Shown: piece by piece, positions 1-64,000 of the stretch
Numbering within the stretch: the first letter of the stretch is position 1
How the letters are laid out: the number at the start of each line of letters is the position of its first letter
Assembly (NCBI GenBank): GCA_017438775.1
Contig: JAFRUR010000096.1
Span: 1-64,000 of the forward strand
Direction: 5' to 3'
DNA length: 64,000 nt
From: Lachnospiraceae bacterium
GTDB taxonomy: Bacteria; Bacillota; Clostridia; Lachnospirales; Lachnospiraceae
Translations under genes and position numbers: made by a program
The notes under the pieces: model-generated
Told to the model about the DNA's origin: nothing
The model's input: the letters and a program-made list of their open reading frames with translations, nothing else
The model's database searches: none

Positions 1-789
1 TCCCTGAAGGGCGTCTTCTCCGGAGGCGATTCCCTGTCCATCGAGCTGAAGAAGAAGTTCGACAAGTTCCTCTATGACCATCACGCAGGGATCCAGGTAC
101 GGGAAGGCTACGGCACGACAGAGACCGTAACGGCCTGCTGCCTGACCCCGCCCCATATGTATAAGGAAGGCAGTATCGGCGTTCCCTTCCCGGATACCTA
201 CATCAAGATCGTGGAGCCGGATACGGACAGGGAGCTTCCCTACGGCGAGGAAGGCGAGATTCTGCTGGCAGGTCCCACGACGATGCTGGAGTACATGAAG
301 CATCCGGACGAGAGCGCGAAGACGATCCGCCGTCATGCCGACGGCCTGGACTGGATCTACACCGGCGACCTGGGCTATATGGACGACGAAGGCTTCGTAT
401 ACTTCCGGGGCCGCGCGAAGCGCATGATCATCTCGTCCGGCTACAATATCTATCCCGGCCAGATCGAGAACATCCTGGACGCGTACGAGAAGGTCCAGAT
501 GAGCTGCGTCATCGGCGTGCCGGATCCGCTCAAGATGCAGAAGGTCAAGGCCTTCGTCAAGCTGGCAGCCGATGTCCCCGCGAACGAGGATACCCGCGCG
601 GAGCTTCTGGACTACTGCCGCAGGCACATCGCGAAGTACGCGATGCCGTACGACATTGAGTTCAAGGAGGACATGCCCAAGACCCTGGTCGGCAAGGTCG
701 CCTACCGCGTCCTCGAGGAGGAGGAACTGGCCAAGCTGAAGGGCGCGCAGGCGGAGGAGGGCGCCGCGGAGGAGACTATCGCGGAGTAA
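1..789 (+). CDS. AMP-dependent acyl-CoA synthetase/ligase, C-terminal 262 residues (5' end outside window)
   Basis: The frame is open from the first base, so the gene starts upstream. The visible part covers the end of the adenylating domain and the whole C-terminal cap. The A5 motif GYGTTET lies near residue 38, the ATP-ribose motif YTGDLGYMDDEG near residue 120, the hinge RAKRMIISSGYNIYP just after it, and the catalytic lysine is in PKTLVGKVAYR near the end. Members of this family activate a carboxylic acid as acyl-AMP and then pass it to CoA in the cytoplasm; the substrate cannot be told from this part. The tail after the catalytic lysine is rich in Glu and Ala. The gene ends before a hairpin terminator shared with the convergent gene that follows. 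The family assignment is firm, the substrate unknown. Confidence 0.93.
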   Translation, partial: SLKGVFSGGDSLSIELKKKFDKFLYDHHAGIQVREGYGTTETVTACCLTPPHMYKEGSIGVPFPDTYIKIVEPDTDRELPYGEEGEILLAGPTTMLEYMKHPDESAKTIRRHADGLDWIYTGDLGYMDDEGFVYFRGRAKRMIISSGYNIYPGQIENILDAYEKVQMSCVIGVPDPLKMQKVKAFVKLAADVPANEDTRAELLDYCRRHIAKYAMPYDIEFKEDMPKTLVGKVAYRVLEEEELAKLKGAQAEEGAAEETIAE

Positions 790-900
790 CGGCCCTGCGG
801 ACGGGGGAACCCGCTCCTACCAGCAAAGGCTCAGTCCGCGGAAGTGCCGTCCGCAGGGATGCTGCCTCAGACGCGGTCACTCTTTGTCAGGAAATAACAG

Positions 901-941
901 AGAAGTCCTCTCCCGGAGGTGCCGGGGAGGACTTCTTTTTC
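901..941. terminator. Bidirectional intrinsic terminator
   Basis: A stem of about 15 bp (901-916 pairing with 922-936, one internal mismatch, 5-base loop) is followed by five T on the plus strand. It sits between two convergent genes, the acyl-CoA synthetase and the anti-sigma-like gene, and can serve both. Confidence 0.8.
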
Positions 942-957
942 GGCAAAGCAGCAGTTT

Positions 958-2382
958 TCACTCCGCCGCGGTATCTGGCTCCGGATAGGGATTCCTATCG
1001 CCCTGCGTTTGCGGGAACTGCTCTTCATAGGACAGGATGTAGGCCACCTGGACGTTCCCTTCCCGGGGCTCGCAGATCGCGAGAGCGCGTGCTTCGGACA
1101 GCTCCGCGACAAATTCCCAGGCCCAGCTGTGAATCTCCACCAGCTCGCCTTCCTCCAGGAGAGGCATCACCGTGTCTTCTCGGACGGGATAGGTGTAATG
1201 GATCAGGACCTCGTAATAGTGCTGGACCTGTTCCATGGTCCAGTCGCGGATGTTTTGGAACTCCTGCTCCGTGACGCCCATGGCGGCGTAAGCGTATTCG
1301 TGCGGGTCGATCCACTCGCCCGTCCAGCCCATTTTGACGATCACCCTGAGAGGGGCGCCGTCGTTTGCAGCGTAGGCTGCCCGCAGCTCGTCGGTCAGCC
1401 TGGAATCGTCCTGCAGGTGCATCGGACACTCATGCCCCGCAAACGCGTCCTCCTCCCACTGGATGGGGCCGGTCGCATACAGCTTGATTCCCTTGATCTG
1501 CTCCGGGAAACCTTCCGGAGTGAGTGCGCGGATCTGCGCCGCTGTCCCGGAAAGCACGGCTGTGCCGAAATCCCAGGTGTAATAATTCGTATAACCCGTT
1601 TCCGCATTGGTGCAGAGGACGGTAAAGCCCTTTTCCCGCATGACGTCGATCACGCTTTGTGCACCCTGAAACTTTGCGCGGTTATCGTGCAGAGCGTAAG
1701 CGAGCCAGGCCTGATACGCCTTCTTTCTGGCTTCCTGGTATTCCGTGATCCGGGTCACACGGGCGATCGCCTCCGTATCGGAGATGCCCTTTTCTGCCAT
1801 CATTTCACTGACGAGTTTTTTTCGCAGCTCCCAGGAGGCGTCGTCTGCCGCGTTGTAGAGCTGATACAGCCGGGTCGATTCCATATCCTCTTCGGGGTCT
1901 TGTTCTTCCCTGGAGATGGTCACAGAAAGGACGAAGGCCAGGACATCGTCGTCCTTTGCCTCCCGGAGAGTCTGGATGAAGGCCTGGCTGGCAGTCACAC
2001 GGTCCGCGATCTGGGGATCCGGTCTATCCCATTCGCTGGCAGAGTCTGCGTCATCCCTTCTTGCCGTCCAGATGATGTTCGGAGCAGGCTCCGGCTCTGC
2101 CGGGCTCTGCGCGGGCTCCGTCGTCCGGGGCGGGTCTCCGCCGTTTTCCGGAGAGGAGACGGTGCCCGTGTGCTCTTGCGCACCGGTGCTTTCCCCCTCT
2201 GCGACGATGGCCGGTTTCTGACCCTGCGGCCCCAGCCGGGGAATCACAAGCACGGTCAGAAGGCAGACCGCCGCCAGCGCGGCGGCCGAAACGGCCAGGG
2301 TCCGCCGCGTCTTTCTCTTTTGAATCAAAGCCTCATCCCGTCGTGCAAGCACATCCCGGGTCATCTCTTCCGCTGTTTTCAT
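958..2382 (-). CDS. Membrane-anchored anti-sigma-like protein paired with an ECF sigma factor
   Basis: 474 residues. A short cytoplasmic N-terminus of about 27 residues (MKTAEEMTRDVLARRDEA, then basic residues) precedes one membrane segment at about residues 28-47. A Pro/Glu-rich linker and a large extracytoplasmic domain of about 350 residues follow; I do not recognise that domain. The start lies inside the upstream sigma-factor gene (50-base overlap), behind GGAGGAAAG with rather long spacing of about 12 bases. Overlap with an ECF sigma gene, a small cytosolic head and a single membrane anchor are the usual layout of a co-transcribed anti-sigma factor, so the role is inferred from context and topology. 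There is no zinc-binding HxxxCxxC motif in the head, so it is not a classical ZAS anti-sigma factor. The outer domain may sense an envelope signal. Confidence 0.65.
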   Translation of the reverse strand: MKTAEEMTRDVLARRDEALIQKRKTRRTLAVSAAALAAVCLLTVLVIPRLGPQGQKPAIVAEGESTGAQEHTGTVSSPENGGDPPRTTEPAQSPAEPEPAPNIIWTARRDDADSASEWDRPDPQIADRVTASQAFIQTLREAKDDDVLAFVLSVTISREEQDPEEDMESTRLYQLYNAADDASWELRKKLVSEMMAEKGISDTEAIARVTRITEYQEARKKAYQAWLAYALHDNRAKFQGAQSVIDVMREKGFTVLCTNAETGYTNYYTWDFGTAVLSGTAAQIRALTPEGFPEQIKGIKLYATGPIQWEEDAFAGHECPMHLQDDSRLTDELRAAYAANDGAPLRVIVKMGWTGEWIDPHEYAYAAMGVTEQEFQNIRDWTMEQVQHYYEVLIHYTYPVREDTVMPLLEEGELVEIHSWAWEFVAELSEARALAICEPREGNVQVAYILSYEEQFPQTQGDRNPYPEPDTAAE

Positions 2383-2923
2383 CCGGTTTTCTTTCCTCCA
2401 GAGACAGCGCTTCCTTCAGCCGCTGCCTTGCGCGATAGATCGTGGTTTCTGCTGCGTGGGCGCTTTTTCCCATGAGCGCGCCCGCGTCCTTCACGGAGTA
2501 TCCCTCGAAGTAGACCAGCCAGAGGATCCGCTGAGACTCTTCGGGGAGCGTCCGCATGGCGTGGTGGACGGCGATCCGCTCTTCTTCGCGGATAAAGGCC
2601 TGCTCCTGGGAGATCTCGTCCGCGGGGAGATCTTCGCAGGTTTCCAGCGGGACAGTTCTTCCGCGATTTTTGCGGCGCCAGTCGACGGCCAGATTTCCGG
2701 CGATCCGATAGAGCCAGGTTTTAAATGACGCGCTTCCGTTGTAACGGGGCTTTTTCACGGCCAGCTTGACAAAGGTGTCTTCCGCCAGATCTTCCGCGGT
2801 GTGGATGTCGCCGGTAAAAGTGCGCAGGTAGAAGATCAGGCCGTCCTTGTAGTCGCGGATGAGCCGCGCGAGGGCCTGGTCATCTCCATTGCAATAGTCT
2901 TTGTAGTCGCTGCTTCCTTCCAT
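2333..2923 (-). CDS. ECF-type RNA polymerase sigma factor
   Basis: 196 residues, a typical size for ECF sigma factors. Region 2 is seen around residues 40-85 (AEDLAEDTFVKLAV, then FKTWLYRIAGNLAVDWRR) and region 4 around residues 125-172 (LPEESQRILWLVYFEGYSVKDA, then a helix-turn-helix and RARQRLKEAL). There is no region 1 or 3. The protein would direct RNA polymerase to a small regulon. It lies just upstream of, and overlaps, the anti-sigma-like gene, so the two are translated together. The C-terminal tail after about residue 175 is Asp/Glu-rich and ends CACTTG. Upstream on the minus strand a CGTAT-containing element (near 2945) resembles an ECF -10 box and would fit self-regulation, but this is weak. 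Confidence 0.9.
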   Translation of the reverse strand: MEGSSDYKDYCNGDDQALARLIRDYKDGLIFYLRTFTGDIHTAEDLAEDTFVKLAVKKPRYNGSASFKTWLYRIAGNLAVDWRRKNRGRTVPLETCEDLPADEISQEQAFIREEERIAVHHAMRTLPEESQRILWLVYFEGYSVKDAGALMGKSAHAAETTIYRARQRLKEALSLEERKPDENSGRDDPGCACTTG

Positions 2924-3039
2924 GATTGCCCCTTCTACCCTTTATACGAAGCGAATTGGAAAAACCTCACAGCGAGGTGTCGGATTCGGGAAAGATCCGC
3001 ACCGGCCCGCATGATCGGGACAGCTGCGGAAATCAGGAT

Positions 3040-3077
3040 AAAAAGAGGCCCCGGAGACACAGCGTCTGCCGGGGACC
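3040..3077 (-). terminator. Intrinsic terminator after the DUF218 gene
   Basis: Read on the minus strand, a GC-rich stem (GGTCCCCGG pairing with CCGGGGCC, extended by inner AGAC/GTCT pairs) is followed by CTCTTTTT. It lies just downstream of the DUF218 gene and upstream of the sigma-factor gene, separating the two transcripts. Confidence 0.75.
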
Positions 3078-3132
3078 GGTTTATGCATCGGGACGCCCAG
3101 GCCGATCACTCCCGTGTGTCTGCGCAGGTCCC

Positions 3133-4407
3133 TTACAGCGTGTAATTCAGAACCGTGGTCACGACGTAGAACGCGATCATCCCGCCGAGGATGAGCCCCT
3201 GCTTCAGGCGGTGCTCCGTGAGGATGCCGACGAACTCGCGCACGGCCGCATTCGGCCAGAAGTACCACTTGGTGCGGGCTCCCATGCCGTCCGCGCGCAT
3301 GTGATTGCGGCGGGCCATCAGGCCGCTGCGGAAGACGTGGTAGTTGGTGGTCGCATAGGCGATCTTCGGGGCGCGGTCCCCGGGCTGCATGGCGGAGGGC
3401 TTTTTGAAATCGGCCCTGCGCCCGGCCGCTTCTTCCGCAGAGCGGATGACTTCGCGCGAGAATTTCATGTTCTCAAAGGTGCTGGTGGACTTGTCTTCCT
3501 GCAGGATGTGATCCTTCGGTACGCCCTTTTCCAGGAGATAGGCCGTCATCGAGGCGCTCTCGGAGATGACTTCGCGCGGCCCCTGCCCGCCGGACGTCAC
3601 GAATACCGGTGCCTTGCCGGTCGCCTGGATCTGCTCGCGGTAAAAGCGCAGGGCGCGCTCGATGCGCCCGGCCAGGAGCGGGGTGGGGGTGCCGTCTTTC
3701 CGCAGGCCGCAGCCCAGAACGATCAGATAGTCCTTGTCCTTTGCGGGCTGATGCCGCACAGCCAGAATGTTTGCGAAGATGACGCCGAGCAGCATGCACT
3801 CAAAATAGAGGTAGAAGGCCGCGAGGAGGTTGACCAGAAGGTCGTGCATCATCACTTCGAACTGGGAGCCGGACGCGTAGAAGTTGAGCAGGTAAATGAC
3901 GGCAAGGCCGCCCACCAGAAGAAACGAGAGGATGATGCCGAGAATGTTGACCAGCCGGCGTCCCTCGTGGCGGATCAGGGACAGATTGGAGATCAAGAGC
4001 GCTCCTGAGAAAAACAGGAGGAACGGCGAGGTGTAGAGCATGAAATTCGTGCCGGAATTCACCGGGTGGGAGAGGAGGGGAAGCACGTCGGAGACGCGGT
4101 GTCCCGTCATCCCGCCGAGCTGCGCGAGCACCAGGACCTGCGTGATGAGCACCGAGAGGGCGAAGAGCGAAAACCCCGCGTAGTAGATCGTGTTGTAGGA
4201 GTAGGGGTTGTAGCGGATCTGAAGGATCAGGGCGCGCACCAGACAGAAGAGCACGAGCACCAGATGGAGGATGAAAACGGCGCAGACCGAAGAGAAGGTA
4301 TACGAAGGCTGCGTGATCAGGAACAGGGTCACGGCCGCGGCCGCCGCTGTCACGGCGGCGATGTTCCAGACGGTGGGTTTTTTATCGAGGGTATCGAATG
4401 CGATCAT
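3133..4407 (-). CDS. DUF218 (YdcF/SanA-like) multi-pass membrane protein
   Basis: 424 residues from the chosen start. About six or seven membrane segments fill the first 230 residues; a DUF218 domain follows, with YLIVLGCGLRKDGTPTPLL, then VFVTSGGQGPREVISES, EDKSTSTFENMKFSR and YATTNYHVFRSGLMA. DUF218 proteins in E. coli (ElyC, SanA, YdcF) act around envelope carbon metabolism and barrier integrity, but the biochemical role is not settled. I chose the ATG at 4407 because it follows the engB stop by one base (TGACATG) with GAGGG eight bases upstream, so the two genes look translationally coupled; an upstream in-frame start would add 12 residues and overlap engB. It is the last gene of the minus-strand group that begins at 11391. 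Confidence 0.85.
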   Translation of the reverse strand: MIAFDTLDKKPTVWNIAAVTAAAAAVTLFLITQPSYTFSSVCAVFILHLVLVLFCLVRALILQIRYNPYSYNTIYYAGFSLFALSVLITQVLVLAQLGGMTGHRVSDVLPLLSHPVNSGTNFMLYTSPFLLFFSGALLISNLSLIRHEGRRLVNILGIILSFLLVGGLAVIYLLNFYASGSQFEVMMHDLLVNLLAAFYLYFECMLLGVIFANILAVRHQPAKDKDYLIVLGCGLRKDGTPTPLLAGRIERALRFYREQIQATGKAPVFVTSGGQGPREVISESASMTAYLLEKGVPKDHILQEDKSTSTFENMKFSREVIRSAEEAAGRRADFKKPSAMQPGDRAPKIAYATTNYHVFRSGLMARRNHMRADGMGARTKWYFWPNAAVREFVGILTEHRLKQGLILGGMIAFYVVTTVLNYTL

Positions 4408-4408
4408 G

Positions 4409-5008
4409 TCATGTTCCCTCTGGCGAGGCCAGAAAACCCTCAAGCGCGCTCCACAGTTCGTCCCGTCCGGCCTTGGTCTCCGAGGAGAACGGAAGGAGCG
4501 GGGTCTCTTTGGGAAGATCGAGCTTTTTCCGGATCACGGCGAGGGACTTCGCGAGTTCATTCCGGCTCAGTTTGTCCGCCTTGGTGGCCACCACCAGAAT
4601 CGGGATCTCCCGGGAGAGGAGCCACTCGTACATGAGGACGTCGTTCGCGGACGGCTCATGGCGCGCGTCCACGAGGACCAGGGCGGCGCGCAGGACCTTC
4701 GAGGTTTTCAGGTACTTCTCGATCATTTTGCCCCAGCTCTCGCGCACGGCCTGGGAGACCCTGGCGTAGCCGTAGCCGGGAAGGTCCACGAAGTACAGCT
4801 GTTCGTTGATATTGTAGTAATTGATGGTCTGGGTCTTGCCGGGCTGCCCGGAGGTGCGGGCGAGGTTCCTGCGGTTTAGGAGCGCGTTGATGAGGGAAGA
4901 TTTTCCCACATTGCTGCGTCCGCAGAAGGCGAATTCCGGAAGGGCGTTTCTGGGCAGCACCGAAGTGATGCCGCAGACGGTCTCCAGAGTGGCAGAGCGT
5001 ATGATCAC
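4409..5008 (-). CDS. engB: Ribosome biogenesis GTPase EngB (YsxC/YihA)
   Basis: 199 residues, the normal length. All G motifs are present: G1 GRSNVGKSSLIN, G2 threonine within GKTQTINYY, G3 DLPGYGYA, G4 ATKADKL and a G5-like SSETKAG. EngB is an essential cytoplasmic GTPase needed for late 50S subunit assembly. I chose the GTG at 5008 because a strong AGGAGGAGGT lies five bases before it and the protein then begins VIIRSATLETV as in known members; a longer in-frame version exists but adds 28 residues not expected in the family. The gene is in the minus-strand group with the DUF4364 gene upstream and the coupled DUF218 gene downstream. Confidence 0.95.
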   Translation of the reverse strand: MIIRSATLETVCGITSVLPRNALPEFAFCGRSNVGKSSLINALLNRRNLARTSGQPGKTQTINYYNINEQLYFVDLPGYGYARVSQAVRESWGKMIEKYLKTSKVLRAALVLVDARHEPSANDVLMYEWLLSREIPILVVATKADKLSRNELAKSLAVIRKKLDLPKETPLLPFSSETKAGRDELWSALEGFLASPEGT

Positions 5009-5111
5009 GGGGACCTCCTCCTGTTGCGGTGCGGTCGTCAGAGAAAAAAGGTATTTCGGGGCAGAGACGTTCCGTTTCGGCCGGTGCTGCACAACCGGCG
5101 CGGCGTCCGCG

Positions 5112-5639
5112 TCAGACCTCCCTGGCGCGCAGCAGCTCCTGCATGACGGTCTGGTAGACCTTCTGGCTGGCGGCCTTCCAGTTGTCGCACATCTGGCGGG
5201 CGATGTCCGAGGTGGGGGCGGAAGCCTTGAGGTCCAGGATCACGCCCTTGCCCTCGCGGATCTCGCAGTGGACCACGTAGTCCTGGTCCGCGCCGCGGTA
5301 GTAGTCCGCGTGGGTGCCGACCTCGTCGCGCAGCCGGATGCGGTTTTCCGCCAGGAAGGCGTCCATGTCTTCCGCCACGGTGGTCGAGATCGAGGAGGCG
5401 AAGAAGGAGAGGGTCTGCTCTCCGTCCGCGGTGATCTGGTAGCGCGTGCTGTTGTAGGCCGATTCCATGCGGATGAGGCCCGCCTCGAGGAGTTCGGACA
5501 GGGCCGTCTGCACGGTGAAGTAGTTTGTGTACTCCTTCTCAAGGAAGAAGTCGCAGAACTGGGCCGTGGTCAGGGGAAACTTCACCTGGCGCAGCAGATA
5601 GAGGATCATCAGTTTGTAGAGGGTCATGGGATCCGTCAT
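5112..5639 (-). CDS. DUF4364 family winged-helix protein
   Basis: 175 residues. The sequence fits the DUF4364 family of Firmicutes: an N-terminal winged-helix-like part (MTLYKLMILYLLRQVKFPLT, then TNYFTVQTALSELLEAGLIR and a wing with YQITADGEQTL) and an all-beta C-terminal part rich in Asp and Tyr. The N-terminal fold suggests DNA binding or a PadR-like regulator, but no function is established. I chose the ATG at 5639 because GGAG sits six bases upstream; a TTG four codons earlier is possible. It lies between argH and engB in the same orientation, with gaps of about 50 and 100 bases. Confidence 0.8.
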   Translation of the reverse strand: MTDPMTLYKLMILYLLRQVKFPLTTAQFCDFFLEKEYTNYFTVQTALSELLEAGLIRMESAYNSTRYQITADGEQTLSFFASSISTTVAEDMDAFLAENRIRLRDEVGTHADYYRGADQDYVVHCEIREGKGVILDLKASAPTSDIARQMCDNWKAASQKVYQTVMQELLRAREV

Positions 5640-5701
5640 GGCTGTCTCCAATGTGTGTTTTTCGATAGTGTCGGGTGCGGCGTCCGCGGTCTTTTCCGGG
5701 C

Positions 5702-7090
5702 TTATTCCTCCGGGGTCTCCTCCCGGAGCCAGGCGCGCAGGTCTTCGATCTGGCGGGCCATCGCCTCCGGCGCGGGGCCTCCCTCGGTGATGCGCTGGGC
5801 GACGCAGGTCTTCACGGAGATGGCGTCGTAGACGTCTTCGTCAAAAAGCTCCGAGGCGGCCTTAAAGTCCTCGAGGGGCAGCTCGTCCAGGGAGATGCCG
5901 CGGCCGATGCAGGTGAGCACGAGATGCCCGATCACGCCGTGGGCGTCGCGGAAGGGCATGCCCTTCTTCACGAGATAGTCCGCCGCGTCGGTGGCGTTGG
6001 TGAAGCCGCGCGCCGCGCTCTTCTCCATGACGTCCTCGCGGAAGGACAGCTCCCGCACCATCGCGGTAAAGACGCCGAGGCAGGCCGCCGCGGTGTCCAT
6101 CGCGTCAAAGGCCGGTTCCTTGTCTTCCTGCATATCCTTGTTGTAGGCGAGGGGAAGGCCCTTCATTGCGGTGAGGAGGCTCATCAGGTCTCCGTAGACA
6201 CGGCCGGTCTTGCCGCGGACGAGTTCCGCGACGTCGGGGTTTTTCTTCTGGGGCATGATGCTGGAGCCGGTCGCGAAGGCGTCCGGGATCTCCACGAAGC
6301 GGTACTCGTCCGAGTTCCAGAGGATGATCTCCTCGCAGAAGCGGGAGAGATGCATCATCAGGATGGAGAGGGCGGAGAGGAGCTCCAGCAGATAGTCGCG
6401 GTCGGAAACGGAATCCAGGGAATTGGCCGTCGGCCGGTCAAAACCGAGGGTCTGCGCCACCGCGCTGCGGTCCAGGGGATAGGTGGTGCCGGCGAGGGCG
6501 CCCGCCCCGAGAGGGCACTCGTTCATGCGCACGAGCAGGTCCGAGAGGCGGCCGCAGTCGCGCCGGAACATCTGGGCGTACGCGCCCAGGTGAAGTCCCA
6601 GGGTGATGGGCTGGGCCTTCTGCAGGTGCGTAAAGCCCGGCATCACGGTGTTCGCGTGCTGCTCCATGCGCTCGGTCAGAACGCGGATGAGGTCCAGAAC
6701 AAGGGCGCGGATCTCCCGCGCGCGGCGCCTCGTGAAGAGGCGCATGTCCAGGGCCACCTGGTCGTTGCGGCTGCGCCCCGTGTGGAGCTTCTTGCCGGCA
6801 TCGCCGATGCGGGCCGTGAGCTGGGCCTCCACGAAGCTGTGGATGTCCTCCGCGGTCTCGTCAAATTCCAGGGTGCCCCGCTCGAGATCTTCGAGCACGG
6901 CGATGAGGCCGGTCCGGATCCGGTCTCCCTCCGCGGGCGTGAGAATCCCGGTCTCGGTCAGCATCTGCGCGTGGGCCAGGCTCCCCTCGATATCCTCGCG
7001 GTAGAGGCGGCGGTCGAAGGGGAGAGAGGCGTTGAAGACAAAGGTCTCCTGCGCGGTCTCCTCCGTAAAGCGTCCTCCCCAGAGTTTCAT
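5702..7090 (-). CDS. argH: Argininosuccinate lyase
   Basis: 462 residues, normal for the family. It carries the fumarase/aspartase superfamily signature GSSIMPQKKNPDVAEL, the N-terminal KLWGGRF, the HTGRSRNDQVALD segment and the TFLQKAQPIT-like segment FTHLQKAQPITLG. It catalyses the last step of arginine synthesis, splitting argininosuccinate into arginine and fumarate in the cytoplasm. Two adjacent ATG codons exist; I chose the second (7090) because GGAGG is only one base from the first. No argG or other arg gene lies in the window, so the gene stands alone among unrelated housekeeping genes. Confidence 0.97.
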   Translation of the reverse strand: MKLWGGRFTEETAQETFVFNASLPFDRRLYREDIEGSLAHAQMLTETGILTPAEGDRIRTGLIAVLEDLERGTLEFDETAEDIHSFVEAQLTARIGDAGKKLHTGRSRNDQVALDMRLFTRRRAREIRALVLDLIRVLTERMEQHANTVMPGFTHLQKAQPITLGLHLGAYAQMFRRDCGRLSDLLVRMNECPLGAGALAGTTYPLDRSAVAQTLGFDRPTANSLDSVSDRDYLLELLSALSILMMHLSRFCEEIILWNSDEYRFVEIPDAFATGSSIMPQKKNPDVAELVRGKTGRVYGDLMSLLTAMKGLPLAYNKDMQEDKEPAFDAMDTAAACLGVFTAMVRELSFREDVMEKSAARGFTNATDAADYLVKKGMPFRDAHGVIGHLVLTCIGRGISLDELPLEDFKAASELFDEDVYDAISVKTCVAQRITEGGPAPEAMARQIEDLRAWLREETPEE

Positions 7091-7264
7091 CATGCCTCCG
7101 TTTCCGCGCCCGCCGGGCGCAGGGGTCAAATGTCATCGGTCGGTATTTCTGCAAAAATCCGGTGTGCGGCAGTCTTCTGCGGGACGGGGACTGCGCTGTG
7201 GCTCCTCTCGTGCGGAACCTCCGCCCTGCCCTCCGCAGCGGCAGGGTCTGTATGCACCGTTGGC

Positions 7265-10006
7265 TTATGCTTCCGCAGGCGCTTCGGTCTCTTCCGCGGC
7301 GTCTTCGGCGGTCTCGGCGTCCTCTTCCGCGGCGTTCTCTTCTTCCTCTTCGTCCTCTTCCGGCGCGTGGCGCAGGCGGGGGACGAGGATGGCCACGGCC
7401 ATCAGCAGGACAGAACCGGCCGAGACCAGGGCGCCGACTTCCAGTCCCTTGGGCATGTACGAGAAGCGGACGGTGTGTTCTCCGGCAAACATGGGAAGGG
7501 CGACGAAGGCCTTGTCAAAAGGCCGGGTCTGCACCTTCCGGCCGTCCACCGTGACGGTCCAGCCTTCCTCCCAGGGAATGGTCGTGAGCAGGAGACCGTC
7601 CTTCGCGGCGGTCACGGTGCCCTCGATCACGGTGTCGGTGCGGTTCGTCACCGTGAGGCCTCCCTTGTTCATGTCGGCCACGTACTGGTGCAGGCGGTCT
7701 TCGCTCATGCGGTAGAGGCCGAGGCTTAAGGAGAAGTCCTCCTTGGAACTGACGGTCGCGCCGGTGCCGGCCCTGCGCCAGCCCAGGTCGATCAGGTAGC
7801 CGCGGTCGATGCTGCTCAGGGTCCGGCTCGCTTCTCCGTCGATCTTGACCGTGACGGAGTCAGGCTTCTTGCCGGTCAGTTCCGCGACGTAGTAGCCGTC
7901 GGTCGGGAAGTTCAGGTCGACCGTGTTTTCCGTGTAGCGGCTGACCTCCACGAAGAGGGGATCGTCGTTGCCGGTGGGATCCGAATAGGCCGCGAAGCGG
8001 TTCTGGTTCTCCACCTTGCTGCTCTGGTTGCTCCAGCGGGATTCCATGTCCGCGGGCACCATGAAGGCGACGGGAAGGACGTCCGCGTAGCGCATCAGGG
8101 TGACGTCGCCGGAGGAGGTGACCGCCTCTTCCAAGGGAGAGGAGGCCTCCTTGCGCGTGGTCAGCTGATACTTGATGGAGAAGAGGGCGCGGGTAAAAGG
8201 CGTGCCCCCGTTGTAGGCGTAGGCGTTGGTGTTTCCCTCCAGACCGAGCTTTTTGTACAGGTCGGTCACGCCGGCGTGGGCCGTGGAGGAGAAGACGGAG
8301 GCGGAGGGGTAGCCGTACCAGGAGCCGTCGTCCTTGGTGCGGCGGTCCTCCCGCTCGATGCGGTAGAAGCCCTTGTCCGAGTTCTTTACGCGGGTGAGGA
8401 TCTGCGTGGTCTCCGTGAGCTGGCTCATATAGGCGGGCCGGTTCACGACGGTGACGCTGGTGACCGCCATGTTGAGGGTGAGCTCCAGGGTGAGCACCGC
8501 GGCAAAGGCGACGAGCGCGGCGCGGCGCAGATGCTTTCTGCCGATCCAGGTCATCGCGATGAGGGCGTAGATCCCGAGGAAGGCCGCGTTCACGTAGTAG
8601 ACCCAGAAGTCGATCTCCTGGCCCTCCGAGGCCAGCTTCTCCGCCAGCAGAATGAAGACGAAGGAGAAGAGCAGGGCCGCGGCGGCGCGGACCTTTGAGA
8701 TTCGGGGCAGGGAGCGGGCGGCCTCATAGCAGCAGGAGACCACCACGATGGTGTAGAGGAAGGACTGGCGCGAGGGCAGGGAGTTCGGATAGTGGAACCC
8801 GTGCCAGATAAAGTTCAGGATGTTGGTGGAGAAGCTCAGGAAGAGGAAGAGGAGCAGGGCTCCCTTCGCGAACTTCTCGCGCACCGGCACGTCTTCGTCC
8901 ATCAGGTAGAGGGCGAAGAGGGGCAGGCAGATGATGCCGGAATAAATATTGGGCCAGTGGTCCAGGCCGAGCTCCGGCTCCACCAGGGTCAGGTGGCGCA
9001 CCAGCATGTCGAAGATCGAGAAGTAGGACGTGAAGGTGCGGGGGAAGGAGAATTTGCCGGAGGCCGTGAGGGACAGGGCCATGCCCACGGGCACGAGGAG
9101 CACCGCCGCGACGCCGCCCGCCACGAGGGACCAGAGGGCGAAGCGCACGAGGGGCGAGACGATGGCGCGCCCGAAGGAGACCTTCCGGACGACCTGCCCG
9201 CTCTCGTCCCGGAACTTCATGCGCGGCTTCATAAAGAGATAGGTCACGCACCAGAGCACCAGGAAGATGCAGATCATGATGGAGATGTAGTAGTTGCAGA
9301 GGATGGACAGGCCCAGGGTCACGCCGTAGAGGGCGCCGGAGCCGCCGTCCAGGAGGCGCTCCAGCCCCATGAGAATCAGGGGGGCCAGGATCAGGCAGTC
9401 CAGCCACATGAGGTTCCAGCTGTAGGCGGCCAGGAACGCGCTCATCGCGTACAGCGTCCCGAAGAGCGCCATCGGCAGGGTGAGCTCCCCGAAGCGGTGC
9501 TTTAAGTATTTGGTCATGGTCACGCCGCACAGGCCCATCTTGATGGTCACGGACAGGGCCATGAACTCGAGCACGAGGCTGCGCGGGACCAGGAAGAGCA
9601 GGAAGTTGAACGGCGTGGACAGATAGTAGGCGAAGAGGGGCGTGTAGTTGGTGCCCAGGCCGATGGTCCACGTGTAGAGCAGGCTCCCGCCGTCGTGGAT
9701 CTTCTGCCAGAGGTGCGCGTGGAAGGGCGCGTACTGGTGGTATTCATCCACGCGGAGGAAGGCGGTCTTCCCGAAGGGAAAGACGCCCTTGCCGGCCTGG
9801 ATGGCGATCATCATGAGCACGGGAAGGAGGAAGGCCACCAGGTAGGGGCCTTTTCCTTCCAGGCTGAAGCGGCGCCTTTTGATGTGGGCCGCGCCGCGCC
9901 TGCGCCCGCTCGCGTGGGACGGGGCGTAGGAGACGCTCTGCGCCGCAGGAACGTCCTGCGGGGAGAAGGCGGCCGTATCGGGGGTCTGGTTCGTCATGTC
10001 TTCCAT
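7265..10006 (-). CDS. YfhO-family polytopic membrane protein
   Basis: 913 residues. After a cytoplasmic head of about 50 residues there are a dozen or so membrane segments to about residue 510, then a long extracytoplasmic beta-rich region (about 520-850), a last membrane segment near 865-885 and an acidic Glu/Ala tail. Diagnostic pieces are FRVDEYHQYAPF-like LRVDEYHQYAPFHA, the tryptophan-rich YSWNLMWLDCLILAP and the C-terminal SYMPKGLEVGALVSAGS, which mark YfhO (GT-C-like fold). In Bacillus and Listeria YfhO proteins have been linked to glycosylation of lipoteichoic acid. Here it follows gtrA and a gtrB-like glycosyltransferase by 37 bases, the expected three-component layout: GtrB-like makes the lipid-linked sugar, GtrA may flip it, and YfhO transfers it outside. 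That pathway is inferred from the trio. Confidence 0.88.
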   Translation of the reverse strand: MEDMTNQTPDTAAFSPQDVPAAQSVSYAPSHASGRRRGAAHIKRRRFSLEGKGPYLVAFLLPVLMMIAIQAGKGVFPFGKTAFLRVDEYHQYAPFHAHLWQKIHDGGSLLYTWTIGLGTNYTPLFAYYLSTPFNFLLFLVPRSLVLEFMALSVTIKMGLCGVTMTKYLKHRFGELTLPMALFGTLYAMSAFLAAYSWNLMWLDCLILAPLILMGLERLLDGGSGALYGVTLGLSILCNYYISIMICIFLVLWCVTYLFMKPRMKFRDESGQVVRKVSFGRAIVSPLVRFALWSLVAGGVAAVLLVPVGMALSLTASGKFSFPRTFTSYFSIFDMLVRHLTLVEPELGLDHWPNIYSGIICLPLFALYLMDEDVPVREKFAKGALLLFLFLSFSTNILNFIWHGFHYPNSLPSRQSFLYTIVVVSCCYEAARSLPRISKVRAAAALLFSFVFILLAEKLASEGQEIDFWVYYVNAAFLGIYALIAMTWIGRKHLRRAALVAFAAVLTLELTLNMAVTSVTVVNRPAYMSQLTETTQILTRVKNSDKGFYRIEREDRRTKDDGSWYGYPSASVFSSTAHAGVTDLYKKLGLEGNTNAYAYNGGTPFTRALFSIKYQLTTRKEASSPLEEAVTSSGDVTLMRYADVLPVAFMVPADMESRWSNQSSKVENQNRFAAYSDPTGNDDPLFVEVSRYTENTVDLNFPTDGYYVAELTGKKPDSVTVKIDGEASRTLSSIDRGYLIDLGWRRAGTGATVSSKEDFSLSLGLYRMSEDRLHQYVADMNKGGLTVTNRTDTVIEGTVTAAKDGLLLTTIPWEEGWTVTVDGRKVQTRPFDKAFVALPMFAGEHTVRFSYMPKGLEVGALVSAGSVLLMAVAILVPRLRHAPEEDEEEEENAAEEDAETAEDAAEETEAPAEA

Positions 10007-10043
10007 GTATGCGGTATCCTCCGGCGAAGGCGCGGGCCCTCGC

Positions 10044-10460
10044 TTACTTCCTGAAGACCAGGAATTTGCTGATCAGATAGTTGGTGATGAATACGATGAC
10101 CTGCCCGGCGCATTTGGCGATGAAGTCGTGCAGGTGCAGAACGTCGACGAAGAGCCACATCACCGCGGCCTCCAGCGCCAGGGAGAAGAGCCGGCCCCCG
10201 TAGAAGACGGCCATTTCCCGGACGATCACGGGCAGGGAGGCGTCCTTCCTGCGGAACACGTAGAACTTGTTCGCGAAGAAGGCAAAGGTGACGGCGCAGA
10301 TCCAGGAGATCACGTTGGCCGCCTGGTAGGGGACGCCGAGCAGCCGGGCCGCCTCGTAGGAGAGGAGGCTGACCGCGGTCGTGGCGATGCCCATCAGCAG
10401 GTACCGGAGCGTCTCCGGGTTTTTGCAAAAATCAATGATCTTCCGCAGCATCCTCGTCAC
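10044..10460 (-). CDS. gtrA: GtrA-family membrane protein (putative lipid-linked sugar flippase)
   Basis: 138 residues with four predicted membrane segments. The family features RYLLMGIATTAVSLLSYEA, the FFANKFYVFRRK turn and the closing FITNYLISKFLVFRK are all visible. GtrA-like proteins are thought to move polyprenyl-phosphate sugars across the membrane. The GTG start at 10460 overlaps the end of the gtrB-like gene by 29 bases; an ATG three codons in (10451) is an alternative. Overlap on one side and the YfhO gene close downstream mark a glycosylation operon. Confidence 0.9.
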   Translation of the reverse strand: MTRMLRKIIDFCKNPETLRYLLMGIATTAVSLLSYEAARLLGVPYQAANVISWICAVTFAFFANKFYVFRRKDASLPVIVREMAVFYGGRLFSLALEAAVMWLFVDVLHLHDFIAKCAGQVIVFITNYLISKFLVFRK

Positions 10461-11391
10461 CGGCCGGCGCGGCCTCCTCCTTGAGCAGATAGATGGGACG
10501 GCGCTTGGCCTCCAGATACAGGTGGGAGAGATACTCTCCGAGAATGCCGACCGACAGCTCCACCAGGCCGCCGAGGAACAGGATGGCGCAGAGGGTGGTC
10601 ACGTAGCCGGGCACGTCGATGCCGAAGATCAGGGTCTGGACGATGGTGACGACGATGTACAGGAAGGCCAGCACGCTGATGATGAAGCCCGTCCAGGTGA
10701 TCATCCGCAGCGGGGTGACCGAGAAGGACGTGATGCCGGCCAGGGCGTAGCGGAGCAGGCCCCCGAAGGTCCACTTGGTCTTGCCCAGGGTGCGCTCCAC
10801 GTTTTCGTACGGGATCCACTTGGTCTCGTAGCCGACCCAGGCGAAGATTCCCTTGGAGAAGCGCTCGACCTCGGAGAGCTGCAGGATCGCGTCCACCATG
10901 CGGCGGGACATGATGCGGAAGTCCACCGCCCCCTGCTTCATCTTGACGTCCGAGAGGCGGTTGGAGAGGTGGTAGAAGGCGCTGGAGAACAGGCTCCGGA
11001 TGCGGGCCTCGCCCTTGCGGGAGACGCGGTAGGCCGCGCAGCAGTCGTAGCCCTCCTCGATGCCCTCGAGCATCTGCGGGATGAGCGCCGGAGGATGCTG
11101 CAGATCGGCATCCATGACGATGACGTAGTCCCCTTTCGCGCGCGAAAGGCCGGCGTACATGGCGGCTTCCTTGCCGAAATTGCGGGAAAAGGACAGGTAC
11201 CCGGCGTCTTTGTTCTCCGCCTGCAGGGTGCGCAGGATGGAGAGGGTGGCGTCGCGGCTCCCGTCGTCAACAAAGAGAAAGGAAAAGTCATAGCCCTGCG
11301 CGGCGTCGGTGACGGCGCGGGTCTCCCGGTAGAATTCCGGCAGGACCTCCGCCTCGTTGAAGCAGGGCACGATGATGGTCACGGTTTTCAT
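10432..11391 (-). CDS. GT2 glycosyltransferase, GtrB/dolichol-phosphate mannosyltransferase type
   Basis: 319 residues. The GT2 domain spans about 1-230, with TIIVPCFNEAEVLPEFY, the nucleotide-binding FVDDGSRDAT, the metal-binding VIMDADLQHPP and the acceptor motif region KQGAVDFRIMSRRM. Two C-terminal membrane segments (about 232-295) and a short basic tail follow, the GtrB layout. Such enzymes move a sugar from a nucleotide donor to undecaprenyl phosphate on the inner face of the membrane. The ATG has GGGAG five bases ahead. It is the first gene of the minus-strand group and reads from a promoter facing away from dapA. Confidence 0.92.
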   Translation of the reverse strand: MKTVTIIVPCFNEAEVLPEFYRETRAVTDAAQGYDFSFLFVDDGSRDATLSILRTLQAENKDAGYLSFSRNFGKEAAMYAGLSRAKGDYVIVMDADLQHPPALIPQMLEGIEEGYDCCAAYRVSRKGEARIRSLFSSAFYHLSNRLSDVKMKQGAVDFRIMSRRMVDAILQLSEVERFSKGIFAWVGYETKWIPYENVERTLGKTKWTFGGLLRYALAGITSFSVTPLRMITWTGFIISVLAFLYIVVTIVQTLIFGIDVPGYVTTLCAILFLGGLVELSVGILGEYLSHLYLEAKRRPIYLLKEEAAPAGDEDAAEDH

Positions 11392-11440
11392 GGCAACTCC
11401 CGGCGGAGCGGACAGACTGCTCCGAGCATATAGATATCAA

Positions 11441-11469
11441 ATTATAACATACTCTATTAAAAAGAGAAA
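11441..11469 (-). promoter_or_regulatory. Extended -10 promoter for the gtrB-like/gtrA/yfhO group
   Basis: On the minus strand TGTTATAAT gives a perfect -10 hexamer with an upstream TG (extended -10). The -35 region at 17 bases is TTTCTC, a poor match, which an extended -10 can tolerate. It lies 50 bases before the glycosyltransferase start and faces away from the dapA promoter. Confidence 0.6.
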
Positions 11470-11492
11470 CCGCTTTTTTCATATCTGCGATG

Positions 11493-11521
11493 TTGACGTC
11501 AGAGAGGGGCAGGGCTATAAT
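11493..11521 (+). promoter_or_regulatory. Sigma-A promoter of the dapA operon
   Basis: TTGACG (11493-11498) and a perfect TATAAT (11516-11521) are 17 bases apart. Transcription would begin about 50 bases before the dapA ATG, leaving no room for a lysine riboswitch. Confidence 0.85.
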
Positions 11522-11579
11522 GTATTAGTATCATTATGTCTGGAACGATAAAACGAGAGAATACCGGAGGGAGAAAAAC

Positions 11580-12467
11580 ATGGCTATTTTCGAAGGCGCG
11601 GGCGTGGCGCTCGTCACCCCGTTTCATGACGACTTTACGGTCAATTACGAAAAGCTGGAAGAGCTGATCGAGATGCAGATCGCGGGCGGCACCGACGCCA
11701 TCATCATCGTCGGCAGCACCGGAGAGCCCTCGACTCTGTCCATCCCGGACCACCTTCTGGTCGTCAAGCGCTGCATCGAGATCGTGAATAAGCGCATCCC
11801 GGTCATCGCCGGCACCGGCTCCAACTCGACGGAGACCGCCATCGGCACCACGACCGAGGCCGTGAAGCTGGGCGCGGACGGCTGCCTGCTGGTCACCCCT
11901 TACTACAACAAGGCCACCCAGAAGGGCCTGGTGCATCACTATACCACCATTGCAAAGGAAGTCCCGTCGACCCCGCTCATCCTTTACAACGTGCCGTCCC
12001 GCACGGGCCTCAACATGATGCCCGAGACCGTGGCGGAGCTCGTGAAGACCGTGCCGAACATCGTGGGTCTCAAGGACGCCACCGGCAACATCGCGCAGAC
12101 GGCCCGCATGATGAACTACTGCGACGGCAAGCTCGATCTGTACTCCGGCAATGACGACTGCATCACCGCCATCATGTCCCTGGGCGGCAAGGGCGTCATC
12201 TCCGTGCTCTCCAACATCGCGCCGGCCCAGACAAAGGAAATCGTCATGTCCTACCTGCGCGGCGACGTCAAGAAGAGCGCGAAGATGCAGCTGGAGGCCA
12301 TGCCTCTGATCGACGCCCTGTTCTGCGAGGTCAACCCGATCCCCGTGAAGGGCGCCATGAACCTGATGGGCCTGGGTGTCGGCCCGCTGCGCTCGCCGCT
12401 GTCGGAGCTTGAGTCCCAGCACGTGGAACTCATGAGAAAAGAACTGGAGGCGTACGGACTGTTATGA
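11580..12467 (+). CDS. dapA: 4-hydroxy-tetrahydrodipicolinate synthase
   Basis: 295 residues, family length. The Schiff-base lysine is Lys165 in VGLKDATGN, the proton-relay tyrosine is Tyr136 in LYNVPSRTG, and GSTGEPSTLS is the substrate loop (the family usually has GTTGE). It condenses pyruvate with aspartate semialdehyde, the first committed step towards lysine and meso-diaminopimelate for peptidoglycan. GGAGG lies just upstream of the ATG. The stop overlaps the dapB start by four bases. A divergent second member of the family sits at 49078. Confidence 0.97.
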   Translation: MAIFEGAGVALVTPFHDDFTVNYEKLEELIEMQIAGGTDAIIIVGSTGEPSTLSIPDHLLVVKRCIEIVNKRIPVIAGTGSNSTETAIGTTTEAVKLGADGCLLVTPYYNKATQKGLVHHYTTIAKEVPSTPLILYNVPSRTGLNMMPETVAELVKTVPNIVGLKDATGNIAQTARMMNYCDGKLDLYSGNDDCITAIMSLGGKGVISVLSNIAPAQTKEIVMSYLRGDVKKSAKMQLEAMPLIDALFCEVNPIPVKGAMNLMGLGVGPLRSPLSELESQHVELMRKELEAYGLL

Positions 12468-13240
12468 TCAGCATTATCCTGAGCGGCGCACTGGGTCACA
12501 TGGGGCGGGAGATGGCCGCCCTCGTGGAATCGGATCCCACACTGGAGATCGCTGCCGGCGTGGACGCCGCCTACCGCGGCGATATCGGAGAGAACTACGG
12601 CTTTCCGATGTTCCCCTCCCTGCAGGACGTGGACGAAAATGCGGATGTGGTGGTGGATTTCTCCGTCTCCTCCGCGACGAACGCCCTGCTGGACTACTGT
12701 GTGGAAAAGAAGCTCCCGCTGGTGCTCTGCACCACGGGCCTTTCGGCGGAACAGCTGGACAAGGTGCGCGCCAGCGCGCAGGTCATCCCGATCCTCCGTT
12801 CCGCGAACATGTCCCTCGGAATCAGCGTGATGCTCGACCTGGTGCGCCAGGCCAGCGCCGCCCTGTATCCGGAGGGGTATGACATCGAGATCATTGAGAA
12901 GCATCACCGCCGCAAGCTCGATGCGCCCAGCGGCACGGCCATCATGCTGGCGCACGCCGCTCAGGCGGGCACCGGCGACGACGTGGTCGTGGTCTACGAC
13001 CGCACCGGCCGGCGCGAGGAGCGCCCCCGCGCGGAGATCGGCGTGTCCGCCGTGCGCGGCGGCACCATCGTCGGGGAGCACACCGTCATCCTGGCGGGTC
13101 CCGAAGAGGTGATCGAACTCAAGCACAGCGCGTTCTCGCGCAGCATTTTCGCCAAAGGCGCCATCGCGGCCGCGCGCTTCCTTGCGGGCCGCCGCCCCGG
13201 CCTCTACGGCATGGACGACGTCATCGCCCAGAAGAACTGA
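12464..13240 (+). CDS. dapB: 4-hydroxy-tetrahydrodipicolinate reductase
   Basis: 258 residues. The N-terminal nucleotide-binding motif is ISIILSGALGHMGREM (the first glycine of the usual GxxGxMG is replaced, giving SGALGHMG), DFSVSSAT follows, and the catalytic signature is EIIEKHHRRKLDAPSGTA. It reduces the dapA product with NAD(P)H in the lysine/DAP pathway. The ATG overlaps the dapA stop as ATGA, so translation is coupled. A TIGR00300 gene follows 23 bases downstream. Confidence 0.97.
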   Translation: MISIILSGALGHMGREMAALVESDPTLEIAAGVDAAYRGDIGENYGFPMFPSLQDVDENADVVVDFSVSSATNALLDYCVEKKLPLVLCTTGLSAEQLDKVRASAQVIPILRSANMSLGISVMLDLVRQASAALYPEGYDIEIIEKHHRRKLDAPSGTAIMLAHAAQAGTGDDVVVVYDRTGRREERPRAEIGVSAVRGGTIVGEHTVILAGPEEVIELKHSAFSRSIFAKGAIAAARFLAGRRPGLYGMDDVIAQKN

Positions 13241-13263
13241 CCAGCACCAGAAGGAGAACCGCC

Positions 13264-14361
13264 ATGCATTTTTCCATGCCCGAGTACCACGCCCCGGATT
13301 TCACCCTGTCGCAGTTTGCGGACGCGCCTGACGTAAAGACCGCCGCCGCGGAGATGGACGGCGTGGCACCGGACGGATACCACAGCACCTCCATGTACCC
13401 CGAGTACTTCAAGATCGACGGCGCGTGGCGCCTGGCTCCCGAGAGCCGCATGGACTCCAGCGTGGTCCTGCGGCCGGACGGGCGTCTGGACGTTGTGGAG
13501 AACCGCAACATCAAAAAGGGCGACGCTGTCATTCTCGGCCGCACGGAACTCGGCCAGGACGGGATCTTCGTCCACACGGACGGCTTCATCGCCGAGGACG
13601 GACAGGTGGACGACCAGTTCGTCTTCCGTCAGGGCCGCAGCCGCGAGACTTCCTATGCCCGCGACTATGACAACCTCTTTGAGCTGCTCCGCCACGAGAA
13701 GGCGGAGGGCAACATCGTGTGGGTGATGGGCCCCGCCTTCGCCTTCGATGCGGACGCGCGCCGCGCCATGCAGTCCCTGATCGAGAACGGCTATGCGCAC
13801 GGCCTGCTGGCCGGCAATGCCCTGGCCACCCACGACCTGGAGGGCGCCCTCCTGCACACGGCCCTCGGACAGGACATCTACACCCAGAAGTCCCAGCCGA
13901 ACGGCCACTACAATCATCTGGACGTGATCAACAAGGTGCGCCGTAGCGGTTCCATCCCGCAGTTCATCGAGGACTACGGCATTCAGGACGGCATCATTTA
14001 TTCCTGCGTGAAAGAGAAGGTCCCCTTCGTGCTGACGGGTTCCATCCGCGACGACGGCCCCCTGCCGGAGGTCATCGGAGACGCCTACAAGGGCCAGAGC
14101 GCGATGCGCGACATCATCCGCAAGGCCACCTGCGTGATCTGCCTCGCCACCATGCTGCACACCATCGCTGCCGGCAACATGACGCCTTCCTTCCGCGTCC
14201 TGCCGGACGGCACCGTCCGCCCGCTTTACCTCTATGCGGTGGACGCGGACGAATTTGTGGTCAACAAGCTCCTGGACCGCGGGAGCCTGTGCGCGACCTC
14301 GGTCGTGACCAACGTGCAGGATTTCATCACCATCGTGGCGCGCGGCCTGGGAGTCATGTGA
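13264..14361 (+). CDS. TIGR00300 / LOR-SDH-domain protein, archaeal-type ornithine cyclodeaminase homologue
   Basis: 365 residues. The N-terminal half carries the LOR/SDH conserved region ([20 protein letters not shown]). The C-terminal half has the strongly conserved blocks [65 protein letters not shown] and VTNVQDF. This family includes the NAD-dependent archaeal ornithine cyclodeaminase (ornithine to proline plus ammonia) and the C-terminal domain of cyanobacterial AgrE/ArgZ. AGGAG sits ahead of the ATG and its stop overlaps the ung start by one base, so it is firmly inside the dapAB transcript. The family call is firm. The reaction is inferred; lysine- or DAP-related chemistry is an alternative suggested by the neighbours. 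Confidence 0.85.
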
Positions 14362-15029
14362 TGGCCGCCATCGCCGGAGACTGGCTTGCGCCTCTCTCAC
14401 CCGAATTCAAAAAGCCGTACTATGCGGCGCTGTATCGAAAGGTCAGGGAAGAGTACTCCGCGGGGCCGGTCTATCCCCCCGCGGATGAAATTTTCCGCGC
14501 CTTTGAACTCACGCCCCTGGGCAGCGTCAAGGTGGTCATACTGGGACAGGATCCCTATCACGGCCCCGGACAGGCCCAGGGCCTGTGTTTCTCTGTGCGA
14601 AAAGGCGTGGAGATCCCGCCGTCCCTCGTCAACATCTATCAGGAACTGCACGACGATCTGGGCTGCCGGATCCCGGACCACGGCTGTCTGGAGAAGTGGG
14701 CCGGACAGGGCGTGCTCCTTCTGAACACAGTTCTGACCGTGCGCGCGCACCAGGCCGCCTCCCACCGCGGGATCGGCTGGGAGCAGCTCACGGACGCCGC
14801 CATCCGCGCGGTGGAGACGCAGGACCGCCCCATCGTCTATCTTCTCTGGGGCCGTCCCGCGCAGGAAAAGCGGAGCCTGATCACGAACCCGGAGCACCTG
14901 GTGCTCACGGCGCCTCACCCCAGCCCCCTGTCCGCTTACCGGGGGTTTTTCGGGTGCCGGCATTTCAGCAGGGCCAACGCGTACCTCGAGGCGCACGGGG
15001 TCTCCCCCGTGGACTGGCAGATCGAATAG
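14361..15029 (+). CDS. ung: Uracil-DNA glycosylase, family 1
   Basis: 222 residues. The water-activating motif [18 protein letters not shown], the active-site [14 protein letters not shown] and the DNA-intercalating [18 protein letters not shown] are intact. The protein removes uracil from DNA to start base excision repair. The ATG shares its A with the TGA of the preceding gene, so the start is unambiguous. uppP follows after 10 bases. Confidence 0.97.
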
Positions 15030-15039
15030 GAGAGAAAAC

Positions 15040-15873
15040 ATGGGTTTCGTCGAGATCCTGAAGATCATCTTTTACGGCTTTGTGGAGGGAATCACGGAGT
15101 GGCTCCCCATCAGCAGCACCGGCCACCTGATTCTTTTTGAGGAGCTTCTGCCTCTCAAGGTGTCGCCCGCCTTCCTGGAGATGTTCCGCGTGGTCATCCA
15201 GCTGGGCGCCATCCTCGCGGTGGTCCTGATCTTTTTCCGCAGGCTCAACCCCTTCTCTTCGGAGAAGTCGGAGAAGGCAAAACGCGGGACCTGGGGCCTG
15301 TGGCTCAAGATCATCGTGGGCTGCATCCCCGCCGGCGTCCTCGGACTTCTGCTGGACGACTGGTTCGACGAGCACTTCTACAACTGGCCCACCGTCGCGG
15401 TCGCCCTGATCGTCTACGGCGTCCTGTTCATCGTGCTGGAGAAAAGGAACCGGGGCAGACAGCCCGCCATCCGCTCCTACGCGCAGATGAGCCTGACCAC
15501 GGCCCTCGTGATCGGCTGCTTCCAGGCGCTGGCCCTCATCCCCGGGACCTCGCGCTCCGGCGCGACCATCCTGGGCGCCATGATTCTGGGCCTGTCCCGT
15601 CCCATCGCGGCGGAGTATTCCTTCTTCCTGTCCGTGCCCGTCATGGCGGGCGCCAGCCTGGTCAAGGTCCTCGGCTTCATCAAGCACGGGGCCGCTATCA
15701 CCGGGCCGGAAGTCGCCGCCCTGATTCTGGGCACCGTGACCGCCTTCCTCGTCTCGCTCTTTGCCATCAAGTTCCTGGTCGGTTACGTGAAAAAGCATGA
15801 TTTCACGGCGTTCGGCATTTACCGGATCGTCCTGGGCGTTCTGGTGATTCTGTATTTCCTTATTCTGAAGTAA
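15040..15873 (+). CDS. uppP: Undecaprenyl-diphosphatase (BacA family)
   Basis: 277 residues with about eight membrane segments. The two family signatures are present: [17 protein letters not shown] near the start and [20 protein letters not shown] near residue 170. The enzyme dephosphorylates undecaprenyl diphosphate so that the lipid carrier can be reused in wall synthesis, and it gives bacitracin tolerance. AGGAGA precedes the ATG. Being co-transcribed with dapAB places two peptidoglycan precursor steps in one operon. Confidence 0.97.
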
Positions 15874-15891
15874 AGGAGAACCTCCTTTTTT
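15872..15891 (+). promoter_or_regulatory. Hairpin enclosing the ribosome site of the RND exporter gene
   Basis: AAAGGAG and CTCCTTT form a 7-bp stem with a 3-base loop, followed by TTT and then the ATG. The only good Shine-Dalgarno sequence of the RND gene is in the left arm. It could lower translation of the exporter, or act as a weak terminator between uppP and the exporter. Confidence 0.5.
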
Positions 15892-18800
15892 ATGCTGCCG
15901 AAATTCAGCGTCAAAAGGCCATATACCATCCTTGTGGGCGTGGTGATGGTGCTCGTTCTGGGCTACGTCTCGCTCACCAAGATGACGGCGGACCTTTTGC
16001 CGAGCATGAACTTTAACTACGCGATCGTCATGACCACGTACCCCGGGGCCAGCCCCGAGACGGTGGAAAATGCGGTGACGCGTCCCCTCGAGGCGCAGAT
16101 GGCCTCGCTCAGCAACATCGTGAGCGTGAGCTCGGTCTCGAACGACAACTACAGCATGGTCATCCTGGAGTTCACGGAGACGGCCGACATGAACGCGGCC
16201 ACCGTGGACATGCGCGAAAGCCTGGACCAGCTGACGAACGTCTTCCCGGAGGGGGTGGGACGCCCTCTCATCATGAAGATCAATCCGGACATGCTCCCGG
16301 TCATGACGGCCGCGGTGGACGCGGAGGGGCTCTCGCAGGCGGAACTCACGCGCTTCGTGCAGACGGAGATCGTGCCGGCCTTCGAGAGGATCGAGGGCGT
16401 GGCCAGCGTCTCCGTGAGCGGCGACGTCACCGAGAGCATCCAGGTGATTCTGCGCCAGGACCGCATCGATAAGAAGAACGCGGAGATCCGCGCCGCCCTG
16501 GACAAGAAGTTCGAGGACGGCCAGAAGGAACTGGACGACGCTCGCGGAAAGATCGAGGACGGCCAGAAGGAACTGGATGAGAAGAAAGACCAGGCGGCAT
16601 CGCAGATGTCCGACGGTCTCGCGCAGATCGTCGGCGGGCGCGCCGGCCTTCTGAAGGGCGAGCAGGAGATCCGCTCCAAGCTCTCCGAACTGGACAGCGC
16701 GAAGGCCCAGCTGGAGCAGGGCAAGACGCAGCTGGCCGCGGGCAAGGCGGAGCTGGAGAACCGGAAGAACCAGTGGACCCTGTTTTCGCCCCTGCTCGGC
16801 ACCGTGGCGGACGGCCTCGAGGCGCTGGAAGAAGCCGGTGTGGGAGAAGAGGAGTTAAACGACCTGATCGAGCAGGCCCTCTCCGGTCTCACGGAAGAGC
16901 AGCGCGCGGCCCTGACCGCGATGGTCGGCGATATCCCGCTGAGCGCCGATGCCGTGCGCAAAATGGCGTCCGATATCGACACGCAGATCGCCGAGGGCGA
17001 GGCGCAGCTGGCCAAGGCCGGGGCGGAACTGGCCTCCGGCGAGGCGCAGCTCGAGAGCGGCAGGCAGATACTGGAGAAGACCCTGGCCCAGCTCGAGGGA
17101 CAGGAGGTCTCTCTGGACAAGGCTCTGGCGGCCCTGAACCAGGGGCAGATTCTGGCCGGGATCGAGATCTCCGGCGCCCAGAGCCAGCTGACGTCGGCCC
17201 TGGCCGGCATCGAGGCGGCGCAGGCCCAGATGGACCAGGCCAAGGATACGGCCTACACGCAGGCCGACCTCAACAAGGTCCTGTCCGCGGACACCATCCG
17301 CGCCCTGCTGACGGCGCAGAACTTTTCCATGCCGGCGGGCTCTGCGTCCGAGGACGGGGAATCCTACCTCGTGCGTGTGGGCGACCGCGTGAAGAGCGCG
17401 AAGGAGCTGGAGACCCTGCCCCTCATGAACCTGCATCTGGACGGGGTGGACGCCGTCGTCCTGGGCGACGTCGCGGACATCATCGTGTCGAATGACGCAG
17501 CCAGCAAATTCGCCGTCATCAACGGAAATCCGGGCATCATTCTGACGATGGACAAGCAGACCGGCTACTCCACCGGCGACGTCTCCAAAAAGATCGTGAA
17601 GGTGTTCGGAGAGCTGGAGAAGCGGCATCCCGGCACCCATCTCACCGCCCTTCTGGACCAGGGCGTCTACATCGATCTCGTGATCGATTCCGTGGTCAAG
17701 AACATGCTGGTCGGCGGCCTGCTGGCCATCCTGGTCCTGATCCTGTTCCTGCGCAATTTCCGGCCCACCCTGATCATCGCCTGCTCCATTCCGCTGAGTG
17801 TGGTGACCGCGGTGGCGCTGATGTATTTCTCCGGCATCACCCTGAATGTGATCTCCCTGGGCGGTCTCGCCCTGGGCATCGGCATGCTGGTGGACAACTC
17901 CATCGTCGTGATCGAGAACATCTACCGCATGCGCGCGGAGGAGGGCAAGACCGCACGCGAGGCCGCCGTGGAGGGCGCCCGCGAGGTGGCCGGCGCCATC
18001 ATCGCCTCGACCCTGACCACCGTGGTGGTTTTCCTTCCCATCGTCTTCGTGGAGGGCATCACCAAGCAGCTCTTCGTGGACATGGGCCTGACCATCGCCT
18101 ACTCGCTGCTCGCCAGCCTGATCATCGCTCTTTCGCTCGTGCCGGCGATGGCGGCGGGACTCCTGAAAAAAGAACAGGGAAAGAAGAGCCGGATCTCGCT
18201 TGCGGTCGAGCGGGCGTACGGAAAGATCCTGGGCGGAGCCCTGCGGGTCCGCGTCCTCGTGGTGCTGCTGTCGGTGGCGCTGCTGGCCGGGAGCGGTCTC
18301 GCGGCCATTTCCCGCGGCACGGCCTTCCTTCCGGATATGCAGAGCACGCAGGCGAGCGTGACCATGCGCATGCCCGTGGACGCGGAATTCGAGGAAGTGA
18401 AGAAGACCGCGACGGAGCTTATCTCCCGGCTGGAGAAGCTCCCGGACGTGACCACCGTCGGCGCGATGGCCGGAGGCTCGGGCCTGATGAATATCGGCGG
18501 CCTGGGCGGCGGAGGCGGACGGCGCAGCCAGTCGGTCTCCATGTACCTGATTCTGGATGAAAAGCGGAGCCTGGACAACATTGAACTCAAGGATGCCATC
18601 CTGACCGCGGGAGAGGATCTCCCCTGCGATCTGGACGTGACCACATCCACGATGGATATGTCGGCCCTGGGCGGGAGCGGGATCTCCGTGCGCATCAAGG
18701 GGCGCGACCTCGAAAAACTGCGGGACATCGCCGCGGATGTCGCGCAGATCCTCCGCGAGACGGAGGGGACCATGAACGTCTCCGACGGCATGGAGAACGC

Positions 18801-19803
18801 GGAGCAGCAGCTCAAGATCACGGTGGACAAGGAGAGCGCGGGAGAGTACAACCTGACCGTCGCCCAGGTCTTTTCCGCGGTGATGGGCGCGCTCTCGCAG
18901 GAAGTGAAGGCCACCACGATCGAGACCGACACGCAGGACCTTTCCGTGACCCTGATCGAGGGCGAGAAGCAGGAGAGGACCCGAAAGGAGATCCGCGACC
19001 TGACCGTGACCGTAAAGGGCGCGGACGGGACGGAGTCGGAGGTGCCTCTGTCCCGGTTCGTCACCTTTGAGAGCAGCAAGATCCAGTCCTCGATCCGCCG
19101 TGAGGACCAGTCGCGCTACATGACCGTGAGCGCGTCCATCGACGATACCCACAACATCGGCCTCGTGGCGGCGGACGTCACGTCCCGGCTGTCCTCGTAC
19201 GAGGTCCCGGACGGCTACACCGTGGAGATGGCCGGCGAGGATTCGACCATCAACGACGCGATGAGCGAGCTCATGAAGATGCTGGCCCTGTCCGTGATCT
19301 TCGTGTATCTGGTCATGGTGGCCCAGTTCCAGTCCCTGCTGTCGCCGTTTATCGTGATGTTTACCATCCCGCTGGCCTTCACCGGCGGCTTCCTGGCCCT
19401 GTTTGTGACGGGCAATCCCGTGAGCGTGATCTCCATGCTCGGCTTCGTCATGCTGGCCGGCATCATCGTCAACAACGGCATCGTGCTCGTGGATTACATG
19501 AACCAGCTGCGCAGCCGCGGGATCCCGAAGCGCCAGGCCATTCTGGAAGGCTGCAAGACCCGTCTGCGCCCCGTCTTCATGACGGCCCTCACCACCGTTC
19601 TGGCGCTGTCCACGATGGCGTTCGGCACGGACCTGGGCGCGGAGATGACGCGGCCCCTGGCCATCGTGGTCATCGGCGGTCTGGCCTACGGCACTCTGCT
19701 CACCCTGCTGGTCGTTCCCTGCATCTACGACCTGATGACCCGGAAAGACAAGCCGCAGGAGGCTCCGGAAGTTCTGCCCGAAGGCACGCCCGCGGAGGCA
19801 TAG
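15892..19803 (+). CDS. RND-family (HAE1-like) exporter with a large coiled-coil insertion
   Basis: 1303 residues, about 250 more than AcrB-type proteins. The RND frame is clear: an N-terminal segment after KRPYTILVGVVMVLVLGYVSL, the porter repeats (MTTYPGASPETVENAVTRPLE), membrane helices with LGGLALGIGMLVDNSIVVIENIYR, and the second half ending in GGLAYGTLLTLLVVPCIYD. The extra length is an insert at about residues 195-455 made of Gln/Glu/Lys/Ala heptad-like repeats (FEDGQKELDDARGKIEDGQKELD), probably a long coiled coil projecting outside the cell. Bacillota relatives such as SwrC export lipopeptides or drugs using the proton gradient. No adaptor or outer-membrane partner is nearby, as expected for a monoderm. 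The substrate is unknown. Confidence 0.93.
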   Translation: MLPKFSVKRPYTILVGVVMVLVLGYVSLTKMTADLLPSMNFNYAIVMTTYPGASPETVENAVTRPLEAQMASLSNIVSVSSVSNDNYSMVILEFTETADMNAATVDMRESLDQLTNVFPEGVGRPLIMKINPDMLPVMTAAVDAEGLSQAELTRFVQTEIVPAFERIEGVASVSVSGDVTESIQVILRQDRIDKKNAEIRAALDKKFEDGQKELDDARGKIEDGQKELDEKKDQAASQMSDGLAQIVGGRAGLLKGEQEIRSKLSELDSAKAQLEQGKTQLAAGKAELENRKNQWTLFSPLLGTVADGLEALEEAGVGEEELNDLIEQALSGLTEEQRAALTAMVGDIPLSADAVRKMASDIDTQIAEGEAQLAKAGAELASGEAQLESGRQILEKTLAQLEGQEVSLDKALAALNQGQILAGIEISGAQSQLTSALAGIEAAQAQMDQAKDTAYTQADLNKVLSADTIRALLTAQNFSMPAGSASEDGESYLVRVGDRVKSAKELETLPLMNLHLDGVDAVVLGDVADIIVSNDAASKFAVINGNPGIILTMDKQTGYSTGDVSKKIVKVFGELEKRHPGTHLTALLDQGVYIDLVIDSVVKNMLVGGLLAILVLILFLRNFRPTLIIACSIPLSVVTAVALMYFSGITLNVISLGGLALGIGMLVDNSIVVIENIYRMRAEEGKTAREAAVEGAREVAGAIIASTLTTVVVFLPIVFVEGITKQLFVDMGLTIAYSLLASLIIALSLVPAMAAGLLKKEQGKKSRISLAVERAYGKILGGALRVRVLVVLLSVALLAGSGLAAISRGTAFLPDMQSTQASVTMRMPVDAEFEEVKKTATELISRLEKLPDVTTVGAMAGGSGLMNIGGLGGGGGRRSQSVSMYLILDEKRSLDNIELKDAILTAGEDLPCDLDVTTSTMDMSALGGSGISVRIKGRDLEKLRDIAADVAQILRETEGTMNVSDGMENAEQQLKITVDKESAGEYNLTVAQVFSAVMGALSQEVKATTIETDTQDLSVTLIEGEKQERTRKEIRDLTVTVKGADGTESEVPLSRFVTFESSKIQSSIRREDQSRYMTVSASIDDTHNIGLVAADVTSRLSSYEVPDGYTVEMAGEDSTINDAMSELMKMLALSVIFVYLVMVAQFQSLLSPFIVMFTIPLAFTGGFLALFVTGNPVSVISMLGFVMLAGIIVNNGIVLVDYMNQLRSRGIPKRQAILEGCKTRLRPVFMTALTTVLALSTMAFGTDLGAEMTRPLAIVVIGGLAYGTLLTLLVVPCIYDLMTRKDKPQEAPEVLPEGTPAEA

Positions 19804-19807
19804 TTCC

Positions 19808-20791
19808 ATGAAGAAAGTTACCATTATCATCCCCAACTACAACGGAGAAGTCTTCCTCCCGGCCTGCCTGGACGGACTGCGGGCGCAGGAGGGCGCGGAT
19901 TTCGATACCCTTGTGGTGGAGAACGGTTCGCAGGATTCCTCCCGCGAGGTCCTGGCCCGCTATCCCGAGGTTCGCGTCCTGCAGATGGAGGAGAACCTGG
20001 GCTTTGCGGGCGGGGTGAACGCCGACATCCGCGCCGCGGACACGCCCTACGTCCTGCTCCTGAACAACGACACGCGGCCGTTTCCGGGCTTTGTGCGGGA
20101 GCTCCTCGCCGCGATCGAAAAGAGCGAAAGCATCTTCTCCGTGAGCGCGCAGATGCTGCGCATGGACCGGCCGGACCTTCTGGACGACGCCGGCGACGGT
20201 TACTGCGCCCTGGGCTGGGCCTTCCAGCACGGGACGGCGCGCCCCGCGGAGGAATACGCCGCGCCACGCCGCGTCTTTTCGGCCTGCGCCGGCGCGGCCA
20301 TCTACCGCAGGGACCTTCTGGAGAAGACCGGCCTCTTTGACGAGGCGCATTTCGCCTATCTGGAAGACATCGATCTGGGCTTTCGCGGCAGGCTCCTGGG
20401 CTGCCAGAACCTCTACGCCCCGCGGGCCAAGGTCCTGCATGTGGGAAGCGGCACCAGCGGCTCGAAGTACAATTCGTTCAAGGTGCGCCTCGCGGCGCGC
20501 AACAGCGTCTATGTGGCGCACAAGAACCTCGCCCCCTGGCAGAAGGTCCTGAACGCGCCCGCGCTTGCGCTGGGGCATCTGGTCAAACTCGTTTTCTTTG
20601 CCCGCCGCGGCTTCGCGAAGGACTATTTTGCGGGTCTGAAAGAGGGCATCCTGACCTGCGGGACCCTGAAGACGGTGGATTTTGCGGACGTGCCCTTTGC
20701 GCGGCAGCTGTCCCTTGAAGCCTGGCTTCTGGGCGATACGGTGCGCTATGCGGTGCAGGTATTCGTAAGGAAACTGAATCCGAAGATGTGA
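19808..20791 (+). CDS. GT2 family glycosyltransferase (rhamnosyltransferase-like)
   Basis: 327 residues. The GT2 core is seen as VTIIIPNYNGEVFLPACLDGL, VVENGSQDSSREVL, the DxD equivalent LLLNNDTRP and the acceptor region FDEAHFAYLEDIDLGFRGRL. It resembles WbbL/RfbF-type transferases that build surface polysaccharides. The gene begins four bases after the RND exporter stop, with GGAGG inside the exporter's last codons, so it is the end of the dapA transcript or part of it. The sugar donor and acceptor are not predictable. No terminator was seen before the ABC permease gene that follows. Confidence 0.9.
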   Translation: MKKVTIIIPNYNGEVFLPACLDGLRAQEGADFDTLVVENGSQDSSREVLARYPEVRVLQMEENLGFAGGVNADIRAADTPYVLLLNNDTRPFPGFVRELLAAIEKSESIFSVSAQMLRMDRPDLLDDAGDGYCALGWAFQHGTARPAEEYAAPRRVFSACAGAAIYRRDLLEKTGLFDEAHFAYLEDIDLGFRGRLLGCQNLYAPRAKVLHVGSGTSGSKYNSFKVRLAARNSVYVAHKNLAPWQKVLNAPALALGHLVKLVFFARRGFAKDYFAGLKEGILTCGTLKTVDFADVPFARQLSLEAWLLGDTVRYAVQVFVRKLNPKM

Positions 20792-20900
20792 CGTGGCTGC
20801 GTTCCGGCCGATGCAGCTCCGGAAAGAATGCGCCGGGCGGGCTCCGGCCGGATCCGCCCCGAAAAACCAAATCAGACAGAATAAGGCTCGAACGCAGTAC

Positions 20901-23894
20901 ATGAAAAAGACGGCACTGGCAATTCGAAACGGTATCAAAGCAACGCTGAGGACTCCCGGAAAAGCGTTGCTTTATTGCTGTATCCTGATTCTGCTGGGGG
21001 TTCTCACGTCTGCCGCCTTCTGTGTGAACACCGCCGTGCGCGGGTATCTCGCGGACTGCGACGCGTTCTATCACACCGTTGTCAACGCGGAGTATATCGG
21101 AGACGCATATCCGGAGACCAACGTCATCGATCCCGCGCTCACGGAGGCGCTGCGCGTCCGCAGGGAGGGCATCGAAGCCCTGACCGCAGATCCGTCGGTC
21201 CTGTCCTGGGAGCCTGCCGCGGACACGGCCGCCTATGTGACGGGGCTGCACCGCAAGGACCGCGGCGTGTACGACGCCGACGAGGCGGTGCTTGCCGTTT
21301 ACCTCCTGGGGTACGACGAGCGCATGATGGCGTGGCAGGGAACGATCGCAGACGTCCGGTATTCGGGGGATGACGCGAGCCGGAAAATGGTGCTGGTCTG
21401 CACGGACCGGGAAGAAAACGGCGCCGGCGACCGTCTGGAGAAGGGGCGGTACTACCTCATGTGCGGGCGTTTCTTCCGCGGCAGCAGCAGCTATCTCTGG
21501 TTTGAGGCGCGGGAGACGCGGTTCGGGCCGAAGGAGGCCCCGACGCGGGTCCCCTCGTTCACGCCCGCCGCGTCACCGGAGGAGCCGAATGCCCTGTACG
21601 ATTCGCTGGCTGCGCTGATGGCCCAGCGCAACGACGCCTGCCACGTGCAGTTCACCTCCGCTCTGGAGGACCAGATCACCTTCCATCAGCAGGAGCAGGC
21701 CATCACGGAGGGACGGAGCTTTACGGCGGAGGAGTACGAGACCGGCGCGAAGGTCTGTGTCCTTCCGGAATCGATGACGTCGCTGCTGAAATGCGGCGTG
21801 GGGGACGAGGTGTCCCTGTCCTTCTCGGAGGCGGGCGGCGATCTGTATGCCGGGCTGCTGTCCGTGTCCGACGCGGAGCCATACCGCATCGTCGGTATCT
21901 GCAGCCGGGATGAGAGCGACCTCTTCCGCATCTATCTGCCCCGCGCCGCAGGCTCTGCACCGGTCCCGTCGTCCGTCATCGGGTACCGCCTGGGACAGCT
22001 GCGGGTGCGGAACGCGCAGATCGACGCGTTTCTGGAAAAGGCCGCGCCCCTGGAGGAGCACGGCTTCCGCTTCACGGTGTACGACCAGGGATACGGGGCT
22101 GCCGTGGAGCCCATGCTGGAGATCCTTCTGATCTCGCGGATCTTCCTGGCCGTCTGCCTCCTGCTGGCGGCCGCGGTCCTCTGCCTGCAGAGCTATATGT
22201 TCATTCTGAGACAGCGGGAGAGCGCGGGCATCATGCTGGCGCTTGGGAGCGGAAAGGGCCATGTGCTGGCGTACTTTCTGACCTGCGCCGCGGCGGTCTC
22301 TCTGCCGGGCATCCTGATCGGGTGCGCGGCAGGAAGCTTTCTGGACCGCACGGTGTACCGGGTGCTGAGCGGTTACGCCGCAAAGGCCGCCGCGCCGGAC
22401 CTGCGCTATTCCGTCAGCGCCCTGTCCGTGACGCGCCACCTGGACTTCGCTTCCGGGGGAAGCCTGCTCGTCTACGCAGCCGCGGCCGGGCTGCTCCTTG
22501 CCGCAGCGGCGGCCTTCACCCTGCTGTTTGCCGGTCTCTGTCTGCGGACGACGGAAAAGAAAAAGAAGAAGAAAAAGGCTCGGACGGTCCGGCGCGTTCT
22601 CCGCGCCTCCTCGCACCTGACGACGCGTCTGAAATACGCGATCCTGTCAATGCGCAGGAGCCCGGCGCGCACGCTGGCAGCCCTGCTTCTGGCCGCGGCC
22701 GTCACGGTGTTCTTCGGCCAGCTGACCGCTTCGATGGACGCGTATCACGAGCGGCTGGCGCAGATCCGGGAAAGCGCCGTCATCCGCGGGCATGCGACCG
22801 ACCCCTCGGGGCAGCAGGTCGAAAAACTTCTGGTAAGTGCTTCGGCCGTGGAAAAGTTTGTCGATTCCGGCCTGCTCGCCGGATCCTGCGTATCCAACGA
22901 CGTATGCCATCTGCGCTTCCACGGCATTGCCGCCACCGCGCAGGGAGAAACGAGAGAACTGCCGGAACCGGTCTACCCGGTGGGATCCTTTGCGGTCGAG
23001 ACGTTTTTTCGCCAGATGACCTTTGAGCCCTCCTGGGTGCGCACGAGCTCCGTGACGGGCAACGGCCGGTTCTATTACACCGACCCGCCCCTGGTCGAGT
23101 GGCTTGACGGCTACAGCGATGATTTCTCCGGCGGGAAGGTCTGCGTCATCCCGAAGTCCCTGCAGGAGGAACACGGCATCGCCCTGGGGGACACGGTGCG
23201 CTTTGTCTTTGCAATCACGTACTACGGCTCCCCCTTCATCGATACGACCGACCTGAAGGTGGTCGGCACCTATCGGGGCGGAGACAGCGGCCGCACGGTC
23301 TTTTCGCCGATGGACCTGACGGAGCTGGAACTCATAAACAGCCATTTCCTCGGCATATATGCGCTCTCGCGCGGCTACAGCAGCTTTACCTTTACCTTAA
23401 AGAGTGCGGCGCAGCTCGACGAGGCGCGCGATGCCCTGACCGAATCGGGCTTCACCTGGATCGGCTCCGGGGCGAGGCCGCCCTATTACGCGCTGCTGGA
23501 CGATGGGATCTTCCTCTCCGCGGTGCGTTCCATGGAGCGGCAGATCCGGTATGTGGGCGTGATGCACGGTGCCCTGTACGTTCTGGCCGCCCTGCTGAGC
23601 TTTGCCGTCGCCTGGCTGATGGTGTCCTCGCGCCGTCCGGAGATCGCCCTGATGCGGGCGCTCGGGACGCAGCGCGGCAGGATCGTCGGGAACTTCGTGT
23701 TTGAGCAGGTCTTCCTTTGCGCCCTCGGGATCGGCGCGGGCTTCCTGCTCTGGCGCATCCTGGGCCACATGCCCGGCCCGGCGCACCTGGCGCTGTCGGG
23801 GGCGTATCTCGGCATCTGGGGCCTGTCGTCGCTGCTGTGTGCCATGACGAAAGTCCGGTCGCAGGCCTACGCCCAGCTGACCGAGCCGGAATAA
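20901..23894 (+). CDS. ABC transporter permease, FtsX/MacB type
   Basis: 997 residues in two FtsX-like halves. A first membrane segment (about 17-40) is followed by a large extracytoplasmic domain (about 45-410), three membrane segments (about 410-560), a lysine-rich cytoplasmic linker (TTEKKKKKKKARTVRR), then a second set: one segment, an extracytoplasmic domain of about 220 residues and three closing segments. This layout matches MacB/LolC-like or BceB-like mechanotransmission permeases. I chose the ATG at 20901 because MKKTALAIRNGIKATLRTPGK is a typical beginning; an upstream in-frame start would add 36 unlikely residues. Only a weak AAGG precedes it. Its ATPase follows after 18 bases. The substrate, perhaps a peptide or lipoprotein, is unknown. 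Confidence 0.88.
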   Translation: MKKTALAIRNGIKATLRTPGKALLYCCILILLGVLTSAAFCVNTAVRGYLADCDAFYHTVVNAEYIGDAYPETNVIDPALTEALRVRREGIEALTADPSVLSWEPAADTAAYVTGLHRKDRGVYDADEAVLAVYLLGYDERMMAWQGTIADVRYSGDDASRKMVLVCTDREENGAGDRLEKGRYYLMCGRFFRGSSSYLWFEARETRFGPKEAPTRVPSFTPAASPEEPNALYDSLAALMAQRNDACHVQFTSALEDQITFHQQEQAITEGRSFTAEEYETGAKVCVLPESMTSLLKCGVGDEVSLSFSEAGGDLYAGLLSVSDAEPYRIVGICSRDESDLFRIYLPRAAGSAPVPSSVIGYRLGQLRVRNAQIDAFLEKAAPLEEHGFRFTVYDQGYGAAVEPMLEILLISRIFLAVCLLLAAAVLCLQSYMFILRQRESAGIMLALGSGKGHVLAYFLTCAAAVSLPGILIGCAAGSFLDRTVYRVLSGYAAKAAAPDLRYSVSALSVTRHLDFASGGSLLVYAAAAGLLLAAAAAFTLLFAGLCLRTTEKKKKKKKARTVRRVLRASSHLTTRLKYAILSMRRSPARTLAALLLAAAVTVFFGQLTASMDAYHERLAQIRESAVIRGHATDPSGQQVEKLLVSASAVEKFVDSGLLAGSCVSNDVCHLRFHGIAATAQGETRELPEPVYPVGSFAVETFFRQMTFEPSWVRTSSVTGNGRFYYTDPPLVEWLDGYSDDFSGGKVCVIPKSLQEEHGIALGDTVRFVFAITYYGSPFIDTTDLKVVGTYRGGDSGRTVFSPMDLTELELINSHFLGIYALSRGYSSFTFTLKSAAQLDEARDALTESGFTWIGSGARPPYYALLDDGIFLSAVRSMERQIRYVGVMHGALYVLAALLSFAVAWLMVSSRRPEIALMRALGTQRGRIVGNFVFEQVFLCALGIGAGFLLWRILGHMPGPAHLALSGAYLGIWGLSSLLCAMTKVRSQAYAQLTEPE

Positions 23895-23912
23895 GGAAAG
23901 GAGGGAGACCGT

Positions 23913-24593
23913 ATGGCGATTCTGGAGATCCGGGACGTCGTTTACCGCTACGAATCCAAATACCAGACGACCGAGGCGCTGCGCGGCGTCAGATGCGCAT
24001 TCGAGGAGGGGAAGTTCTACGCCCTGATCGGAAAGAGCGGCTCGGGAAAGAGCACCCTGCTTTCCCTGATGGCGGGCCTGATGCTGCCGACGGAGGGCGA
24101 GATCCTGTACCGCGGGACGTCCACGTCGCAAATGGACCTGGACCGGTACCGGAGGGAGAATGTCGCGGTCGTGTACCAGTCGTTCCGTCTGTTCCCGCTT
24201 CTCACGGTGGAGGAGAACGTCACCTATCCGATGGAACTGCGGGGCGTGCCCGGGAAAGAGGCACGGGAGACGGCGCAGCGGCTTATCCGGCGCGTGGACC
24301 TGCCGGACACGGTCCTGCGGCGCTTCCCGGGGATGCTCTCCGGGGGAGAACAGCAGAGGGTCGCCGTCGCGCGGGCCATCAGCATGGATTCGAAACTCCT
24401 TCTGGCCGACGAGCCGACGGGCAACCTGGATACGGAAAACAGCGACCGCGTCGTGGAACTGCTTCTCTCGCTCGCGCACAGCGACGGCTACTGCGTCATC
24501 GTCGTGACGCACGATCTGGAGATCGCGGGCAGGGCGGACTGCGTCTACAAAATGCGGGACGGAAAGCTGAGCGGGATGCAGGAAAAGGGCTGA
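23913..24593 (+). CDS. ABC transporter ATP-binding protein (LolD/MacB type)
   Basis: 226 residues. Walker A is GKSGSGKSTLL, the Q-loop VVYQSFRLFPLLTVEENV, the signature LSGGEQQRVAVARAI, Walker B LLLADEPTGNLD and the H-loop VTHDLE. The wording of the Walker B region is typical of the LolD/MacB/FtsE group that works with FtsX-like permeases. AAAGGAGGGAG precedes the ATG. It energises the permease encoded just upstream. Confidence 0.93.
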   Translation: MAILEIRDVVYRYESKYQTTEALRGVRCAFEEGKFYALIGKSGSGKSTLLSLMAGLMLPTEGEILYRGTSTSQMDLDRYRRENVAVVYQSFRLFPLLTVEENVTYPMELRGVPGKEARETAQRLIRRVDLPDTVLRRFPGMLSGGEQQRVAVARAISMDSKLLLADEPTGNLDTENSDRVVELLLSLAHSDGYCVIVVTHDLEIAGRADCVYKMRDGKLSGMQEKG

Positions 24594-24633
24594 GAATGTC
24601 TGCCGCAGCCGAAAAAGAAACAAAGGGTTCACA

Positions 24634-24651
24634 AAGGTTTCATGAAACCTT
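24634..24651. repeat. Perfect 18-bp palindrome ahead of the sugar-transferase promoter
   Basis: AAGGTTTCATGAAACCTT is self-complementary over all 18 bases. It begins 41 bases after the ABC ATPase stop and ends 24 bases before the -35 box at 24676. It lacks a T-run, so a protein-binding operator is as likely as a hairpin. Confidence 0.6.
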
Positions 24652-24675
24652 CAGAAAGGGGCGGGCCGCCGAGGC

Positions 24676-24704
24676 TTGCCCTTTTGATGTATTTCGTGTA
24701 AAAT
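24676..24704 (+). promoter_or_regulatory. Putative sigma-A promoter of the sugar-transferase/LCP genes
   Basis: TTGCCC and TAAAAT are 17 bases apart, 27 bases before the GTG start at 24731. The AT-rich patch stands out from its GC-rich surroundings. Confidence 0.6.
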
Positions 24705-24730
24705 ATACAGGATAGTCGGAGGTATGAGAC

Positions 24731-26137
24731 GTGATCCGGGAGAGGCAAAATCTGTTCAACTACATACAGGTATTGCTGGATGCGGCGGTGACAGCACTGT
24801 CGTACGGACTCGCGTACCTTCTGGTTTTCCACAGCCCGCTCACGACCGGTTCCCCGGCGCTGTCGCTCCGGCAGTATTTCCTGCCCCTGATCGCCATCGT
24901 GCCGGTCATGATCCTGCTGTATTCGGTGTTCCAGCTCTACACGCCGCGCCGCGTGATGGGGCGCCGGCTCGAGGCCTTCCGGATCTTCCAGGCCAACGCG
25001 ATCGGTGTGCTGCTCTTCATGGCCATCCTGTTCCTGGGCGGAGATGCCCTGGTTCGGTTCTCGCGCCGCGTGGTCGGCTACTTCGGCTTCATCAACGTGG
25101 TGCTGGAGGTGGCGGAGCGCCTCGCCGTGCGGTATGTTCTTCGCTCGATGCGCGCCCGCGGCCTCAACCAGAAGCACGTGCTGCTGGTGGGGTATTCCCA
25201 GGCGGCGGAGGGCTACATCGACCGCGTGCGCATGAACCCGCAGTGGGGCTATCAGGTGCGCGGCATCCTGGATGACACCATGGAGCGCGGGACCGAGTAC
25301 AAGGGCGTCAGGGTCCTGGGTCCCATCGCAGATCTGGAAGTCATCCTGCCTTTCAACCGTCTGGACGAGATCGCCATCACCCTGGGGCTGGCGGAATACG
25401 AGAAACTGGGACACATCGTGGCGGCCTGCGAAAAGAGCGGCGTCCACACCAAGTTCGTGCCGGATTACGGCTCCATTCTGCCCACGCGCCCGTATACGGA
25501 GGACATCCAGGGCCTGCCCGTCATCAACATCCGCAACGTCCCGCTCAACGACGGCCTGAACGCCTTCGTCAAGCGCACCATGGACATCTTCGGAGCGCTG
25601 GTGGCCATCGTGATCTTCTCGCCGGTGATGCTGGCCACGGCCATCGCCATCAAGCTCACGAGTCCCGGACCCATCATCTTCAAACAGGAGAGGGTGGGCC
25701 GCCACAGCCGTCCCTTCCAGATGTTCAAGTTCCGCTCCATGGAGATTCAGGAGCCGGAGGACGAGGAAAAGGAGTGGACCACCAAAAACGACCCCCGGGT
25801 CACGCCGATCGGCAAGTTCATCCGCAGGACCAGCATCGACGAGATGCCCCAGTTTTTCAACATTCTGAAGGGGGATATGAGCCTGGTGGGGCCGCGCCCC
25901 GAGCGCCCCTTCTTTGTGGAGAAGTTCCGCGAGGAGGTGCCCCGCTACATGGTCAAGCACCAGGTGCGTCCGGGCCTGACCGGCTGGGCGCAGGTAAACG
26001 GTTTCCGCGGAGACACCTCCATCCGGCGCCGCATCGAGATGGACCTATACTACATCGAGAACTGGACCCTCGGGTTCGATTTTAAAATTCTGTTCCTGAC
26101 GTTCTTCAAGGGCTTTGTCAACAAGAATGCGTATTGA
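24731..26137 (+). CDS. Undecaprenyl-phosphate sugar phosphotransferase (exopolysaccharide initiator)
   Basis: 468 residues. The N-terminal part has four or five membrane segments (to about 120) and a CoA-binding-like Rossmann domain (LLVGYSQAAEGYIDR). The C-terminal bacterial sugar transferase domain (about 280-468) has KRTMDIFGALVAIVIFSPV, FKQERVGRHSRPFQMFKFRSM, RRTSIDEMPQFFNILKGDMS and LVGPRPERPFF. Such enzymes transfer a sugar-1-phosphate to undecaprenyl phosphate, starting a capsule, teichoic-acid-like or exopolysaccharide chain. The start is GTG with GGAGG eight bases upstream. The downstream LCP gene would attach the finished polymer to the wall. The sugar is unknown. Confidence 0.92.
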   Translation: MIRERQNLFNYIQVLLDAAVTALSYGLAYLLVFHSPLTTGSPALSLRQYFLPLIAIVPVMILLYSVFQLYTPRRVMGRRLEAFRIFQANAIGVLLFMAILFLGGDALVRFSRRVVGYFGFINVVLEVAERLAVRYVLRSMRARGLNQKHVLLVGYSQAAEGYIDRVRMNPQWGYQVRGILDDTMERGTEYKGVRVLGPIADLEVILPFNRLDEIAITLGLAEYEKLGHIVAACEKSGVHTKFVPDYGSILPTRPYTEDIQGLPVINIRNVPLNDGLNAFVKRTMDIFGALVAIVIFSPVMLATAIAIKLTSPGPIIFKQERVGRHSRPFQMFKFRSMEIQEPEDEEKEWTTKNDPRVTPIGKFIRRTSIDEMPQFFNILKGDMSLVGPRPERPFFVEKFREEVPRYMVKHQVRPGLTGWAQVNGFRGDTSIRRRIEMDLYYIENWTLGFDFKILFLTFFKGFVNKNAY

Positions 26138-26206
26138 TTCGCGGGGGCGTGAGCGCCGTCCGCGGGGCCGGGGGCAGCGCTTCCGGCTGTTGGTGAAAGG
26201 CAAGAG

Positions 26207-27340
26207 ATGAGAGAAGAAAACAGATACCCTGACGAGGCGGCCGCCCCGGAACTTTCCCCTGCGGAGACCCGGGAAGCGGAGGCCATCGAGCGAAAGAAAG
26301 CGCGGAGAAAGCGGCGCCGCAGGCGCAGGCTCGCGCTTCTTTTTCTGGAACTCGTTCTGCTCCTTCTGATCGGAGCCGGCGTCTACGTCGTCAGCAAGTG
26401 GAACAAGATCGAAAAGAACGAGATCAACGTGGTCGTCAACCCCGACATCGACAAGAAGACGGAAGAGGCCATGACCGGGACCACCACCCTGGCGCTCTTC
26501 GGGGTGGATTCCCGCGACATCAAGCACAAGGACAAGGGCGTGCACGGCGACGTCGATATGCTTCTGGTGATCGACAACAAGACCGGCGAGATGAAGCTGG
26601 CCTCCCTCTACCGCGACACCCTGATCGCCATCGATACGGAGAACAAGCTGGGCAAGCTTACGTCGGCGTACTTCTACGGCGGGGCGGAGAACGCGGTCAA
26701 CATGATCAACCGCAACTTCGACCTGACCATCGAGGACTACGTGACCGTGAACTGGGCCGCCGTCGCCGTGGCCGTGAATGACCTGGGCGGGGTGGAGATC
26801 GACGTCACGGAGGAGATGCTCAGCTACAAGAACCAGATCAACGGCTATATCCTCGAGACCGTGAACGGCACCGGCATCCCGTCCACGCAGATCAAGCACA
26901 CGGGCGTGCAGATCGCGGACGGCATCCAGGCCGTGGCCTACTGCCGCGTCCGCTATCATGCGGGCGATGACGTCGGCCGCACGCGCCGCCAGAGAGAGGT
27001 GGTGCGCAAGCTCTTCGACAAGGTCAAGAAGGCCGACCCGGCCACCCTGAACAAACTCCTGGACGACGTCCTGCCCATGGTCCAGACGAGTCTGACGGAG
27101 TCGGAAGTTCTTAAACTGGTGTCCCTTCTGCCCAAGCTCCACTTCGCGGAGGGAGGCATGGAGGCCTTCCCCAAGGAGGCCAACCGCAGGACCTTCACCT
27201 ACAACAAGGGCGCCGTGCAGGCCCCCGAGACCCTCGTGGACGTGGCGGGCCTGCTGCACACCTTCCTGTACGGGAACGAGAGCTACACGCCCTCGCCGAT
27301 GGTGAAGCGCCTGAGCACCCTGATCCACAACGCGAAATAG
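26207..27340 (+). CDS. LytR-CpsA-Psr (LCP) family polymer-wall ligase
   Basis: 377 residues. A basic cytoplasmic head (KKARRKRRRRRRLA) precedes one membrane segment at about 46-65. The LCP domain follows, with TLALFGVDSRDI, the acidic HGDVDMLLVIDN, LASLYRDTLIAI containing the conserved arginine, and the RVRYHAGDDVGRTRRQREV block typical of the phosphate-lipid-binding site. LCP proteins attach anionic or capsular polymers from undecaprenyl diphosphate to peptidoglycan on the outer face. Placed 69 bases after the initiating sugar transferase, it probably finishes the same pathway. A terminator follows. Confidence 0.94.
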   Translation: MREENRYPDEAAAPELSPAETREAEAIERKKARRKRRRRRRLALLFLELVLLLLIGAGVYVVSKWNKIEKNEINVVVNPDIDKKTEEAMTGTTTLALFGVDSRDIKHKDKGVHGDVDMLLVIDNKTGEMKLASLYRDTLIAIDTENKLGKLTSAYFYGGAENAVNMINRNFDLTIEDYVTVNWAAVAVAVNDLGGVEIDVTEEMLSYKNQINGYILETVNGTGIPSTQIKHTGVQIADGIQAVAYCRVRYHAGDDVGRTRRQREVVRKLFDKVKKADPATLNKLLDDVLPMVQTSLTESEVLKLVSLLPKLHFAEGGMEAFPKEANRRTFTYNKGAVQAPETLVDVAGLLHTFLYGNESYTPSPMVKRLSTLIHNAK

Positions 27341-27351
27341 TTGGCCATCAC

Positions 27352-27396
27352 GGGGCCGGGAAAGTGTGTTTCCCGGCCCCGGACGATTCTGTTTTT
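27352..27396 (+). terminator. Intrinsic terminator after the LCP gene
   Basis: A 12-bp stem (27352-27363 with 27369-27380) and a 5-base loop are followed after 11 bases by TTTTT. The delayed T-run makes it less than ideal. It begins 11 bases after the stop codon. Confidence 0.6.
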
Positions 27397-27400
27397 CGGA

Positions 27401-27482
27401 CTTCGGACCGCTCCGGTTCCGGACGGACGGCCTCCGTTTTGGCCCGGATCTCTCGCGGTTCCGGCTTCGGACCGCTCCGGTT
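27401..27482. repeat. 18-base direct repeat between the LCP and HtrA genes
   Basis: CTTCGGACCGCTCCGGTT occurs at 27401-27418 and again at 27465-27482, 64 bases apart, both in a GC-rich leader. Each copy can form a small hairpin (CGGACCGCTCCG). No function is evident. Confidence 0.6.
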
Positions 27483-27595
27483 TTCTTCCCGGGACAGCGC
27501 CGGAGTTTTCACATTTTTGCACGCATTTCGTCACAAAAGCAACACAGTTCCGGGCTATGATGAGACTGTAAACCGAAAAGGAGGTGCATTCCGTC

Positions 27596-29395
27596 ATGAG
27601 TGAAGAGCACAGAGAGATAGAAAGTTATTCCGCAGAGCCGGAAGAGAAAGCGGAGCAGATCGCCCGCGACGCCGCCCGGGAGGCTGAGGCCGCCGCGCAG
27701 CAGGCATCCGCAGAGGCTGAAGCGGGTGCGGACGCCGCGCGTGAGGCTGCGGCTTCTGTCCGTGAGGACGCGGCCGAAGCCGTGCAGAACGCGGAGAAAA
27801 CTGCGCGGGAGAGCGTTCCGCAGGATATCCCCGAGGGGGCCGGCATCACGTTCGCTTCCTGGGAATCCATGACCGGACACGCCCCGGAGACGGACCGTCT
27901 GGACCGTCTGATGCGGATGGAAGAGGACGTCGCGGCCCCGGCCGGGCAGGGAGCCCGCGAGGCGGAAGGGACCACACCAAAACGCGCGGAGCAGCCCGCG
28001 CCGCAGGTCATCTACGGCGGAAACGGCGGAGGATATGTTCCGCCCCGCGGACCGCAGATCCCGCCGGAACCGGAGAAGAAGCGCAGAAATTTCTGGAAGA
28101 TTGCCCTCGGCGTGATCGCGGCCGGCATCGTGATCGGCCTGATCGCTTTCGGCGTGAATAAGATGGCGGACACCGTCTTCGGCGGCGGCAGCCGGACGCC
28201 CGGAACGACCCAGGAGGCCGTCGTGACCACCGAAGCGCCGTCCGAATCCAAAGACATCATCCCGACAACGGCAGAGGCCTCGCAGACCGCGCCGGCTGAG
28301 AGCACGCAGCCCGCGGAGAGCATCGCCCCCGTCGAGACGCAGAAGAATGCGGAGGCGGTGTTCATGGACGTCTCCGACATCGCGGAGAGCGCCCTTCCCA
28401 CCGTTGTGGCCGTTACCAACACCCTGGAGGTCACGGGCACGAACGCCTGGGGCCAGAAGATCGAGCAGCAGTCCACCGGCGCCGGTTCCGGCGTCATCAT
28501 CGGCCAGACCGAGGAGGAACTTCTGATCGTGACCAACGCCCACGTGGTGGACGCCTCCAGCACCAACAATTATTTCTACACCATCACCTCCACCGGCCTG
28601 AAGGTCACCTTCTGCGACGGGAGCGAGGTCACGGCGTATCTCAAGGGCTCCGACGAGGAGGCCGATCTGGCCGTGATGGCCGTCAAGCTCGCGGACATGT
28701 CCGAGCAGACGCGCAAGAATATCGCGGTCGCCCGCATCGGCAATTCCGACGAACTGCGCGTGGGCAACGGCGTCATCGCCATCGGCAACGCTCTGGGCTT
28801 CGGCCAGTCCCTGACCGTAGGCTATGTGAGCGCCCTGAACCGCGACGTCACCATCGACGGCGTGACGCGGACCCTCCTGCAGACCGACGCGGCCATCAAC
28901 CCCGGCAACAGCGGCGGCGCCCTCCTGAACATCAGGGGAGAGCTGATCGGCATCAACTCCGCCAAGTACAGCGAGGAGAGCGTGGAGGGCATCGGCTACG
29001 CCATCCCGATCACGCAGGCGCTGGACATCATCGAAAACCTCAAGTCCATGGCCACCCGCGTGGAGGTGCCGCAGGAGGAGCGCGGCTACCTCGGCATCCG
29101 CGGCGCCACCGTGGATTCGAGCGCGGCCCGCACCTACGGCATGCCGGTTGGCATCTACGTCTCCGAGATTCTGGAGGGGACGCCCGCGAATGAGAGTGAG
29201 CTTCGGCCCCGCGACATCATCGTGTCCGTGGACGGAAACAAGCTGAAGTCCATGTCCGACCTGCAGACCCTGCTCAAGTACTACCGCGGCGGCACGGTCG
29301 TGTCCGTCAAGGTGATGCGCCAGGGCGAGAAGGGCTACGAGGAAGTGACCTTCGATCTGACGCTGGCTTCGCAGAGCGCGATGCCGAACGACTGA
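27596..29395 (+). CDS. HtrA/DegP-like S1C serine protease, membrane-anchored, with PDZ domain
   Basis: 599 residues. A long cytoplasmic head (about 1-160), very rich in Ala and Glu and probably partly helical, is followed by a membrane segment at about 167-186 and a Thr/Glu/Ser linker. The protease domain carries the triad His316 (VTNAHVVD), Asp357 (EADLAVMAV) and Ser439 (INPGNSGGALL). One PDZ domain ends the protein (GYLGIRG to about residue 590). It degrades or refolds damaged envelope proteins outside the membrane. I chose the ATG at 27596 with AAGGAGG about 11 bases upstream. The unusually long acidic/alanine head is an oddity compared with Bacillus HtrA. A strong terminator follows. Confidence 0.94.
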   Translation: MSEEHREIESYSAEPEEKAEQIARDAAREAEAAAQQASAEAEAGADAAREAAASVREDAAEAVQNAEKTARESVPQDIPEGAGITFASWESMTGHAPETDRLDRLMRMEEDVAAPAGQGAREAEGTTPKRAEQPAPQVIYGGNGGGYVPPRGPQIPPEPEKKRRNFWKIALGVIAAGIVIGLIAFGVNKMADTVFGGGSRTPGTTQEAVVTTEAPSESKDIIPTTAEASQTAPAESTQPAESIAPVETQKNAEAVFMDVSDIAESALPTVVAVTNTLEVTGTNAWGQKIEQQSTGAGSGVIIGQTEEELLIVTNAHVVDASSTNNYFYTITSTGLKVTFCDGSEVTAYLKGSDEEADLAVMAVKLADMSEQTRKNIAVARIGNSDELRVGNGVIAIGNALGFGQSLTVGYVSALNRDVTIDGVTRTLLQTDAAINPGNSGGALLNIRGELIGINSAKYSEESVEGIGYAIPITQALDIIENLKSMATRVEVPQEERGYLGIRGATVDSSAARTYGMPVGIYVSEILEGTPANESELRPRDIIVSVDGNKLKSMSDLQTLLKYYRGGTVVSVKVMRQGEKGYEEVTFDLTLASQSAMPND

Positions 29396-29425
29396 CAACA
29401 CAGATTCTGTTCCCTGTAAGAACGA

Positions 29426-29454
29426 GGGAGGCGCAGCAGCGCCTCCCTTTTTTT
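29426..29454 (+). terminator. Intrinsic terminator after the HtrA-like gene
   Basis: GGGAGGCGC pairs with GCGCCTCCC around an AGCA loop, then seven T. Its stem is the same as that of the terminator at 31380. Confidence 0.92.
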
Positions 29455-29473
29455 GTTCCCGCCGGTCTCTTCC

Positions 29474-29501
29474 TTGACCGCTCAGCTCAACCTGATATAA
29501 T
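29474..29501 (+). promoter_or_regulatory. Sigma-A promoter of the transglutaminase-like gene
   Basis: TTGACC and TATAAT are 16 bases apart, about 78 bases before the ATG at 29579. Confidence 0.8.
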
Positions 29502-29578
29502 TTCCTTAGACAGATCCCTGTCCGCACCTTTTTCGGGGAGGAGAGGGGAAACATCACGGACCATGCAAGGATAAGACC

Positions 29579-31300
29579 ATGATAAAGACATTCACATCAA
29601 AACGGAACCTCGCCCTGCTGTTTGTTCTGTCCGTTCTGATTCTGTGGTGCGCCGCGCCGCAGACGGCCCGTGCGGCCGAGACGGACCTGACGGAGGATCT
29701 GCTGAAAGAGATCCGCAGCCGCATCGACCGGGTCTTTGAGGCCGGGGAAACCGAAGTGGACCTCACGGACATGAACATTATCGTGAATATGTACGCCGAC
29801 AGGTTCGGGGCGCAGTACAAAAAGATCCTGGACCTGTGCAGTTCGTACGCAGAGGACCGGGGCAGCTTCATTCTCGGCTCCCACAAGGAGCCGTACGTCG
29901 GTTTTTCTCCCAGCACCGTTCCCGCGGAGGGGGCCAACAAATACGGGGTCGGACCGAACCATCTGACGGGAATCACCGTGCAGTATGAGGAGTATTACCG
30001 CCGTCCCGACGGCACCGCGGACCTGGAGCTGATCGCCCGGACGCAGGAGACCCTGACGCGGGAGTACGAGCAGGCCCTCTCCGTGGTCTCGGACGGGATG
30101 TCCGACGTGGAGAAGGCGCTGGCGCTGTACGACTACCTCATCGCGGTCTGCAACTATCCGGACGTCAAAAGCATTGACGAGAACGGAATCGAGACCTACG
30201 ACGACGAGAGCTATTCCGCCCTGTCGGTCTTCCGCGATCACATCTCGGTGTGCGTGGCCAACGCGACGGCCTACTGCTATCTGCTGTCGGACAGCGGCAT
30301 CCCCTGCATCCGCGTGGACAGCGACGAAATGAGGCACAGCTGGATGATGCTCAAGGTGGACGGGGAATGGTACCACGCGGACCCGACCTGGGATAACATC
30401 CGGTACATGGACGGCTGGACCTCCCAGTGGGATGGCAACAACGACATCTGGGATCTGGGGGCCGCGAACCACGAGTATTTCCTCAAGAGCGATGAGGAGA
30501 TGATCAACGACCTGGACCACTACAACTGGAGTCTCGCGGTCGACTACACGAAGGACAAAAGCGTCAAAAAGACCCCGAAGTCCGGGCCGTCCGGGCGCTA
30601 TGCGGATACCTTCTTCGGCCGGGACAGCCACTGGATGATCAACGTCCACTACAGCTATGAGGACGGGGAGTGGTACTTCCCGGACCGCGGCAGAAACAAG
30701 ATCGTGCATCTGCCCTACGGTGCGGACTTAAACGATGCGTCTTATATCGACGCCCCCACCGATTTCGTGATGAAATACGTGTTCGGAAGCGGCGGGTGCC
30801 TGTTTATCTGCGAGGACGACGGCATCTGGCGCTATCGCATCGCGGACGGCGCCATGGAAAAGCTTCCGCTGACAGAGGAGAGCGCGGACCGCGGGCTGCC
30901 CTGTTTCACGGAGATGAACATCGCCTCCGGGAGACTGAATTTTGTCGTCCGATACGAGGATTCGCAGACGGATCCCGTCTTTGACGAACTCTCGTATCCG
31001 GTGGAAGAGGTCCTGGCGATGGCGGTGACCCCGGAGACCGAGCCGGAGACGACGCAGGAAGAGACGACGCAGGCTGCCTCCGAACCTGACACACAGGCGG
31101 AGACAGAGGCGCCGGAGACCGGCACCGAGGCGCAGACGGAGACCGGGGCGGTCCCGCCGGCCTCCACCGAAGCCGCGGCGGAGGACCCGGGAGAGACCGG
31201 AAAGAAAGGTCCGGGCGCCCTGCCCTTTGTCCTGATCGGACTGGCGGCAGCAGGCGGGATCGCGGGATTTCTCGTGTATCGGAAGAAGAACCGGGGATAA
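29579..31300 (+). CDS. Surface-anchored transglutaminase-like (cysteine protease fold) protein
   Basis: 573 residues. A signal sequence is seen at about 8-32 (LALLFVLSVLILWCAAPQTARA). The transglutaminase core carries a plausible triad: Cys225 in HISVCVANATAY, His253 in RHSWMMLKV and Asp268 in WYHADPTWDN. A beta-rich region (about 350-470) follows, then a Thr/Glu-rich stalk (TETEPETTQEETTQ-like repeats) and a C-terminal membrane anchor with a basic tail (VLIGLAAAGGIAGFLVYRKKNRG). There is no LPXTG, so it is held by its membrane tail. It may cross-link or cleave wall or surface proteins; the substrate is unknown. It has its own promoter and terminator. Confidence 0.87.
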   Translation: MIKTFTSKRNLALLFVLSVLILWCAAPQTARAAETDLTEDLLKEIRSRIDRVFEAGETEVDLTDMNIIVNMYADRFGAQYKKILDLCSSYAEDRGSFILGSHKEPYVGFSPSTVPAEGANKYGVGPNHLTGITVQYEEYYRRPDGTADLELIARTQETLTREYEQALSVVSDGMSDVEKALALYDYLIAVCNYPDVKSIDENGIETYDDESYSALSVFRDHISVCVANATAYCYLLSDSGIPCIRVDSDEMRHSWMMLKVDGEWYHADPTWDNIRYMDGWTSQWDGNNDIWDLGAANHEYFLKSDEEMINDLDHYNWSLAVDYTKDKSVKKTPKSGPSGRYADTFFGRDSHWMINVHYSYEDGEWYFPDRGRNKIVHLPYGADLNDASYIDAPTDFVMKYVFGSGGCLFICEDDGIWRYRIADGAMEKLPLTEESADRGLPCFTEMNIASGRLNFVVRYEDSQTDPVFDELSYPVEEVLAMAVTPETEPETTQEETTQAASEPDTQAETEAPETGTEAQTETGAVPPASTEAAAEDPGETGKKGPGALPFVLIGLAAAGGIAGFLVYRKKNRG

Positions 31301-31379
31301 GACGTGCTTTTCGGACCGGCCGTCAGGGCGGCAGGATCCGCAAAGGGAGCCGGGCCTGATCACGGAAAGAGGAAGCAAA

Positions 31380-31406
31380 GGGAGGCGCCGCAGCGCCTCC
31401 CTCTTT
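31380..31406. terminator. Intrinsic terminator between convergent genes
   Basis: GGGAGGCGC pairs with GCGCCTCCC around a CGCA loop, followed by a short CTCTTT. It is placed between the transglutaminase-like gene and the convergent flavoprotein gene and may serve both. The stem is identical to that at 29426. Confidence 0.7.
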
Positions 31407-31480
31407 GACGGCGCATCGCGCCGCATCGGTTTCGTTTTTGCGGGCCTGGAGCGGAAGGCCTGCCATTGCAGCGGCTGCGC

Positions 31481-32119
31481 TCAGGAGCGCGCCAGCCGGG
31501 CGCCCTTTTCAAACGCCGTCCGGCATTCCTGCGGAAAGACGGTCTCATGGCGGCGCTGCTTGGCCTCGGGATCGAACATGGTCCATGGCCAGTCCGTTTT
31601 GCTGTAGTCGTTCAGCTGCAGCGTATTGCCGCTGACGAGGACGTCCGTCGGCCCGACAAAGCGGCTCAGCGTCTGCTGATAGCCGCGGACCAGGTTCCGG
31701 TACATCGTGTCCGGCGCGTTGCTGGTCATGATCAGCAGCACGGGGACGGGGCGCTCGTTGCAGCAGGGCGTCTGCACATTGTACGTCAGGTTCTGGAAGA
31801 TCAGCCGCTCGTACAGCGCGCGGAACGAGGCGGTCAGCTCGCTCAGGTAGTTGGGCGAGCCGAGAATCAGGCCGTCGCTTTCCCGGATGGCGTCGAGCAC
31901 GGGCGTCAGTCCGTCGCGGCAGATGCAGTGCCCCTTGGATTTCTCTTTTTTGCAGCCGAAGCAGGAGATGCACCCGGTGTATTTTTCCAGCCGGAACAGG
32001 TCGAAGCGCTCCACGGAGGCCCCCTCCGATTCCGCGCCCCGGGAGGCCTCGGTGATCAGGGTGTCCGTGTTCCAGCCCTTTCTCGGTCCTGCATTGACGG
32101 CGATGATTCGCTTGCCCAT
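31481..32119 (-). CDS. Flavodoxin-fold NAD(P)H-dependent reductase with Cys-rich motif (iron-sulfur flavoprotein family)
   Basis: 212 residues. The flavodoxin-like fold begins RIIAVNAGPRKGWNTDTL, the FMN phosphate loop. It is followed by a cysteine cluster (TGCISCFGCKKEKSKGHCIC) typical of the iron-sulfur flavoprotein group, and by LILGSPNYLSELTA, which binds the isoalloxazine ring. Such proteins pass electrons, probably in oxidative stress defence or redox metabolism in anaerobes. The gene stands alone, facing away from the helicase gene, with GGAG upstream of the ATG. Confidence 0.86.
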   Translation of the reverse strand: MGKRIIAVNAGPRKGWNTDTLITEASRGAESEGASVERFDLFRLEKYTGCISCFGCKKEKSKGHCICRDGLTPVLDAIRESDGLILGSPNYLSELTASFRALYERLIFQNLTYNVQTPCCNERPVPVLLIMTSNAPDTMYRNLVRGYQQTLSRFVGPTDVLVSGNTLQLNDYSKTDWPWTMFDPEAKQRRHETVFPQECRTAFEKGARLARS

Positions 32120-32288
32120 ATCGGTTCACTCCTTTTGTTTTTCGAAACGTCTTTCCGGCTGCGGCTCCCGGAGCCGTCCGGACCCTGTGCCGCAGACACT
32201 TCGCCCACGGCGCGGCCGTCTCTGCATCCATGATACCCGAAACGGCGCCTCCGTTCAACCGAAACACGTTCAAAGAGGCTCCGCGTCC

Positions 32289-32318
32289 TTGCGCTCCCGC
32301 GGCGCCGGGGTGTATAAT
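32289..32318 (+). promoter_or_regulatory. Putative sigma-A promoter of the helicase gene
   Basis: TTGCGC and a perfect TATAAT are 18 bases apart. The start codon is 40 bases further on. Confidence 0.6.
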
Positions 32319-32357
32319 CAGACGATAGAACCGACGACCATTCTCCCGAGGTATCCC

Positions 32358-34754
32358 ATGAAGAACGCCCTCGTTTCGGAAAACATCATACGGATCTCCG
32401 TGCGCGGCTTCGTGGAATTCCTGCTGCGCGGCGGCGATATCGACCGTCGCCGGGGCGCGCGGGAGAAGGAGGCCATGCTGGAGGGGAGCCGCGTCCACCG
32501 CTTGATCCAGAGCCGCGCGAAGGGGGATTACCGCCCCGAGGTGCCGGTACGCGGCGCCTTCCCGATGATCTGCGGGACCCTGCTTCTCGAGGGACGCGCG
32601 GATGGCATCTTCTCCGAGGACGGCGTCGTATGGATCGACGAGATCAAGGGCATCTACCGCGACCTCGCGTCCCTGGAGGCCGCCGTGCCCGTGCACGAGG
32701 CGCAGGCCAAATGCTACGCCGCCATCGTGGCGGCGGAGGAGGGGCTGGAGATCATCGGCGTGCAGATGACCTACTGCCATCTGGAGAGCCGGCAGGTGCG
32801 GCGCTTCCGCACCCAGTACACGGCGGCGGAACTGGCCGCGTGGCTGCGCGGGCTCGTGGACGAATACGAGAAGTGGGCGATCTGGCAGACGGAGCATCTG
32901 GCCGCGCGTCAGGCGGGCCTGAAGGCCCTCACGTTCCCGTTCCCCTACCGGCCCGGCCAGAAGGAGATGGCCGCGGCCGTCTACCGCGCGATCCGGGATG
33001 AAAAAGAACTCTTTATCCAGGCCCCGACCGGCATCGGCAAGACCCTGGCCACGATCTTCCCGGCCCTCAAGGCGATGGGAGAGGGGCTGGGCGACCGCCT
33101 CTTTTACCTGACGGCCAAGACCATGACGCGCTCCGTCGCGGAGGAGGGCATCGGCCTTTTGAAGTCCTCCGGGCTCACGCTGTCTTCGGTCACGCTGACG
33201 GCCAAGGAGAAGATCTGCCCGATGGAGGAGGCCTCCTGCGATCCGGAAAAATGCCCCTATGCCCGCGGGCACTTCGACCGCGCGAACGAAGCACTGTACG
33301 ACCTCATCACCGGGGATCTGTCCCTGGGGCGGGACGGGATCCTTTCCTGCGCGCACGCGCACGCGGTCTGTCCCTTTGAACTCTCGCTGGACGCCTCGCT
33401 CTTCGCGGACGTCGTGATCTGCGACTACAACTACGCCTTCGATCCCAACGTGCGCCTGAAGCGGTTCTTCGCGGACGGAGCCGGGGGCGACCCCATCCTG
33501 CTGATCGACGAGGCCCACAACCTGGTGGACCGCGCGCGGGAGATGTTCTCCGCGGAACTGGTCAAGGAGGAGATCCTGGAGGCGAAGCGCTGGTTCAAGG
33601 AGAAGTCCCCGTCCTGCGCGCGCCGCCTGGAAGCGGTGAACCGCCGCCTTCTGGCCAGAAAGCGCGAGTGCACGGAGGGCGGAAAGGTCTTCGCGGACGC
33701 GGACGACATCGGCCTGGCCGTGCTGCGCGCGGTGGGGACGATCGACGAATACCTGGAGGAGGAGAAAAAGCCCCTGCCGGACGAGGTCATCCGGGCCTAC
33801 TTCGCGCTCCGGAACTTCTCCCTGGTCTACGAGACCCTGGACGAGGATTACCGCGTCTACGGGCAGCTGCTGCCCGGCGGGGAGTTTCTGTTCCGGCTCT
33901 ACTGCGTGAGCCCGGCCCGTCAGCTCGCCGAACAGCTGGAAAAGTGCCGCAGCGCGGTGTTTTTCTCCGCGACCCTGCTCCCTGTCAACTACTACAAGGA
34001 ACTTCTGACCGGCGATGCGGAGAAGGACGCCGTCTACGCGCCCTCGCCGTTCCCGCCGGAGAACCGGCTCCTGGGAATCGTCCGGGACGTCTCCAGCCGG
34101 TATAAGCGCCGCTCCCGCGAGGAATTCGCGCGCATCTGGGAGGCCGTTGCGCAGACGGCCCTGGCCCATCCCGGCAACTACATGGCCTTCTTCCCGTCCT
34201 ATGCCTTCCTGGAGGGCGTGCGGGAGATCGCGGAGGAGGATAAGCGCACGGTCTCGGGGGACAATGCGCTGGCGCCCGCGGACGCGCCCCTGTCCCTGAT
34301 CTTTCAGGAGCGGGCCATGCGGGAGACCGATCAGGAGGCCTTCCTGGCGCACTTTTCCGCGGCGCGGGAGGGCGGCTCGCTGATCGGGTTCTGCGTGATC
34401 GGCGGGAGCTTCGCAGAGGGAATCGACCTCACCGAGGACCGGCTGATCGGCGCCTGCATCGTGGGGCCCGGCCTGCCGCAGATCTGCCTCGAGCGGGAGA
34501 TCCTGCGGGCCTGGTTCGACGCCCACGGAAAGGACGGCTACGCCTACGCCTACACCTACCCGGGCATGAACCGCGTGCAGCAGGCGGCCGGGCGCGTCAT
34601 CCGCACGGACACGGACCGCGGCGTCATCCTGCTGATGGACGACCGCTTCACGCAGGGGCAGTACCGGCGCCTGTTCCCCCGGGAGTGGGAGGGGGCGCGG
34701 GTGCTCTCCTCCGGAAGCATTCGGGACGCGGTCAAGGCATTTTGGGATTCCTGA
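32358..34754 (+). CDS. DinG/XPD-type Fe-S DNA helicase with N-terminal PD-(D/E)XK nuclease-like domain
   Basis: 798 residues. The first 190 or so residues resemble a Cas4/RecB-type nuclease: Asp82 in EGRADGIF and Glu95-x-Lys97 in VWIDEIKGIY form the expected D...ExK set. The superfamily 2 helicase part follows, with Walker A APTGIGKT (222-229), an Fe-S cluster domain with cysteines near 287, 294, 299 and 338 (KICPMEEASCDPEKCPYA), the DEAH box at 384-387 (LLIDEAHNLV) and motif VI QQAAGRVIRTDTDRG near the end. It should unwind DNA 5' to 3' and may cut it, in repair or replication-fork rescue. I chose the ATG at 32358 with GAGG seven bases upstream. A terminator follows directly. Confidence 0.9.
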   Translation: MKNALVSENIIRISVRGFVEFLLRGGDIDRRRGAREKEAMLEGSRVHRLIQSRAKGDYRPEVPVRGAFPMICGTLLLEGRADGIFSEDGVVWIDEIKGIYRDLASLEAAVPVHEAQAKCYAAIVAAEEGLEIIGVQMTYCHLESRQVRRFRTQYTAAELAAWLRGLVDEYEKWAIWQTEHLAARQAGLKALTFPFPYRPGQKEMAAAVYRAIRDEKELFIQAPTGIGKTLATIFPALKAMGEGLGDRLFYLTAKTMTRSVAEEGIGLLKSSGLTLSSVTLTAKEKICPMEEASCDPEKCPYARGHFDRANEALYDLITGDLSLGRDGILSCAHAHAVCPFELSLDASLFADVVICDYNYAFDPNVRLKRFFADGAGGDPILLIDEAHNLVDRAREMFSAELVKEEILEAKRWFKEKSPSCARRLEAVNRRLLARKRECTEGGKVFADADDIGLAVLRAVGTIDEYLEEEKKPLPDEVIRAYFALRNFSLVYETLDEDYRVYGQLLPGGEFLFRLYCVSPARQLAEQLEKCRSAVFFSATLLPVNYYKELLTGDAEKDAVYAPSPFPPENRLLGIVRDVSSRYKRRSREEFARIWEAVAQTALAHPGNYMAFFPSYAFLEGVREIAEEDKRTVSGDNALAPADAPLSLIFQERAMRETDQEAFLAHFSAAREGGSLIGFCVIGGSFAEGIDLTEDRLIGACIVGPGLPQICLEREILRAWFDAHGKDGYAYAYTYPGMNRVQQAAGRVIRTDTDRGVILLMDDRFTQGQYRRLFPREWEGARVLSSGSIRDAVKAFWDS

Positions 34755-34783
34755 GACGGGGCGCATCCTGCCCCGTCTTTTTT
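34755..34783 (+). terminator. Intrinsic terminator after the helicase gene
   Basis: GACGGGGC pairs with GCCCCGTC around a 7-base loop, then six T. Confidence 0.9.
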
Positions 34784-34842
34784 GATGCCGATTTTTCACC
34801 GGTTTTGTGAATTGTGACAACGGCAAACATCCCCGCAGGCGG

Positions 34843-34871
34843 TGGACAAAAACCACCGCAGCCGCTATAAT
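34843..34871 (+). promoter_or_regulatory. Sigma-A promoter of purL
   Basis: TGGACA and TATAAT are 17 bases apart, 48 bases before the ATG. GGTGG and CCACC flank part of the -35 and spacer and could form a small inverted repeat (GGTGGacaaaaaCCACC, 34841-34857), a possible regulator site. The leader is too short for a purine riboswitch. Confidence 0.8.
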
Positions 34872-34919
34872 ATATTGGATATCGTTCACTCGCGTTTTGG
34901 AGCCCTGAAGGAGGTCTCG

Positions 34920-37900
34920 ATGAGCGTTCAAAGGATCTATGTGGAGAAGCGCCCCGGCTTTGCCGTGCAGGCCAGGGAACTGAAGGAAGAGGTGCGCGGC
35001 TACCTCGGAATCGCGGGTCTGGAGGACGTGCGTGTCCTGATCCGCTACGACGTGGAGGGCGTCTCGCCGGAGATCTTCTCTCAGGCCCTCACGACCATCT
35101 TTTCCGAGCCCCCGGTGGACGACGTCTATCCGGGAGAGTTCCCGCGCGGACCGCAGGACAAGGTGTTTTCCGTGGAGTATCTGCCAGGTCAGTTCGACCA
35201 ACGCGCGGATTCCGCGGAGCAGTGCGTGCGCCTTCTGAATGCGGCGGAGGAGCCCGTCGTCCGCACCGCGACGACGTACGTGCTCACCGGGGACCTCTCG
35301 GAAGAGGACGTGGACCGCATCCGCCGTCACTGCATCAACCCGGTGGACTCCCGCGAGGCGTCCGAGGAGGTGCCGGAGACCCTGGTCACGGAGTTTGACG
35401 AGCCGGCCGACGTCATCGTCTACGACGGTTTCTCCCGGATGGAGGAGGCGCCCCTGAAGGAACTCTACAACTCCCTCGGGCTGGCCATGACCTTCCGGGA
35501 TTTCCTGCATATCCAGAAGCATTTCCGCGAAGAGGAGCACCGCGATCCCAGCCACACGGAGATCCGCGTGCTCGACACCTACTGGTCCGACCACTGCCGC
35601 CACACCACCTTCCTGACGGAGCTCAAAGACGTCGCCTTCGAAGAGGGCTACGCCCGCGAGGCCATCGAGGAGAGCTACGACCGCTACATCCGGGACCGCG
35701 AGAGCATCTTTGCCGGCCGGAAGGACAAGTTCGTCTGCCTGATGGATCTGGCCCTGATGGGCGCCCGCAAGCTCAAGGCGGAGGGGAAGCTCCGGGACCA
35801 GGAAGAGACGGACGAGATCAACGCCTGCTCCATCGTCGTGCCGGTGGAGATCGACGGCAAGGAAGAGGAGTGGCTCGTCAACTTCAAGAACGAGACCCAC
35901 AACCACCCGACCGAGATCGAGCCTTTCGGCGGCGCGGCCACCTGCCTGGGCGGCGCCATCCGCGACCCGCTGTCCGGACGCACCTACGTCTATCAGGCGA
36001 TGCGCGTGACGGGCGCGGCGGACCCGACGGTCTCCGCCTCCCAGACCATGAAGGGCAAGCTCCCGCAGAAAAAACTGGTGCGTGAGGCGGCCCACGGCTA
36101 TTCCTCCTACGGCAACCAGATCGGCCTGGCCACCGGTTACGTGAAGGAGATCTATCACCCGAACTACGCGGCCAAGCGCATGGAAATCGGCGCTGTCGTG
36201 GGCGCGGCGCCCCGAAAGAACGTCATCCGCATGACCTCGGACCCGGGCGACATCATCATCCTGCTGGGCGGACGCACGGGCCGCGACGGCTGCGGCGGCG
36301 CGACGGGCTCTTCCAAGATCCACACGGAATCCTCGATCGAGACCTGCGGCGCGGAGGTCCAGAAGGGCAACGCCCCGACGGAGAGAAAGCTCCAGCGCCT
36401 GTTCCGCAGGGGCGAGGTGAGCCGCCTCATCAAGAAGTGCAACGACTTCGGCGCGGGCGGCGTGTCCGTGGCGATCGGAGAACTGGCCGCGGGCCTGGAC
36501 ATCGACCTGGACCTGGTCCCCAAGAAATACGCGGGTCTGGACGGCACGGAGATCGCGATCTCCGAATCGCAAGAGCGCATGGCCGTCGTCGTGGACCCGA
36601 AGGATAAAGACGCCTTCCTCGCCTTTGCGGACGAGGAGAACCTCGAGGCCACCCCCGTGGCCGTGGTCACGGAGCTGCCCCGCCTGCGGATGCACTGGCG
36701 CGGAAAGACCATCGTGGATCTCTCCCGCGCCTTCCTGGACACCAACGGTGCGCACCAGGAAGCCTCCGTGGTCGTGGAGATGCCAGAGGAGGGCGCGTCC
36801 CCGTTCAAAGCGGCCGTCCCGGAGGACGTGGAAGCCGGCTGGAAGGCCATGCTGGCGGACCTCAACGTCTGCTCGCAGCGCGGCCTCGTGGAGATGTTCG
36901 ACAGCTCCATCGGCGCCGGCTCGGTGCTGATGCCCTACGGCGGAAAGTACCAGCGCACGGAGACGCAGGCTATGGTCGCCAAGCTCCCGGTCCTCTCCGG
37001 AAAGTGCTCGGCCGTGACCATGATGAGCTACGGCTTTGACCCCGTTCTTTCCTCCTGGAGCCCCTACCACGGCAGCATGTACGCGGTGCTGACCAGCATC
37101 GCGAAGATCGCCGCGGCGGGCGGAGATCCGGAAAAGATCCGCTTCACCTTCCAGGAATATTTCCGCCGCATGACGGAGGATCCGCACCGCTGGAGCCAGC
37201 CGTTCGCGGCCCTTCTGGGCGCCTACGAGGCGCAGATGCGCTTCGGCCTGCCGTCCATCGGCGGCAAGGATTCGATGTCCGGCTCCTTCGGCGAAATGGA
37301 CGTCCCGCCCACGCTGGTCTCCTTCGCGGTGGACGTTGCGGACCTCGGCAATGTGGTCTCGCCCGAATTCAAGGAAGCCGGCAATACCCTGTACCTGATC
37401 GAGGCGCCGAAAAAGGCCTTCGACCTCCCGGACTGCGAGACGGCCATGGAGGGCCTGCGCGGCCTCCACGCCGCGATCCAGGCCGGCGGGGTGCGCTCCG
37501 CCTACGTGCTGGAGCGCCACGGCCTCGCGGAGGCGGTTTCCAAGGCGGCCTTCGGCAACCGCATCGGCGCAGCGCTCTGCGATGACGTGACCGCGGCCGA
37601 CCTGTTTGCCCCGGCCTGGGGCTCCGTCCTCGTGGAGGCGGCTCCCGGCTTTGCGGCGTCGGCCTCCTGGAGAGAGATCGGCGTGACGACCGCCGCCCCG
37701 GTCATCCGGGCCGCGGGCGCCGCGATGGCGCTCTCCGAGCTGCAGGAGATCTGGGAAAAGCCTCTGGAGAAGGTGTTCCCGTCCGCCGCGGGCGGAGAGG
37801 GCGATGCCCCGAAGGACGCGCTCTTTGACGCGAAGACGGTCTACGTCGGCAAAGAAAAGGCCGCGAAGCCTCGGGTCTTCATCCCCGTCTTCCCGGGCAC

Positions 37901-38663
37901 CAACTGCGAATACGACAGCGCCCGCGCCTTTGAGCGCGCCGGCGCGCAGCCCGTGGTGCGGGTCTACCGGAACCTCACGGCGGAGGGCATCCGCGCCTCC
38001 GTGGAGGATTTCTCCCGCGAGATCGGGCGGGCCCAGATGATCATGTTCCCGGGCGGCTTCTCCGCCGGCGACGAGCCCGAGGGCAGCGCGAAGTTCTTCG
38101 CGACGGCCTTCCGCAACGAGAAGATGAAGGAGGCCGTGCTGAATCTGCTGGAGAAGCGGGACGGCCTGGTCCTCGGCGTCTGCAACGGCTTCCAGGCGCT
38201 CATCAAGCTGGGTCTGGTCCCGTACGGCACCATCCGGCCGCAGGAGAAGGATTCGCCCACCCTCACGTACAACACCATCGGCCGCCACGTCTCGCACATG
38301 GTCTACACGAAGGTCGTCTCCAACAAGTCGCCCTGGCTCATGCAGGCGCAGCTCGGCGGCGTGTACACCATCCCCGCCTCTCACGGCGAGGGCCGCTTCG
38401 TCGCGGACGAGGCCTGGCTCAAAAAGCTCTTTGAGGCCGGCCAGGTGGCGACGCAGTACTGCACGCCGGACGGAGAGGTCTCCATGGACGGAGAGTGGAA
38501 CGTCAACGGCTCCTTTGCCGCGGTGGAGGGCATCCTCTCGCCCGACGGCAGGGTGTTCGGCAAGATGGGCCACAGCGAGCGCCGCAGCTTCGGCACGGCC
38601 CTGAACATCGTCGGAGAGCAGGATATGCGCCTGTTCGAGAGCGGCACGGCCTACTTCGGCTGA
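34920..38663 (+). CDS. purL: Phosphoribosylformylglycinamidine synthase, single-chain clostridial type
   Basis: 1247 residues. The protein has an N-terminal linker part, two AIRS-like repeats (KNETHNHPTEIEPFGGAATC, CGGATGSSKIHTE, FGLPSIGGKDSMSG) and a C-terminal glutaminase with VFPGTNCEYDSARAFERAG, nucleophile cysteine in GVCNGFQALIKLG, and SHGEGRFVAD. It converts FGAR, glutamine and ATP to FGAM in the fourth step of purine synthesis. Single-chain PurL of this wording is common in Clostridia, whereas bacilli use separate PurL, PurQ and PurS. I chose the ATG at 34920 with GGAGG five bases upstream. No other pur gene is near. galE follows 69 bases on without an obvious terminator. Confidence 0.97.
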   Translation: MSVQRIYVEKRPGFAVQARELKEEVRGYLGIAGLEDVRVLIRYDVEGVSPEIFSQALTTIFSEPPVDDVYPGEFPRGPQDKVFSVEYLPGQFDQRADSAEQCVRLLNAAEEPVVRTATTYVLTGDLSEEDVDRIRRHCINPVDSREASEEVPETLVTEFDEPADVIVYDGFSRMEEAPLKELYNSLGLAMTFRDFLHIQKHFREEEHRDPSHTEIRVLDTYWSDHCRHTTFLTELKDVAFEEGYAREAIEESYDRYIRDRESIFAGRKDKFVCLMDLALMGARKLKAEGKLRDQEETDEINACSIVVPVEIDGKEEEWLVNFKNETHNHPTEIEPFGGAATCLGGAIRDPLSGRTYVYQAMRVTGAADPTVSASQTMKGKLPQKKLVREAAHGYSSYGNQIGLATGYVKEIYHPNYAAKRMEIGAVVGAAPRKNVIRMTSDPGDIIILLGGRTGRDGCGGATGSSKIHTESSIETCGAEVQKGNAPTERKLQRLFRRGEVSRLIKKCNDFGAGGVSVAIGELAAGLDIDLDLVPKKYAGLDGTEIAISESQERMAVVVDPKDKDAFLAFADEENLEATPVAVVTELPRLRMHWRGKTIVDLSRAFLDTNGAHQEASVVVEMPEEGASPFKAAVPEDVEAGWKAMLADLNVCSQRGLVEMFDSSIGAGSVLMPYGGKYQRTETQAMVAKLPVLSGKCSAVTMMSYGFDPVLSSWSPYHGSMYAVLTSIAKIAAAGGDPEKIRFTFQEYFRRMTEDPHRWSQPFAALLGAYEAQMRFGLPSIGGKDSMSGSFGEMDVPPTLVSFAVDVADLGNVVSPEFKEAGNTLYLIEAPKKAFDLPDCETAMEGLRGLHAAIQAGGVRSAYVLERHGLAEAVSKAAFGNRIGAALCDDVTAADLFAPAWGSVLVEAAPGFAASASWREIGVTTAAPVIRAAGAAMALSELQEIWEKPLEKVFPSAAGGEGDAPKDALFDAKTVYVGKEKAAKPRVFIPVFPGTNCEYDSARAFERAGAQPVVRVYRNLTAEGIRASVEDFSREIGRAQMIMFPGGFSAGDEPEGSAKFFATAFRNEKMKEAVLNLLEKRDGLVLGVCNGFQALIKLGLVPYGTIRPQEKDSPTLTYNTIGRHVSHMVYTKVVSNKSPWLMQAQLGGVYTIPASHGEGRFVADEAWLKKLFEAGQVATQYCTPDGEVSMDGEWNVNGSFAAVEGILSPDGRVFGKMGHSERRSFGTALNIVGEQDMRLFESGTAYFG

Positions 38664-38732
38664 GGCGGCCGGAGCGGACAGCACCGCACAGCATCACACA
38701 GCATTTCGTTTTTTGCATCGGGAGGAAGAATC

Positions 38733-39767
38733 ATGAAGGTCCTCGTGACCGGCGGCGCCGGCTACATCGGAAGCCATACGTGTCTGGAACTCTTAAACCG
38801 CGGCCATGAGGTGGTCGTCATCGACAACCTCTGCAACTCTTCGGAGGAGGCCATCGCCCGCGTGGAGGAACTCGCGGGAAAGTCCATCACCTTCTTTGAG
38901 GCGGACATCCGCGACGAGACCACGCTGGAGTGGATCTTCCGTCAGGAGTGCCCGATCGACGCGGTCATCCACTTCGCGGGTCTGAAAGCCGTGGGCGAGT
39001 CCGTGCAGAAGCCCCTCGAATACTACGAGAACAATGTCGGCGGGACTCTCACCCTGCTGCGCAAGATGCGCGAGCACGGCGTGAAGAAGATCATCTTCAG
39101 CTCCTCTGCGACGGTGTACGGAGATCCGGCTGAGATCCCGATCACGGAATCCTGCCCCAAGGGCGCGGTCACCAATCCCTACGGCCGCACCAAGAGCATG
39201 CTGGAGGACATCCTGACCGATCTGCACACGGCGGATCCGGAGTGGCAGGTGGTGCTCCTGCGGTACTTCAACCCGATCGGCGCGCATGAGAGCGGCATGA
39301 TCGGAGAGGATCCCGCTGGCATCCCGAACAACCTGATGCCCTACGTCACGCAGGTCGCCGTGGGCAAGCTCGAGAAGCTGCGCGTCTTCGGCAACGACTA
39401 CGACACCCCCGACGGCACCGGCGTGCGCGACTACATCCACGTCTGCGATCTGGCCTACGGCCATGTCTGTGCCCTTGGGCAGCTGGAGAAGAACGCGGGC
39501 GTGAGCATCTTCAACCTGGGCACCGGCCGCGGCTACAGCGTGCTCGAGGTGGTGCACGCCTTCGAGAAGGCCAGCGGAAAGCCGATTCCCTATGAGATCG
39601 TGCCGCGCCGCCCCGGCGACATCGCCACCTGCTACGCGGATCCCGGCAAGGCGGAGCGCGAGCTGGGCTGGAAAGCGGAGCGAGGTCTGGAAAAGATGTG
39701 CGAGGACTCCTACCGCTGGCAGAGCATGAATCCGGACGGATACCGGACGGAGATGCCGCAGGGCTGA
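38733..39767 (+). CDS. galE: UDP-glucose 4-epimerase
   Basis: 344 residues. The NAD-binding motif [17 protein letters not shown] starts the protein; [11 protein letters not shown] gives the catalytic serine and YGRTKSMLE the YxxxK pair. [12 protein letters not shown] and [13 protein letters not shown] are typical GalE blocks. It interconverts UDP-glucose and UDP-galactose, feeding galactose use and surface polysaccharide synthesis. GGGAGGAA precedes the ATG. Confidence 0.97.
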
Positions 39768-39769
39768 CG

Positions 39770-39812
39770 GAATTGAGCGCCGGCTGTTCTGCACTGCAGA
39801 ACTGATCAATTC
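39770..39812. repeat. Nested inverted repeats between galE and darA
   Basis: GTTCTGCA-c-TGCAGAAC at 39786-39802 is a perfect 8-1-8 palindrome. It is flanked by a second pair, GAATTGA (39770) and TCAATTC (39806-39812). No T-run follows, so it may be an operator, or an RNA structure in the leader of darA rather than a terminator. Confidence 0.65.
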
Positions 39813-39892
39813 ATATGTTTTCCGACCGCGCCTCATGGCGCCGGACGCCCCGGAAAGAAAGCCGGCAAAAAACATCCCGAAAGGGGAACTTT

Positions 39893-40237
39893 ATGAAACT
39901 GATCTACGCGATCGTGAGAAAAGAGGACGGGAACCTGGTCACCGAGGAACTCACCAGGAGCGGGTTCTCCGTGACCCGCATCGCCTCCACCGGGGGCTTC
40001 CTGCGCCGCGGCAACATGACCCTGATGATCGTCACGGAGCCGGAGCGCGTGGACGAGGCCGTCCGCATCATCAAAAAGGAGTGCGGCGAGCGGCGACAGG
40101 TCGTGTTTGAGAATCCGTATCCGGGCGCGGCCGGGGCCGCCGGCACCGTCTTTTCGGGTGCGGAGGTCCCGCTTCCCGTGGACACGGGCGGCGCCACGAT
40201 CTTTGTGGTGGAAGTGGAGAGGTTCGAGCGGGTATGA
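39893..40237 (+). CDS. darA: Cyclic-di-AMP receptor, PII-like (DarA/PstA family)
   Basis: 114 residues, family length. The start MKLIYAIVRKEDGNLVTEEL, the loop FSVTRIASTGGFLRRGNMTL with the conserved TGGFLRxGN motif that contacts c-di-AMP, and the end GGATIFVVEVERF match DarA. It is a trimeric cytoplasmic protein that binds cyclic-di-AMP; its downstream partner is unknown in most species. The ATG at 39893 has AAGGGG before it. Its stop overlaps the MntP-like gene by four bases, so the two are translated together. Confidence 0.92.
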   Translation: MKLIYAIVRKEDGNLVTEELTRSGFSVTRIASTGGFLRRGNMTLMIVTEPERVDEAVRIIKKECGERRQVVFENPYPGAAGAAGTVFSGAEVPLPVDTGGATIFVVEVERFERV

Positions 40238-40791
40238 CGGTCTGGGAACTCTTCCTGATCGCGGTGGGCCTGTCCATGGACGCCTTCGCGGTCTCCATCG
40301 TCAAGGGGCTTTCCGTAGAGAGAGCCGGCGTGCGCGAGCGCGTGACCGTGGGCCTCTGGTTCGGGGGCTTCCAGGCCCTCATGCCATTTCTGGGCTGGCT
40401 CCTGGGCGCGGCCTTTGCGGACCGCATCGCCCGCTACGACCACTGGGTGGCCTTCATCCTGCTGGGCCTGATCGGTGCCAACATGGTGCGGGAATCCCTC
40501 AGCAAAGAGGAGGAGCACCTGGGGGCGTCCCTGGCCCCGGGCCAGATGTTCCTTCTGGCCGTCGCCACCAGCATCGATGCCCTGGCCGTGGGCGTGACCT
40601 TCGCCTTCCTGAAGGTGGCCGCGGTCCCGGCCTCCGCCTTCATCGGCGTCGTCACCTTCCTGATCTCCTGCGCGGGCGTGGGCATCGGGCATCGCTTCGG
40701 CAGCCGGTTCAAGAGCGCCGCGGAACTCGCGGGCGGCATCATCCTGATCGGGATCGGCGCGAAGATCCTGATCGAGCATCTTTTTCTGTGA
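40234..40791 (+). CDS. mntP: Manganese efflux pump, MntP family
   Basis: 185 residues with six membrane segments in two DUF204 repeats. The conserved acidic motifs are AVGLSMDAFAVSIVKGL in the first half and AVATSIDALAVGVTFAF in the second. MntP exports Mn2+ and protects against manganese excess. The ATG overlaps the darA stop (ATGA), linking it with cyclic-di-AMP sensing. No yybP-ykoY riboswitch lies upstream, as the gene has no leader of its own. Confidence 0.92.
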   Translation: MTVWELFLIAVGLSMDAFAVSIVKGLSVERAGVRERVTVGLWFGGFQALMPFLGWLLGAAFADRIARYDHWVAFILLGLIGANMVRESLSKEEEHLGASLAPGQMFLLAVATSIDALAVGVTFAFLKVAAVPASAFIGVVTFLISCAGVGIGHRFGSRFKSAAELAGGIILIGIGAKILIEHLFL

Positions 40792-40801
40792 GGACAATCG
40801 T

Positions 40802-41302
40802 TTGGAAAGTTTAGTGAACTGGTATCAGAGCACACTGGGGGGCTTTCTGCCCAAGGAGGTCTTCTGCTTCCTGGTCTCCATGCTCCCGGTGATCGAGCTA
40901 CGCGGCGGTCTCATCGCCGCAAGCCTGCTGCAGATACCCCTTCTGAAAGCCAATATCATCTGCATTCTGGGCAACATGCTGCCCATCCCCTTCATCCTGC
41001 TTTTCATCCGCCGCATCTTCGCCTGGCTGCGGGAGCATCACCTGCTCACCGGCTTCGTGAACTGGCTGGAGAGGCGCGCGATGCGCAAGTCCAAGGGCGT
41101 GGAAAAGGGTGAATTCTGGTTCCTGCTGTTCTTTACGGGCATTCCTCTCCCGGGCACGGGCGGATGGACGGGATCCATCATCGCCTCGCTGCTGGAGCTG
41201 GATATCAAGAAGGCCATCATCGCCGTGTTCCTCGGGATCCTGCTGGCCGCGATTCTGATGGACATCATTTCCTACGGCCTGCTGGCGGGCATCGTGAGCT
41301 GA
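40802..41302 (+). CDS. COG2426-type small multidrug export-like membrane protein
   Basis: 166 residues with about four membrane segments. The sequence fits the COG2426 'small multi-drug export' group: FCFLVSMLPVIELRGGLIAA near the start and FTGIPLPGTGGWTGSIIASLL in the middle. The role of this group is not well proven; the SNARE-associated/DedA-like PIELRG and PGTG motifs suggest a transport function. The start is TTG at 40802, with GAGG about eight bases upstream and 10 bases after the mntP stop. Confidence 0.8.
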   Translation: MESLVNWYQSTLGGFLPKEVFCFLVSMLPVIELRGGLIAASLLQIPLLKANIICILGNMLPIPFILLFIRRIFAWLREHHLLTGFVNWLERRAMRKSKGVEKGEFWFLLFFTGIPLPGTGGWTGSIIASLLELDIKKAIIAVFLGILLAAILMDIISYGLLAGIVS

Positions 41303-41313
41303 GCGGAAAGCGT

Positions 41314-41355
41314 CCGGCGCTGCGGGGCGCGGCAGAGGACTGCGGCGCTGCGGGG
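41314..41355. repeat. 14-base direct repeat downstream of the COG2426 gene
   Basis: CGGCGCTGCGGGGC is found at 41314-41327 and 41342-41355, with a period of 28 bases, in the gap before the nucleosidase gene. No function is evident. Confidence 0.5.
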
Positions 41356-41452
41356 CCCATGGACCGCGGCTTTTGCTGAAAAGAACCGAAGGGCGGTGTG
41401 CTGTTTCCGTTTTGGGGCACGCGCCCGGGACATATGATCGGGAGGAAAAAAT

Positions 41453-42130
41453 GTGAAGAGAGCGGGACTGGTAGTCGCTGTCGAGATGGACGCGGTGCGC
41501 CGCAGGTACGGACGCCCCGAGAAGATGCTTCTGTTCCACGGACAGCCCGTAGAGGTCTATATCGTGGGCGCGTACGAACTTTACGCCTTCCACAGCGGAG
41601 CGGGAGAGATCGCGGCGGCGGCCGCGGCCCAGCTCCTCATCAGCGAGTGCGGCGTGGAGGCGGTGTTCAATTTCGGCATCGTCGGCGGCCTCACGGAGGA
41701 GATCTCGCACTCCCGGCTCTGCGTCGTGAAGAGCGTGGTGCACTACGATTTCGACACCTCGGCCTACGACCACTGCGAGCCCGGGCGTTACATGCAGTAC
41801 CCGTCCGTGCAGATCCCGACCACGGAAAAGTTCTGGAAGGCGGCCGCGAAGATCAGCCCCGACCTCACCCCGGTGGTCTGCGCCTCCGGCGATAAGTTCG
41901 TGGACGGCGGAGAGAAGAAGCGCGCCCTGCACGACGCGTGGGGCGCCGATATCTGCGAGATGGAGGCGGCCGGGATCGTCATGACCTGCGACCGCAACCG
42001 CGTGCCCTGCCTGCTGATCAAGATGGTCTCCGACGGCGTGGACGGCGGCGCCGAGGAGTTTGCCCGCGAGTTCGACAGCGCGAGCGACAGGTGTCTGGAA
42101 GTACTCGAAGAGGTGCTGGAGGAACTGTAA
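41453..42130 (+). CDS. Nucleosidase of the MTA/SAH nucleosidase-purine phosphorylase superfamily
   Basis: 225 residues. The fold is recognisable from GLVVAVEMDAVRR, the glycine-rich HSGAGEIAAAAAAQLLI, FNFGIVGGL, CASGDKFVDGG and the key ADICEMEAAGIVMTC, whose Met-Glu-Ala-Ala binds the ribose. These enzymes cleave methylthioadenosine or S-adenosylhomocysteine in methyl-group recycling; the precise substrate is not certain here because the sequence is divergent from Pfs. The start is GTG at 41453 with GGGAGGAA upstream; an ATG two bases earlier is out of frame. The DMT gene follows without a gap. Confidence 0.82.
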   Translation: MKRAGLVVAVEMDAVRRRYGRPEKMLLFHGQPVEVYIVGAYELYAFHSGAGEIAAAAAAQLLISECGVEAVFNFGIVGGLTEEISHSRLCVVKSVVHYDFDTSAYDHCEPGRYMQYPSVQIPTTEKFWKAAAKISPDLTPVVCASGDKFVDGGEKKRALHDAWGADICEMEAAGIVMTCDRNRVPCLLIKMVSDGVDGGAEEFAREFDSASDRCLEVLEEVLEEL

Positions 42131-43045
42131 ATGCTGTATATGCTGATCGCCGTGATCGGCGGACTTGCCAACCCGATGCAGTCCGGTGTGAACGGGAGAC
42201 TGCGCCGGAAGATCGGGCATCCGCTGTATACGGCCGTGCTCACTTTCGCGACGGCGCCCTTTATCCTGTTTGCTCTGATGATCCTTACGGGGACGGAGCT
42301 GAAGCTGAACGTCTCGCGCCTGTTTTCCGAGCCCTTCTGGGTCTGGGCGGGCGGCATCATCGGCGTGTTCTTCGTCACCCTGAACATGCCCATCCTGCAG
42401 AGGCTGGGCGGCGTGCAGGCGATGGTCCTGCCGGCCTTCGGCCAGATCGTGGGCGGACTGATCATCGACCACTTCGGGCTGCTGGGCGCGAACCGCATCC
42501 CGCTGTCGCTGACGCGCGCGGTCGGCGCGGTCCTGGTCGTGTGCGGCCTCATTCTGGTCACGCGTTCGCGCGTTTCGGGAGAGAAGAAGGCGGGCGGAAA
42601 CCTGATGTGGCAGGTCATGGGCATCCTTCTGGGCATGGGGACCTCCGTCCAGACCGCGGCCAACGGCTATGTGGGCAAGATCGTGGAATCGCCCTTCCGC
42701 GCCTCCATCATCAACTTCCTGGTGGGCCTGACGCTGATCCTGATCATCTGCTGCGTGAAATTCGTGCGCGACGGGAGAAAGTTCCCCTTCACGAAGGAGA
42801 AGGCTCCCTGGTGGAGCTGGCTGGGCGGCGCGTGCGGCGTCGTCTTCATCACGGCCAATGCGGCGATGTCCTCGCGCATCGGCACCGGGATGACCCTGGT
42901 GTGCTCGCAGGTCGGCATCATGCTGGGCGGCATCCTGATCGACCAGTTCGGTCTTTTCGGGAACCAGAAGCGCCCGGCCACGGCCATGAAGATCCTCGGC
43001 GTCGTGCTGATGATCGCCGGCGCGGTCGTTATCCGGCTGCTGTAA
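42131..43045 (+). CDS. DMT-family transporter (DUF606-like, two tandem halves)
   Basis: 304 residues with ten membrane segments. The two halves are related: one starts LIAVIGGLANPMQSGVNGRLRRK and the other MGILLGMGTSVQTAANGYVGK. Each contains a membrane-buried Asn-Gly pair and ends with a conserved QxG/DxFG-like block (LIIDHFGLLG, LIDQFGLFG). This fits the DUF606/YdcZ group of the drug/metabolite transporter superfamily fused in tandem. The substrate is unknown. The ATG directly follows the nucleosidase stop, so nucleoside or sulfur metabolite export is possible but unproven. Confidence 0.83.
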   Translation: MLYMLIAVIGGLANPMQSGVNGRLRRKIGHPLYTAVLTFATAPFILFALMILTGTELKLNVSRLFSEPFWVWAGGIIGVFFVTLNMPILQRLGGVQAMVLPAFGQIVGGLIIDHFGLLGANRIPLSLTRAVGAVLVVCGLILVTRSRVSGEKKAGGNLMWQVMGILLGMGTSVQTAANGYVGKIVESPFRASIINFLVGLTLILIICCVKFVRDGRKFPFTKEKAPWWSWLGGACGVVFITANAAMSSRIGTGMTLVCSQVGIMLGGILIDQFGLFGNQKRPATAMKILGVVLMIAGAVVIRLL

Positions 43046-43070
43046 TACACGAAATTCAAAAGAATACGGA

Positions 43071-43098
43071 AAAGCCCGGGGCATCCCGGGCTTTTTTT
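43071..43098 (+). terminator. Intrinsic terminator after the DMT transporter gene
   Basis: AAAGCCCGGG pairs with CCCGGGCTTT around a GCAT loop, with seven T following, 26 bases after the stop codon. Confidence 0.92.
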
Positions 43099-43120
43099 CT
43101 GAAAACATCAACCGACAAAA

Positions 43121-43137
43121 TTGAAAATGATTTTCAA
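43121..43137. promoter_or_regulatory. Predicted Zur operator 1 (7-1-7 palindrome)
   Basis: TTGAAAATGATTTTCAA is a perfect inverted repeat, 8-1-8, containing the Fur-family 7-1-7 pattern TGAAAAT-G-ATTTTCA. It ends five bases before the -35 box of the znuA promoter. The zur gene is in the operon it precedes. Confidence 0.75.
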
Positions 43138-43142
43138 ATTTG

Positions 43143-43171
43143 TTGACAAAAGCTTCCCTTCCATATAAAAT
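43143..43171 (+). promoter_or_regulatory. Sigma-A promoter of the zinc uptake operon
   Basis: A perfect TTGACA and TAAAAT are 17 bases apart, the strongest promoter match in the window. It is bracketed by two Fur-type palindromes. Confidence 0.9.
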
Positions 43172-43185
43172 GAGAAAGGTTTTCA
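43171..43185. promoter_or_regulatory. Predicted Zur operator 2 (imperfect 7-1-7)
   Basis: TGAGAAAGGTTTTCA pairs in five of seven positions and shares the TTTTCA arm with operator 1. It begins on the last base of the -10 hexamer, so a bound repressor would cover the transcription start. Confidence 0.55.
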
Positions 43186-43236
43186 ATTTTGGAAGAATCG
43201 CGGCTGGCCCGGGGGCTGCCGCAGGGAGTTTTGGCA

Positions 43237-44289
43237 ATGAAAAGAATCGCGGCGCTGCTCCTTCTTCTGGTGCTTCTCGCCTCCGCGTTTGCGGGGTGCG
43301 GACAGGCCGGAGGGCAGGAGAGCACACCGGAAAGAAATACAGATCACGAACGTCTCAAGGTGGTGGTCACCGTGTTCCCGCTCTATGACTGGGCGCGGGA
43401 GATCGCGGGGGACCGCGCGGACGTGTCCATGCTGATGAAGAGCGGGGTGGACCTGCACAGCTTCCAGCCCGGCGTGAAGGAGGTCCTGGAGGCCACGCAG
43501 AGCGACCTCTTCCTCTACGTCGGCGGCCCTTCGGACGCCTGGGTGGGAGAGGCCTTTTCCGGCGCCGCGGGAGCGCGCGCCGTCAGCCTCGACATGATGT
43601 CCCTGCTCGGAGATTCCGTCCTCGAAGAGGCGGACCCGGAAGGCGCGGAGCACGGGGAGCATCACCATGGAAATGACGGGCATGACGGCCATGAGGAAGA
43701 CGCCGCACACGAAGATCATAACGATCACGATGACGACGGGGAAGAAGAGCACGAGCCGGACGAGCACGTGTGGCTGTCCCTGCGACGCGCGGCCGTCTGC
43801 GTCGAGGGAATCCGCGACGCCCTGATCCGTCTGGACCCGGACGGGGAGAAGGCCTACCGGGACAACGCCGATGCCTATCTGGCCAAAGTGCGCGCCCTGG
43901 ATGAGACCTACGCGAAGGAGATCGCCGCCCTGCCCGGAAAGACCCTGCTCTTCGGGGACCGCTATCCCTTCCGGTATCTCGCGGAGGACTACGGCCTCAC
44001 CTGCTACGCGGCCTTTTCCGGCTGCTCCGCGGAGAGCGAAGCCAGCTTTGCCACGGTGGCGGGGCTGGCGCAGAAGCTGGACGAACTGAGCCTTCCCTGC
44101 GTGATCGCCCTCAAGGGGAGCGACTTAAAACTCGCGAAGACCATCATCGAAAACACGCAGTCAAAGGACCGGAAGATCCTCCTTCTGGAGCCCCTGCAGT
44201 CCGTGACGGACCAGGAGGCCGCGGCGGGACTTTCGTACCTGTCCGCGATGGAGAGCAACCTGGAGCAGATCAAGGAGGCGCTGCGGTAA
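43237..44289 (+). CDS. znuA: Zinc ABC transporter substrate-binding lipoprotein
   Basis: 350 residues. A lipoprotein signal is clear (LLLVLLASAFAGCGQ, lipidated Cys near residue 23). The cluster A-I fold carries the metal ligand candidates: His in GVDLHSFQPG, the His after the loop (DEHVWLSL) and the C-terminal ALKGSDLKLAKTI segment. Between about 140 and 180 lies a His/Asp/Glu-rich loop (HGEHHHGNDGHDGHEED), the usual mark of zinc-specific ZnuA/AdcA proteins. It captures zinc outside the cell for ZnuBC. I chose the ATG at 43237 with AGGGAG upstream. The permease start overlaps its stop by one base. Confidence 0.95.
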   Translation: MKRIAALLLLLVLLASAFAGCGQAGGQESTPERNTDHERLKVVVTVFPLYDWAREIAGDRADVSMLMKSGVDLHSFQPGVKEVLEATQSDLFLYVGGPSDAWVGEAFSGAAGARAVSLDMMSLLGDSVLEEADPEGAEHGEHHHGNDGHDGHEEDAAHEDHNDHDDDGEEEHEPDEHVWLSLRRAAVCVEGIRDALIRLDPDGEKAYRDNADAYLAKVRALDETYAKEIAALPGKTLLFGDRYPFRYLAEDYGLTCYAAFSGCSAESEASFATVAGLAQKLDELSLPCVIALKGSDLKLAKTIIENTQSKDRKILLLEPLQSVTDQEAAAGLSYLSAMESNLEQIKEALR

Positions 44290-45122
44290 TGGCGCAGATT
44301 CTGGAATATCTATCCTATCCATTCGTGCGCTACGCCGTCATCGTCGGCGTGCTGATCGCGCTGTGCTCCTCGCTTCTGGGGGTCACGCTGGTCTTAAAGC
44401 GCTTCTCGTTTATCGGCGACGGGCTCTCGCACGTGGCCTTCGGCGCGGTCGCGGCCGCGGCGGCCATGAAGCTGACGGACCAGACGGTCCTCGTGCTTCC
44501 GGTCACGGTCCTGAGCGCTGTTCTGCTCCTTCGCACGGGAAAGCGGGCCAAGGTCAAGGGCGACGCCATGATCGCGATGATCTCCGTGTCGGCCCTGGCG
44601 CTGGGCTATCTTCTGATGCACCTGTTCCCGGTCTCGGGCAACGTCTCCGGCGACGTGTGCACCACGCTGTTCGGATCGACGTCTATCCTGACCCTCACGG
44701 CGGCCGACGTGCGCCTCTGCGCGTGGCTGTCCGCAGCGGTCCTCGTTCTTTTCGTGCTGTTTTATCACCGCATCTTCGCGGTCACCTTTGATGAGGATTT
44801 CTCGCAGGCGACCGGCATGCGTGCGGACAGATACAATATGCTGATCGCGGTGCTGGTGGCCGCCGTGGTGGTGCTGGCGATGAACCTCGTGGGATCGCTC
44901 CTGATCTCCGCCCTGGTCATTTTCCCGGCCCTGTCAGCGATGCGGCTGTTCCGCAGTTTCCTCTCGGTAACGGTGTGCTCCGCGGTGCTCTCGGTGGTCT
45001 GCGCCGTTCTGGGCATGGCGGTGTCTATCCTGGCCGGGACTCCGGTGGGTGCGACGGTGGTGGCCGTGGACGCTGCGGCGTTTCTGGTGTGCTATGTGAT
45101 CGGCGCGGTGAGGGGCGTGTGA
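44289..45122 (+). CDS. znuB: Zinc ABC transporter permease
   Basis: 277 residues with about eight membrane segments, ABC-3 family. Conserved pieces are SSLLGVTLVLKRFSFIGDGLSH, VAFGAVAAAAAMKL, the cytoplasmic coupling region ATGMRADRYNMLIAVLVA, and GSLLISALVIFPALSAMRLF. It forms the membrane channel for zinc import with ZnuA and ZnuC. Its start shares one base with the znuA stop and zur begins two bases after its own stop. Confidence 0.94.
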   Translation: MAQILEYLSYPFVRYAVIVGVLIALCSSLLGVTLVLKRFSFIGDGLSHVAFGAVAAAAAMKLTDQTVLVLPVTVLSAVLLLRTGKRAKVKGDAMIAMISVSALALGYLLMHLFPVSGNVSGDVCTTLFGSTSILTLTAADVRLCAWLSAAVLVLFVLFYHRIFAVTFDEDFSQATGMRADRYNMLIAVLVAAVVVLAMNLVGSLLISALVIFPALSAMRLFRSFLSVTVCSAVLSVVCAVLGMAVSILAGTPVGATVVAVDAAAFLVCYVIGAVRGV

Positions 45123-45124
45123 GT

Positions 45125-45565
45125 ATGATGGAGAAGGCATCCTACAAGACCAAACAGCGGGAAGAGCTCCTGGAGTATCTTAAGACCGTGCCAGGGGTCC
45201 ACGTGACCGCGGCGGACGTCGTGGAGTACTTCCACAAAAAGGGGCGTGTGATCGGCACGTCCACGGTGTACCGGCAGCTCGAGCGCATGGTGGACGAGGG
45301 AATCGTCGGGAAATACTCGACCGGCGCGGGCGCGCCGGCCTGTTTTGCCTATCTGGCGCAGGCCTGTGACCCGGAGGGCGTGTGCTTTCACTGCAAGTGC
45401 GAAAAGTGCGGCAGGCTCATCCACCTGCACTGCGAGGAACTCGCGCAGATCGGGGATCACCTGCTGAAGGAGCACGCCTTTGTGCTCGACCCGATGCGCA
45501 CGGTGTTTTACGGGATCTGCGAGGCGTGCAGGGGAGGAAAAGAAAATGGCTCTGATCAAATGTGA
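45125..45565 (+). CDS. zur: Fur-family zinc-responsive repressor
   Basis: 146 residues. A winged helix covers the first 80 residues (VTAADVVEYFHKKGRVIGTSTVYRQLERM). The metal part has HCKCEKCGRLIHLHCEEL and GICEACRGG, whose two CxxC pairs form the structural zinc site. Position between znuB and znuC points to Zur rather than Fur or PerR. With zinc bound it should repress the operon through the palindromes at 43121 and 43171. The first ATG of an ATGATG pair was chosen. The last 20 bases overlap znuC, giving the unusual order znuA-znuB-zur-znuC. Confidence 0.92.
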   Translation: MMEKASYKTKQREELLEYLKTVPGVHVTAADVVEYFHKKGRVIGTSTVYRQLERMVDEGIVGKYSTGAGAPACFAYLAQACDPEGVCFHCKCEKCGRLIHLHCEELAQIGDHLLKEHAFVLDPMRTVFYGICEACRGGKENGSDQM

Positions 45566-46241
45566 GAATCTGACCCTGGGATACGAGGGACGCCCCGTCG
45601 TCACGGGTCTGAATTTTGAAGTGAACGAGGGCGACTACGTCTGCATCGTGGGAGAAAACGGCTCCGGAAAGAGCACGCTGATGAAGGCCATTCTGGGGCT
45701 GGTGCAGCCGCTGTCCGGGCAGATCATTTTCGGGGACGGCCTGACCCAGAACCAGGTCGGCTACCTCCCGCAGCTGACGGACAATCAGCGCGACTTCCCC
45801 GCCACCGTGCGCGAGGTGGTCTATTCCGGCTGCATCGCCGGAATGGGGCGCCGGCCCTTCTTCGGGCGCCGCGAGAAGGAGATCGCGAAAAACGCCATGG
45901 AGCGCATGGGGATCCTCGACCTCGCGAAGCGCAGCTACCGCGACCTGTCCGGCGGACAGCAGCAGAGGGTCCTCCTGGCGCGCGCCCTGTGCGCCGCGCG
46001 GAAGATCCTGCTTCTGGACGAGCCGGTCTCCGGCCTGGATCCGAAGGCCACGATCGAGATGTACGACGCCATCGACCGTCTGAACGCGGAAGGTGTCGCC
46101 ATTCTGATGATCTCGCACGACATCCTGGCCGCGACGATCAAAGCCAGCCACATCCTGCACCTGGGGCGCGAGACCTTCTTCGGCACGACGGCGGAATACG
46201 AGGCCAGCCGCACTGGGCGGGAGTTCATGGCGGCGCCGTGA
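45546..46241 (+). CDS. znuC: Zinc ABC transporter ATP-binding protein
   Basis: 231 residues. Walker A is GENGSGKSTLMKAIL, the signature LSGGQQQRVLLARAL, Walker B ILLLDEPVSGLDP and the H-loop ISHDILAA. GYLPQLTDNQRDFPATV is typical of the metal-cation ABC group. I chose the ATG at 45546 with GGGAGG upstream, inside the end of zur; coupled translation would tie ATPase amounts to repressor amounts. Confidence 0.94.
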   Translation: MALIKCENLTLGYEGRPVVTGLNFEVNEGDYVCIVGENGSGKSTLMKAILGLVQPLSGQIIFGDGLTQNQVGYLPQLTDNQRDFPATVREVVYSGCIAGMGRRPFFGRREKEIAKNAMERMGILDLAKRSYRDLSGGQQQRVLLARALCAARKILLLDEPVSGLDPKATIEMYDAIDRLNAEGVAILMISHDILAATIKASHILHLGRETFFGTTAEYEASRTGREFMAAP

Positions 46242-46274
46242 GAAGCGGCTGCAGCCGGCTGAATCATAAAATGT

Positions 46275-46331
46275 GTAAGCGGGCTTCGCTGGGCCTGTCC
46301 GGTCCCCGGCCAGCCGCCGGCCGATGCTTAC
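46275..46331 (+). other. Possible structured leader before the MFS gene
   Basis: GTAAGC (from 46275) and GCTTAC (to about 46331) can close a GC-rich inner fold containing GGGCC, CCGGTCCCCGG and GCCGGCC elements, ending just before the ribosome site of the MFS gene. No known riboswitch class is recognised. Confidence 0.35.
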
Positions 46332-46344
46332 TTGAGAGGTACCT

Positions 46345-47622
46345 ATGACCGATACACAGAAGACGCCCCAGCCGGGGAACAGGCTCTGGACCAGGGATTT
46401 CACCATCATCACCCTGGGGAGCGTGGTCTCCATGCTGGGCAATTCCATGAGCTTCTTCGCGATGAACCTGATGGTGCTCGACTACACGGGGTCGACCCTG
46501 CTCTACGCGGTCTACATGGTCGCGTACACGGCGCCCCAGCTGATCGTGCCCATCTTTTCGGGCGCCATCCTGGACCGGTTCTCGCGCAGGAAGATGATCT
46601 ACACCCTGGATTTCATCATCGCGGGACTCTACATCGTCGTGGCGGGACTGCTCTCCACGGGCTGGTTCTCCTTCCCGCTCTTCGCCCTGTTCTGCTTCGT
46701 GACGGGGAGCATCTGGAGCATCTACCTGGTGGCTTACGAGAGCTTCTATCCCCTCCTGATCACCGAAGGGAACTACTCCAAGGCTTACTCCATTGCCTCG
46801 GTCCTCGAGACGATGGCCGCGGTGATGGTGCCCGTCTCCACCTGTCTGTACAACATGGTGGGCATCGCGCCCCTGCTGTTCGCGAACGGCTGCTGCTTCT
46901 TTGTCGCCGCGGTGATGGAGACGCAGATCCGCGCGGAGGAGAAGTACATCGAAAAGCAGAAGAAGGCCGCGGAAGAAGAGGGTCTGGGACTGTCCGGCCC
47001 GCGCCGGATGCTGCGCGACGTGAAGGAGGGCTTCCAGTATCTGTACAACGAGAAGGGACTGCGCGCCATCGCGGTCTACTTCACGTTTTCCGCGCTGGTG
47101 GGCGGCGTGAGCGCCGTTGTGACCCTGCCGTACTTCCGCAGCACGTTTGACAACGGCGAATACGTCTTCATGCTGGTGCACGCCATGAGCTACGTGGGGC
47201 GCGCCCTGGGCGGCGCGATCCACTACCGGTGGAAACTCCCGTCCAGATACAAGTTCGTGACGGCCCTGGCCGTGTACGTGATCATCGGCGTCGCGGAGGG
47301 CATTTACCTGTTCTTCCCGATCCCGGTGATGATGCTGTGCCTGTTCATCATGGGCCTGGGCGGCGTGACCAGCTACACGATCCGTATCTCCGCCACGCAG
47401 AACTATGTCCCGGACGAGAAGAAGGGCCGTTTTTCCGGCGCCTTCCAGATGCTCAACACCCTGGGCTGGCTCGTGGGCGAGATGGCGGCCGGCGTCCTCG
47501 CGGAGGCGTTCCCGAAGCGCGGGATCCTTCTGGCCGCGGAGCTGATCGGTGTGGCCGCCGCCCTGCTCGTGATCGGGGGACGCAGGAAGCACGTGGAGCC
47601 GATCTACAACCGGCAGGTGTAA
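46345..47622 (+). CDS. Major facilitator superfamily transporter
   Basis: 425 residues with twelve membrane segments. The 2-3 loop motif is seen as GAILDRFSRRKMIYTLD, and a central charged loop (about 195-225) separates the two halves. The pattern matches the MFS_3/TetV-like group of drug exporters (ITLGSVVSMLGNSMSFFAMN at the start). The substrate is unknown. GAGAGG precedes the ATG. It follows the zinc operon but after a GC-rich leader, so it may have a separate control. A terminator follows. Confidence 0.88.
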   Translation: MTDTQKTPQPGNRLWTRDFTIITLGSVVSMLGNSMSFFAMNLMVLDYTGSTLLYAVYMVAYTAPQLIVPIFSGAILDRFSRRKMIYTLDFIIAGLYIVVAGLLSTGWFSFPLFALFCFVTGSIWSIYLVAYESFYPLLITEGNYSKAYSIASVLETMAAVMVPVSTCLYNMVGIAPLLFANGCCFFVAAVMETQIRAEEKYIEKQKKAAEEEGLGLSGPRRMLRDVKEGFQYLYNEKGLRAIAVYFTFSALVGGVSAVVTLPYFRSTFDNGEYVFMLVHAMSYVGRALGGAIHYRWKLPSRYKFVTALAVYVIIGVAEGIYLFFPIPVMMLCLFIMGLGGVTSYTIRISATQNYVPDEKKGRFSGAFQMLNTLGWLVGEMAAGVLAEAFPKRGILLAAELIGVAAALLVIGGRRKHVEPIYNRQV

Positions 47623-47645
47623 GAAAACAAATTCGAATATGGATC

Positions 47646-47682
47646 AAAAAGACCGTCCGCATGGCTGCGGGCGGTCTTTTCT
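47646..47682 (+). terminator. Intrinsic terminator after the MFS gene
   Basis: AAAAGACCGTCCGC and GCGGGCGGTCTTTT form a long stem (one mismatch) around a 6-base loop, with the T-run partly inside the right arm. Confidence 0.8.
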
Positions 47683-48302
47683 GTGAGCGTTCGGTTACGG
47701 AGTTTTATGGCCATGAAAGCCGAGGGGGTGAACATGATCAGATGAGGTGGGAGAGGAAACCGCAGGAGCTGCGAGTACATGCCTTCCGGGAACGAGCAGG
47801 CGGAACGTCGTACGGGCGTTGCGGCCGCCGGCGCTTAGTGAGCGGTGCCGCAAGGCGCCGCGAGCTTAGCGTCCGCTGCGCAGAGCCGCACAGAGCGGGA
47901 GCGTCCCGGAGACGCTCTGCCTGCGCGGGACCCATGAATGAAGAACTGAAAAGCAGCTCCGGCGGTCTCCGTCTTCACGGGTGCATTACGGCTCGGTTGT
48001 GAAATGCTTCCGCAGAGAAGCGGATCCCGGACATCAGGCCGGATCGTTCCGACGGAAGAAACAGGTTTGCCCGTTCGGGTGGAAGAGCTTGGTCCCGGCT
48101 TTCGGCTGCAAAAAAGAGGGCGTTAAGTCGGAGGTCATGCTGCTGTCAAGCGCAGGTCAACGCAAAAAGGCGAAATCGTCCTTGCAAAAAACATAAAAAT
48201 GCGAAAGACAGAGGGGGCAGTCAGAAGAGCAGACATGAAACAAAAAACCACGATTTTTCGCGATTTTTCATGCGCTATTCACAGAAAATGCGGAGACGGG
48301 AG

Positions 48303-48325
48303 GGGGACAGTCATAAATTGTCCCC
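48303..48325. repeat. GGGGACA...TGTCCCC hairpin (REP/RAYT-like)
   Basis: GGGGACA and TGTCCCC form a 7-bp stem around a 9-base loop. A related string AGGGACAGACAGGGAC lies at 48404-48419. GGGGACa/g...GTCCCC hairpins are common interspersed repeats in Clostridia and are often tied to REP-associated Y1 transposases; none is encoded in this window. Confidence 0.5.
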
Positions 48326-48385
48326 TTCGATTTTTGATTCTGTGTATCTTTTTGAGGGTACGGACGCACGCTATAGTGACCCCAT

Positions 48386-48401
48386 AAAAAGCATGCTTTT
48401 T
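48386..48401. repeat. Perfect 16-base palindrome
   Basis: AAAAAGCATGCTTTTT is fully self-complementary. It could act as a hairpin with a T-tail on either strand, or as an operator for the downstream PNPOx-family gene. Confidence 0.55.
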
Positions 48402-48521
48402 CACAGGGACAGACAGGGACGCATCAGGACTCCTCGGCCGGGAGCCGCGCCGCATCTGTCAAACAGCCGGGGACCTCTTCTCAGAACGGGATCCCGTGGA
48501 GAACAAGGAGCGAAAGCAAAC

Positions 48522-49049
48522 ATGAGAAGACAAGAGAAAGAAGTCAAGGATCTGAACGAGATCGAGAAGATCCTCGAGAACTGCAAGATCCTGAACCTGG
48601 CCATCCATGACGGGGAATATCCTTACGCGATCACCGTCAACGGCGTGGCCGTCAGGAACGGAGACACCTTTGACGTCTACTTCCACGGGGCGAACGAAGG
48701 GAAGAAAGTCGATCTTCTGAAGAAGAACAACAAGGTCTCCTTCATCACCTACGGCATGACCCGCGTCGTGCAGGGCGAGAAGATCTGCGGCGACACCCGC
48801 GAGTTTGCCAGCGTCTGGGGGATCGGCGACGTCGAGTTCCTCCAGAGCGACGAGGACAAGGCCTTCGGAATGCGGTCGATGCTCAGCCATCTGGGCGACA
48901 GCCGTCAGATGCCGTTCGATCCCGCCCGTTTCGCCAGGATCAACGTCTACAAGATCCACGTGAAGGAACTGACCTGCAAGCGCAGCTCCGTCGCGACCAG
49001 CATCGAAGGACTGCAGAAGGCCGGCAAGGACGCTTACACCGGCAAGTAA
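48522..49049 (+). CDS. PNPOx-fold flavin protein (NimA-like pyridoxamine 5'-phosphate oxidase family)
   Basis: 175 residues. The split-barrel flavin-binding fold is recognised from ILNLAIHDGEYPYAITVNGV, VYFHGANEGKKVDLLKKNNK and VSFITYG, followed by the late INVYKIHVKELTCKR strand. Many members are annotated as nitroimidazole-resistance (NimA-like) or FMN/F420/haem-binding proteins rather than true pyridoxamine phosphate oxidases. I chose the ATG at 48522 with AAGGAG 11 bases upstream. The DapA-family gene starts 28 bases downstream, so the two are probably one transcript. The substrate is unknown. Confidence 0.82.
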   Translation: MRRQEKEVKDLNEIEKILENCKILNLAIHDGEYPYAITVNGVAVRNGDTFDVYFHGANEGKKVDLLKKNNKVSFITYGMTRVVQGEKICGDTREFASVWGIGDVEFLQSDEDKAFGMRSMLSHLGDSRQMPFDPARFARINVYKIHVKELTCKRSSVATSIEGLQKAGKDAYTGK

Positions 49050-49077
49050 GAAGAGAAGGAAAAAACAGGAGGATAGC

Positions 49078-49989
49078 ATGGAGACTTTTGGTTCTTGGGT
49101 GGCATCGGTCACACCTTTTGATGAGAGAGGACAGGTTGATCCCGGCGCGCTGCGCGCCCTGGTGGAGTTCCACGTCGCAAACGGCACCAATACCCTGTTT
49201 TTCATGGGTTCCACCGGTGAGGTGAACATGCTCACGGAAGAAGAGCGCAGGCTCATCGTGAGAGAGACGGTGAAGGCGGCTGCGGGACGCATCAAGATCT
49301 GGTGCGGCGCCACGTTCCCGACGACGGAGAAGACGGTGGCCTTCGCGCAGTACGCGGAGAGTGAAGGCGCGGACGGCCTGGTGTTTGCGGCCCCTGCCTA
49401 CACGATGCCCAATCAGGAGATGCTCAAGGAGTTCTCCCGCGCGGCGATCTCGTCCGTGAAGATCCCCTGCGGCCTGTACCTGAACCCCGCCCGCACCGGC
49501 GTGATGCTGGAAGTCGCTTCCCTGAAGGAACTGAAGGCAGCCTGTGACAACCTCGTCGTAATTAAGGAAGGTCACGCGAACGTCCGCCATCTCGAGGAAG
49601 TCGCGTTCACCCTGGGCGACAAAGTGGCTGTCTGCGGCGTGGATGCCCTGAGCTGCTCCAACGCGATGGCGTCCCTGACTGTGGGAGGCCGCGGCCTCAA
49701 CAACGCGGTCGGCAACGTCCTGCCCCGCGAGACGGCCGTCTGGGCGAAGCCCTGGGAGACGATGGACGATGTACTTGCCTCCCGCAATATGTACGAAAAA
49801 CTGTATCCGGTGCTCAAGGCCCTCAACAGCGTGGTCGCGCCGGTGTGCTTCAAAGCGGCGATGCGTCTCTACGGCCTGCCCGTGGGCGGCGTGAGAGGCC
49901 CGCTGCAGGATCTGACCGGAGAGCCCCTGAAGGCCCTCGAAAAGACGCTGGAAGACTTCGGCGCCTTCGACACGTACGGGCGCGCCTGA
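49078..49989 (+). CDS. DapA/NanA-family pyruvate-dependent lyase (second paralogue)
   Basis: 303 residues. The class I aldolase machinery is kept: Lys163 in LVVIKEGHAN and Tyr134 in GLYLNPARTG, plus FFMGSTGEVNMLT. The Lys context (VIKEG rather than GLKDA) and NPART (rather than NVPSRTG) set it apart from the dapA at 11580. Family members include dihydrodipicolinate synthases, N-acetylneuraminate lyases, KDG and hydroxy-oxo-acid aldolases. Placement between a flavoprotein and a Liv-type importer suggests breakdown of an imported compound to pyruvate rather than lysine synthesis. AGGAGG precedes the ATG. Confidence 0.87.
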   Translation: METFGSWVASVTPFDERGQVDPGALRALVEFHVANGTNTLFFMGSTGEVNMLTEEERRLIVRETVKAAAGRIKIWCGATFPTTEKTVAFAQYAESEGADGLVFAAPAYTMPNQEMLKEFSRAAISSVKIPCGLYLNPARTGVMLEVASLKELKAACDNLVVIKEGHANVRHLEEVAFTLGDKVAVCGVDALSCSNAMASLTVGGRGLNNAVGNVLPRETAVWAKPWETMDDVLASRNMYEKLYPVLKALNSVVAPVCFKAAMRLYGLPVGGVRGPLQDLTGEPLKALEKTLEDFGAFDTYGRA

Positions 49990-50074
49990 CACCGGATGCT
50001 TCGGATAGAAACGTGTCACGCGGAAACTTCAAAACCAAAACGATACAGACAGGTATTTCAAAAACAGTGACGAC

Positions 50075-50092
50075 CTCCCCTGAAGAGGGGAG
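50075..50092 (+). promoter_or_regulatory. Hairpin directly before the ribosome site of livK
   Basis: CTCCCCT-gaag-AGGGGAG is a perfect 7-bp stem with a 4-base loop, ending one base before the AAGGAGG of livK. It may protect the mRNA 5' end or mark processing between the lyase and the transporter messages. Confidence 0.6.
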
Positions 50093-50104
50093 AAGGAGGA
50101 AAAC

Positions 50105-51256
50105 ATGAAGAAGATCCTTGCGGCCATCCTGATCGCGGCCATGATCCTTTCCCTCGCAGCCTGCGGCGGAAACAGCACCCCTTCCACCACCAAAGCGGAC
50201 GGAACGACCCAGGCGGCTTCGAAGGACGACATCAAGCTCGCCAGCATCGCTCCCATCACCGGCAACCTCGCCCAGCACGGCGTCTCCATCCAGAACGCCG
50301 TCAACCTCAGACTGAAGCAGTACAACGAGGCCGGCGGCTACCAGGGCCGCAAAGTCGTCGTGGATTTCTATGACGACCAGGGCACCGCGGCCGAGGCCGT
50401 GAACGTCGCCAACAAGATCGTCGACGGCAACTACATCGCCTGCGTGGGTCCTTACACCTCCGCCTGCGGCCTGGCCATCGGCAGCCTCTTCGGCGAGGAA
50501 AACATCACCCTGTATGCCGTGTCTGCCTCCCACGAGGATTTCGCGAAGCAGAACGACATGTGCACCACCCAGTGCGCGCCTCAGTCCCGCAGCCGCGAGT
50601 TCGAGTGCGACTGGCTCTGGGATGAGGGTTACCGCAAGGTCGCCTATCTGTACCTGAACGACGATACCGGCAACGCCGCGCAGAACTGGTTCTCCAAGTT
50701 CTGGACCGCAAAGGGCGGCGAGCTCGTGCTCTCCGAGTCCTTCCTGGCGGATCAGAAGGATTTCTCCGCTGTCATGACCAAGATCGTCTCCAGCGGCGTG
50801 GAAGTCATCTCCAGCTACGCGAACTATGCCTCTGCCATCACCATCATCCAGCAGGCCCGCGACCTCGGCTACAAGGGACTCATCGTGTTCGGCGGCAACG
50901 CCCAGCAGCAGGAAGTCATCGACGTCTGCGGTGAGGCCGCGGAAGGCGTGAAGTTCATCTCTCAGTTCTCCAACGACTACCCGACCGAGGGCGTCAAGGC
51001 CTTCGTGGAGAGCTACGAGAAGGAGTACGGCCGCAAGCCCACGCAGGTCGACTATCAGGCTTACGAGGCCACGAACCACATCCTGCAGGTGCTGGATGAG
51101 CTCGGACCCGATGATACCAAGGCCATCGGCGAGAAGATCCATAACAATCCGAAGTCTCACAGCCTGTACGGCGATTACCCCTACGTGAACGGCGTTCCTC
51201 AGTTCCCGCTGCCCATCGTGCAGATCAAGGACGGCGTGTACTGCACCTATAAGTAA
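50105..51256 (+). CDS. livK: Liv-type ABC transporter substrate-binding lipoprotein
   Basis: 383 residues. A lipoprotein signal ends at Cys near residue 20 (ILSLAACGGN). A Thr/Ser-rich linker and a type I periplasmic-binding fold follow: DIKLASIAPITGNLAQHG, VVDFYDDQGTAAEAV and VGPYTSACGLAIGSLF. The family binds branched-chain amino acids, amides, urea or related compounds; which one is unclear. The absence of a second binding gene and the nearby DapA-type lyase suggest a specific substrate. A terminator-like hairpin separates it from livH. Confidence 0.92.
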   Translation: MKKILAAILIAAMILSLAACGGNSTPSTTKADGTTQAASKDDIKLASIAPITGNLAQHGVSIQNAVNLRLKQYNEAGGYQGRKVVVDFYDDQGTAAEAVNVANKIVDGNYIACVGPYTSACGLAIGSLFGEENITLYAVSASHEDFAKQNDMCTTQCAPQSRSREFECDWLWDEGYRKVAYLYLNDDTGNAAQNWFSKFWTAKGGELVLSESFLADQKDFSAVMTKIVSSGVEVISSYANYASAITIIQQARDLGYKGLIVFGGNAQQQEVIDVCGEAAEGVKFISQFSNDYPTEGVKAFVESYEKEYGRKPTQVDYQAYEATNHILQVLDELGPDDTKAIGEKIHNNPKSHSLYGDYPYVNGVPQFPLPIVQIKDGVYCTYK

Positions 51257-51271
51257 GTCTCAGACTCTCCG

Positions 51272-51325
51272 GGGCCTGCGGTCACCGGGCTGAAGATACG
51301 ACGCCCGTTCCCGCAGGCCCTTTTT
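51272..51325 (+). terminator. Terminator/attenuator between livK and livH
   Basis: GGGCCTGCGG (51272-51281) pairs perfectly with CCGCAGGCCC (51311-51320), enclosing a 29-base loop, then five T. It would let the binding protein be made in excess over the membrane parts. Confidence 0.7.
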
Positions 51326-51367
51326 CCGAGAGACGGCCCCGGAGGCCAATACCAAAAGGAGGGTCCT

Positions 51368-52246
51368 ATGTTACTGCAGCAGCTTATCAACGGCATCACC
51401 CTGGGCGCCACCTACGCGCTGGCCACCGTCGGCTTCTCGCTGGTCTACGGCGTCCTGGAACTGGCCAACTTTGCCAACGGCGCTTTCTACATCCTGGGCG
51501 CGTACTTCGCTATGGTCCTGTACGCCTCCATGGGGATGAATTTCGCGGTCTCCCTGGCGCTTGCCCTGGCCGGGACCGGCATTCTGGGCGCGGCGATGGA
51601 CGCCGGCCTCCTGCGGCCCATCCGCAGCAAGGGCGGCACACGCACCAGCATGATGATCTCCACCCTGGGCGTGGGCACCGCGATCACCAACCTGATCATC
51701 GTTCTGTTCGGAAGCGAGACCAAGCGCTTTCCGGACGCCTTCGGCGGCAAGCGCCTGGAGTTTGCGAGCGCGGTCGTCACGTACAAGCAGCTCTTCACCA
51801 TCCTGCTCTGCATCGTCGTGATGGTGGTCCTCTCCATCCTGGTATACCGCACAAAGCTGGGACGCGCGATGCGCGCCATTTCCCAGAACCCCGTGGCGGC
51901 CCGGCTGATGGGAATCGACACGAACACCGTGATCCTGCTGACCTTCTTCATCGGCACGATGTGCGCGGCCCTGTCCGGCACCGTCGTCTCCATGTATCTG
52001 GGCTCGCTGGATACCACGATGTATTCCTCCGTCAACATCAAGATGTTCGCCTCCGCCATCCTGGGCGGCGTCGGCTCGCTCCCCGGAGCGGTGCTCGGCG
52101 GCATGATCCTGGGCATGCTGGAGACCTTCGTTTCGGGGTACATCAGCACGGCGTACAAGGACGTCTTTTCATTCGCGATCCTGATCCTCGTTCTTCTGTT
52201 CCGTCCGGCCGGCCTGCTCGGTCAGCGGACCATCAAGAAGGTCTAA
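51368..52246 (+). CDS. livH: Liv-type ABC transporter permease LivH
   Basis: 292 residues with about eight membrane segments. Family blocks are QQLINGITLGATYALATVGFSLVYG at the start, RAISQNPVAARLMGIDTNTV (coupling loop) and ASAILGGVGSLPGAVLGGMILG. AAGGAGGG precedes the ATG. It forms one half of the channel with the product of the next gene. Confidence 0.94.
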   Translation: MLLQQLINGITLGATYALATVGFSLVYGVLELANFANGAFYILGAYFAMVLYASMGMNFAVSLALALAGTGILGAAMDAGLLRPIRSKGGTRTSMMISTLGVGTAITNLIIVLFGSETKRFPDAFGGKRLEFASAVVTYKQLFTILLCIVVMVVLSILVYRTKLGRAMRAISQNPVAARLMGIDTNTVILLTFFIGTMCAALSGTVVSMYLGSLDTTMYSSVNIKMFASAILGGVGSLPGAVLGGMILGMLETFVSGYISTAYKDVFSFAILILVLLFRPAGLLGQRTIKKV

Positions 52247-52261
52247 GGAGGGAGGACAGAC

Positions 52262-53272
52262 ATGATACGGAAACTTATCTCTCTCTGGGCAAAATACGAG
52301 AAGTGGGTGACTCTGGTCCTGGTGGCCCTGGCGGTGCTCTTTCCGGTAATCTCGGGATTTAACCGCTACGTGGTCAACATCGGCGTCATGGCCGGGATCT
52401 ACGCGATCCTGACCCTGAGCCTCAACATGATGACCGGCTACACCGGCGTCGTGACTCTGGGCCATGCGGCCTTCTACGGCCTGGGCGCCTACGCGGCGGG
52501 CATCCTCAACTGGAGGCTCGGCCTCAACGTCCCGCTCACCTTTATCGCGGCCATGGTCGTCTCCGGTCTGTTCGGCCTGCTTCTGGGCCTCACGACCCTG
52601 CAGCTCTCCGGCCGGTACCTGACCATCGTGACGCTCTCCTTCTGCGAGATCATCCGCATCCTGCTGATCAACCTGGAGTGGCTGACCCGCGGACCTCTGG
52701 GCATCACCAACATCAAGAAGGCGAACCTCTTCGGCTTTGTTTTCAACACCGCGACCAAGAACTACTATCTGGTGCTGGCCATGGTGCTGCTTTCGGTCTT
52801 CATCGTGCACCGGGTCATGAACTCCCGCACGGGACGCGCGATCATCGCCCTCAAGAACGATGAGACCGCCGCGAGCTCCATGAGCGTGAACGTGTTCGCC
52901 TACAAGCTGCGCGCGTTCTGCATCTCGAGCGCGATCGCCGGCCTGGCCGGCGCCCTGTACGCCCACTACATCGGCTACATCGATCCGAACAGCTTCGGCT
53001 TCACGCAGTCCATCCAGATCCTGTCCATGGGCATCCTGGGCGGCCTGGGCAACATCTTCGGCAGCATCTTCGGCGCGGTGTCCCTGAGCGTCCTTCCGGA
53101 GCTGCTGCGCAGCATCGGTCTGGAAGACTTCCGCCAGGTCATCTACGGCGTCCTGCTGGCCCTGCTGGTTCTGATTCGGCCGATGGGCATCTTTGGTAAG
53201 ATCAACCTGCGCCACCGCCGCCTGCAGGACAGCCTGCAGCTTGCGGGTGAAGGAGAGGAGGCAGAAGCATGA
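52262..53272 (+). CDS. livM: Liv-type ABC transporter permease LivM
   Basis: 336 residues with about nine or ten membrane segments. ILTLSLNMMTGYTGVVTLGHAAFYGLGAYAAG is the family signature (quoted in part), and ALKNDETAASSMSVNVFAYKL is the coupling loop. AGGAGGGAGG precedes the ATG. The last codons overlap livG by four bases. Confidence 0.94.
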   Translation: MIRKLISLWAKYEKWVTLVLVALAVLFPVISGFNRYVVNIGVMAGIYAILTLSLNMMTGYTGVVTLGHAAFYGLGAYAAGILNWRLGLNVPLTFIAAMVVSGLFGLLLGLTTLQLSGRYLTIVTLSFCEIIRILLINLEWLTRGPLGITNIKKANLFGFVFNTATKNYYLVLAMVLLSVFIVHRVMNSRTGRAIIALKNDETAASSMSVNVFAYKLRAFCISSAIAGLAGALYAHYIGYIDPNSFGFTQSIQILSMGILGGLGNIFGSIFGAVSLSVLPELLRSIGLEDFRQVIYGVLLALLVLIRPMGIFGKINLRHRRLQDSLQLAGEGEEAEA

Positions 53273-54036
53273 GCGAGATCGTCCTCAGCGGAAAAGGCGT
53301 GACGCAGCGCTTCGGCGGACTGACGGCCGTCCAGGACGTCACCTTCGAGGTCCCGAAGGGCGAGATCGTCAGCATCATCGGCCCCAACGGCGCCGGCAAG
53401 AGCACCCTGTTCAACTGTGTGACCGGCATCTACACCCCGACGGAAGGTCAGATCTTCTTCCTGGGGCAGGAGATCACCGGCAAGAAAGTGCATGAGATCT
53501 CCGCGCTCGGCATCGGGCGCACCTTCCAGAACATCCGGCTCTTCTCCGAGATGACGGCCCTTGAGAACGTCATCGTCGGCAGTCACGCGAAAGCGAAGAG
53601 CGGCATCGCCGATGCCCTGCTCCACACGCCGCGCTACCGCCGCGAGGAAGAGGAGGCCGTGAAGAAGGCGGAGGAGATCCTGAAACTGACGGGTCTGTAC
53701 GAGTACCGCTATCACTACGCGACGGCCCTGTCCTACGGCCTGCAGCGCCGGCTGGAGATCGCCCGCGCCCTCGCGTCCGACCCGGTGCTCCTCCTTCTGG
53801 ACGAGCCTGCGGCCGGCATGAACGAGCAGGAGACCCACAGCCTGACCGAGTTCATCCGCGAGCTCAAGGGCATGGGCTACACCATCCTGCTGATCGAGCA
53901 CGACATGAAGCTGATCATGAACATCAGCGACTACATCTACGTCCTGGACCGCGGCATCCCGATCGCCGAGGGAACGGCGGATGAGGTCCGTCAGAACCCG
54001 CTGGTCATCGAGGCATATCTGGGGAAGGAGGCGTAA
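53269..54036 (+). CDS. livG: Liv-type ABC transporter ATP-binding protein LivG
   Basis: 255 residues. Walker A is GPNGAGKSTLFNCV, Walker B LLLLDEPAAGMNEQE, and the H-loop LIEHDMKLIM; the signature LSYGLQRRLEIARAL has the LSYG form usual for LivG. IGRTFQNIRLFSEMT is typical of the group. It starts inside the last codons of livM. Confidence 0.95.
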   Translation: MSEIVLSGKGVTQRFGGLTAVQDVTFEVPKGEIVSIIGPNGAGKSTLFNCVTGIYTPTEGQIFFLGQEITGKKVHEISALGIGRTFQNIRLFSEMTALENVIVGSHAKAKSGIADALLHTPRYRREEEEAVKKAEEILKLTGLYEYRYHYATALSYGLQRRLEIARALASDPVLLLLDEPAAGMNEQETHSLTEFIRELKGMGYTILLIEHDMKLIMNISDYIYVLDRGIPIAEGTADEVRQNPLVIEAYLGKEA

Positions 54037-54039
54037 GAC

Positions 54040-54765
<726 letters not shown>

Positions 54766-54768
54766 GCG

Positions 54769-55098
54769 ATGTATCTGAAGGGACTGATCGTCGGGATCGC
54801 GACGTTTCTGCTGATCGGAATCTTTCATCCGATCGTGATCAAGGCAGAGTATTACTTTACAAAGAAGGTGTGGCCTGTTTTTCTGGTCTGTGGTATCGTA
54901 TTCCTTGCCGTCAGTCTCTTCATCAGCAACGTGTCCCTGAGCTGCATCTCCGCCGTGTGCGGAATCACCTGGCTGTGGGGGATCGGGGAGCTGTTCGAGC
55001 AGGAAGAACGGGTGCGGAAGGGCTGGTTCCCGAAGAACCCGAAGAGAGAGTATCCGAAGGAAGCAAATACGGCAAATGCCGAATATGGGAAGAACTGA
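54769..55098 (+). CDS. DUF4491 small membrane protein
   Basis: 109 residues with three membrane segments. YLKGLIVGIATFLLIGIFHP, VIKAEYYFTKKVWPVFLV, and the end RVRKGWFPKNPKREYP match the DUF4491 family, whose role is unknown. It is translated directly after livF and one base before the MocR regulator, so it belongs to this transcript, perhaps as an accessory to the importer. Confidence 0.8.
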   Translation: MYLKGLIVGIATFLLIGIFHPIVIKAEYYFTKKVWPVFLVCGIVFLAVSLFISNVSLSCISAVCGITWLWGIGELFEQEERVRKGWFPKNPKREYPKEANTANAEYGKN

Positions 55099-55099
55099 T

Positions 55100-56518
55100 A
55101 TGCTGACCATCGATAAAAACTCGCCGAAACCGCTGTACCAGCAGCTGTATGAGGGACTCAAGGCCGAAGCGCCGAGAGAGAACGTGGAGGGAATCCCTCT
55201 CGCTCCGATCCGCTCGCTTTCCAAAGAACTCGGCATATCCAAAAACACCGTGGAGCGCGTCTACCAGCAGCTCGTGGTGGAGGGATATATCTATGCCGTG
55301 CCCGGTTCCGGGTATTACTGGAACTATCTCAATCCCGCAAGGGTGGAGGATAAGCACGGGGTTCTGCTGCAGGCGGACCCGGAGAAGCCCCGTCCGGTGC
55401 GCTACAATCTCTGCTACGGCAACGGGAACAACCGGGACTTCCCATGGTACGTCTGGAAAAAGTGCGTGCGCCAGGCCCTTCAGCTGGAAGAGGAGGCGCC
55501 GTACCTGGAGTACGGCGATAAGAAGGGGTATCTGCCCCTGCGCGAGGTTCTCGCGCGGTTCCTGAAGTCCAAGCGCGGGGTCAACTGCCGGCCGGAGCAG
55601 ATCATCCTCTGCAGCGGCGTGCAGCAGGCCATCGCCATGCTGGTGCCCCTGCTCCCGCACGTCTACTATCCTCTGGCGATGGAGGAACCGGGGTACGACG
55701 GCGTGCGCAACACCTTCCTGCGCTACAATTACCAGCTGACGCCCATCACCGTGGAGGACCGGGGCCTGTCCCTGGATCAGCTGCGCGCGAGCAACGCAAA
55801 ACTGGTCTACGTGACGCCGTCCCATCAGTTCCCTTTGGGCCGTGTCCTTCCCATCGCGGAGCGCTATGAGCTGGTCAAGATCATGAGCGAGCGCGGCGGC
55901 TATATCCTGGAGGATGACTACGACAGCGAATTCCGCTACGGGAATATGGCGTTCCCTTCTCTCCAGTCTCTGGACGAAAACGGCTGCGTCATCTACGTCG
56001 GATCCTTCTCCAAAACGCTTTCTCCGACGCTCCGCTTCACGTACATGGTCCTGCCGGAAGAACTGCTCGCGAAATACGAAAAGCTCTACCGGAACCACAA
56101 GAACACGATTCCGGATTTTCTGCAGATCGCGCTGCACCAGTTCGTCAACGAGGGATATTATTCCCAGTGGGTGCGCAAGCAGCTCAAGCTGAACGAGCGC
56201 AAGTACGAGGTGCTCCGTGAGATGTTCGCGGGCCCGGAGTGCCCCGCCTGCGTCCAGGCGATGTTCAACAACGCCGGCGTGCATCTGGTGGTGCGCATGA
56301 ACACCGGGCGCCCGCAGGAGGAAGTGCTCCGGCGCTGCGAGGAAAATGGCGTCCGCATCTACTCGCTGCGCACCTCCTGGCACAACCAGTCGCTCGTGGA
56401 CAACGATCTTTACCTGCTGGGCTTCTCCTCGATCTGTGAAGAGGACCTGCGGGAGGCGATCGGCATTCTGTTCCGGACGGTGCGTGAGATCACGGCGGCA
56501 TCGCAGAAGATCTCCTGA
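55100..56518 (+). CDS. MocR-type GntR-family regulator with aminotransferase domain
   Basis: 472 residues. The N-terminal winged helix (about 5-75) has PLYQQLYEGLKAE and LSKELGISKNTVERVYQQLVVEGYI. The rest is a class I aminotransferase fold, with the PLP lysine in YVGSFSKTLSPTLRF and the phosphate-cup EDDYDSEFRYG. MocR proteins bind PLP and sense an amino-type ligand; they often control neighbouring genes. Being last in the importer transcript, it may regulate the cluster from the flavoprotein to itself. I chose the ATG at 55100, one base after the DUF4491 stop; an in-frame start eight codons earlier is possible. Confidence 0.92.
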   Translation: MLTIDKNSPKPLYQQLYEGLKAEAPRENVEGIPLAPIRSLSKELGISKNTVERVYQQLVVEGYIYAVPGSGYYWNYLNPARVEDKHGVLLQADPEKPRPVRYNLCYGNGNNRDFPWYVWKKCVRQALQLEEEAPYLEYGDKKGYLPLREVLARFLKSKRGVNCRPEQIILCSGVQQAIAMLVPLLPHVYYPLAMEEPGYDGVRNTFLRYNYQLTPITVEDRGLSLDQLRASNAKLVYVTPSHQFPLGRVLPIAERYELVKIMSERGGYILEDDYDSEFRYGNMAFPSLQSLDENGCVIYVGSFSKTLSPTLRFTYMVLPEELLAKYEKLYRNHKNTIPDFLQIALHQFVNEGYYSQWVRKQLKLNERKYEVLREMFAGPECPACVQAMFNNAGVHLVVRMNTGRPQEEVLRRCEENGVRIYSLRTSWHNQSLVDNDLYLLGFSSICEEDLREAIGILFRTVREITAASQKIS

Positions 56519-56607
56519 ACCGATCAGTTGAAAACGGCATCCGCGCCGGGGCAGACGGGCTCCTGAGACAGCCGCCCGCGCCGATGCGGGAGCAGAGGAG
56601 GCATACG

Positions 56608-57090
56608 ATGAGGAATGCACAGACAGAGCATGGAAGAGGGCTCAGGACGGTCCTGCTCTTTGTCGGCACGGTGACCTTTATTCTGGGCACGCTGGGGATC
56701 GTGCTCCCGCTCCTTCCGACGGTCCCGTTTTATCTCCTGACCGCCGCGTGCTTCGCCCGCGGGTCAAGACGCATGAGCGAGTGGTTTTTATCCAGCCGGT
56801 GGTACCGGGTCTACGTCATGCCCTACAAAAACCGGGACGGAATGAGCTGGTACACGAAGATAATGATCCTCCTGGGCGTGACTATCCTTCTTGGAATCGG
56901 GTTCTGGAGGATGGAGAGCATCCCCGTGGGACGCGTAATCGTGGCTGTCGTTTGGTTGTGCCACCTGGTTTTCTTCCTGCGCTTCATGCGCACGATACCG
57001 CGCGCAGAGGAACTGGAGCGCATGCGCATCCAGGAGGAGATCCTGCAGGAGGAAGAGGAGAGACCTGTCGGAGACTGTGAACAGATCTGA
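56608..57090 (+). CDS. DUF454 (YbaN-like) membrane protein
   Basis: 160 residues. LLFVGTVTFILGTLGIVLPLLPTVPF (in part) and LLTAACFARGSRRMSEWFL mark the DUF454 family, with three membrane segments and an acidic tail (EEILQEEEERP). The function is unknown. I chose the ATG at 56608 because GAGGAGG lies six bases upstream. A terminator separates it from the Rnf operon. Confidence 0.85.
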   Translation: MRNAQTEHGRGLRTVLLFVGTVTFILGTLGIVLPLLPTVPFYLLTAACFARGSRRMSEWFLSSRWYRVYVMPYKNRDGMSWYTKIMILLGVTILLGIGFWRMESIPVGRVIVAVVWLCHLVFFLRFMRTIPRAEELERMRIQEEILQEEEERPVGDCEQI

Positions 57091-57106
57091 AGAATAATTG
57101 CGAATG

Positions 57107-57138
57107 AAAAAGAAGCCGCCGCGGCGTCTTCTTTTTTT
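57107..57138 (+). terminator. Intrinsic terminator after the DUF454 gene
   Basis: AAAAGAAGCCGCCG pairs with CGGCGTCTTCTTTT (one mismatch) and seven T follow. Confidence 0.85.
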
Positions 57139-57239
57139 GCTTTCAAGCCATCCGGGCGCAGATCATCCGCCGCTTATAAGGGATGCAGAAAAACATGGAA
57201 ATTGGCATATCAGAGGACAGAACGCGGAGGGAGGCTGTG

Positions 57240-57268
57240 TTTACAAATAATATCAGTTATGGTATGGT
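57240..57268 (+). promoter_or_regulatory. Sigma-A promoter of the Rnf-NrfA operon
   Basis: TTTACA and TATGGT are 17 bases apart in an AT-rich patch. The predicted leader of about 75 bases contains a hairpin and a very short open frame. Confidence 0.65.
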
Positions 57269-57300
57269 CAATCTGTAAGCATGAACTCTCCGTTTCAGAG

Positions 57301-57354
57301 GCTGCCGTGCGGCAGCTGACAGGAGAGGGGATCAAAATGGGAGAAGGATCGTGA
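57301..57354 (+). promoter_or_regulatory. Structured leader and five-codon open frame before rnfC
   Basis: GCTGCCG-tg-CGGCAGC (57301-57316) is a tight hairpin. After it, AGGAGAGG and an ATG at 57337 open a tiny frame (Met-Gly-Glu-Gly-Ser) whose TGA at 57352-57354 overlaps the rnfC GTG at 57351. This arrangement could couple rnfC translation to the small frame. Confidence 0.5.
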
Positions 57355-58703
57355 ATAAGAGTTTTCAAGGCGGTGTGCACCTTCCGGAGCAGAAAGAACT
57401 GAGTTCCGGTTCGCCGCTGCGGTGGTTTCAGACGGAAGGGGATATGGTGTATCCCCTTTCTCAGCATATCGGCAAACCGGCCAGACCTGTCGTGAAAAAG
57501 GGCGATTCGGTTCTGGTTGGTTCCTGTCTGGCCGAAGCTGACGGGTTTGTCTCCGCTCCGGTGTTCTGCGGGTGTTCCGGTACGGTCAAGGCAATTGAAA
57601 AACGGCGCGTGATCTCGGGTGCCCTGGCAGACTGCATCATCGTGGAGAATGACGGCGCGTTTACGATGGCAGAGGGCGTGGGAGAAGCGCGGGATCTTTC
57701 AGAGATCTCAAACAGTGAAATTCCGGATATTGTGCAGCGCGCCGGCATTGTCGGCCTGGGCGGGGCGGGCTTCCCGACCCATGTCAAACTCCGCCCGAAG
57801 GACCCGGATTCCATTCGTTTCATCATCGCCAACGGCGCCGAGTGTGAGCCGTATCTCACCTGCAACGACCGTCTCATGCGGGAGTACGGCGACGGCATCG
57901 CCGCAGGCCTTTCCCTGGTCCTGCGGCTGTTCCCGAACGCGCAGGGCGTGATCGGAATCGAGGACAACAAACCGGAGGCCATCGCGGCCATGCAGAAGGC
58001 GGTGGCGGGAGAGCCGCGCATGAGCGTGATGCCCCTGCAGACCAAGTACCCTCAGGGCGGAGAGCACAGCCTGATCAGGGCGGTCGCCGGGATCGATTAT
58101 CCGGTGGCAAAGCTGCCGGCGGACGTGGGCTGCATTGTGGAAAACGTGGGGACCCTCTATGCGATCTGGCGTGCCGCTGCCTTCCGGGAACCTCTGTTTT
58201 CCCATTGCTTTACTCTCACCGGAGACGCGGTCAAAACCCCCGGAAATTACTTTGTCCGTGAAGGAACGAGCCTCCAGGAGATCATCGATGCTTCCGGCGG
58301 GCTGAAGGAGGGCGTTACTTTGAAGAAGGCGCTGGCGGGCGGACCGATGATGGGCTTTGCCATCTCGGATCTGAGCGCGCCGGTCCAGAAGACGACCAAC
58401 GGTCTCACCCTCCTGTGTGAGGACGGCAGTGAACTTGCCCTGAAGAAACAGACGGCCTGTCTGCGCTGCGGACGCTGCACCACCGTCTGTCCCACGGGGC
58501 TGCTTCCCGAACTCATGGCGGATGCGGCCGCGAAGGGCGATTACGACCGTTACGAGAAGAAACTCTACGGGCTGGAATGCGTCTCCTGCGGCTCCTGCTC
58601 CTACATCTGCCCGGCCAAGCGGCCGCTGACCGAGACTTTCAAGGCGGTCAAAGCGGAGATCCTGGCCCGCAGACGCGCCGCGCAGGAAGGAGGTGCGAAA
58701 TGA
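57351..58703 (+). CDS. rnfC: Rnf electron transport complex subunit C
   Basis: 450 residues. SFQGGVHLPEQKELSSGSPL starts the protein as in clostridial RnfC. GIVGLGGAGFPTHVKL and ANGAECEPYLTCND form the NADH/FMN-binding part. Two ferredoxin-type clusters follow, CLRCGRCTTVCPTGLLP and CVSCGSCSYICPAKRPL. RnfC is the peripheral subunit where electrons from ferredoxin reach NAD+. The start is GTG. It is the first gene of an operon of order C, D-G fusion, E, A, B, and overlaps the next gene by four bases. Confidence 0.96.
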   Translation: MNKSFQGGVHLPEQKELSSGSPLRWFQTEGDMVYPLSQHIGKPARPVVKKGDSVLVGSCLAEADGFVSAPVFCGCSGTVKAIEKRRVISGALADCIIVENDGAFTMAEGVGEARDLSEISNSEIPDIVQRAGIVGLGGAGFPTHVKLRPKDPDSIRFIIANGAECEPYLTCNDRLMREYGDGIAAGLSLVLRLFPNAQGVIGIEDNKPEAIAAMQKAVAGEPRMSVMPLQTKYPQGGEHSLIRAVAGIDYPVAKLPADVGCIVENVGTLYAIWRAAAFREPLFSHCFTLTGDAVKTPGNYFVREGTSLQEIIDASGGLKEGVTLKKALAGGPMMGFAISDLSAPVQKTTNGLTLLCEDGSELALKKQTACLRCGRCTTVCPTGLLPELMADAAAKGDYDRYEKKLYGLECVSCGSCSYICPAKRPLTETFKAVKAEILARRRAAQEGGAK

Positions 58704-60259
58704 GCACAGTCCTGAATCTTTCCTCCGGCCCCCATATCCGCGACCGCCGGTCCACGCCGTTTCTTATGTATGTGGTTGCCCTGGCCCTGCTTCCCGCCGC
58801 CGCGGTGGGCGTCTGGGTCAGCGGGCTGCGGGCGCTCTGGGTCATTTTGACCTCGGTCATCACGGCAGTCGGCACAGAGTTTTTCTATGACAAACTGATG
58901 GGCAAGCCCGACACCTGGCGCGACGGCTCGGCCCTGGTCACAGGCCTGCTTCTGGCCATGACGCTTTCGGCGGACACACCGCTCTATGCGCCTATCCTCG
59001 GATCCCTCTTCGCGATCCTGGTGGTCAAATGCGCTTTCGGCGGCCTCGGCAAGAACTTCATCAATCCCGCGCTGACGGGCCGCTGCTTCCTGCTGATCTC
59101 TTTCCCGAACGCGATGACCAGCTACAGTGTGGACGGCGTCACAGGGGCCACGCCCCTTGCTCAGCTGGCGGCGGGCAATGTCGTCAATGTGACGAAGATG
59201 TTCCTCGGAACCGCCGGCGGCGTCATCGGCAGCTGCACGGTGGCTCTGCTGATCGGCGGGCTCCTGCTGTGGGCGCTGGATATCATCCACGGACAGATCT
59301 GCTTCTCCATCCTGGGCGGATTTGTTCTGTTCCTCGGATTGTTCGGCGGAAAAGGGTTTGATCCGGGCTTTCTTGCCGCGCATCTGTGCGGCGGCGGCGT
59401 GATGCTCGCGGCGTTCTTCATGGCCACGGACTACGTCACCTCGCCGGTCAGCCGGCTCGGTCAGACGGTCTATGGACTGTTGATCGGTGTGCTGGGCGCC
59501 ATTTTCCGGGTCTTCGGCACCGCGGCCGATTCCTTCAGCTATGCGGTCATCATCGGCAACCTCTTTGTCCCTCTGATCGATACCTATATCATCCCCAAGC
59601 CGTATGCGTTCCGAAAGGGCGCCCTTGCGGCTCAGAACGGAGAGGTGAAGCCTCCGCTGTCCAGGCGTGTGCCAAAACCGGTCATTGCCCTGGCCTTGAT
59701 CACGCTGGTCGCGGGACTTGCGCTCAGCGGCACATATTCGCTTACGAAGGACGCCATCGAAGAGCAGAAGCGAGCTGCCAACAAGGCCGCCTACCAGGCT
59801 GTCTGTCCGGATGCGGAAACCTTCACCGGGCTGGATGACAAGGTGGCGAAAGTCAGCGGAGACGTCTACGGCTCCGGGTTTGGAAGGGTGACCATCAACG
59901 AGGCGGTCGAGGGCTTTGATGCCGCCGGCAATTCCGTCGGCTATGCGATCTCCGCCACTTCCGCGGAAGGCTATGACGGCAATATCACGCTTTACGTCGG
60001 CGTTGCACCTGACGGATCGCTCCGGTCGATCTCTTTTACGGAACTGCACGAGACTCCCGGCAAGGGCATGCTCTGCGACGAGCCGGCCTTTAAGGATCAG
60101 TTCAGCGGCAAAAATGTTTCCGCTTTCAAGATCAACGCGGGCAGCGGAGACGAAAAGATCGACGGCGTCACCGGCGCGACAGTTTCCTCCAGGGCGGTCG
60201 TCAACGCGGTCAATGCCGCGCTGGACTTCTATCAGACGCATATCAAGGGGGTGAACTGA
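58700..60259 (+). CDS. rnfDG: Fused Rnf subunits D and G
   Basis: 519 residues in one frame. Residues 1 to about 315 are RnfD: about ten membrane segments, FGGLGKNFINPALTGRCFL, and the flavinylation motif DGVTGATPL with Thr151. Residues from about 326 to 519 are RnfG: one membrane segment (about 328-346), the FMN-binding domain with TELHETPGKG, and the flavinylation motif DGVTGATVSS with Thr494. In most Rnf operons D and G are separate adjacent genes, and here the fusion follows that gene order. The linker (about 300-328) has no stop or frame change. Two covalent FMN groups would thus sit on one chain, moving electrons across the membrane. The ATG overlaps the rnfC stop. Confidence 0.95.
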   Translation: MSTVLNLSSGPHIRDRRSTPFLMYVVALALLPAAAVGVWVSGLRALWVILTSVITAVGTEFFYDKLMGKPDTWRDGSALVTGLLLAMTLSADTPLYAPILGSLFAILVVKCAFGGLGKNFINPALTGRCFLLISFPNAMTSYSVDGVTGATPLAQLAAGNVVNVTKMFLGTAGGVIGSCTVALLIGGLLLWALDIIHGQICFSILGGFVLFLGLFGGKGFDPGFLAAHLCGGGVMLAAFFMATDYVTSPVSRLGQTVYGLLIGVLGAIFRVFGTAADSFSYAVIIGNLFVPLIDTYIIPKPYAFRKGALAAQNGEVKPPLSRRVPKPVIALALITLVAGLALSGTYSLTKDAIEEQKRAANKAAYQAVCPDAETFTGLDDKVAKVSGDVYGSGFGRVTINEAVEGFDAAGNSVGYAISATSAEGYDGNITLYVGVAPDGSLRSISFTELHETPGKGMLCDEPAFKDQFSGKNVSAFKINAGSGDEKIDGVTGATVSSRAVVNAVNAALDFYQTHIKGVN

Positions 60260-60260
60260 G

Positions 60261-60938
60261 ATGAATAAGTACCTTGAGCGTATCTACAACGGCGTCATCA
60301 AAGAGAATCCCATCCTTGTGCTGATGCTGGGCATGTGCCCGACGCTGGCTGTCTCCACGCAGGCCATAAACGGCATCGGCATGGGGCTCTCGACCACGGC
60401 GGTGCTGATCTGTTCCAACCTCCTGATCTCCGCCCTTCGCAAGGTCATTCCCGATCAGGTTCGCCTTCCGGCCTACATCGTGATCGTGGCGTCCTTCGTG
60501 ACTGTAACGGAACTGCTGATCGAGGCCTATCTGCCTTCGATCTACAGCGCGCTGGGGATCTACATCCCTTTGATCGTTGTCAACTGCATCATCCTGGGCA
60601 GGGCAGAGGCGTATGCCAACAAACACTCGGTCGGGCTGTCCGTCATGGACGGCCTCGGCATGGGCATCGGTTTCACCCTTGCGCTTACTCTGGCGGCCGC
60701 TGTGCGCGAGATTCTGGGCAGCGGCACCTGCTTCGGGATGAGAGTCCTGCCGGAAGCCGTGGAGCCCATCGGGCTGTTTGTGCAGCCGCCGGGAGCTTTC
60801 CTGGTGATCGCTCTGTTCATCATTATCATGAATGCCATCGGCATTAAGACGCGTCAGCGCAAACTGGTGGAGAACGGCTGCGATGGCTGCTGCGCGGCGT
60901 GTACGGCAGACTGTGACCGGAGGGAGGATGTGAAATGA
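60261..60938 (+). CDS. rnfE: Rnf electron transport complex subunit E
   Basis: 225 residues with six membrane segments. ERIYNGVIKENPILVLMLGMCPTLAVS at the start (quoted in part) and VVNCIILGRAEAYANK are family blocks that include the cysteines of the membrane Fe-S centre shared with RnfA. The C-terminus is Cys-rich (CDGCCAACTADC), a feature that may bind an extra metal centre or simply be lineage-specific. It begins one base after the fused rnfDG stop and overlaps rnfA by four bases. Confidence 0.96.
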   Translation: MNKYLERIYNGVIKENPILVLMLGMCPTLAVSTQAINGIGMGLSTTAVLICSNLLISALRKVIPDQVRLPAYIVIVASFVTVTELLIEAYLPSIYSALGIYIPLIVVNCIILGRAEAYANKHSVGLSVMDGLGMGIGFTLALTLAAAVREILGSGTCFGMRVLPEAVEPIGLFVQPPGAFLVIALFIIIMNAIGIKTRQRKLVENGCDGCCAACTADCDRREDVK

Positions 60939-61516
60939 AGGGTTTGATTCTGATCATCATTTCCGGTGCCCTGATCAATAACGTGGTCCTGAACCAGTTC
61001 CTGGGCATCTGCTCCTTCCTTGGAGTCTCCAGACAGATGAAGGCGTCCGCCAGCCTGGGCGGCGCGGTCATCTTCGTGATCACCATCGCTTCTGCCGTGG
61101 CGAGCCTGCTCTACGACAATGTGCTTGCGCCCCTTGGCATGGGCTTCATGAAGACCATCGTCTTCATTCTGGTCATCGCGGCATTGGTGCAGATCGTGGA
61201 GATGTTCCTCAAGAAGCATTCTCCGGGGATCTACAAAGCCCTCGGCATCTATCTGCCTCTGATCACCACCAACTGTGCTGTGCTCGGCGTTGCGCTGACC
61301 AACGTGCAGAACGGTTACAACTTCATCCAGAGCGTGCTGTCCGGCTTCGGTACCGCCGTCGGCTTTACCCTGGCCATCGTCCTCTTGGCGGGCATTCGGT
61401 CCCGCATCGAAGAGAGCGACCTGCCCGAGCCTCTGCGCGGGGCTCCCATCGTCCTGATCGCTGCCGCACTCATGTCCATTGCTTTCATGGGGTTTGCGGA
61501 TCTTGCGCTCGTATAG
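60935..61516 (+). CDS. rnfA: Rnf electron transport complex subunit A
   Basis: 193 residues with six membrane segments. SGALINNVVLNQFLGICSFLG and TTNCAVLGVALTN are the matching inverted halves with the conserved cysteines that, with RnfE, hold a membrane 2Fe-2S centre. The ATG overlaps the rnfE stop. Confidence 0.97.
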   Translation: MKGLILIIISGALINNVVLNQFLGICSFLGVSRQMKASASLGGAVIFVITIASAVASLLYDNVLAPLGMGFMKTIVFILVIAALVQIVEMFLKKHSPGIYKALGIYLPLITTNCAVLGVALTNVQNGYNFIQSVLSGFGTAVGFTLAIVLLAGIRSRIEESDLPEPLRGAPIVLIAAALMSIAFMGFADLALV

Positions 61517-61526
61517 GAGGTGCGTG

Positions 61527-62339
61527 ATGGATACGATTTTGATCACGACCCTGGTCATCACGCTGATCGGAATCCTGGTAGGCGCCGGCCTTGTTTCCAC
61601 CGGAAAACTCTTCCACGTCGAGGTGGATGAGAGAGAGACGGCCGTGCGCGAGGCTCTGCCAGGCAACAACTGCGGCGCCTGCGGATTTGCCGGCTGTGAT
61701 GCGCTGGCTGCCGCCATCGCAAAGGGCGAGGCTCCGGTCAACAGCTGTCCCGTGGGCGGAGCCCCGGTGACGAAGGCCATCGGCGCCATCATGGGAACAG
61801 ACGCAGAAGCGCCGGAGAAGAAGGTCGCGTTCGTTCTTTGCAAAGGCTCCTGTGATGTCACGAAGAATCAGGGAAACTATGTCGGCGTACAGGACTGCCG
61901 TACGGCTGTGCTGGGCGGCATCCGCACTGCGGACTGCGATCACGGCTGTCTGGGACTCGGTTCCTGCGTGCGGGCCTGCCCGGAAAACGCCATGCGAATT
62001 GTTGACGGCGTGGCGGTCGTTGACCGGGCCCGGTGCATCGGCTGCGGCCTCTGCGTAAAGGCCTGCCCGAAGGGAATCATCGAGCTGGTTCCCGAGAAAC
62101 AGCGCGTTATTGTGCAGTGCAGGAACACCGACAAGGGCCAGACGGTTCGAAAAATCTGCAAAGCCGGCTGCATCGGCTGCATGATCTGCGTGAAGCAGTG
62201 CGAATTTGATGCCATCCACGTGGTGAACGATCTGGCAAAAATCGATTATTCCAAGTGTACGCAGTGCGGCAAGTGCGTCGAAAAGTGCCCCGCAAAGGTC
62301 ATCACGCCCCCCGCCGTCAAATTGTCCGATCCGGAATAA
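61527..62339 (+). CDS. rnfB: Rnf electron transport complex subunit B
   Basis: 270 residues. An N-terminal membrane helix (about 5-25) is followed by the 4Fe-4S domain NNCGACGFAGCDALAAAI with a late SCPVGG, and then several ferredoxin-type motifs: CLGLGSCVRACP, CIGCGLCVKACP, CIGCMICVKQCE and CTQCGKCVEKCP. This cysteine-rich form is typical of clostridial RnfB, the entry point for electrons from reduced ferredoxin. I chose the ATG at 61527 with AGGAGG six bases upstream. nrfA follows nine bases later. Confidence 0.96.
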   Translation: MDTILITTLVITLIGILVGAGLVSTGKLFHVEVDERETAVREALPGNNCGACGFAGCDALAAAIAKGEAPVNSCPVGGAPVTKAIGAIMGTDAEAPEKKVAFVLCKGSCDVTKNQGNYVGVQDCRTAVLGGIRTADCDHGCLGLGSCVRACPENAMRIVDGVAVVDRARCIGCGLCVKACPKGIIELVPEKQRVIVQCRNTDKGQTVRKICKAGCIGCMICVKQCEFDAIHVVNDLAKIDYSKCTQCGKCVEKCPAKVITPPAVKLSDPE

Positions 62340-62348
62340 GGAGGAACC

Positions 62349-63653
62349 ATGGACAGGAAAAGAACTATTTACAAGCTGCTTTGCACTGTGGTGATCATTG
62401 CGGTGGCGGCGCTTTTGCTCAGCGGTGTCCTCAATCGCGGGGCCGTCCGTTATCACAAGGATCCCCTGACCGGAGAGGACGTCACTCCCGTTAAGGCGGC
62501 CGCACCGGAAGAAACAGCCTACGACGGCACGATCAACGCCGAGGCTTGGGCTCAGATCTTTCCGAATATCGCGTCCAGCATGAAGGACAATGAACGCAAT
62601 CAGGAGATCGTCAGCTATCTCGAGCAGGATCCGTACCTCATCAACATTTATGAGGGCTACGGCTTTGCCAAAGATTACGGCTCTGCCAGAGGCCACGAGT
62701 ACACTCTCGAAGACGTGAACCATACCGCCAGACCGCACCCGATGGCCAACTGTCTGACCTGCAAGACGCCCAACTTCGCCAAACTCGTGCAGGACAAGGG
62801 TGTGGCCGCCTACACGATGTCGTTTCAGGAGGTCTTCGACCAGATCAAGGCGATGGGTGAAGATATCAGCTGCTACACCTGCCACGGCAACAGCGCCGGC
62901 AACGACGGGGAACTCCGTGTGACGCATACCTACGTCAACAAGGCCCTTGGCGGAAACGTGTCCTCCATCGATCCCGCGACGCTTTCCTGCGGCCAGTGCC
63001 ACATCGAATACTTCTTTACCCCCGCGGATAAAGAGACCATGATGCCGTATGACAGTATTGAGACCATGACTCCCGAGGCGATTCTCGCCTACTATGACAG
63101 CATGGTTCTTCCGGACGGGACCGTCGGCTTCGCGGACTGGACGCAGGAGATCACCGGCGCCAGATTGCTGAAGGCGCAGCACCCTGAGATGGAGACCTTC
63201 CTTCAGGGACCGCACGCCGGGGATCTCAGCTGTGCGGACTGCCACATGGAAGTCAAAATGGACGGCAACGGCACGGTCTACCACAGCCACGAGCTCGTCA
63301 GTCCGCTGGAGAACGAGGCCATTCTGAGCACCTGCGTGCGTTGCCACGGCTCCGTCAACATGGTCGAGAAGGTGCATCGCATCCAGGATCAGGTGACGGC
63401 CAGAGAGACCGATATCGGCAACAAACTCTCCGCCCTGAAGGATTCCCTGGCCGCGGCGAACGTGGCAGGCACCCTCGGGGAAGCGGAGCTGAACGAGGTG
63501 CGCAAACTCTACCGTGAAGCGCAGTGGTTCTTCGATTTCTGCTATGTGGAGAACGCCGAGGGCGCTCACAACTCGACACTTGCCAACCGCTGCCTTGATA
63601 CGGCGGCACAGAAGATCGCAGAGGCGACCGCGCTTCTGCCGAAGGGTCAATAA
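62349..63653 (+). CDS. nrfA: Pentahaem cytochrome c nitrite reductase (ammonia-forming)
   Basis: 434 residues. An N-terminal signal or membrane anchor (about 8-28) has no lipobox. Five haem motifs are seen: CLTCK at 135-139 (the lysine-ligated catalytic haem that defines NrfA), CYTCH at 175, CGQCH at 214, CADCH at 295 and CVRCH at 329. Catalytic residues known from Wolinella NrfA have clear counterparts: Arg114 (SARGHEY), Tyr221 (QCHIEYFF) and His278 (KAQHPEME); Glu220 fits the calcium site. It reduces nitrite to ammonium with six electrons outside the membrane. No nrfH is present; the gene follows rnfB by nine bases with AAGGAGGAA ahead of the ATG, so Rnf may supply electrons directly or through a quinol partner encoded elsewhere. 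Confidence 0.95.
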   Translation: MDRKRTIYKLLCTVVIIAVAALLLSGVLNRGAVRYHKDPLTGEDVTPVKAAAPEETAYDGTINAEAWAQIFPNIASSMKDNERNQEIVSYLEQDPYLINIYEGYGFAKDYGSARGHEYTLEDVNHTARPHPMANCLTCKTPNFAKLVQDKGVAAYTMSFQEVFDQIKAMGEDISCYTCHGNSAGNDGELRVTHTYVNKALGGNVSSIDPATLSCGQCHIEYFFTPADKETMMPYDSIETMTPEAILAYYDSMVLPDGTVGFADWTQEITGARLLKAQHPEMETFLQGPHAGDLSCADCHMEVKMDGNGTVYHSHELVSPLENEAILSTCVRCHGSVNMVEKVHRIQDQVTARETDIGNKLSALKDSLAAANVAGTLGEAELNEVRKLYREAQWFFDFCYVENAEGAHNSTLANRCLDTAAQKIAEATALLPKGQ

Positions 63654-63662
63654 ACGAAGCCG

Positions 63663-63691
63663 CTGCGCAGCTCCGGGCCGGTGCTGCGCAG
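63663..63691 (+). repeat. Intercistronic hairpin between nrfA and resB
   Basis: Two copies of CTGCGCAG (63663-63670, 63684-63691), a self-complementary octamer, can pair around a 13-base loop. There is no T-run, so it is more likely an mRNA stability element than a terminator. Confidence 0.5.
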
Positions 63692-63716
63692 TGTTCTTCG
63701 ACAGAAGAGGAATCTC

Positions 63717-64000
63717 ATGCAAAAACGCCTGAAAAGAATCGGAGGGTTTTTCTCTTCGATGCGCTTCGGCATTGCGCTGCTGGTGGTGCTGGCCGCGGCC
63801 TGCGCCCTTGGCAGCTTCCTTCCCCAGGGATATGCGCTGGACTGGTATTTGAACAGGTATCCTGCGCGCACTGCCGCACTGATCTACGGGCTGGGGCTTG
63901 ACGATGTGTTTCACAGCCTGTGGTTCCTGGTCCTGGCCGTGGTTCTCTGCTGCAATCTGCTGCTGTGCAATCTGCTGCACCTGCCCGGCGTGATCCGACG
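63717..64000 (+). CDS. resB: Cytochrome c maturation protein ResB/Ccs1-like, N-terminal part (cut by window edge)
   Basis: The first 94 residues are visible. FFSSMRFGIALLVVLAAACALGSFLPQG is a typical ResB opening: a cytoplasmic head followed by a first membrane helix. A second helix follows after about 45 residues (SLWFLVLAVVLCCNLLLCNLL). ResB with CcsA/ResC forms the system II haem ligation machine that NrfA needs for its five haems. GAAGAGG precedes the ATG and it lies 63 bases after nrfA. A ccsA gene is predicted just beyond the edge. Confidence 0.85.
   Translation, partial: MQKRLKRIGGFFSSMRFGIALLVVLAAACALGSFLPQGYALDWYLNRYPARTAALIYGLGLDDVFHSLWFLVLAVVLCCNLLLCNLLHLPGVIR

Follow-up and report, generated by a model that had tools for sequence, protein, structure and literature searches.

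RnfD and RnfG share one reading frame in a complete rnf operon

Why should RnfD and RnfG be joined in a single polypeptide in an rnf operon that runs on into nrfA, and does this arrangement offer an electron exit from Rnf to nitrite? The locus that raises these questions belongs to a Lachnospiraceae bacterium of gut/rumen type (assembly GCA_017438775.1, contig JAFRUR010000096.1, positions 1 to 64,000, forward strand). We refer to this whole stretch of 64,000 nt as the window, and its genome is G000 in our genome samples. The gene order is rnfC-DG-E-A-B-nrfA-resB-ccsA, with the rnf genes spanning 57351-62339 as one operon and all six NCBIfam subfamily cut-offs passed. The features are:

57351..58703, + strand: rnfC, 450 aa; TIGR01945 478 bits (cut-off 246); NADH/FMN domain, SLBB, two 4Fe-4S motifs
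58700..60259, + strand: rnfDG fusion, 519 aa; RnfD residues 1-302, linker about 303-325, RnfG 326-519 (Pfam, NCBIfam, model)
59609..59674, + strand: junction linker, residues about 304-325; basic, bridging the last RnfD helix and the RnfG membrane helix 323-349
60261..60938, + strand: rnfE; TIGR01948 244.9 bits (cut-off 213)
60935..61516, + strand: rnfA; TIGR01943 256 bits (cut-off 229)
61527..62339, + strand: rnfB; TIGR01944 97.7 bits (cut-off 68.7); FeS and Fer4 domains
62340..62344, + strand: GGAGG ribosome-binding site in the 9-base gap between the rnfB stop and the nrfA start, read directly
62349..63653, + strand: nrfA, pentahaem nitrite reductase; PF02335 264 bits; 1gu6 E 2.5e-42; one CXXCK, four CXXCH
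63681..64000, + strand, continuing to contig position about 64994: resB-like cytochrome c assembly gene; Pfam PF05140 E 1e-50
Contig about 64828-65814, beyond the window: ccsA-like gene following the resB-like gene; PF01578 E 7e-55

The rnfB start was set at the ATG at 61527; the TTG frame as listed begins at 61479. The Fe-S motifs that go with Rnf membership are found in RnfB and RnfC (Fer4 and FeS domains), and in place of separate D and G genes, which are customary but not defining, there is one frame of 519 aa. Upstream of the operon lie genes for an ABC transporter of the branched-chain amino-acid type, arranged as an operon (50105-54765), and, after them, a GntR/MocR-like regulator frame (55076-56518), all named from sequence only. 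An 831-codon open frame on the minus strand (61485-63998), antisense to rnfB, nrfA and resB, is probably a GC-rich shadow frame.

Read directly, the rnfDG frame runs for 519 codons from the ATG at 58700 to the TGA at 60259 with no stop, and its start overlaps the rnfC stop in a 4-base ATGA; an alternative longer in-frame start at 58577 falls within rnfC. Pfam places NQR2_RnfD_RnfE at residues 7-302 (E 1e-97) and FMN_bind at residues 424-509 (E 4e-20), while NCBIfam assigns residues 11-302 to rnfD (239.6 bits, cut-off 207) and residues 329-512 to rnfG (108.3 bits, cut-off 102). Both halves are complete domains above curated cut-offs. Candidate covalent FMN sites are predicted at Thr151, within VTGAT-P, and Thr494, within VTGAT-V. 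The domain searches and the reading of residues thus agree with the initial annotation, which had described a complete RnfD with Thr151 and a complete RnfG with Thr494 in one uninterrupted frame, and the join recurs in orthologues. In an alignment of 20 fused relatives Thr151 does not vary and the Thr494 position is Thr or Ser, with Ser in several of them; at this RnfG flavin site (window 60173-60184), SGAS (or SGCT) replaces SGAT in several fused relatives.

The predicted model of RnfDG is of moderate confidence (mean pLDDT 72.7, pTM 0.54). Its first half resembles RnfD and its second half RnfG of Clostridium tetanomorphum and Acetobacterium woodii (7zc6_D/9eri_D and 7zc6_G/9eri_G, respectively). 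The model shows little order in the linker region (block pLDDT 46-59, residues 301-350), and the length of the linker differs among the aligned fused relatives. Residues 299-326 hold 7 K/R against 1 D/E, and a hydrophobic segment follows at residues 323-349.

The fusion is uncommon but has arisen repeatedly

The D-G fusion is uncommon but recurrent. Rnf was matched in 358 of 397 genomes sampled from the same family and an uninterrupted fusion in 19 of these 358 (20 operons, since G233 has two), in keeping with the earlier description of D and G as ordinarily separate. In a sample of the phylum, 201 of 398 genomes had an Rnf match, with at least three full-length, stop-free fusions (G000, G204, G835) among the matches listed. 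The openly licensed papers that we searched name neither an RnfD-RnfG fusion nor an rnf-nrfA operon.

A FastTree phylogeny of 103 Rnf operons (concatenated C, D, G, E, A, B) placed the window operon inside a clade of 22 rows with a support of 100. Twenty-one of these rows were scored as fused, and in the last, L109, the contig ends within the RnfG half of a fusion, so that the whole clade (22/22 operons) is fused. With L109 counted as fused, there are five state changes on the tree, whose direction the tree does not fix; the origins of fusion concern the window clade and L076, L070, L074 and the group L075/77/78/79/98/101, which includes Eubacterium ruminantium. RnfDG fusion therefore arose about five times. 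Of 71 unfused operons in which both genes are present, 64 have D and G overlapping or abutting (an overlap of 1-4 bases in 44 of the 71), which makes their fusion a short evolutionary step.

The idea that members of one genus share the fusion operon had to be rejected: G001, from the same genus, carries another Rnf in which D and G are not fused, and it gave no nrfA match; the operon therefore varies within the genus. The fused-rnf operon may be able to move between lineages.

The fusion is older than its association with nrfA

The nrfA gene starts 9 bases past the rnfB stop, with a GGAGG of its own. Its product far exceeds the Cytochrom_C552 cut-off of PF02335 (24.1 bits), carries CLTCK as its CXXCK motif, and has an N-terminal hydrophobic stretch that could serve as a membrane anchor. 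The haem motifs align with those of the NrfA structure 1gu6 in the PDB, and in the same alignment TAR lies over TLR, CGQCHIEYF over CGQCHVEYY and GPHAGD over GIHGKN, positions that we take to be the active-site Arg, Tyr and His of E. coli NrfA. Scores were below the NCBIfam equivalog cut-offs (219.8 vs. 595 for NF008339 and 182 vs. 692 for TIGR03152), and the protein is a divergent member of the family.

NrfA (PF02335) is rare, occurring in 10 of the 397 family genomes. In five of these 10, nrfA lies inside an rnf operon, and all five operons are fused; five further named loci (L088, L090-L093) have the order rnfC-DG-E-A-B-nrfA-resB-ccsA. All 10 rnf-nrfA operons found sit in the fused clade of the window, in two nrfA-linked sub-branches: resB-ccsA is downstream in the rumen branch, and upstream of rnfC in L063 and L067. 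Three near relatives are cut short: G100 (L061) has no nrfA in the remaining 0.8 kb downstream, L089 has an apparent nrfA 5′ end before its sequence breaks, and the L094 sequence stops inside rnfB.

The initial annotation had asked whether fusion correlates with a neighbouring cytochrome. Seen from nrfA the answer is yes, every rnf-nrfA operon found being fused, but seen from the fusion it is no: fusion without nrfA is seen in the clade's basal members, as it is in the other four fusion origins, and fused relatives lacking nrfA include G100, G176, G233, G251 and G335. An independent-pairs test of fusion against nrfA gave p = 1. The fusion therefore predates the arrival of nrfA in the window clade and cannot, on these data, be tied to it causally. 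With only one of five fusion origins having nrfA, we rejected the use of the fusion as a marker of NrfA.

Candidate electron donors to NrfA

The known partners of NrfA, namely NrfH, CymA and NrfBCD, all depend on quinol (PMC12285233). Neither the NapC/NrfH family (PF03264) nor NrfD (PF03916) was found in any of the five rnf-linked genomes searched, and the UbiA prenyltransferase, present in 14/14 controls, had no match in these five; since most of the genomes are draft MAGs, these absences are provisional. A pattern scan of the window genome found nrfA to be its sole CXXCH cluster, and nrfA probably encodes its only multi-haem enzyme. The rnf-nrfA operon, together with the failure to find a known donor, suggests that Rnf may feed electrons directly to nitrite.

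We propose that the locus encodes an otherwise complete Rnf, a ferredoxin:NAD+ oxidoreductase and ion pump, in which D and G form one chain and the outer RnfG flavin also passes electrons to NrfA; we put the probability of this reading at roughly 0.58. Because the C-terminus of RnfD and the N-terminus of RnfG are both predicted to be cytoplasmic, a short basic linker could join them with the topology unchanged. Each half would be expected to fold and be flavinylated as usual, and ApbE, required for flavinylation, is found in the window genome. The fusion goes back to the ancestor of one Rnf clade and was probably acquired through a minor change where the D and G genes overlap. Where sub-lineages later gained nrfA (with resB-ccsA), the outward FMN of the RnfG half would most likely pass electrons from ferredoxin or NADH to NrfA, with the result that nitrite could be reduced to ammonium without quinone, alongside the normal Fd:NAD+ cycle. 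Assembly into a working Rnf, flavinylation and electron transfer to NrfA are what we infer from genomic context.

Within Rnf, a mobile RnfG serves as the outer flavin carrier linking RnfAE to RnfD, and RnfG and RnfD already sit together in Rnf structures (PMC9588780). The earlier suggestion that fusion locks the two flavins in a 1:1 ratio consequently adds little. Its companion, an electron exit towards NrfA, fares better, given the conserved operon, the lack of NrfH, NrfD and UbiA matches and the single CXXCH cluster, but it has to be detached from the fusion itself.

It is possible, although we find it less likely, that the fusion is near-neutral and acts like separate D and G, with nrfA placed in the operon for co-regulation only and served by another flavoprotein donor. 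The ease with which overlapping D and G genes can merge, and the p value of 1 with nrfA in one fused clade among about five fusions, are in line with such a scenario. So is the occurrence of nrfA-resB-ccsA away from rnf in five family genomes, two of which, G138 (98% complete) and G250 (89%), have no Rnf match, indicating that NrfA can use another donor in this family; G138 in particular speaks against Rnf as the exclusive donor. Against it, the fusion has been retained in every member of a deep clade, linkage to nrfA may have arisen twice, with differing gene orders and both times in the fused clade, and no other haem donor is seen in the window genome.

Some individual loci deserve mention here. 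The nrfA-resB-ccsA loci of G138 (L080) and G250 (L084) lack NrfH as well as an Rnf match. On contig 52 of the window genome (about 38458-41583; L195, L200), close to apbE, a 787-aa frame containing two FMN_bind domains encodes a flavoprotein that is a possible alternative flavin donor. G083, which also has rnf-nrfA, encodes an 839-aa frame with many FMN_bind domains that adjoins apbE (contig 45, 2079-4253; L201).

Two further explanations concern the fused chain itself. RnfDG might be made fused and then cut in the linker after insertion to give ordinary D and G. The variable, poorly ordered linker would allow for this, but the short linkers of some relatives (L066) leave scant room for cleavage, and we think it improbable. 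Finally, although most relatives have D and G overlapping in different frames, such that one assembly or sequencing indel (at about 59600-59700) could imitate a fusion, this is ruled out because independently assembled genomes share the D-G join: it is found in orthologues of 39-63% overall identity, recurs in about 20 independently assembled clade operons, and fusions, some of separate origin, are also present in cultured strains, e.g. Eubacterium ruminantium ATCC 17233 (L101).

Other flavoproteins beside fused rnf operons

In some members of the clade, extracytosolic-type FMN_bind flavoproteins are encoded next to fused rnf: at L066 (7016-7774), at L071 (9146-10390, three FMN_bind domains) and at L069 (282-4409, a 1376-residue FMN_bind/FAD_binding_2 protein). 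At L062 (G258; 7069-10535), tatA, tatC and a gene for a 690-aa twin-arginine-type FMN_bind/FAD_binding_2 (fumarate-reductase-like) protein lie between rnfB and nrfA, an arrangement that looks like the addition of another external acceptor to this operon. These extra partners were assigned with Pfam, as an RnfG-based profile was too weak and missed the L062 flavoprotein. Among 146 neighbours of unfused operons, also assigned with Pfam, FMN_bind, flavocytochrome and cytochrome families were outside the commonest 25, a count that does not cover families of one or two members. The flavoprotein neighbours would fit a fused Rnf clade that often feeds outside acceptors.

Relation to known systems and significance

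The locus resembles canonical Rnf (RnfABCDGE; C. tetanomorphum 7ZC6, A. woodii 9ERI) in the domains of its six subunits, the flavin-site motifs of D and G and the Fe-S motifs of B and C, and differs in having D and G in one chain and nrfA-resB-ccsA next in the operon. In Methanosarcina acetivorans, the multi-haem cytochrome MmcA takes electrons from Rnf outside the cell membrane (PMC11024163), which sets a precedent for Rnf supplying acceptors beyond the cytosol. The two cases have in common an Rnf operon carrying a multi-haem cytochrome; unlike NrfA, however, MmcA is a heptahaem conduit encoded at the start of the operon and not a nitrite reductase, and M. acetivorans has methanophenazine. 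Clusters with multi-flavinylated RnfG are a second precedent, since their outer flavin arm is believed to supply other acceptors outside the cytosol (PMC8238504). The RnfG of those clusters has acquired additional FMN or haem domains, whereas here an ordinary RnfG is fused to RnfD and the acceptor, NrfA, is separate.

With the NrfHA, NrfABCD and CymA systems (PMC12285233) the locus shares a pentahaem NrfA with a CXXCK haem and system II (ResB/CcsA) maturation genes, but no NrfH, CymA-like, NrfD or UbiA match was detected in the window genome. The two-subunit NQR/RNF-like systems (PMC8238504, PMC11334425) likewise pair an NqrB/RnfD homologue with an FMN_bind partner; in these, NqrB/RnfD is fused to an NAD-binding domain and there are only two subunits, in contrast to the full Rnf set seen here.

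With D and G naturally in one chain, RnfG is tethered, and structural biologists could use this to test whether its flavin swings between RnfAE and RnfD, as has been proposed. We suggest, tentatively and at somewhat short of even odds, that the Rnf with fused RnfDG is a dedicated donor to NrfA, a fourth kind of NrfA partner that would support quinone-independent nitrite respiration in rumen clostridia. Direct reduction of NrfA by Rnf, if it occurs, could allow clostridia that lack quinones to use nitrite as an electron sink, and energy could be conserved in the process. Reducing power would then be diverted to ammonium in rumen clostridia, with a bearing on the way in which feeding nitrate cuts methane from the rumen and on the question of whether Rnf does more than act as a ferredoxin:NAD+ pump.
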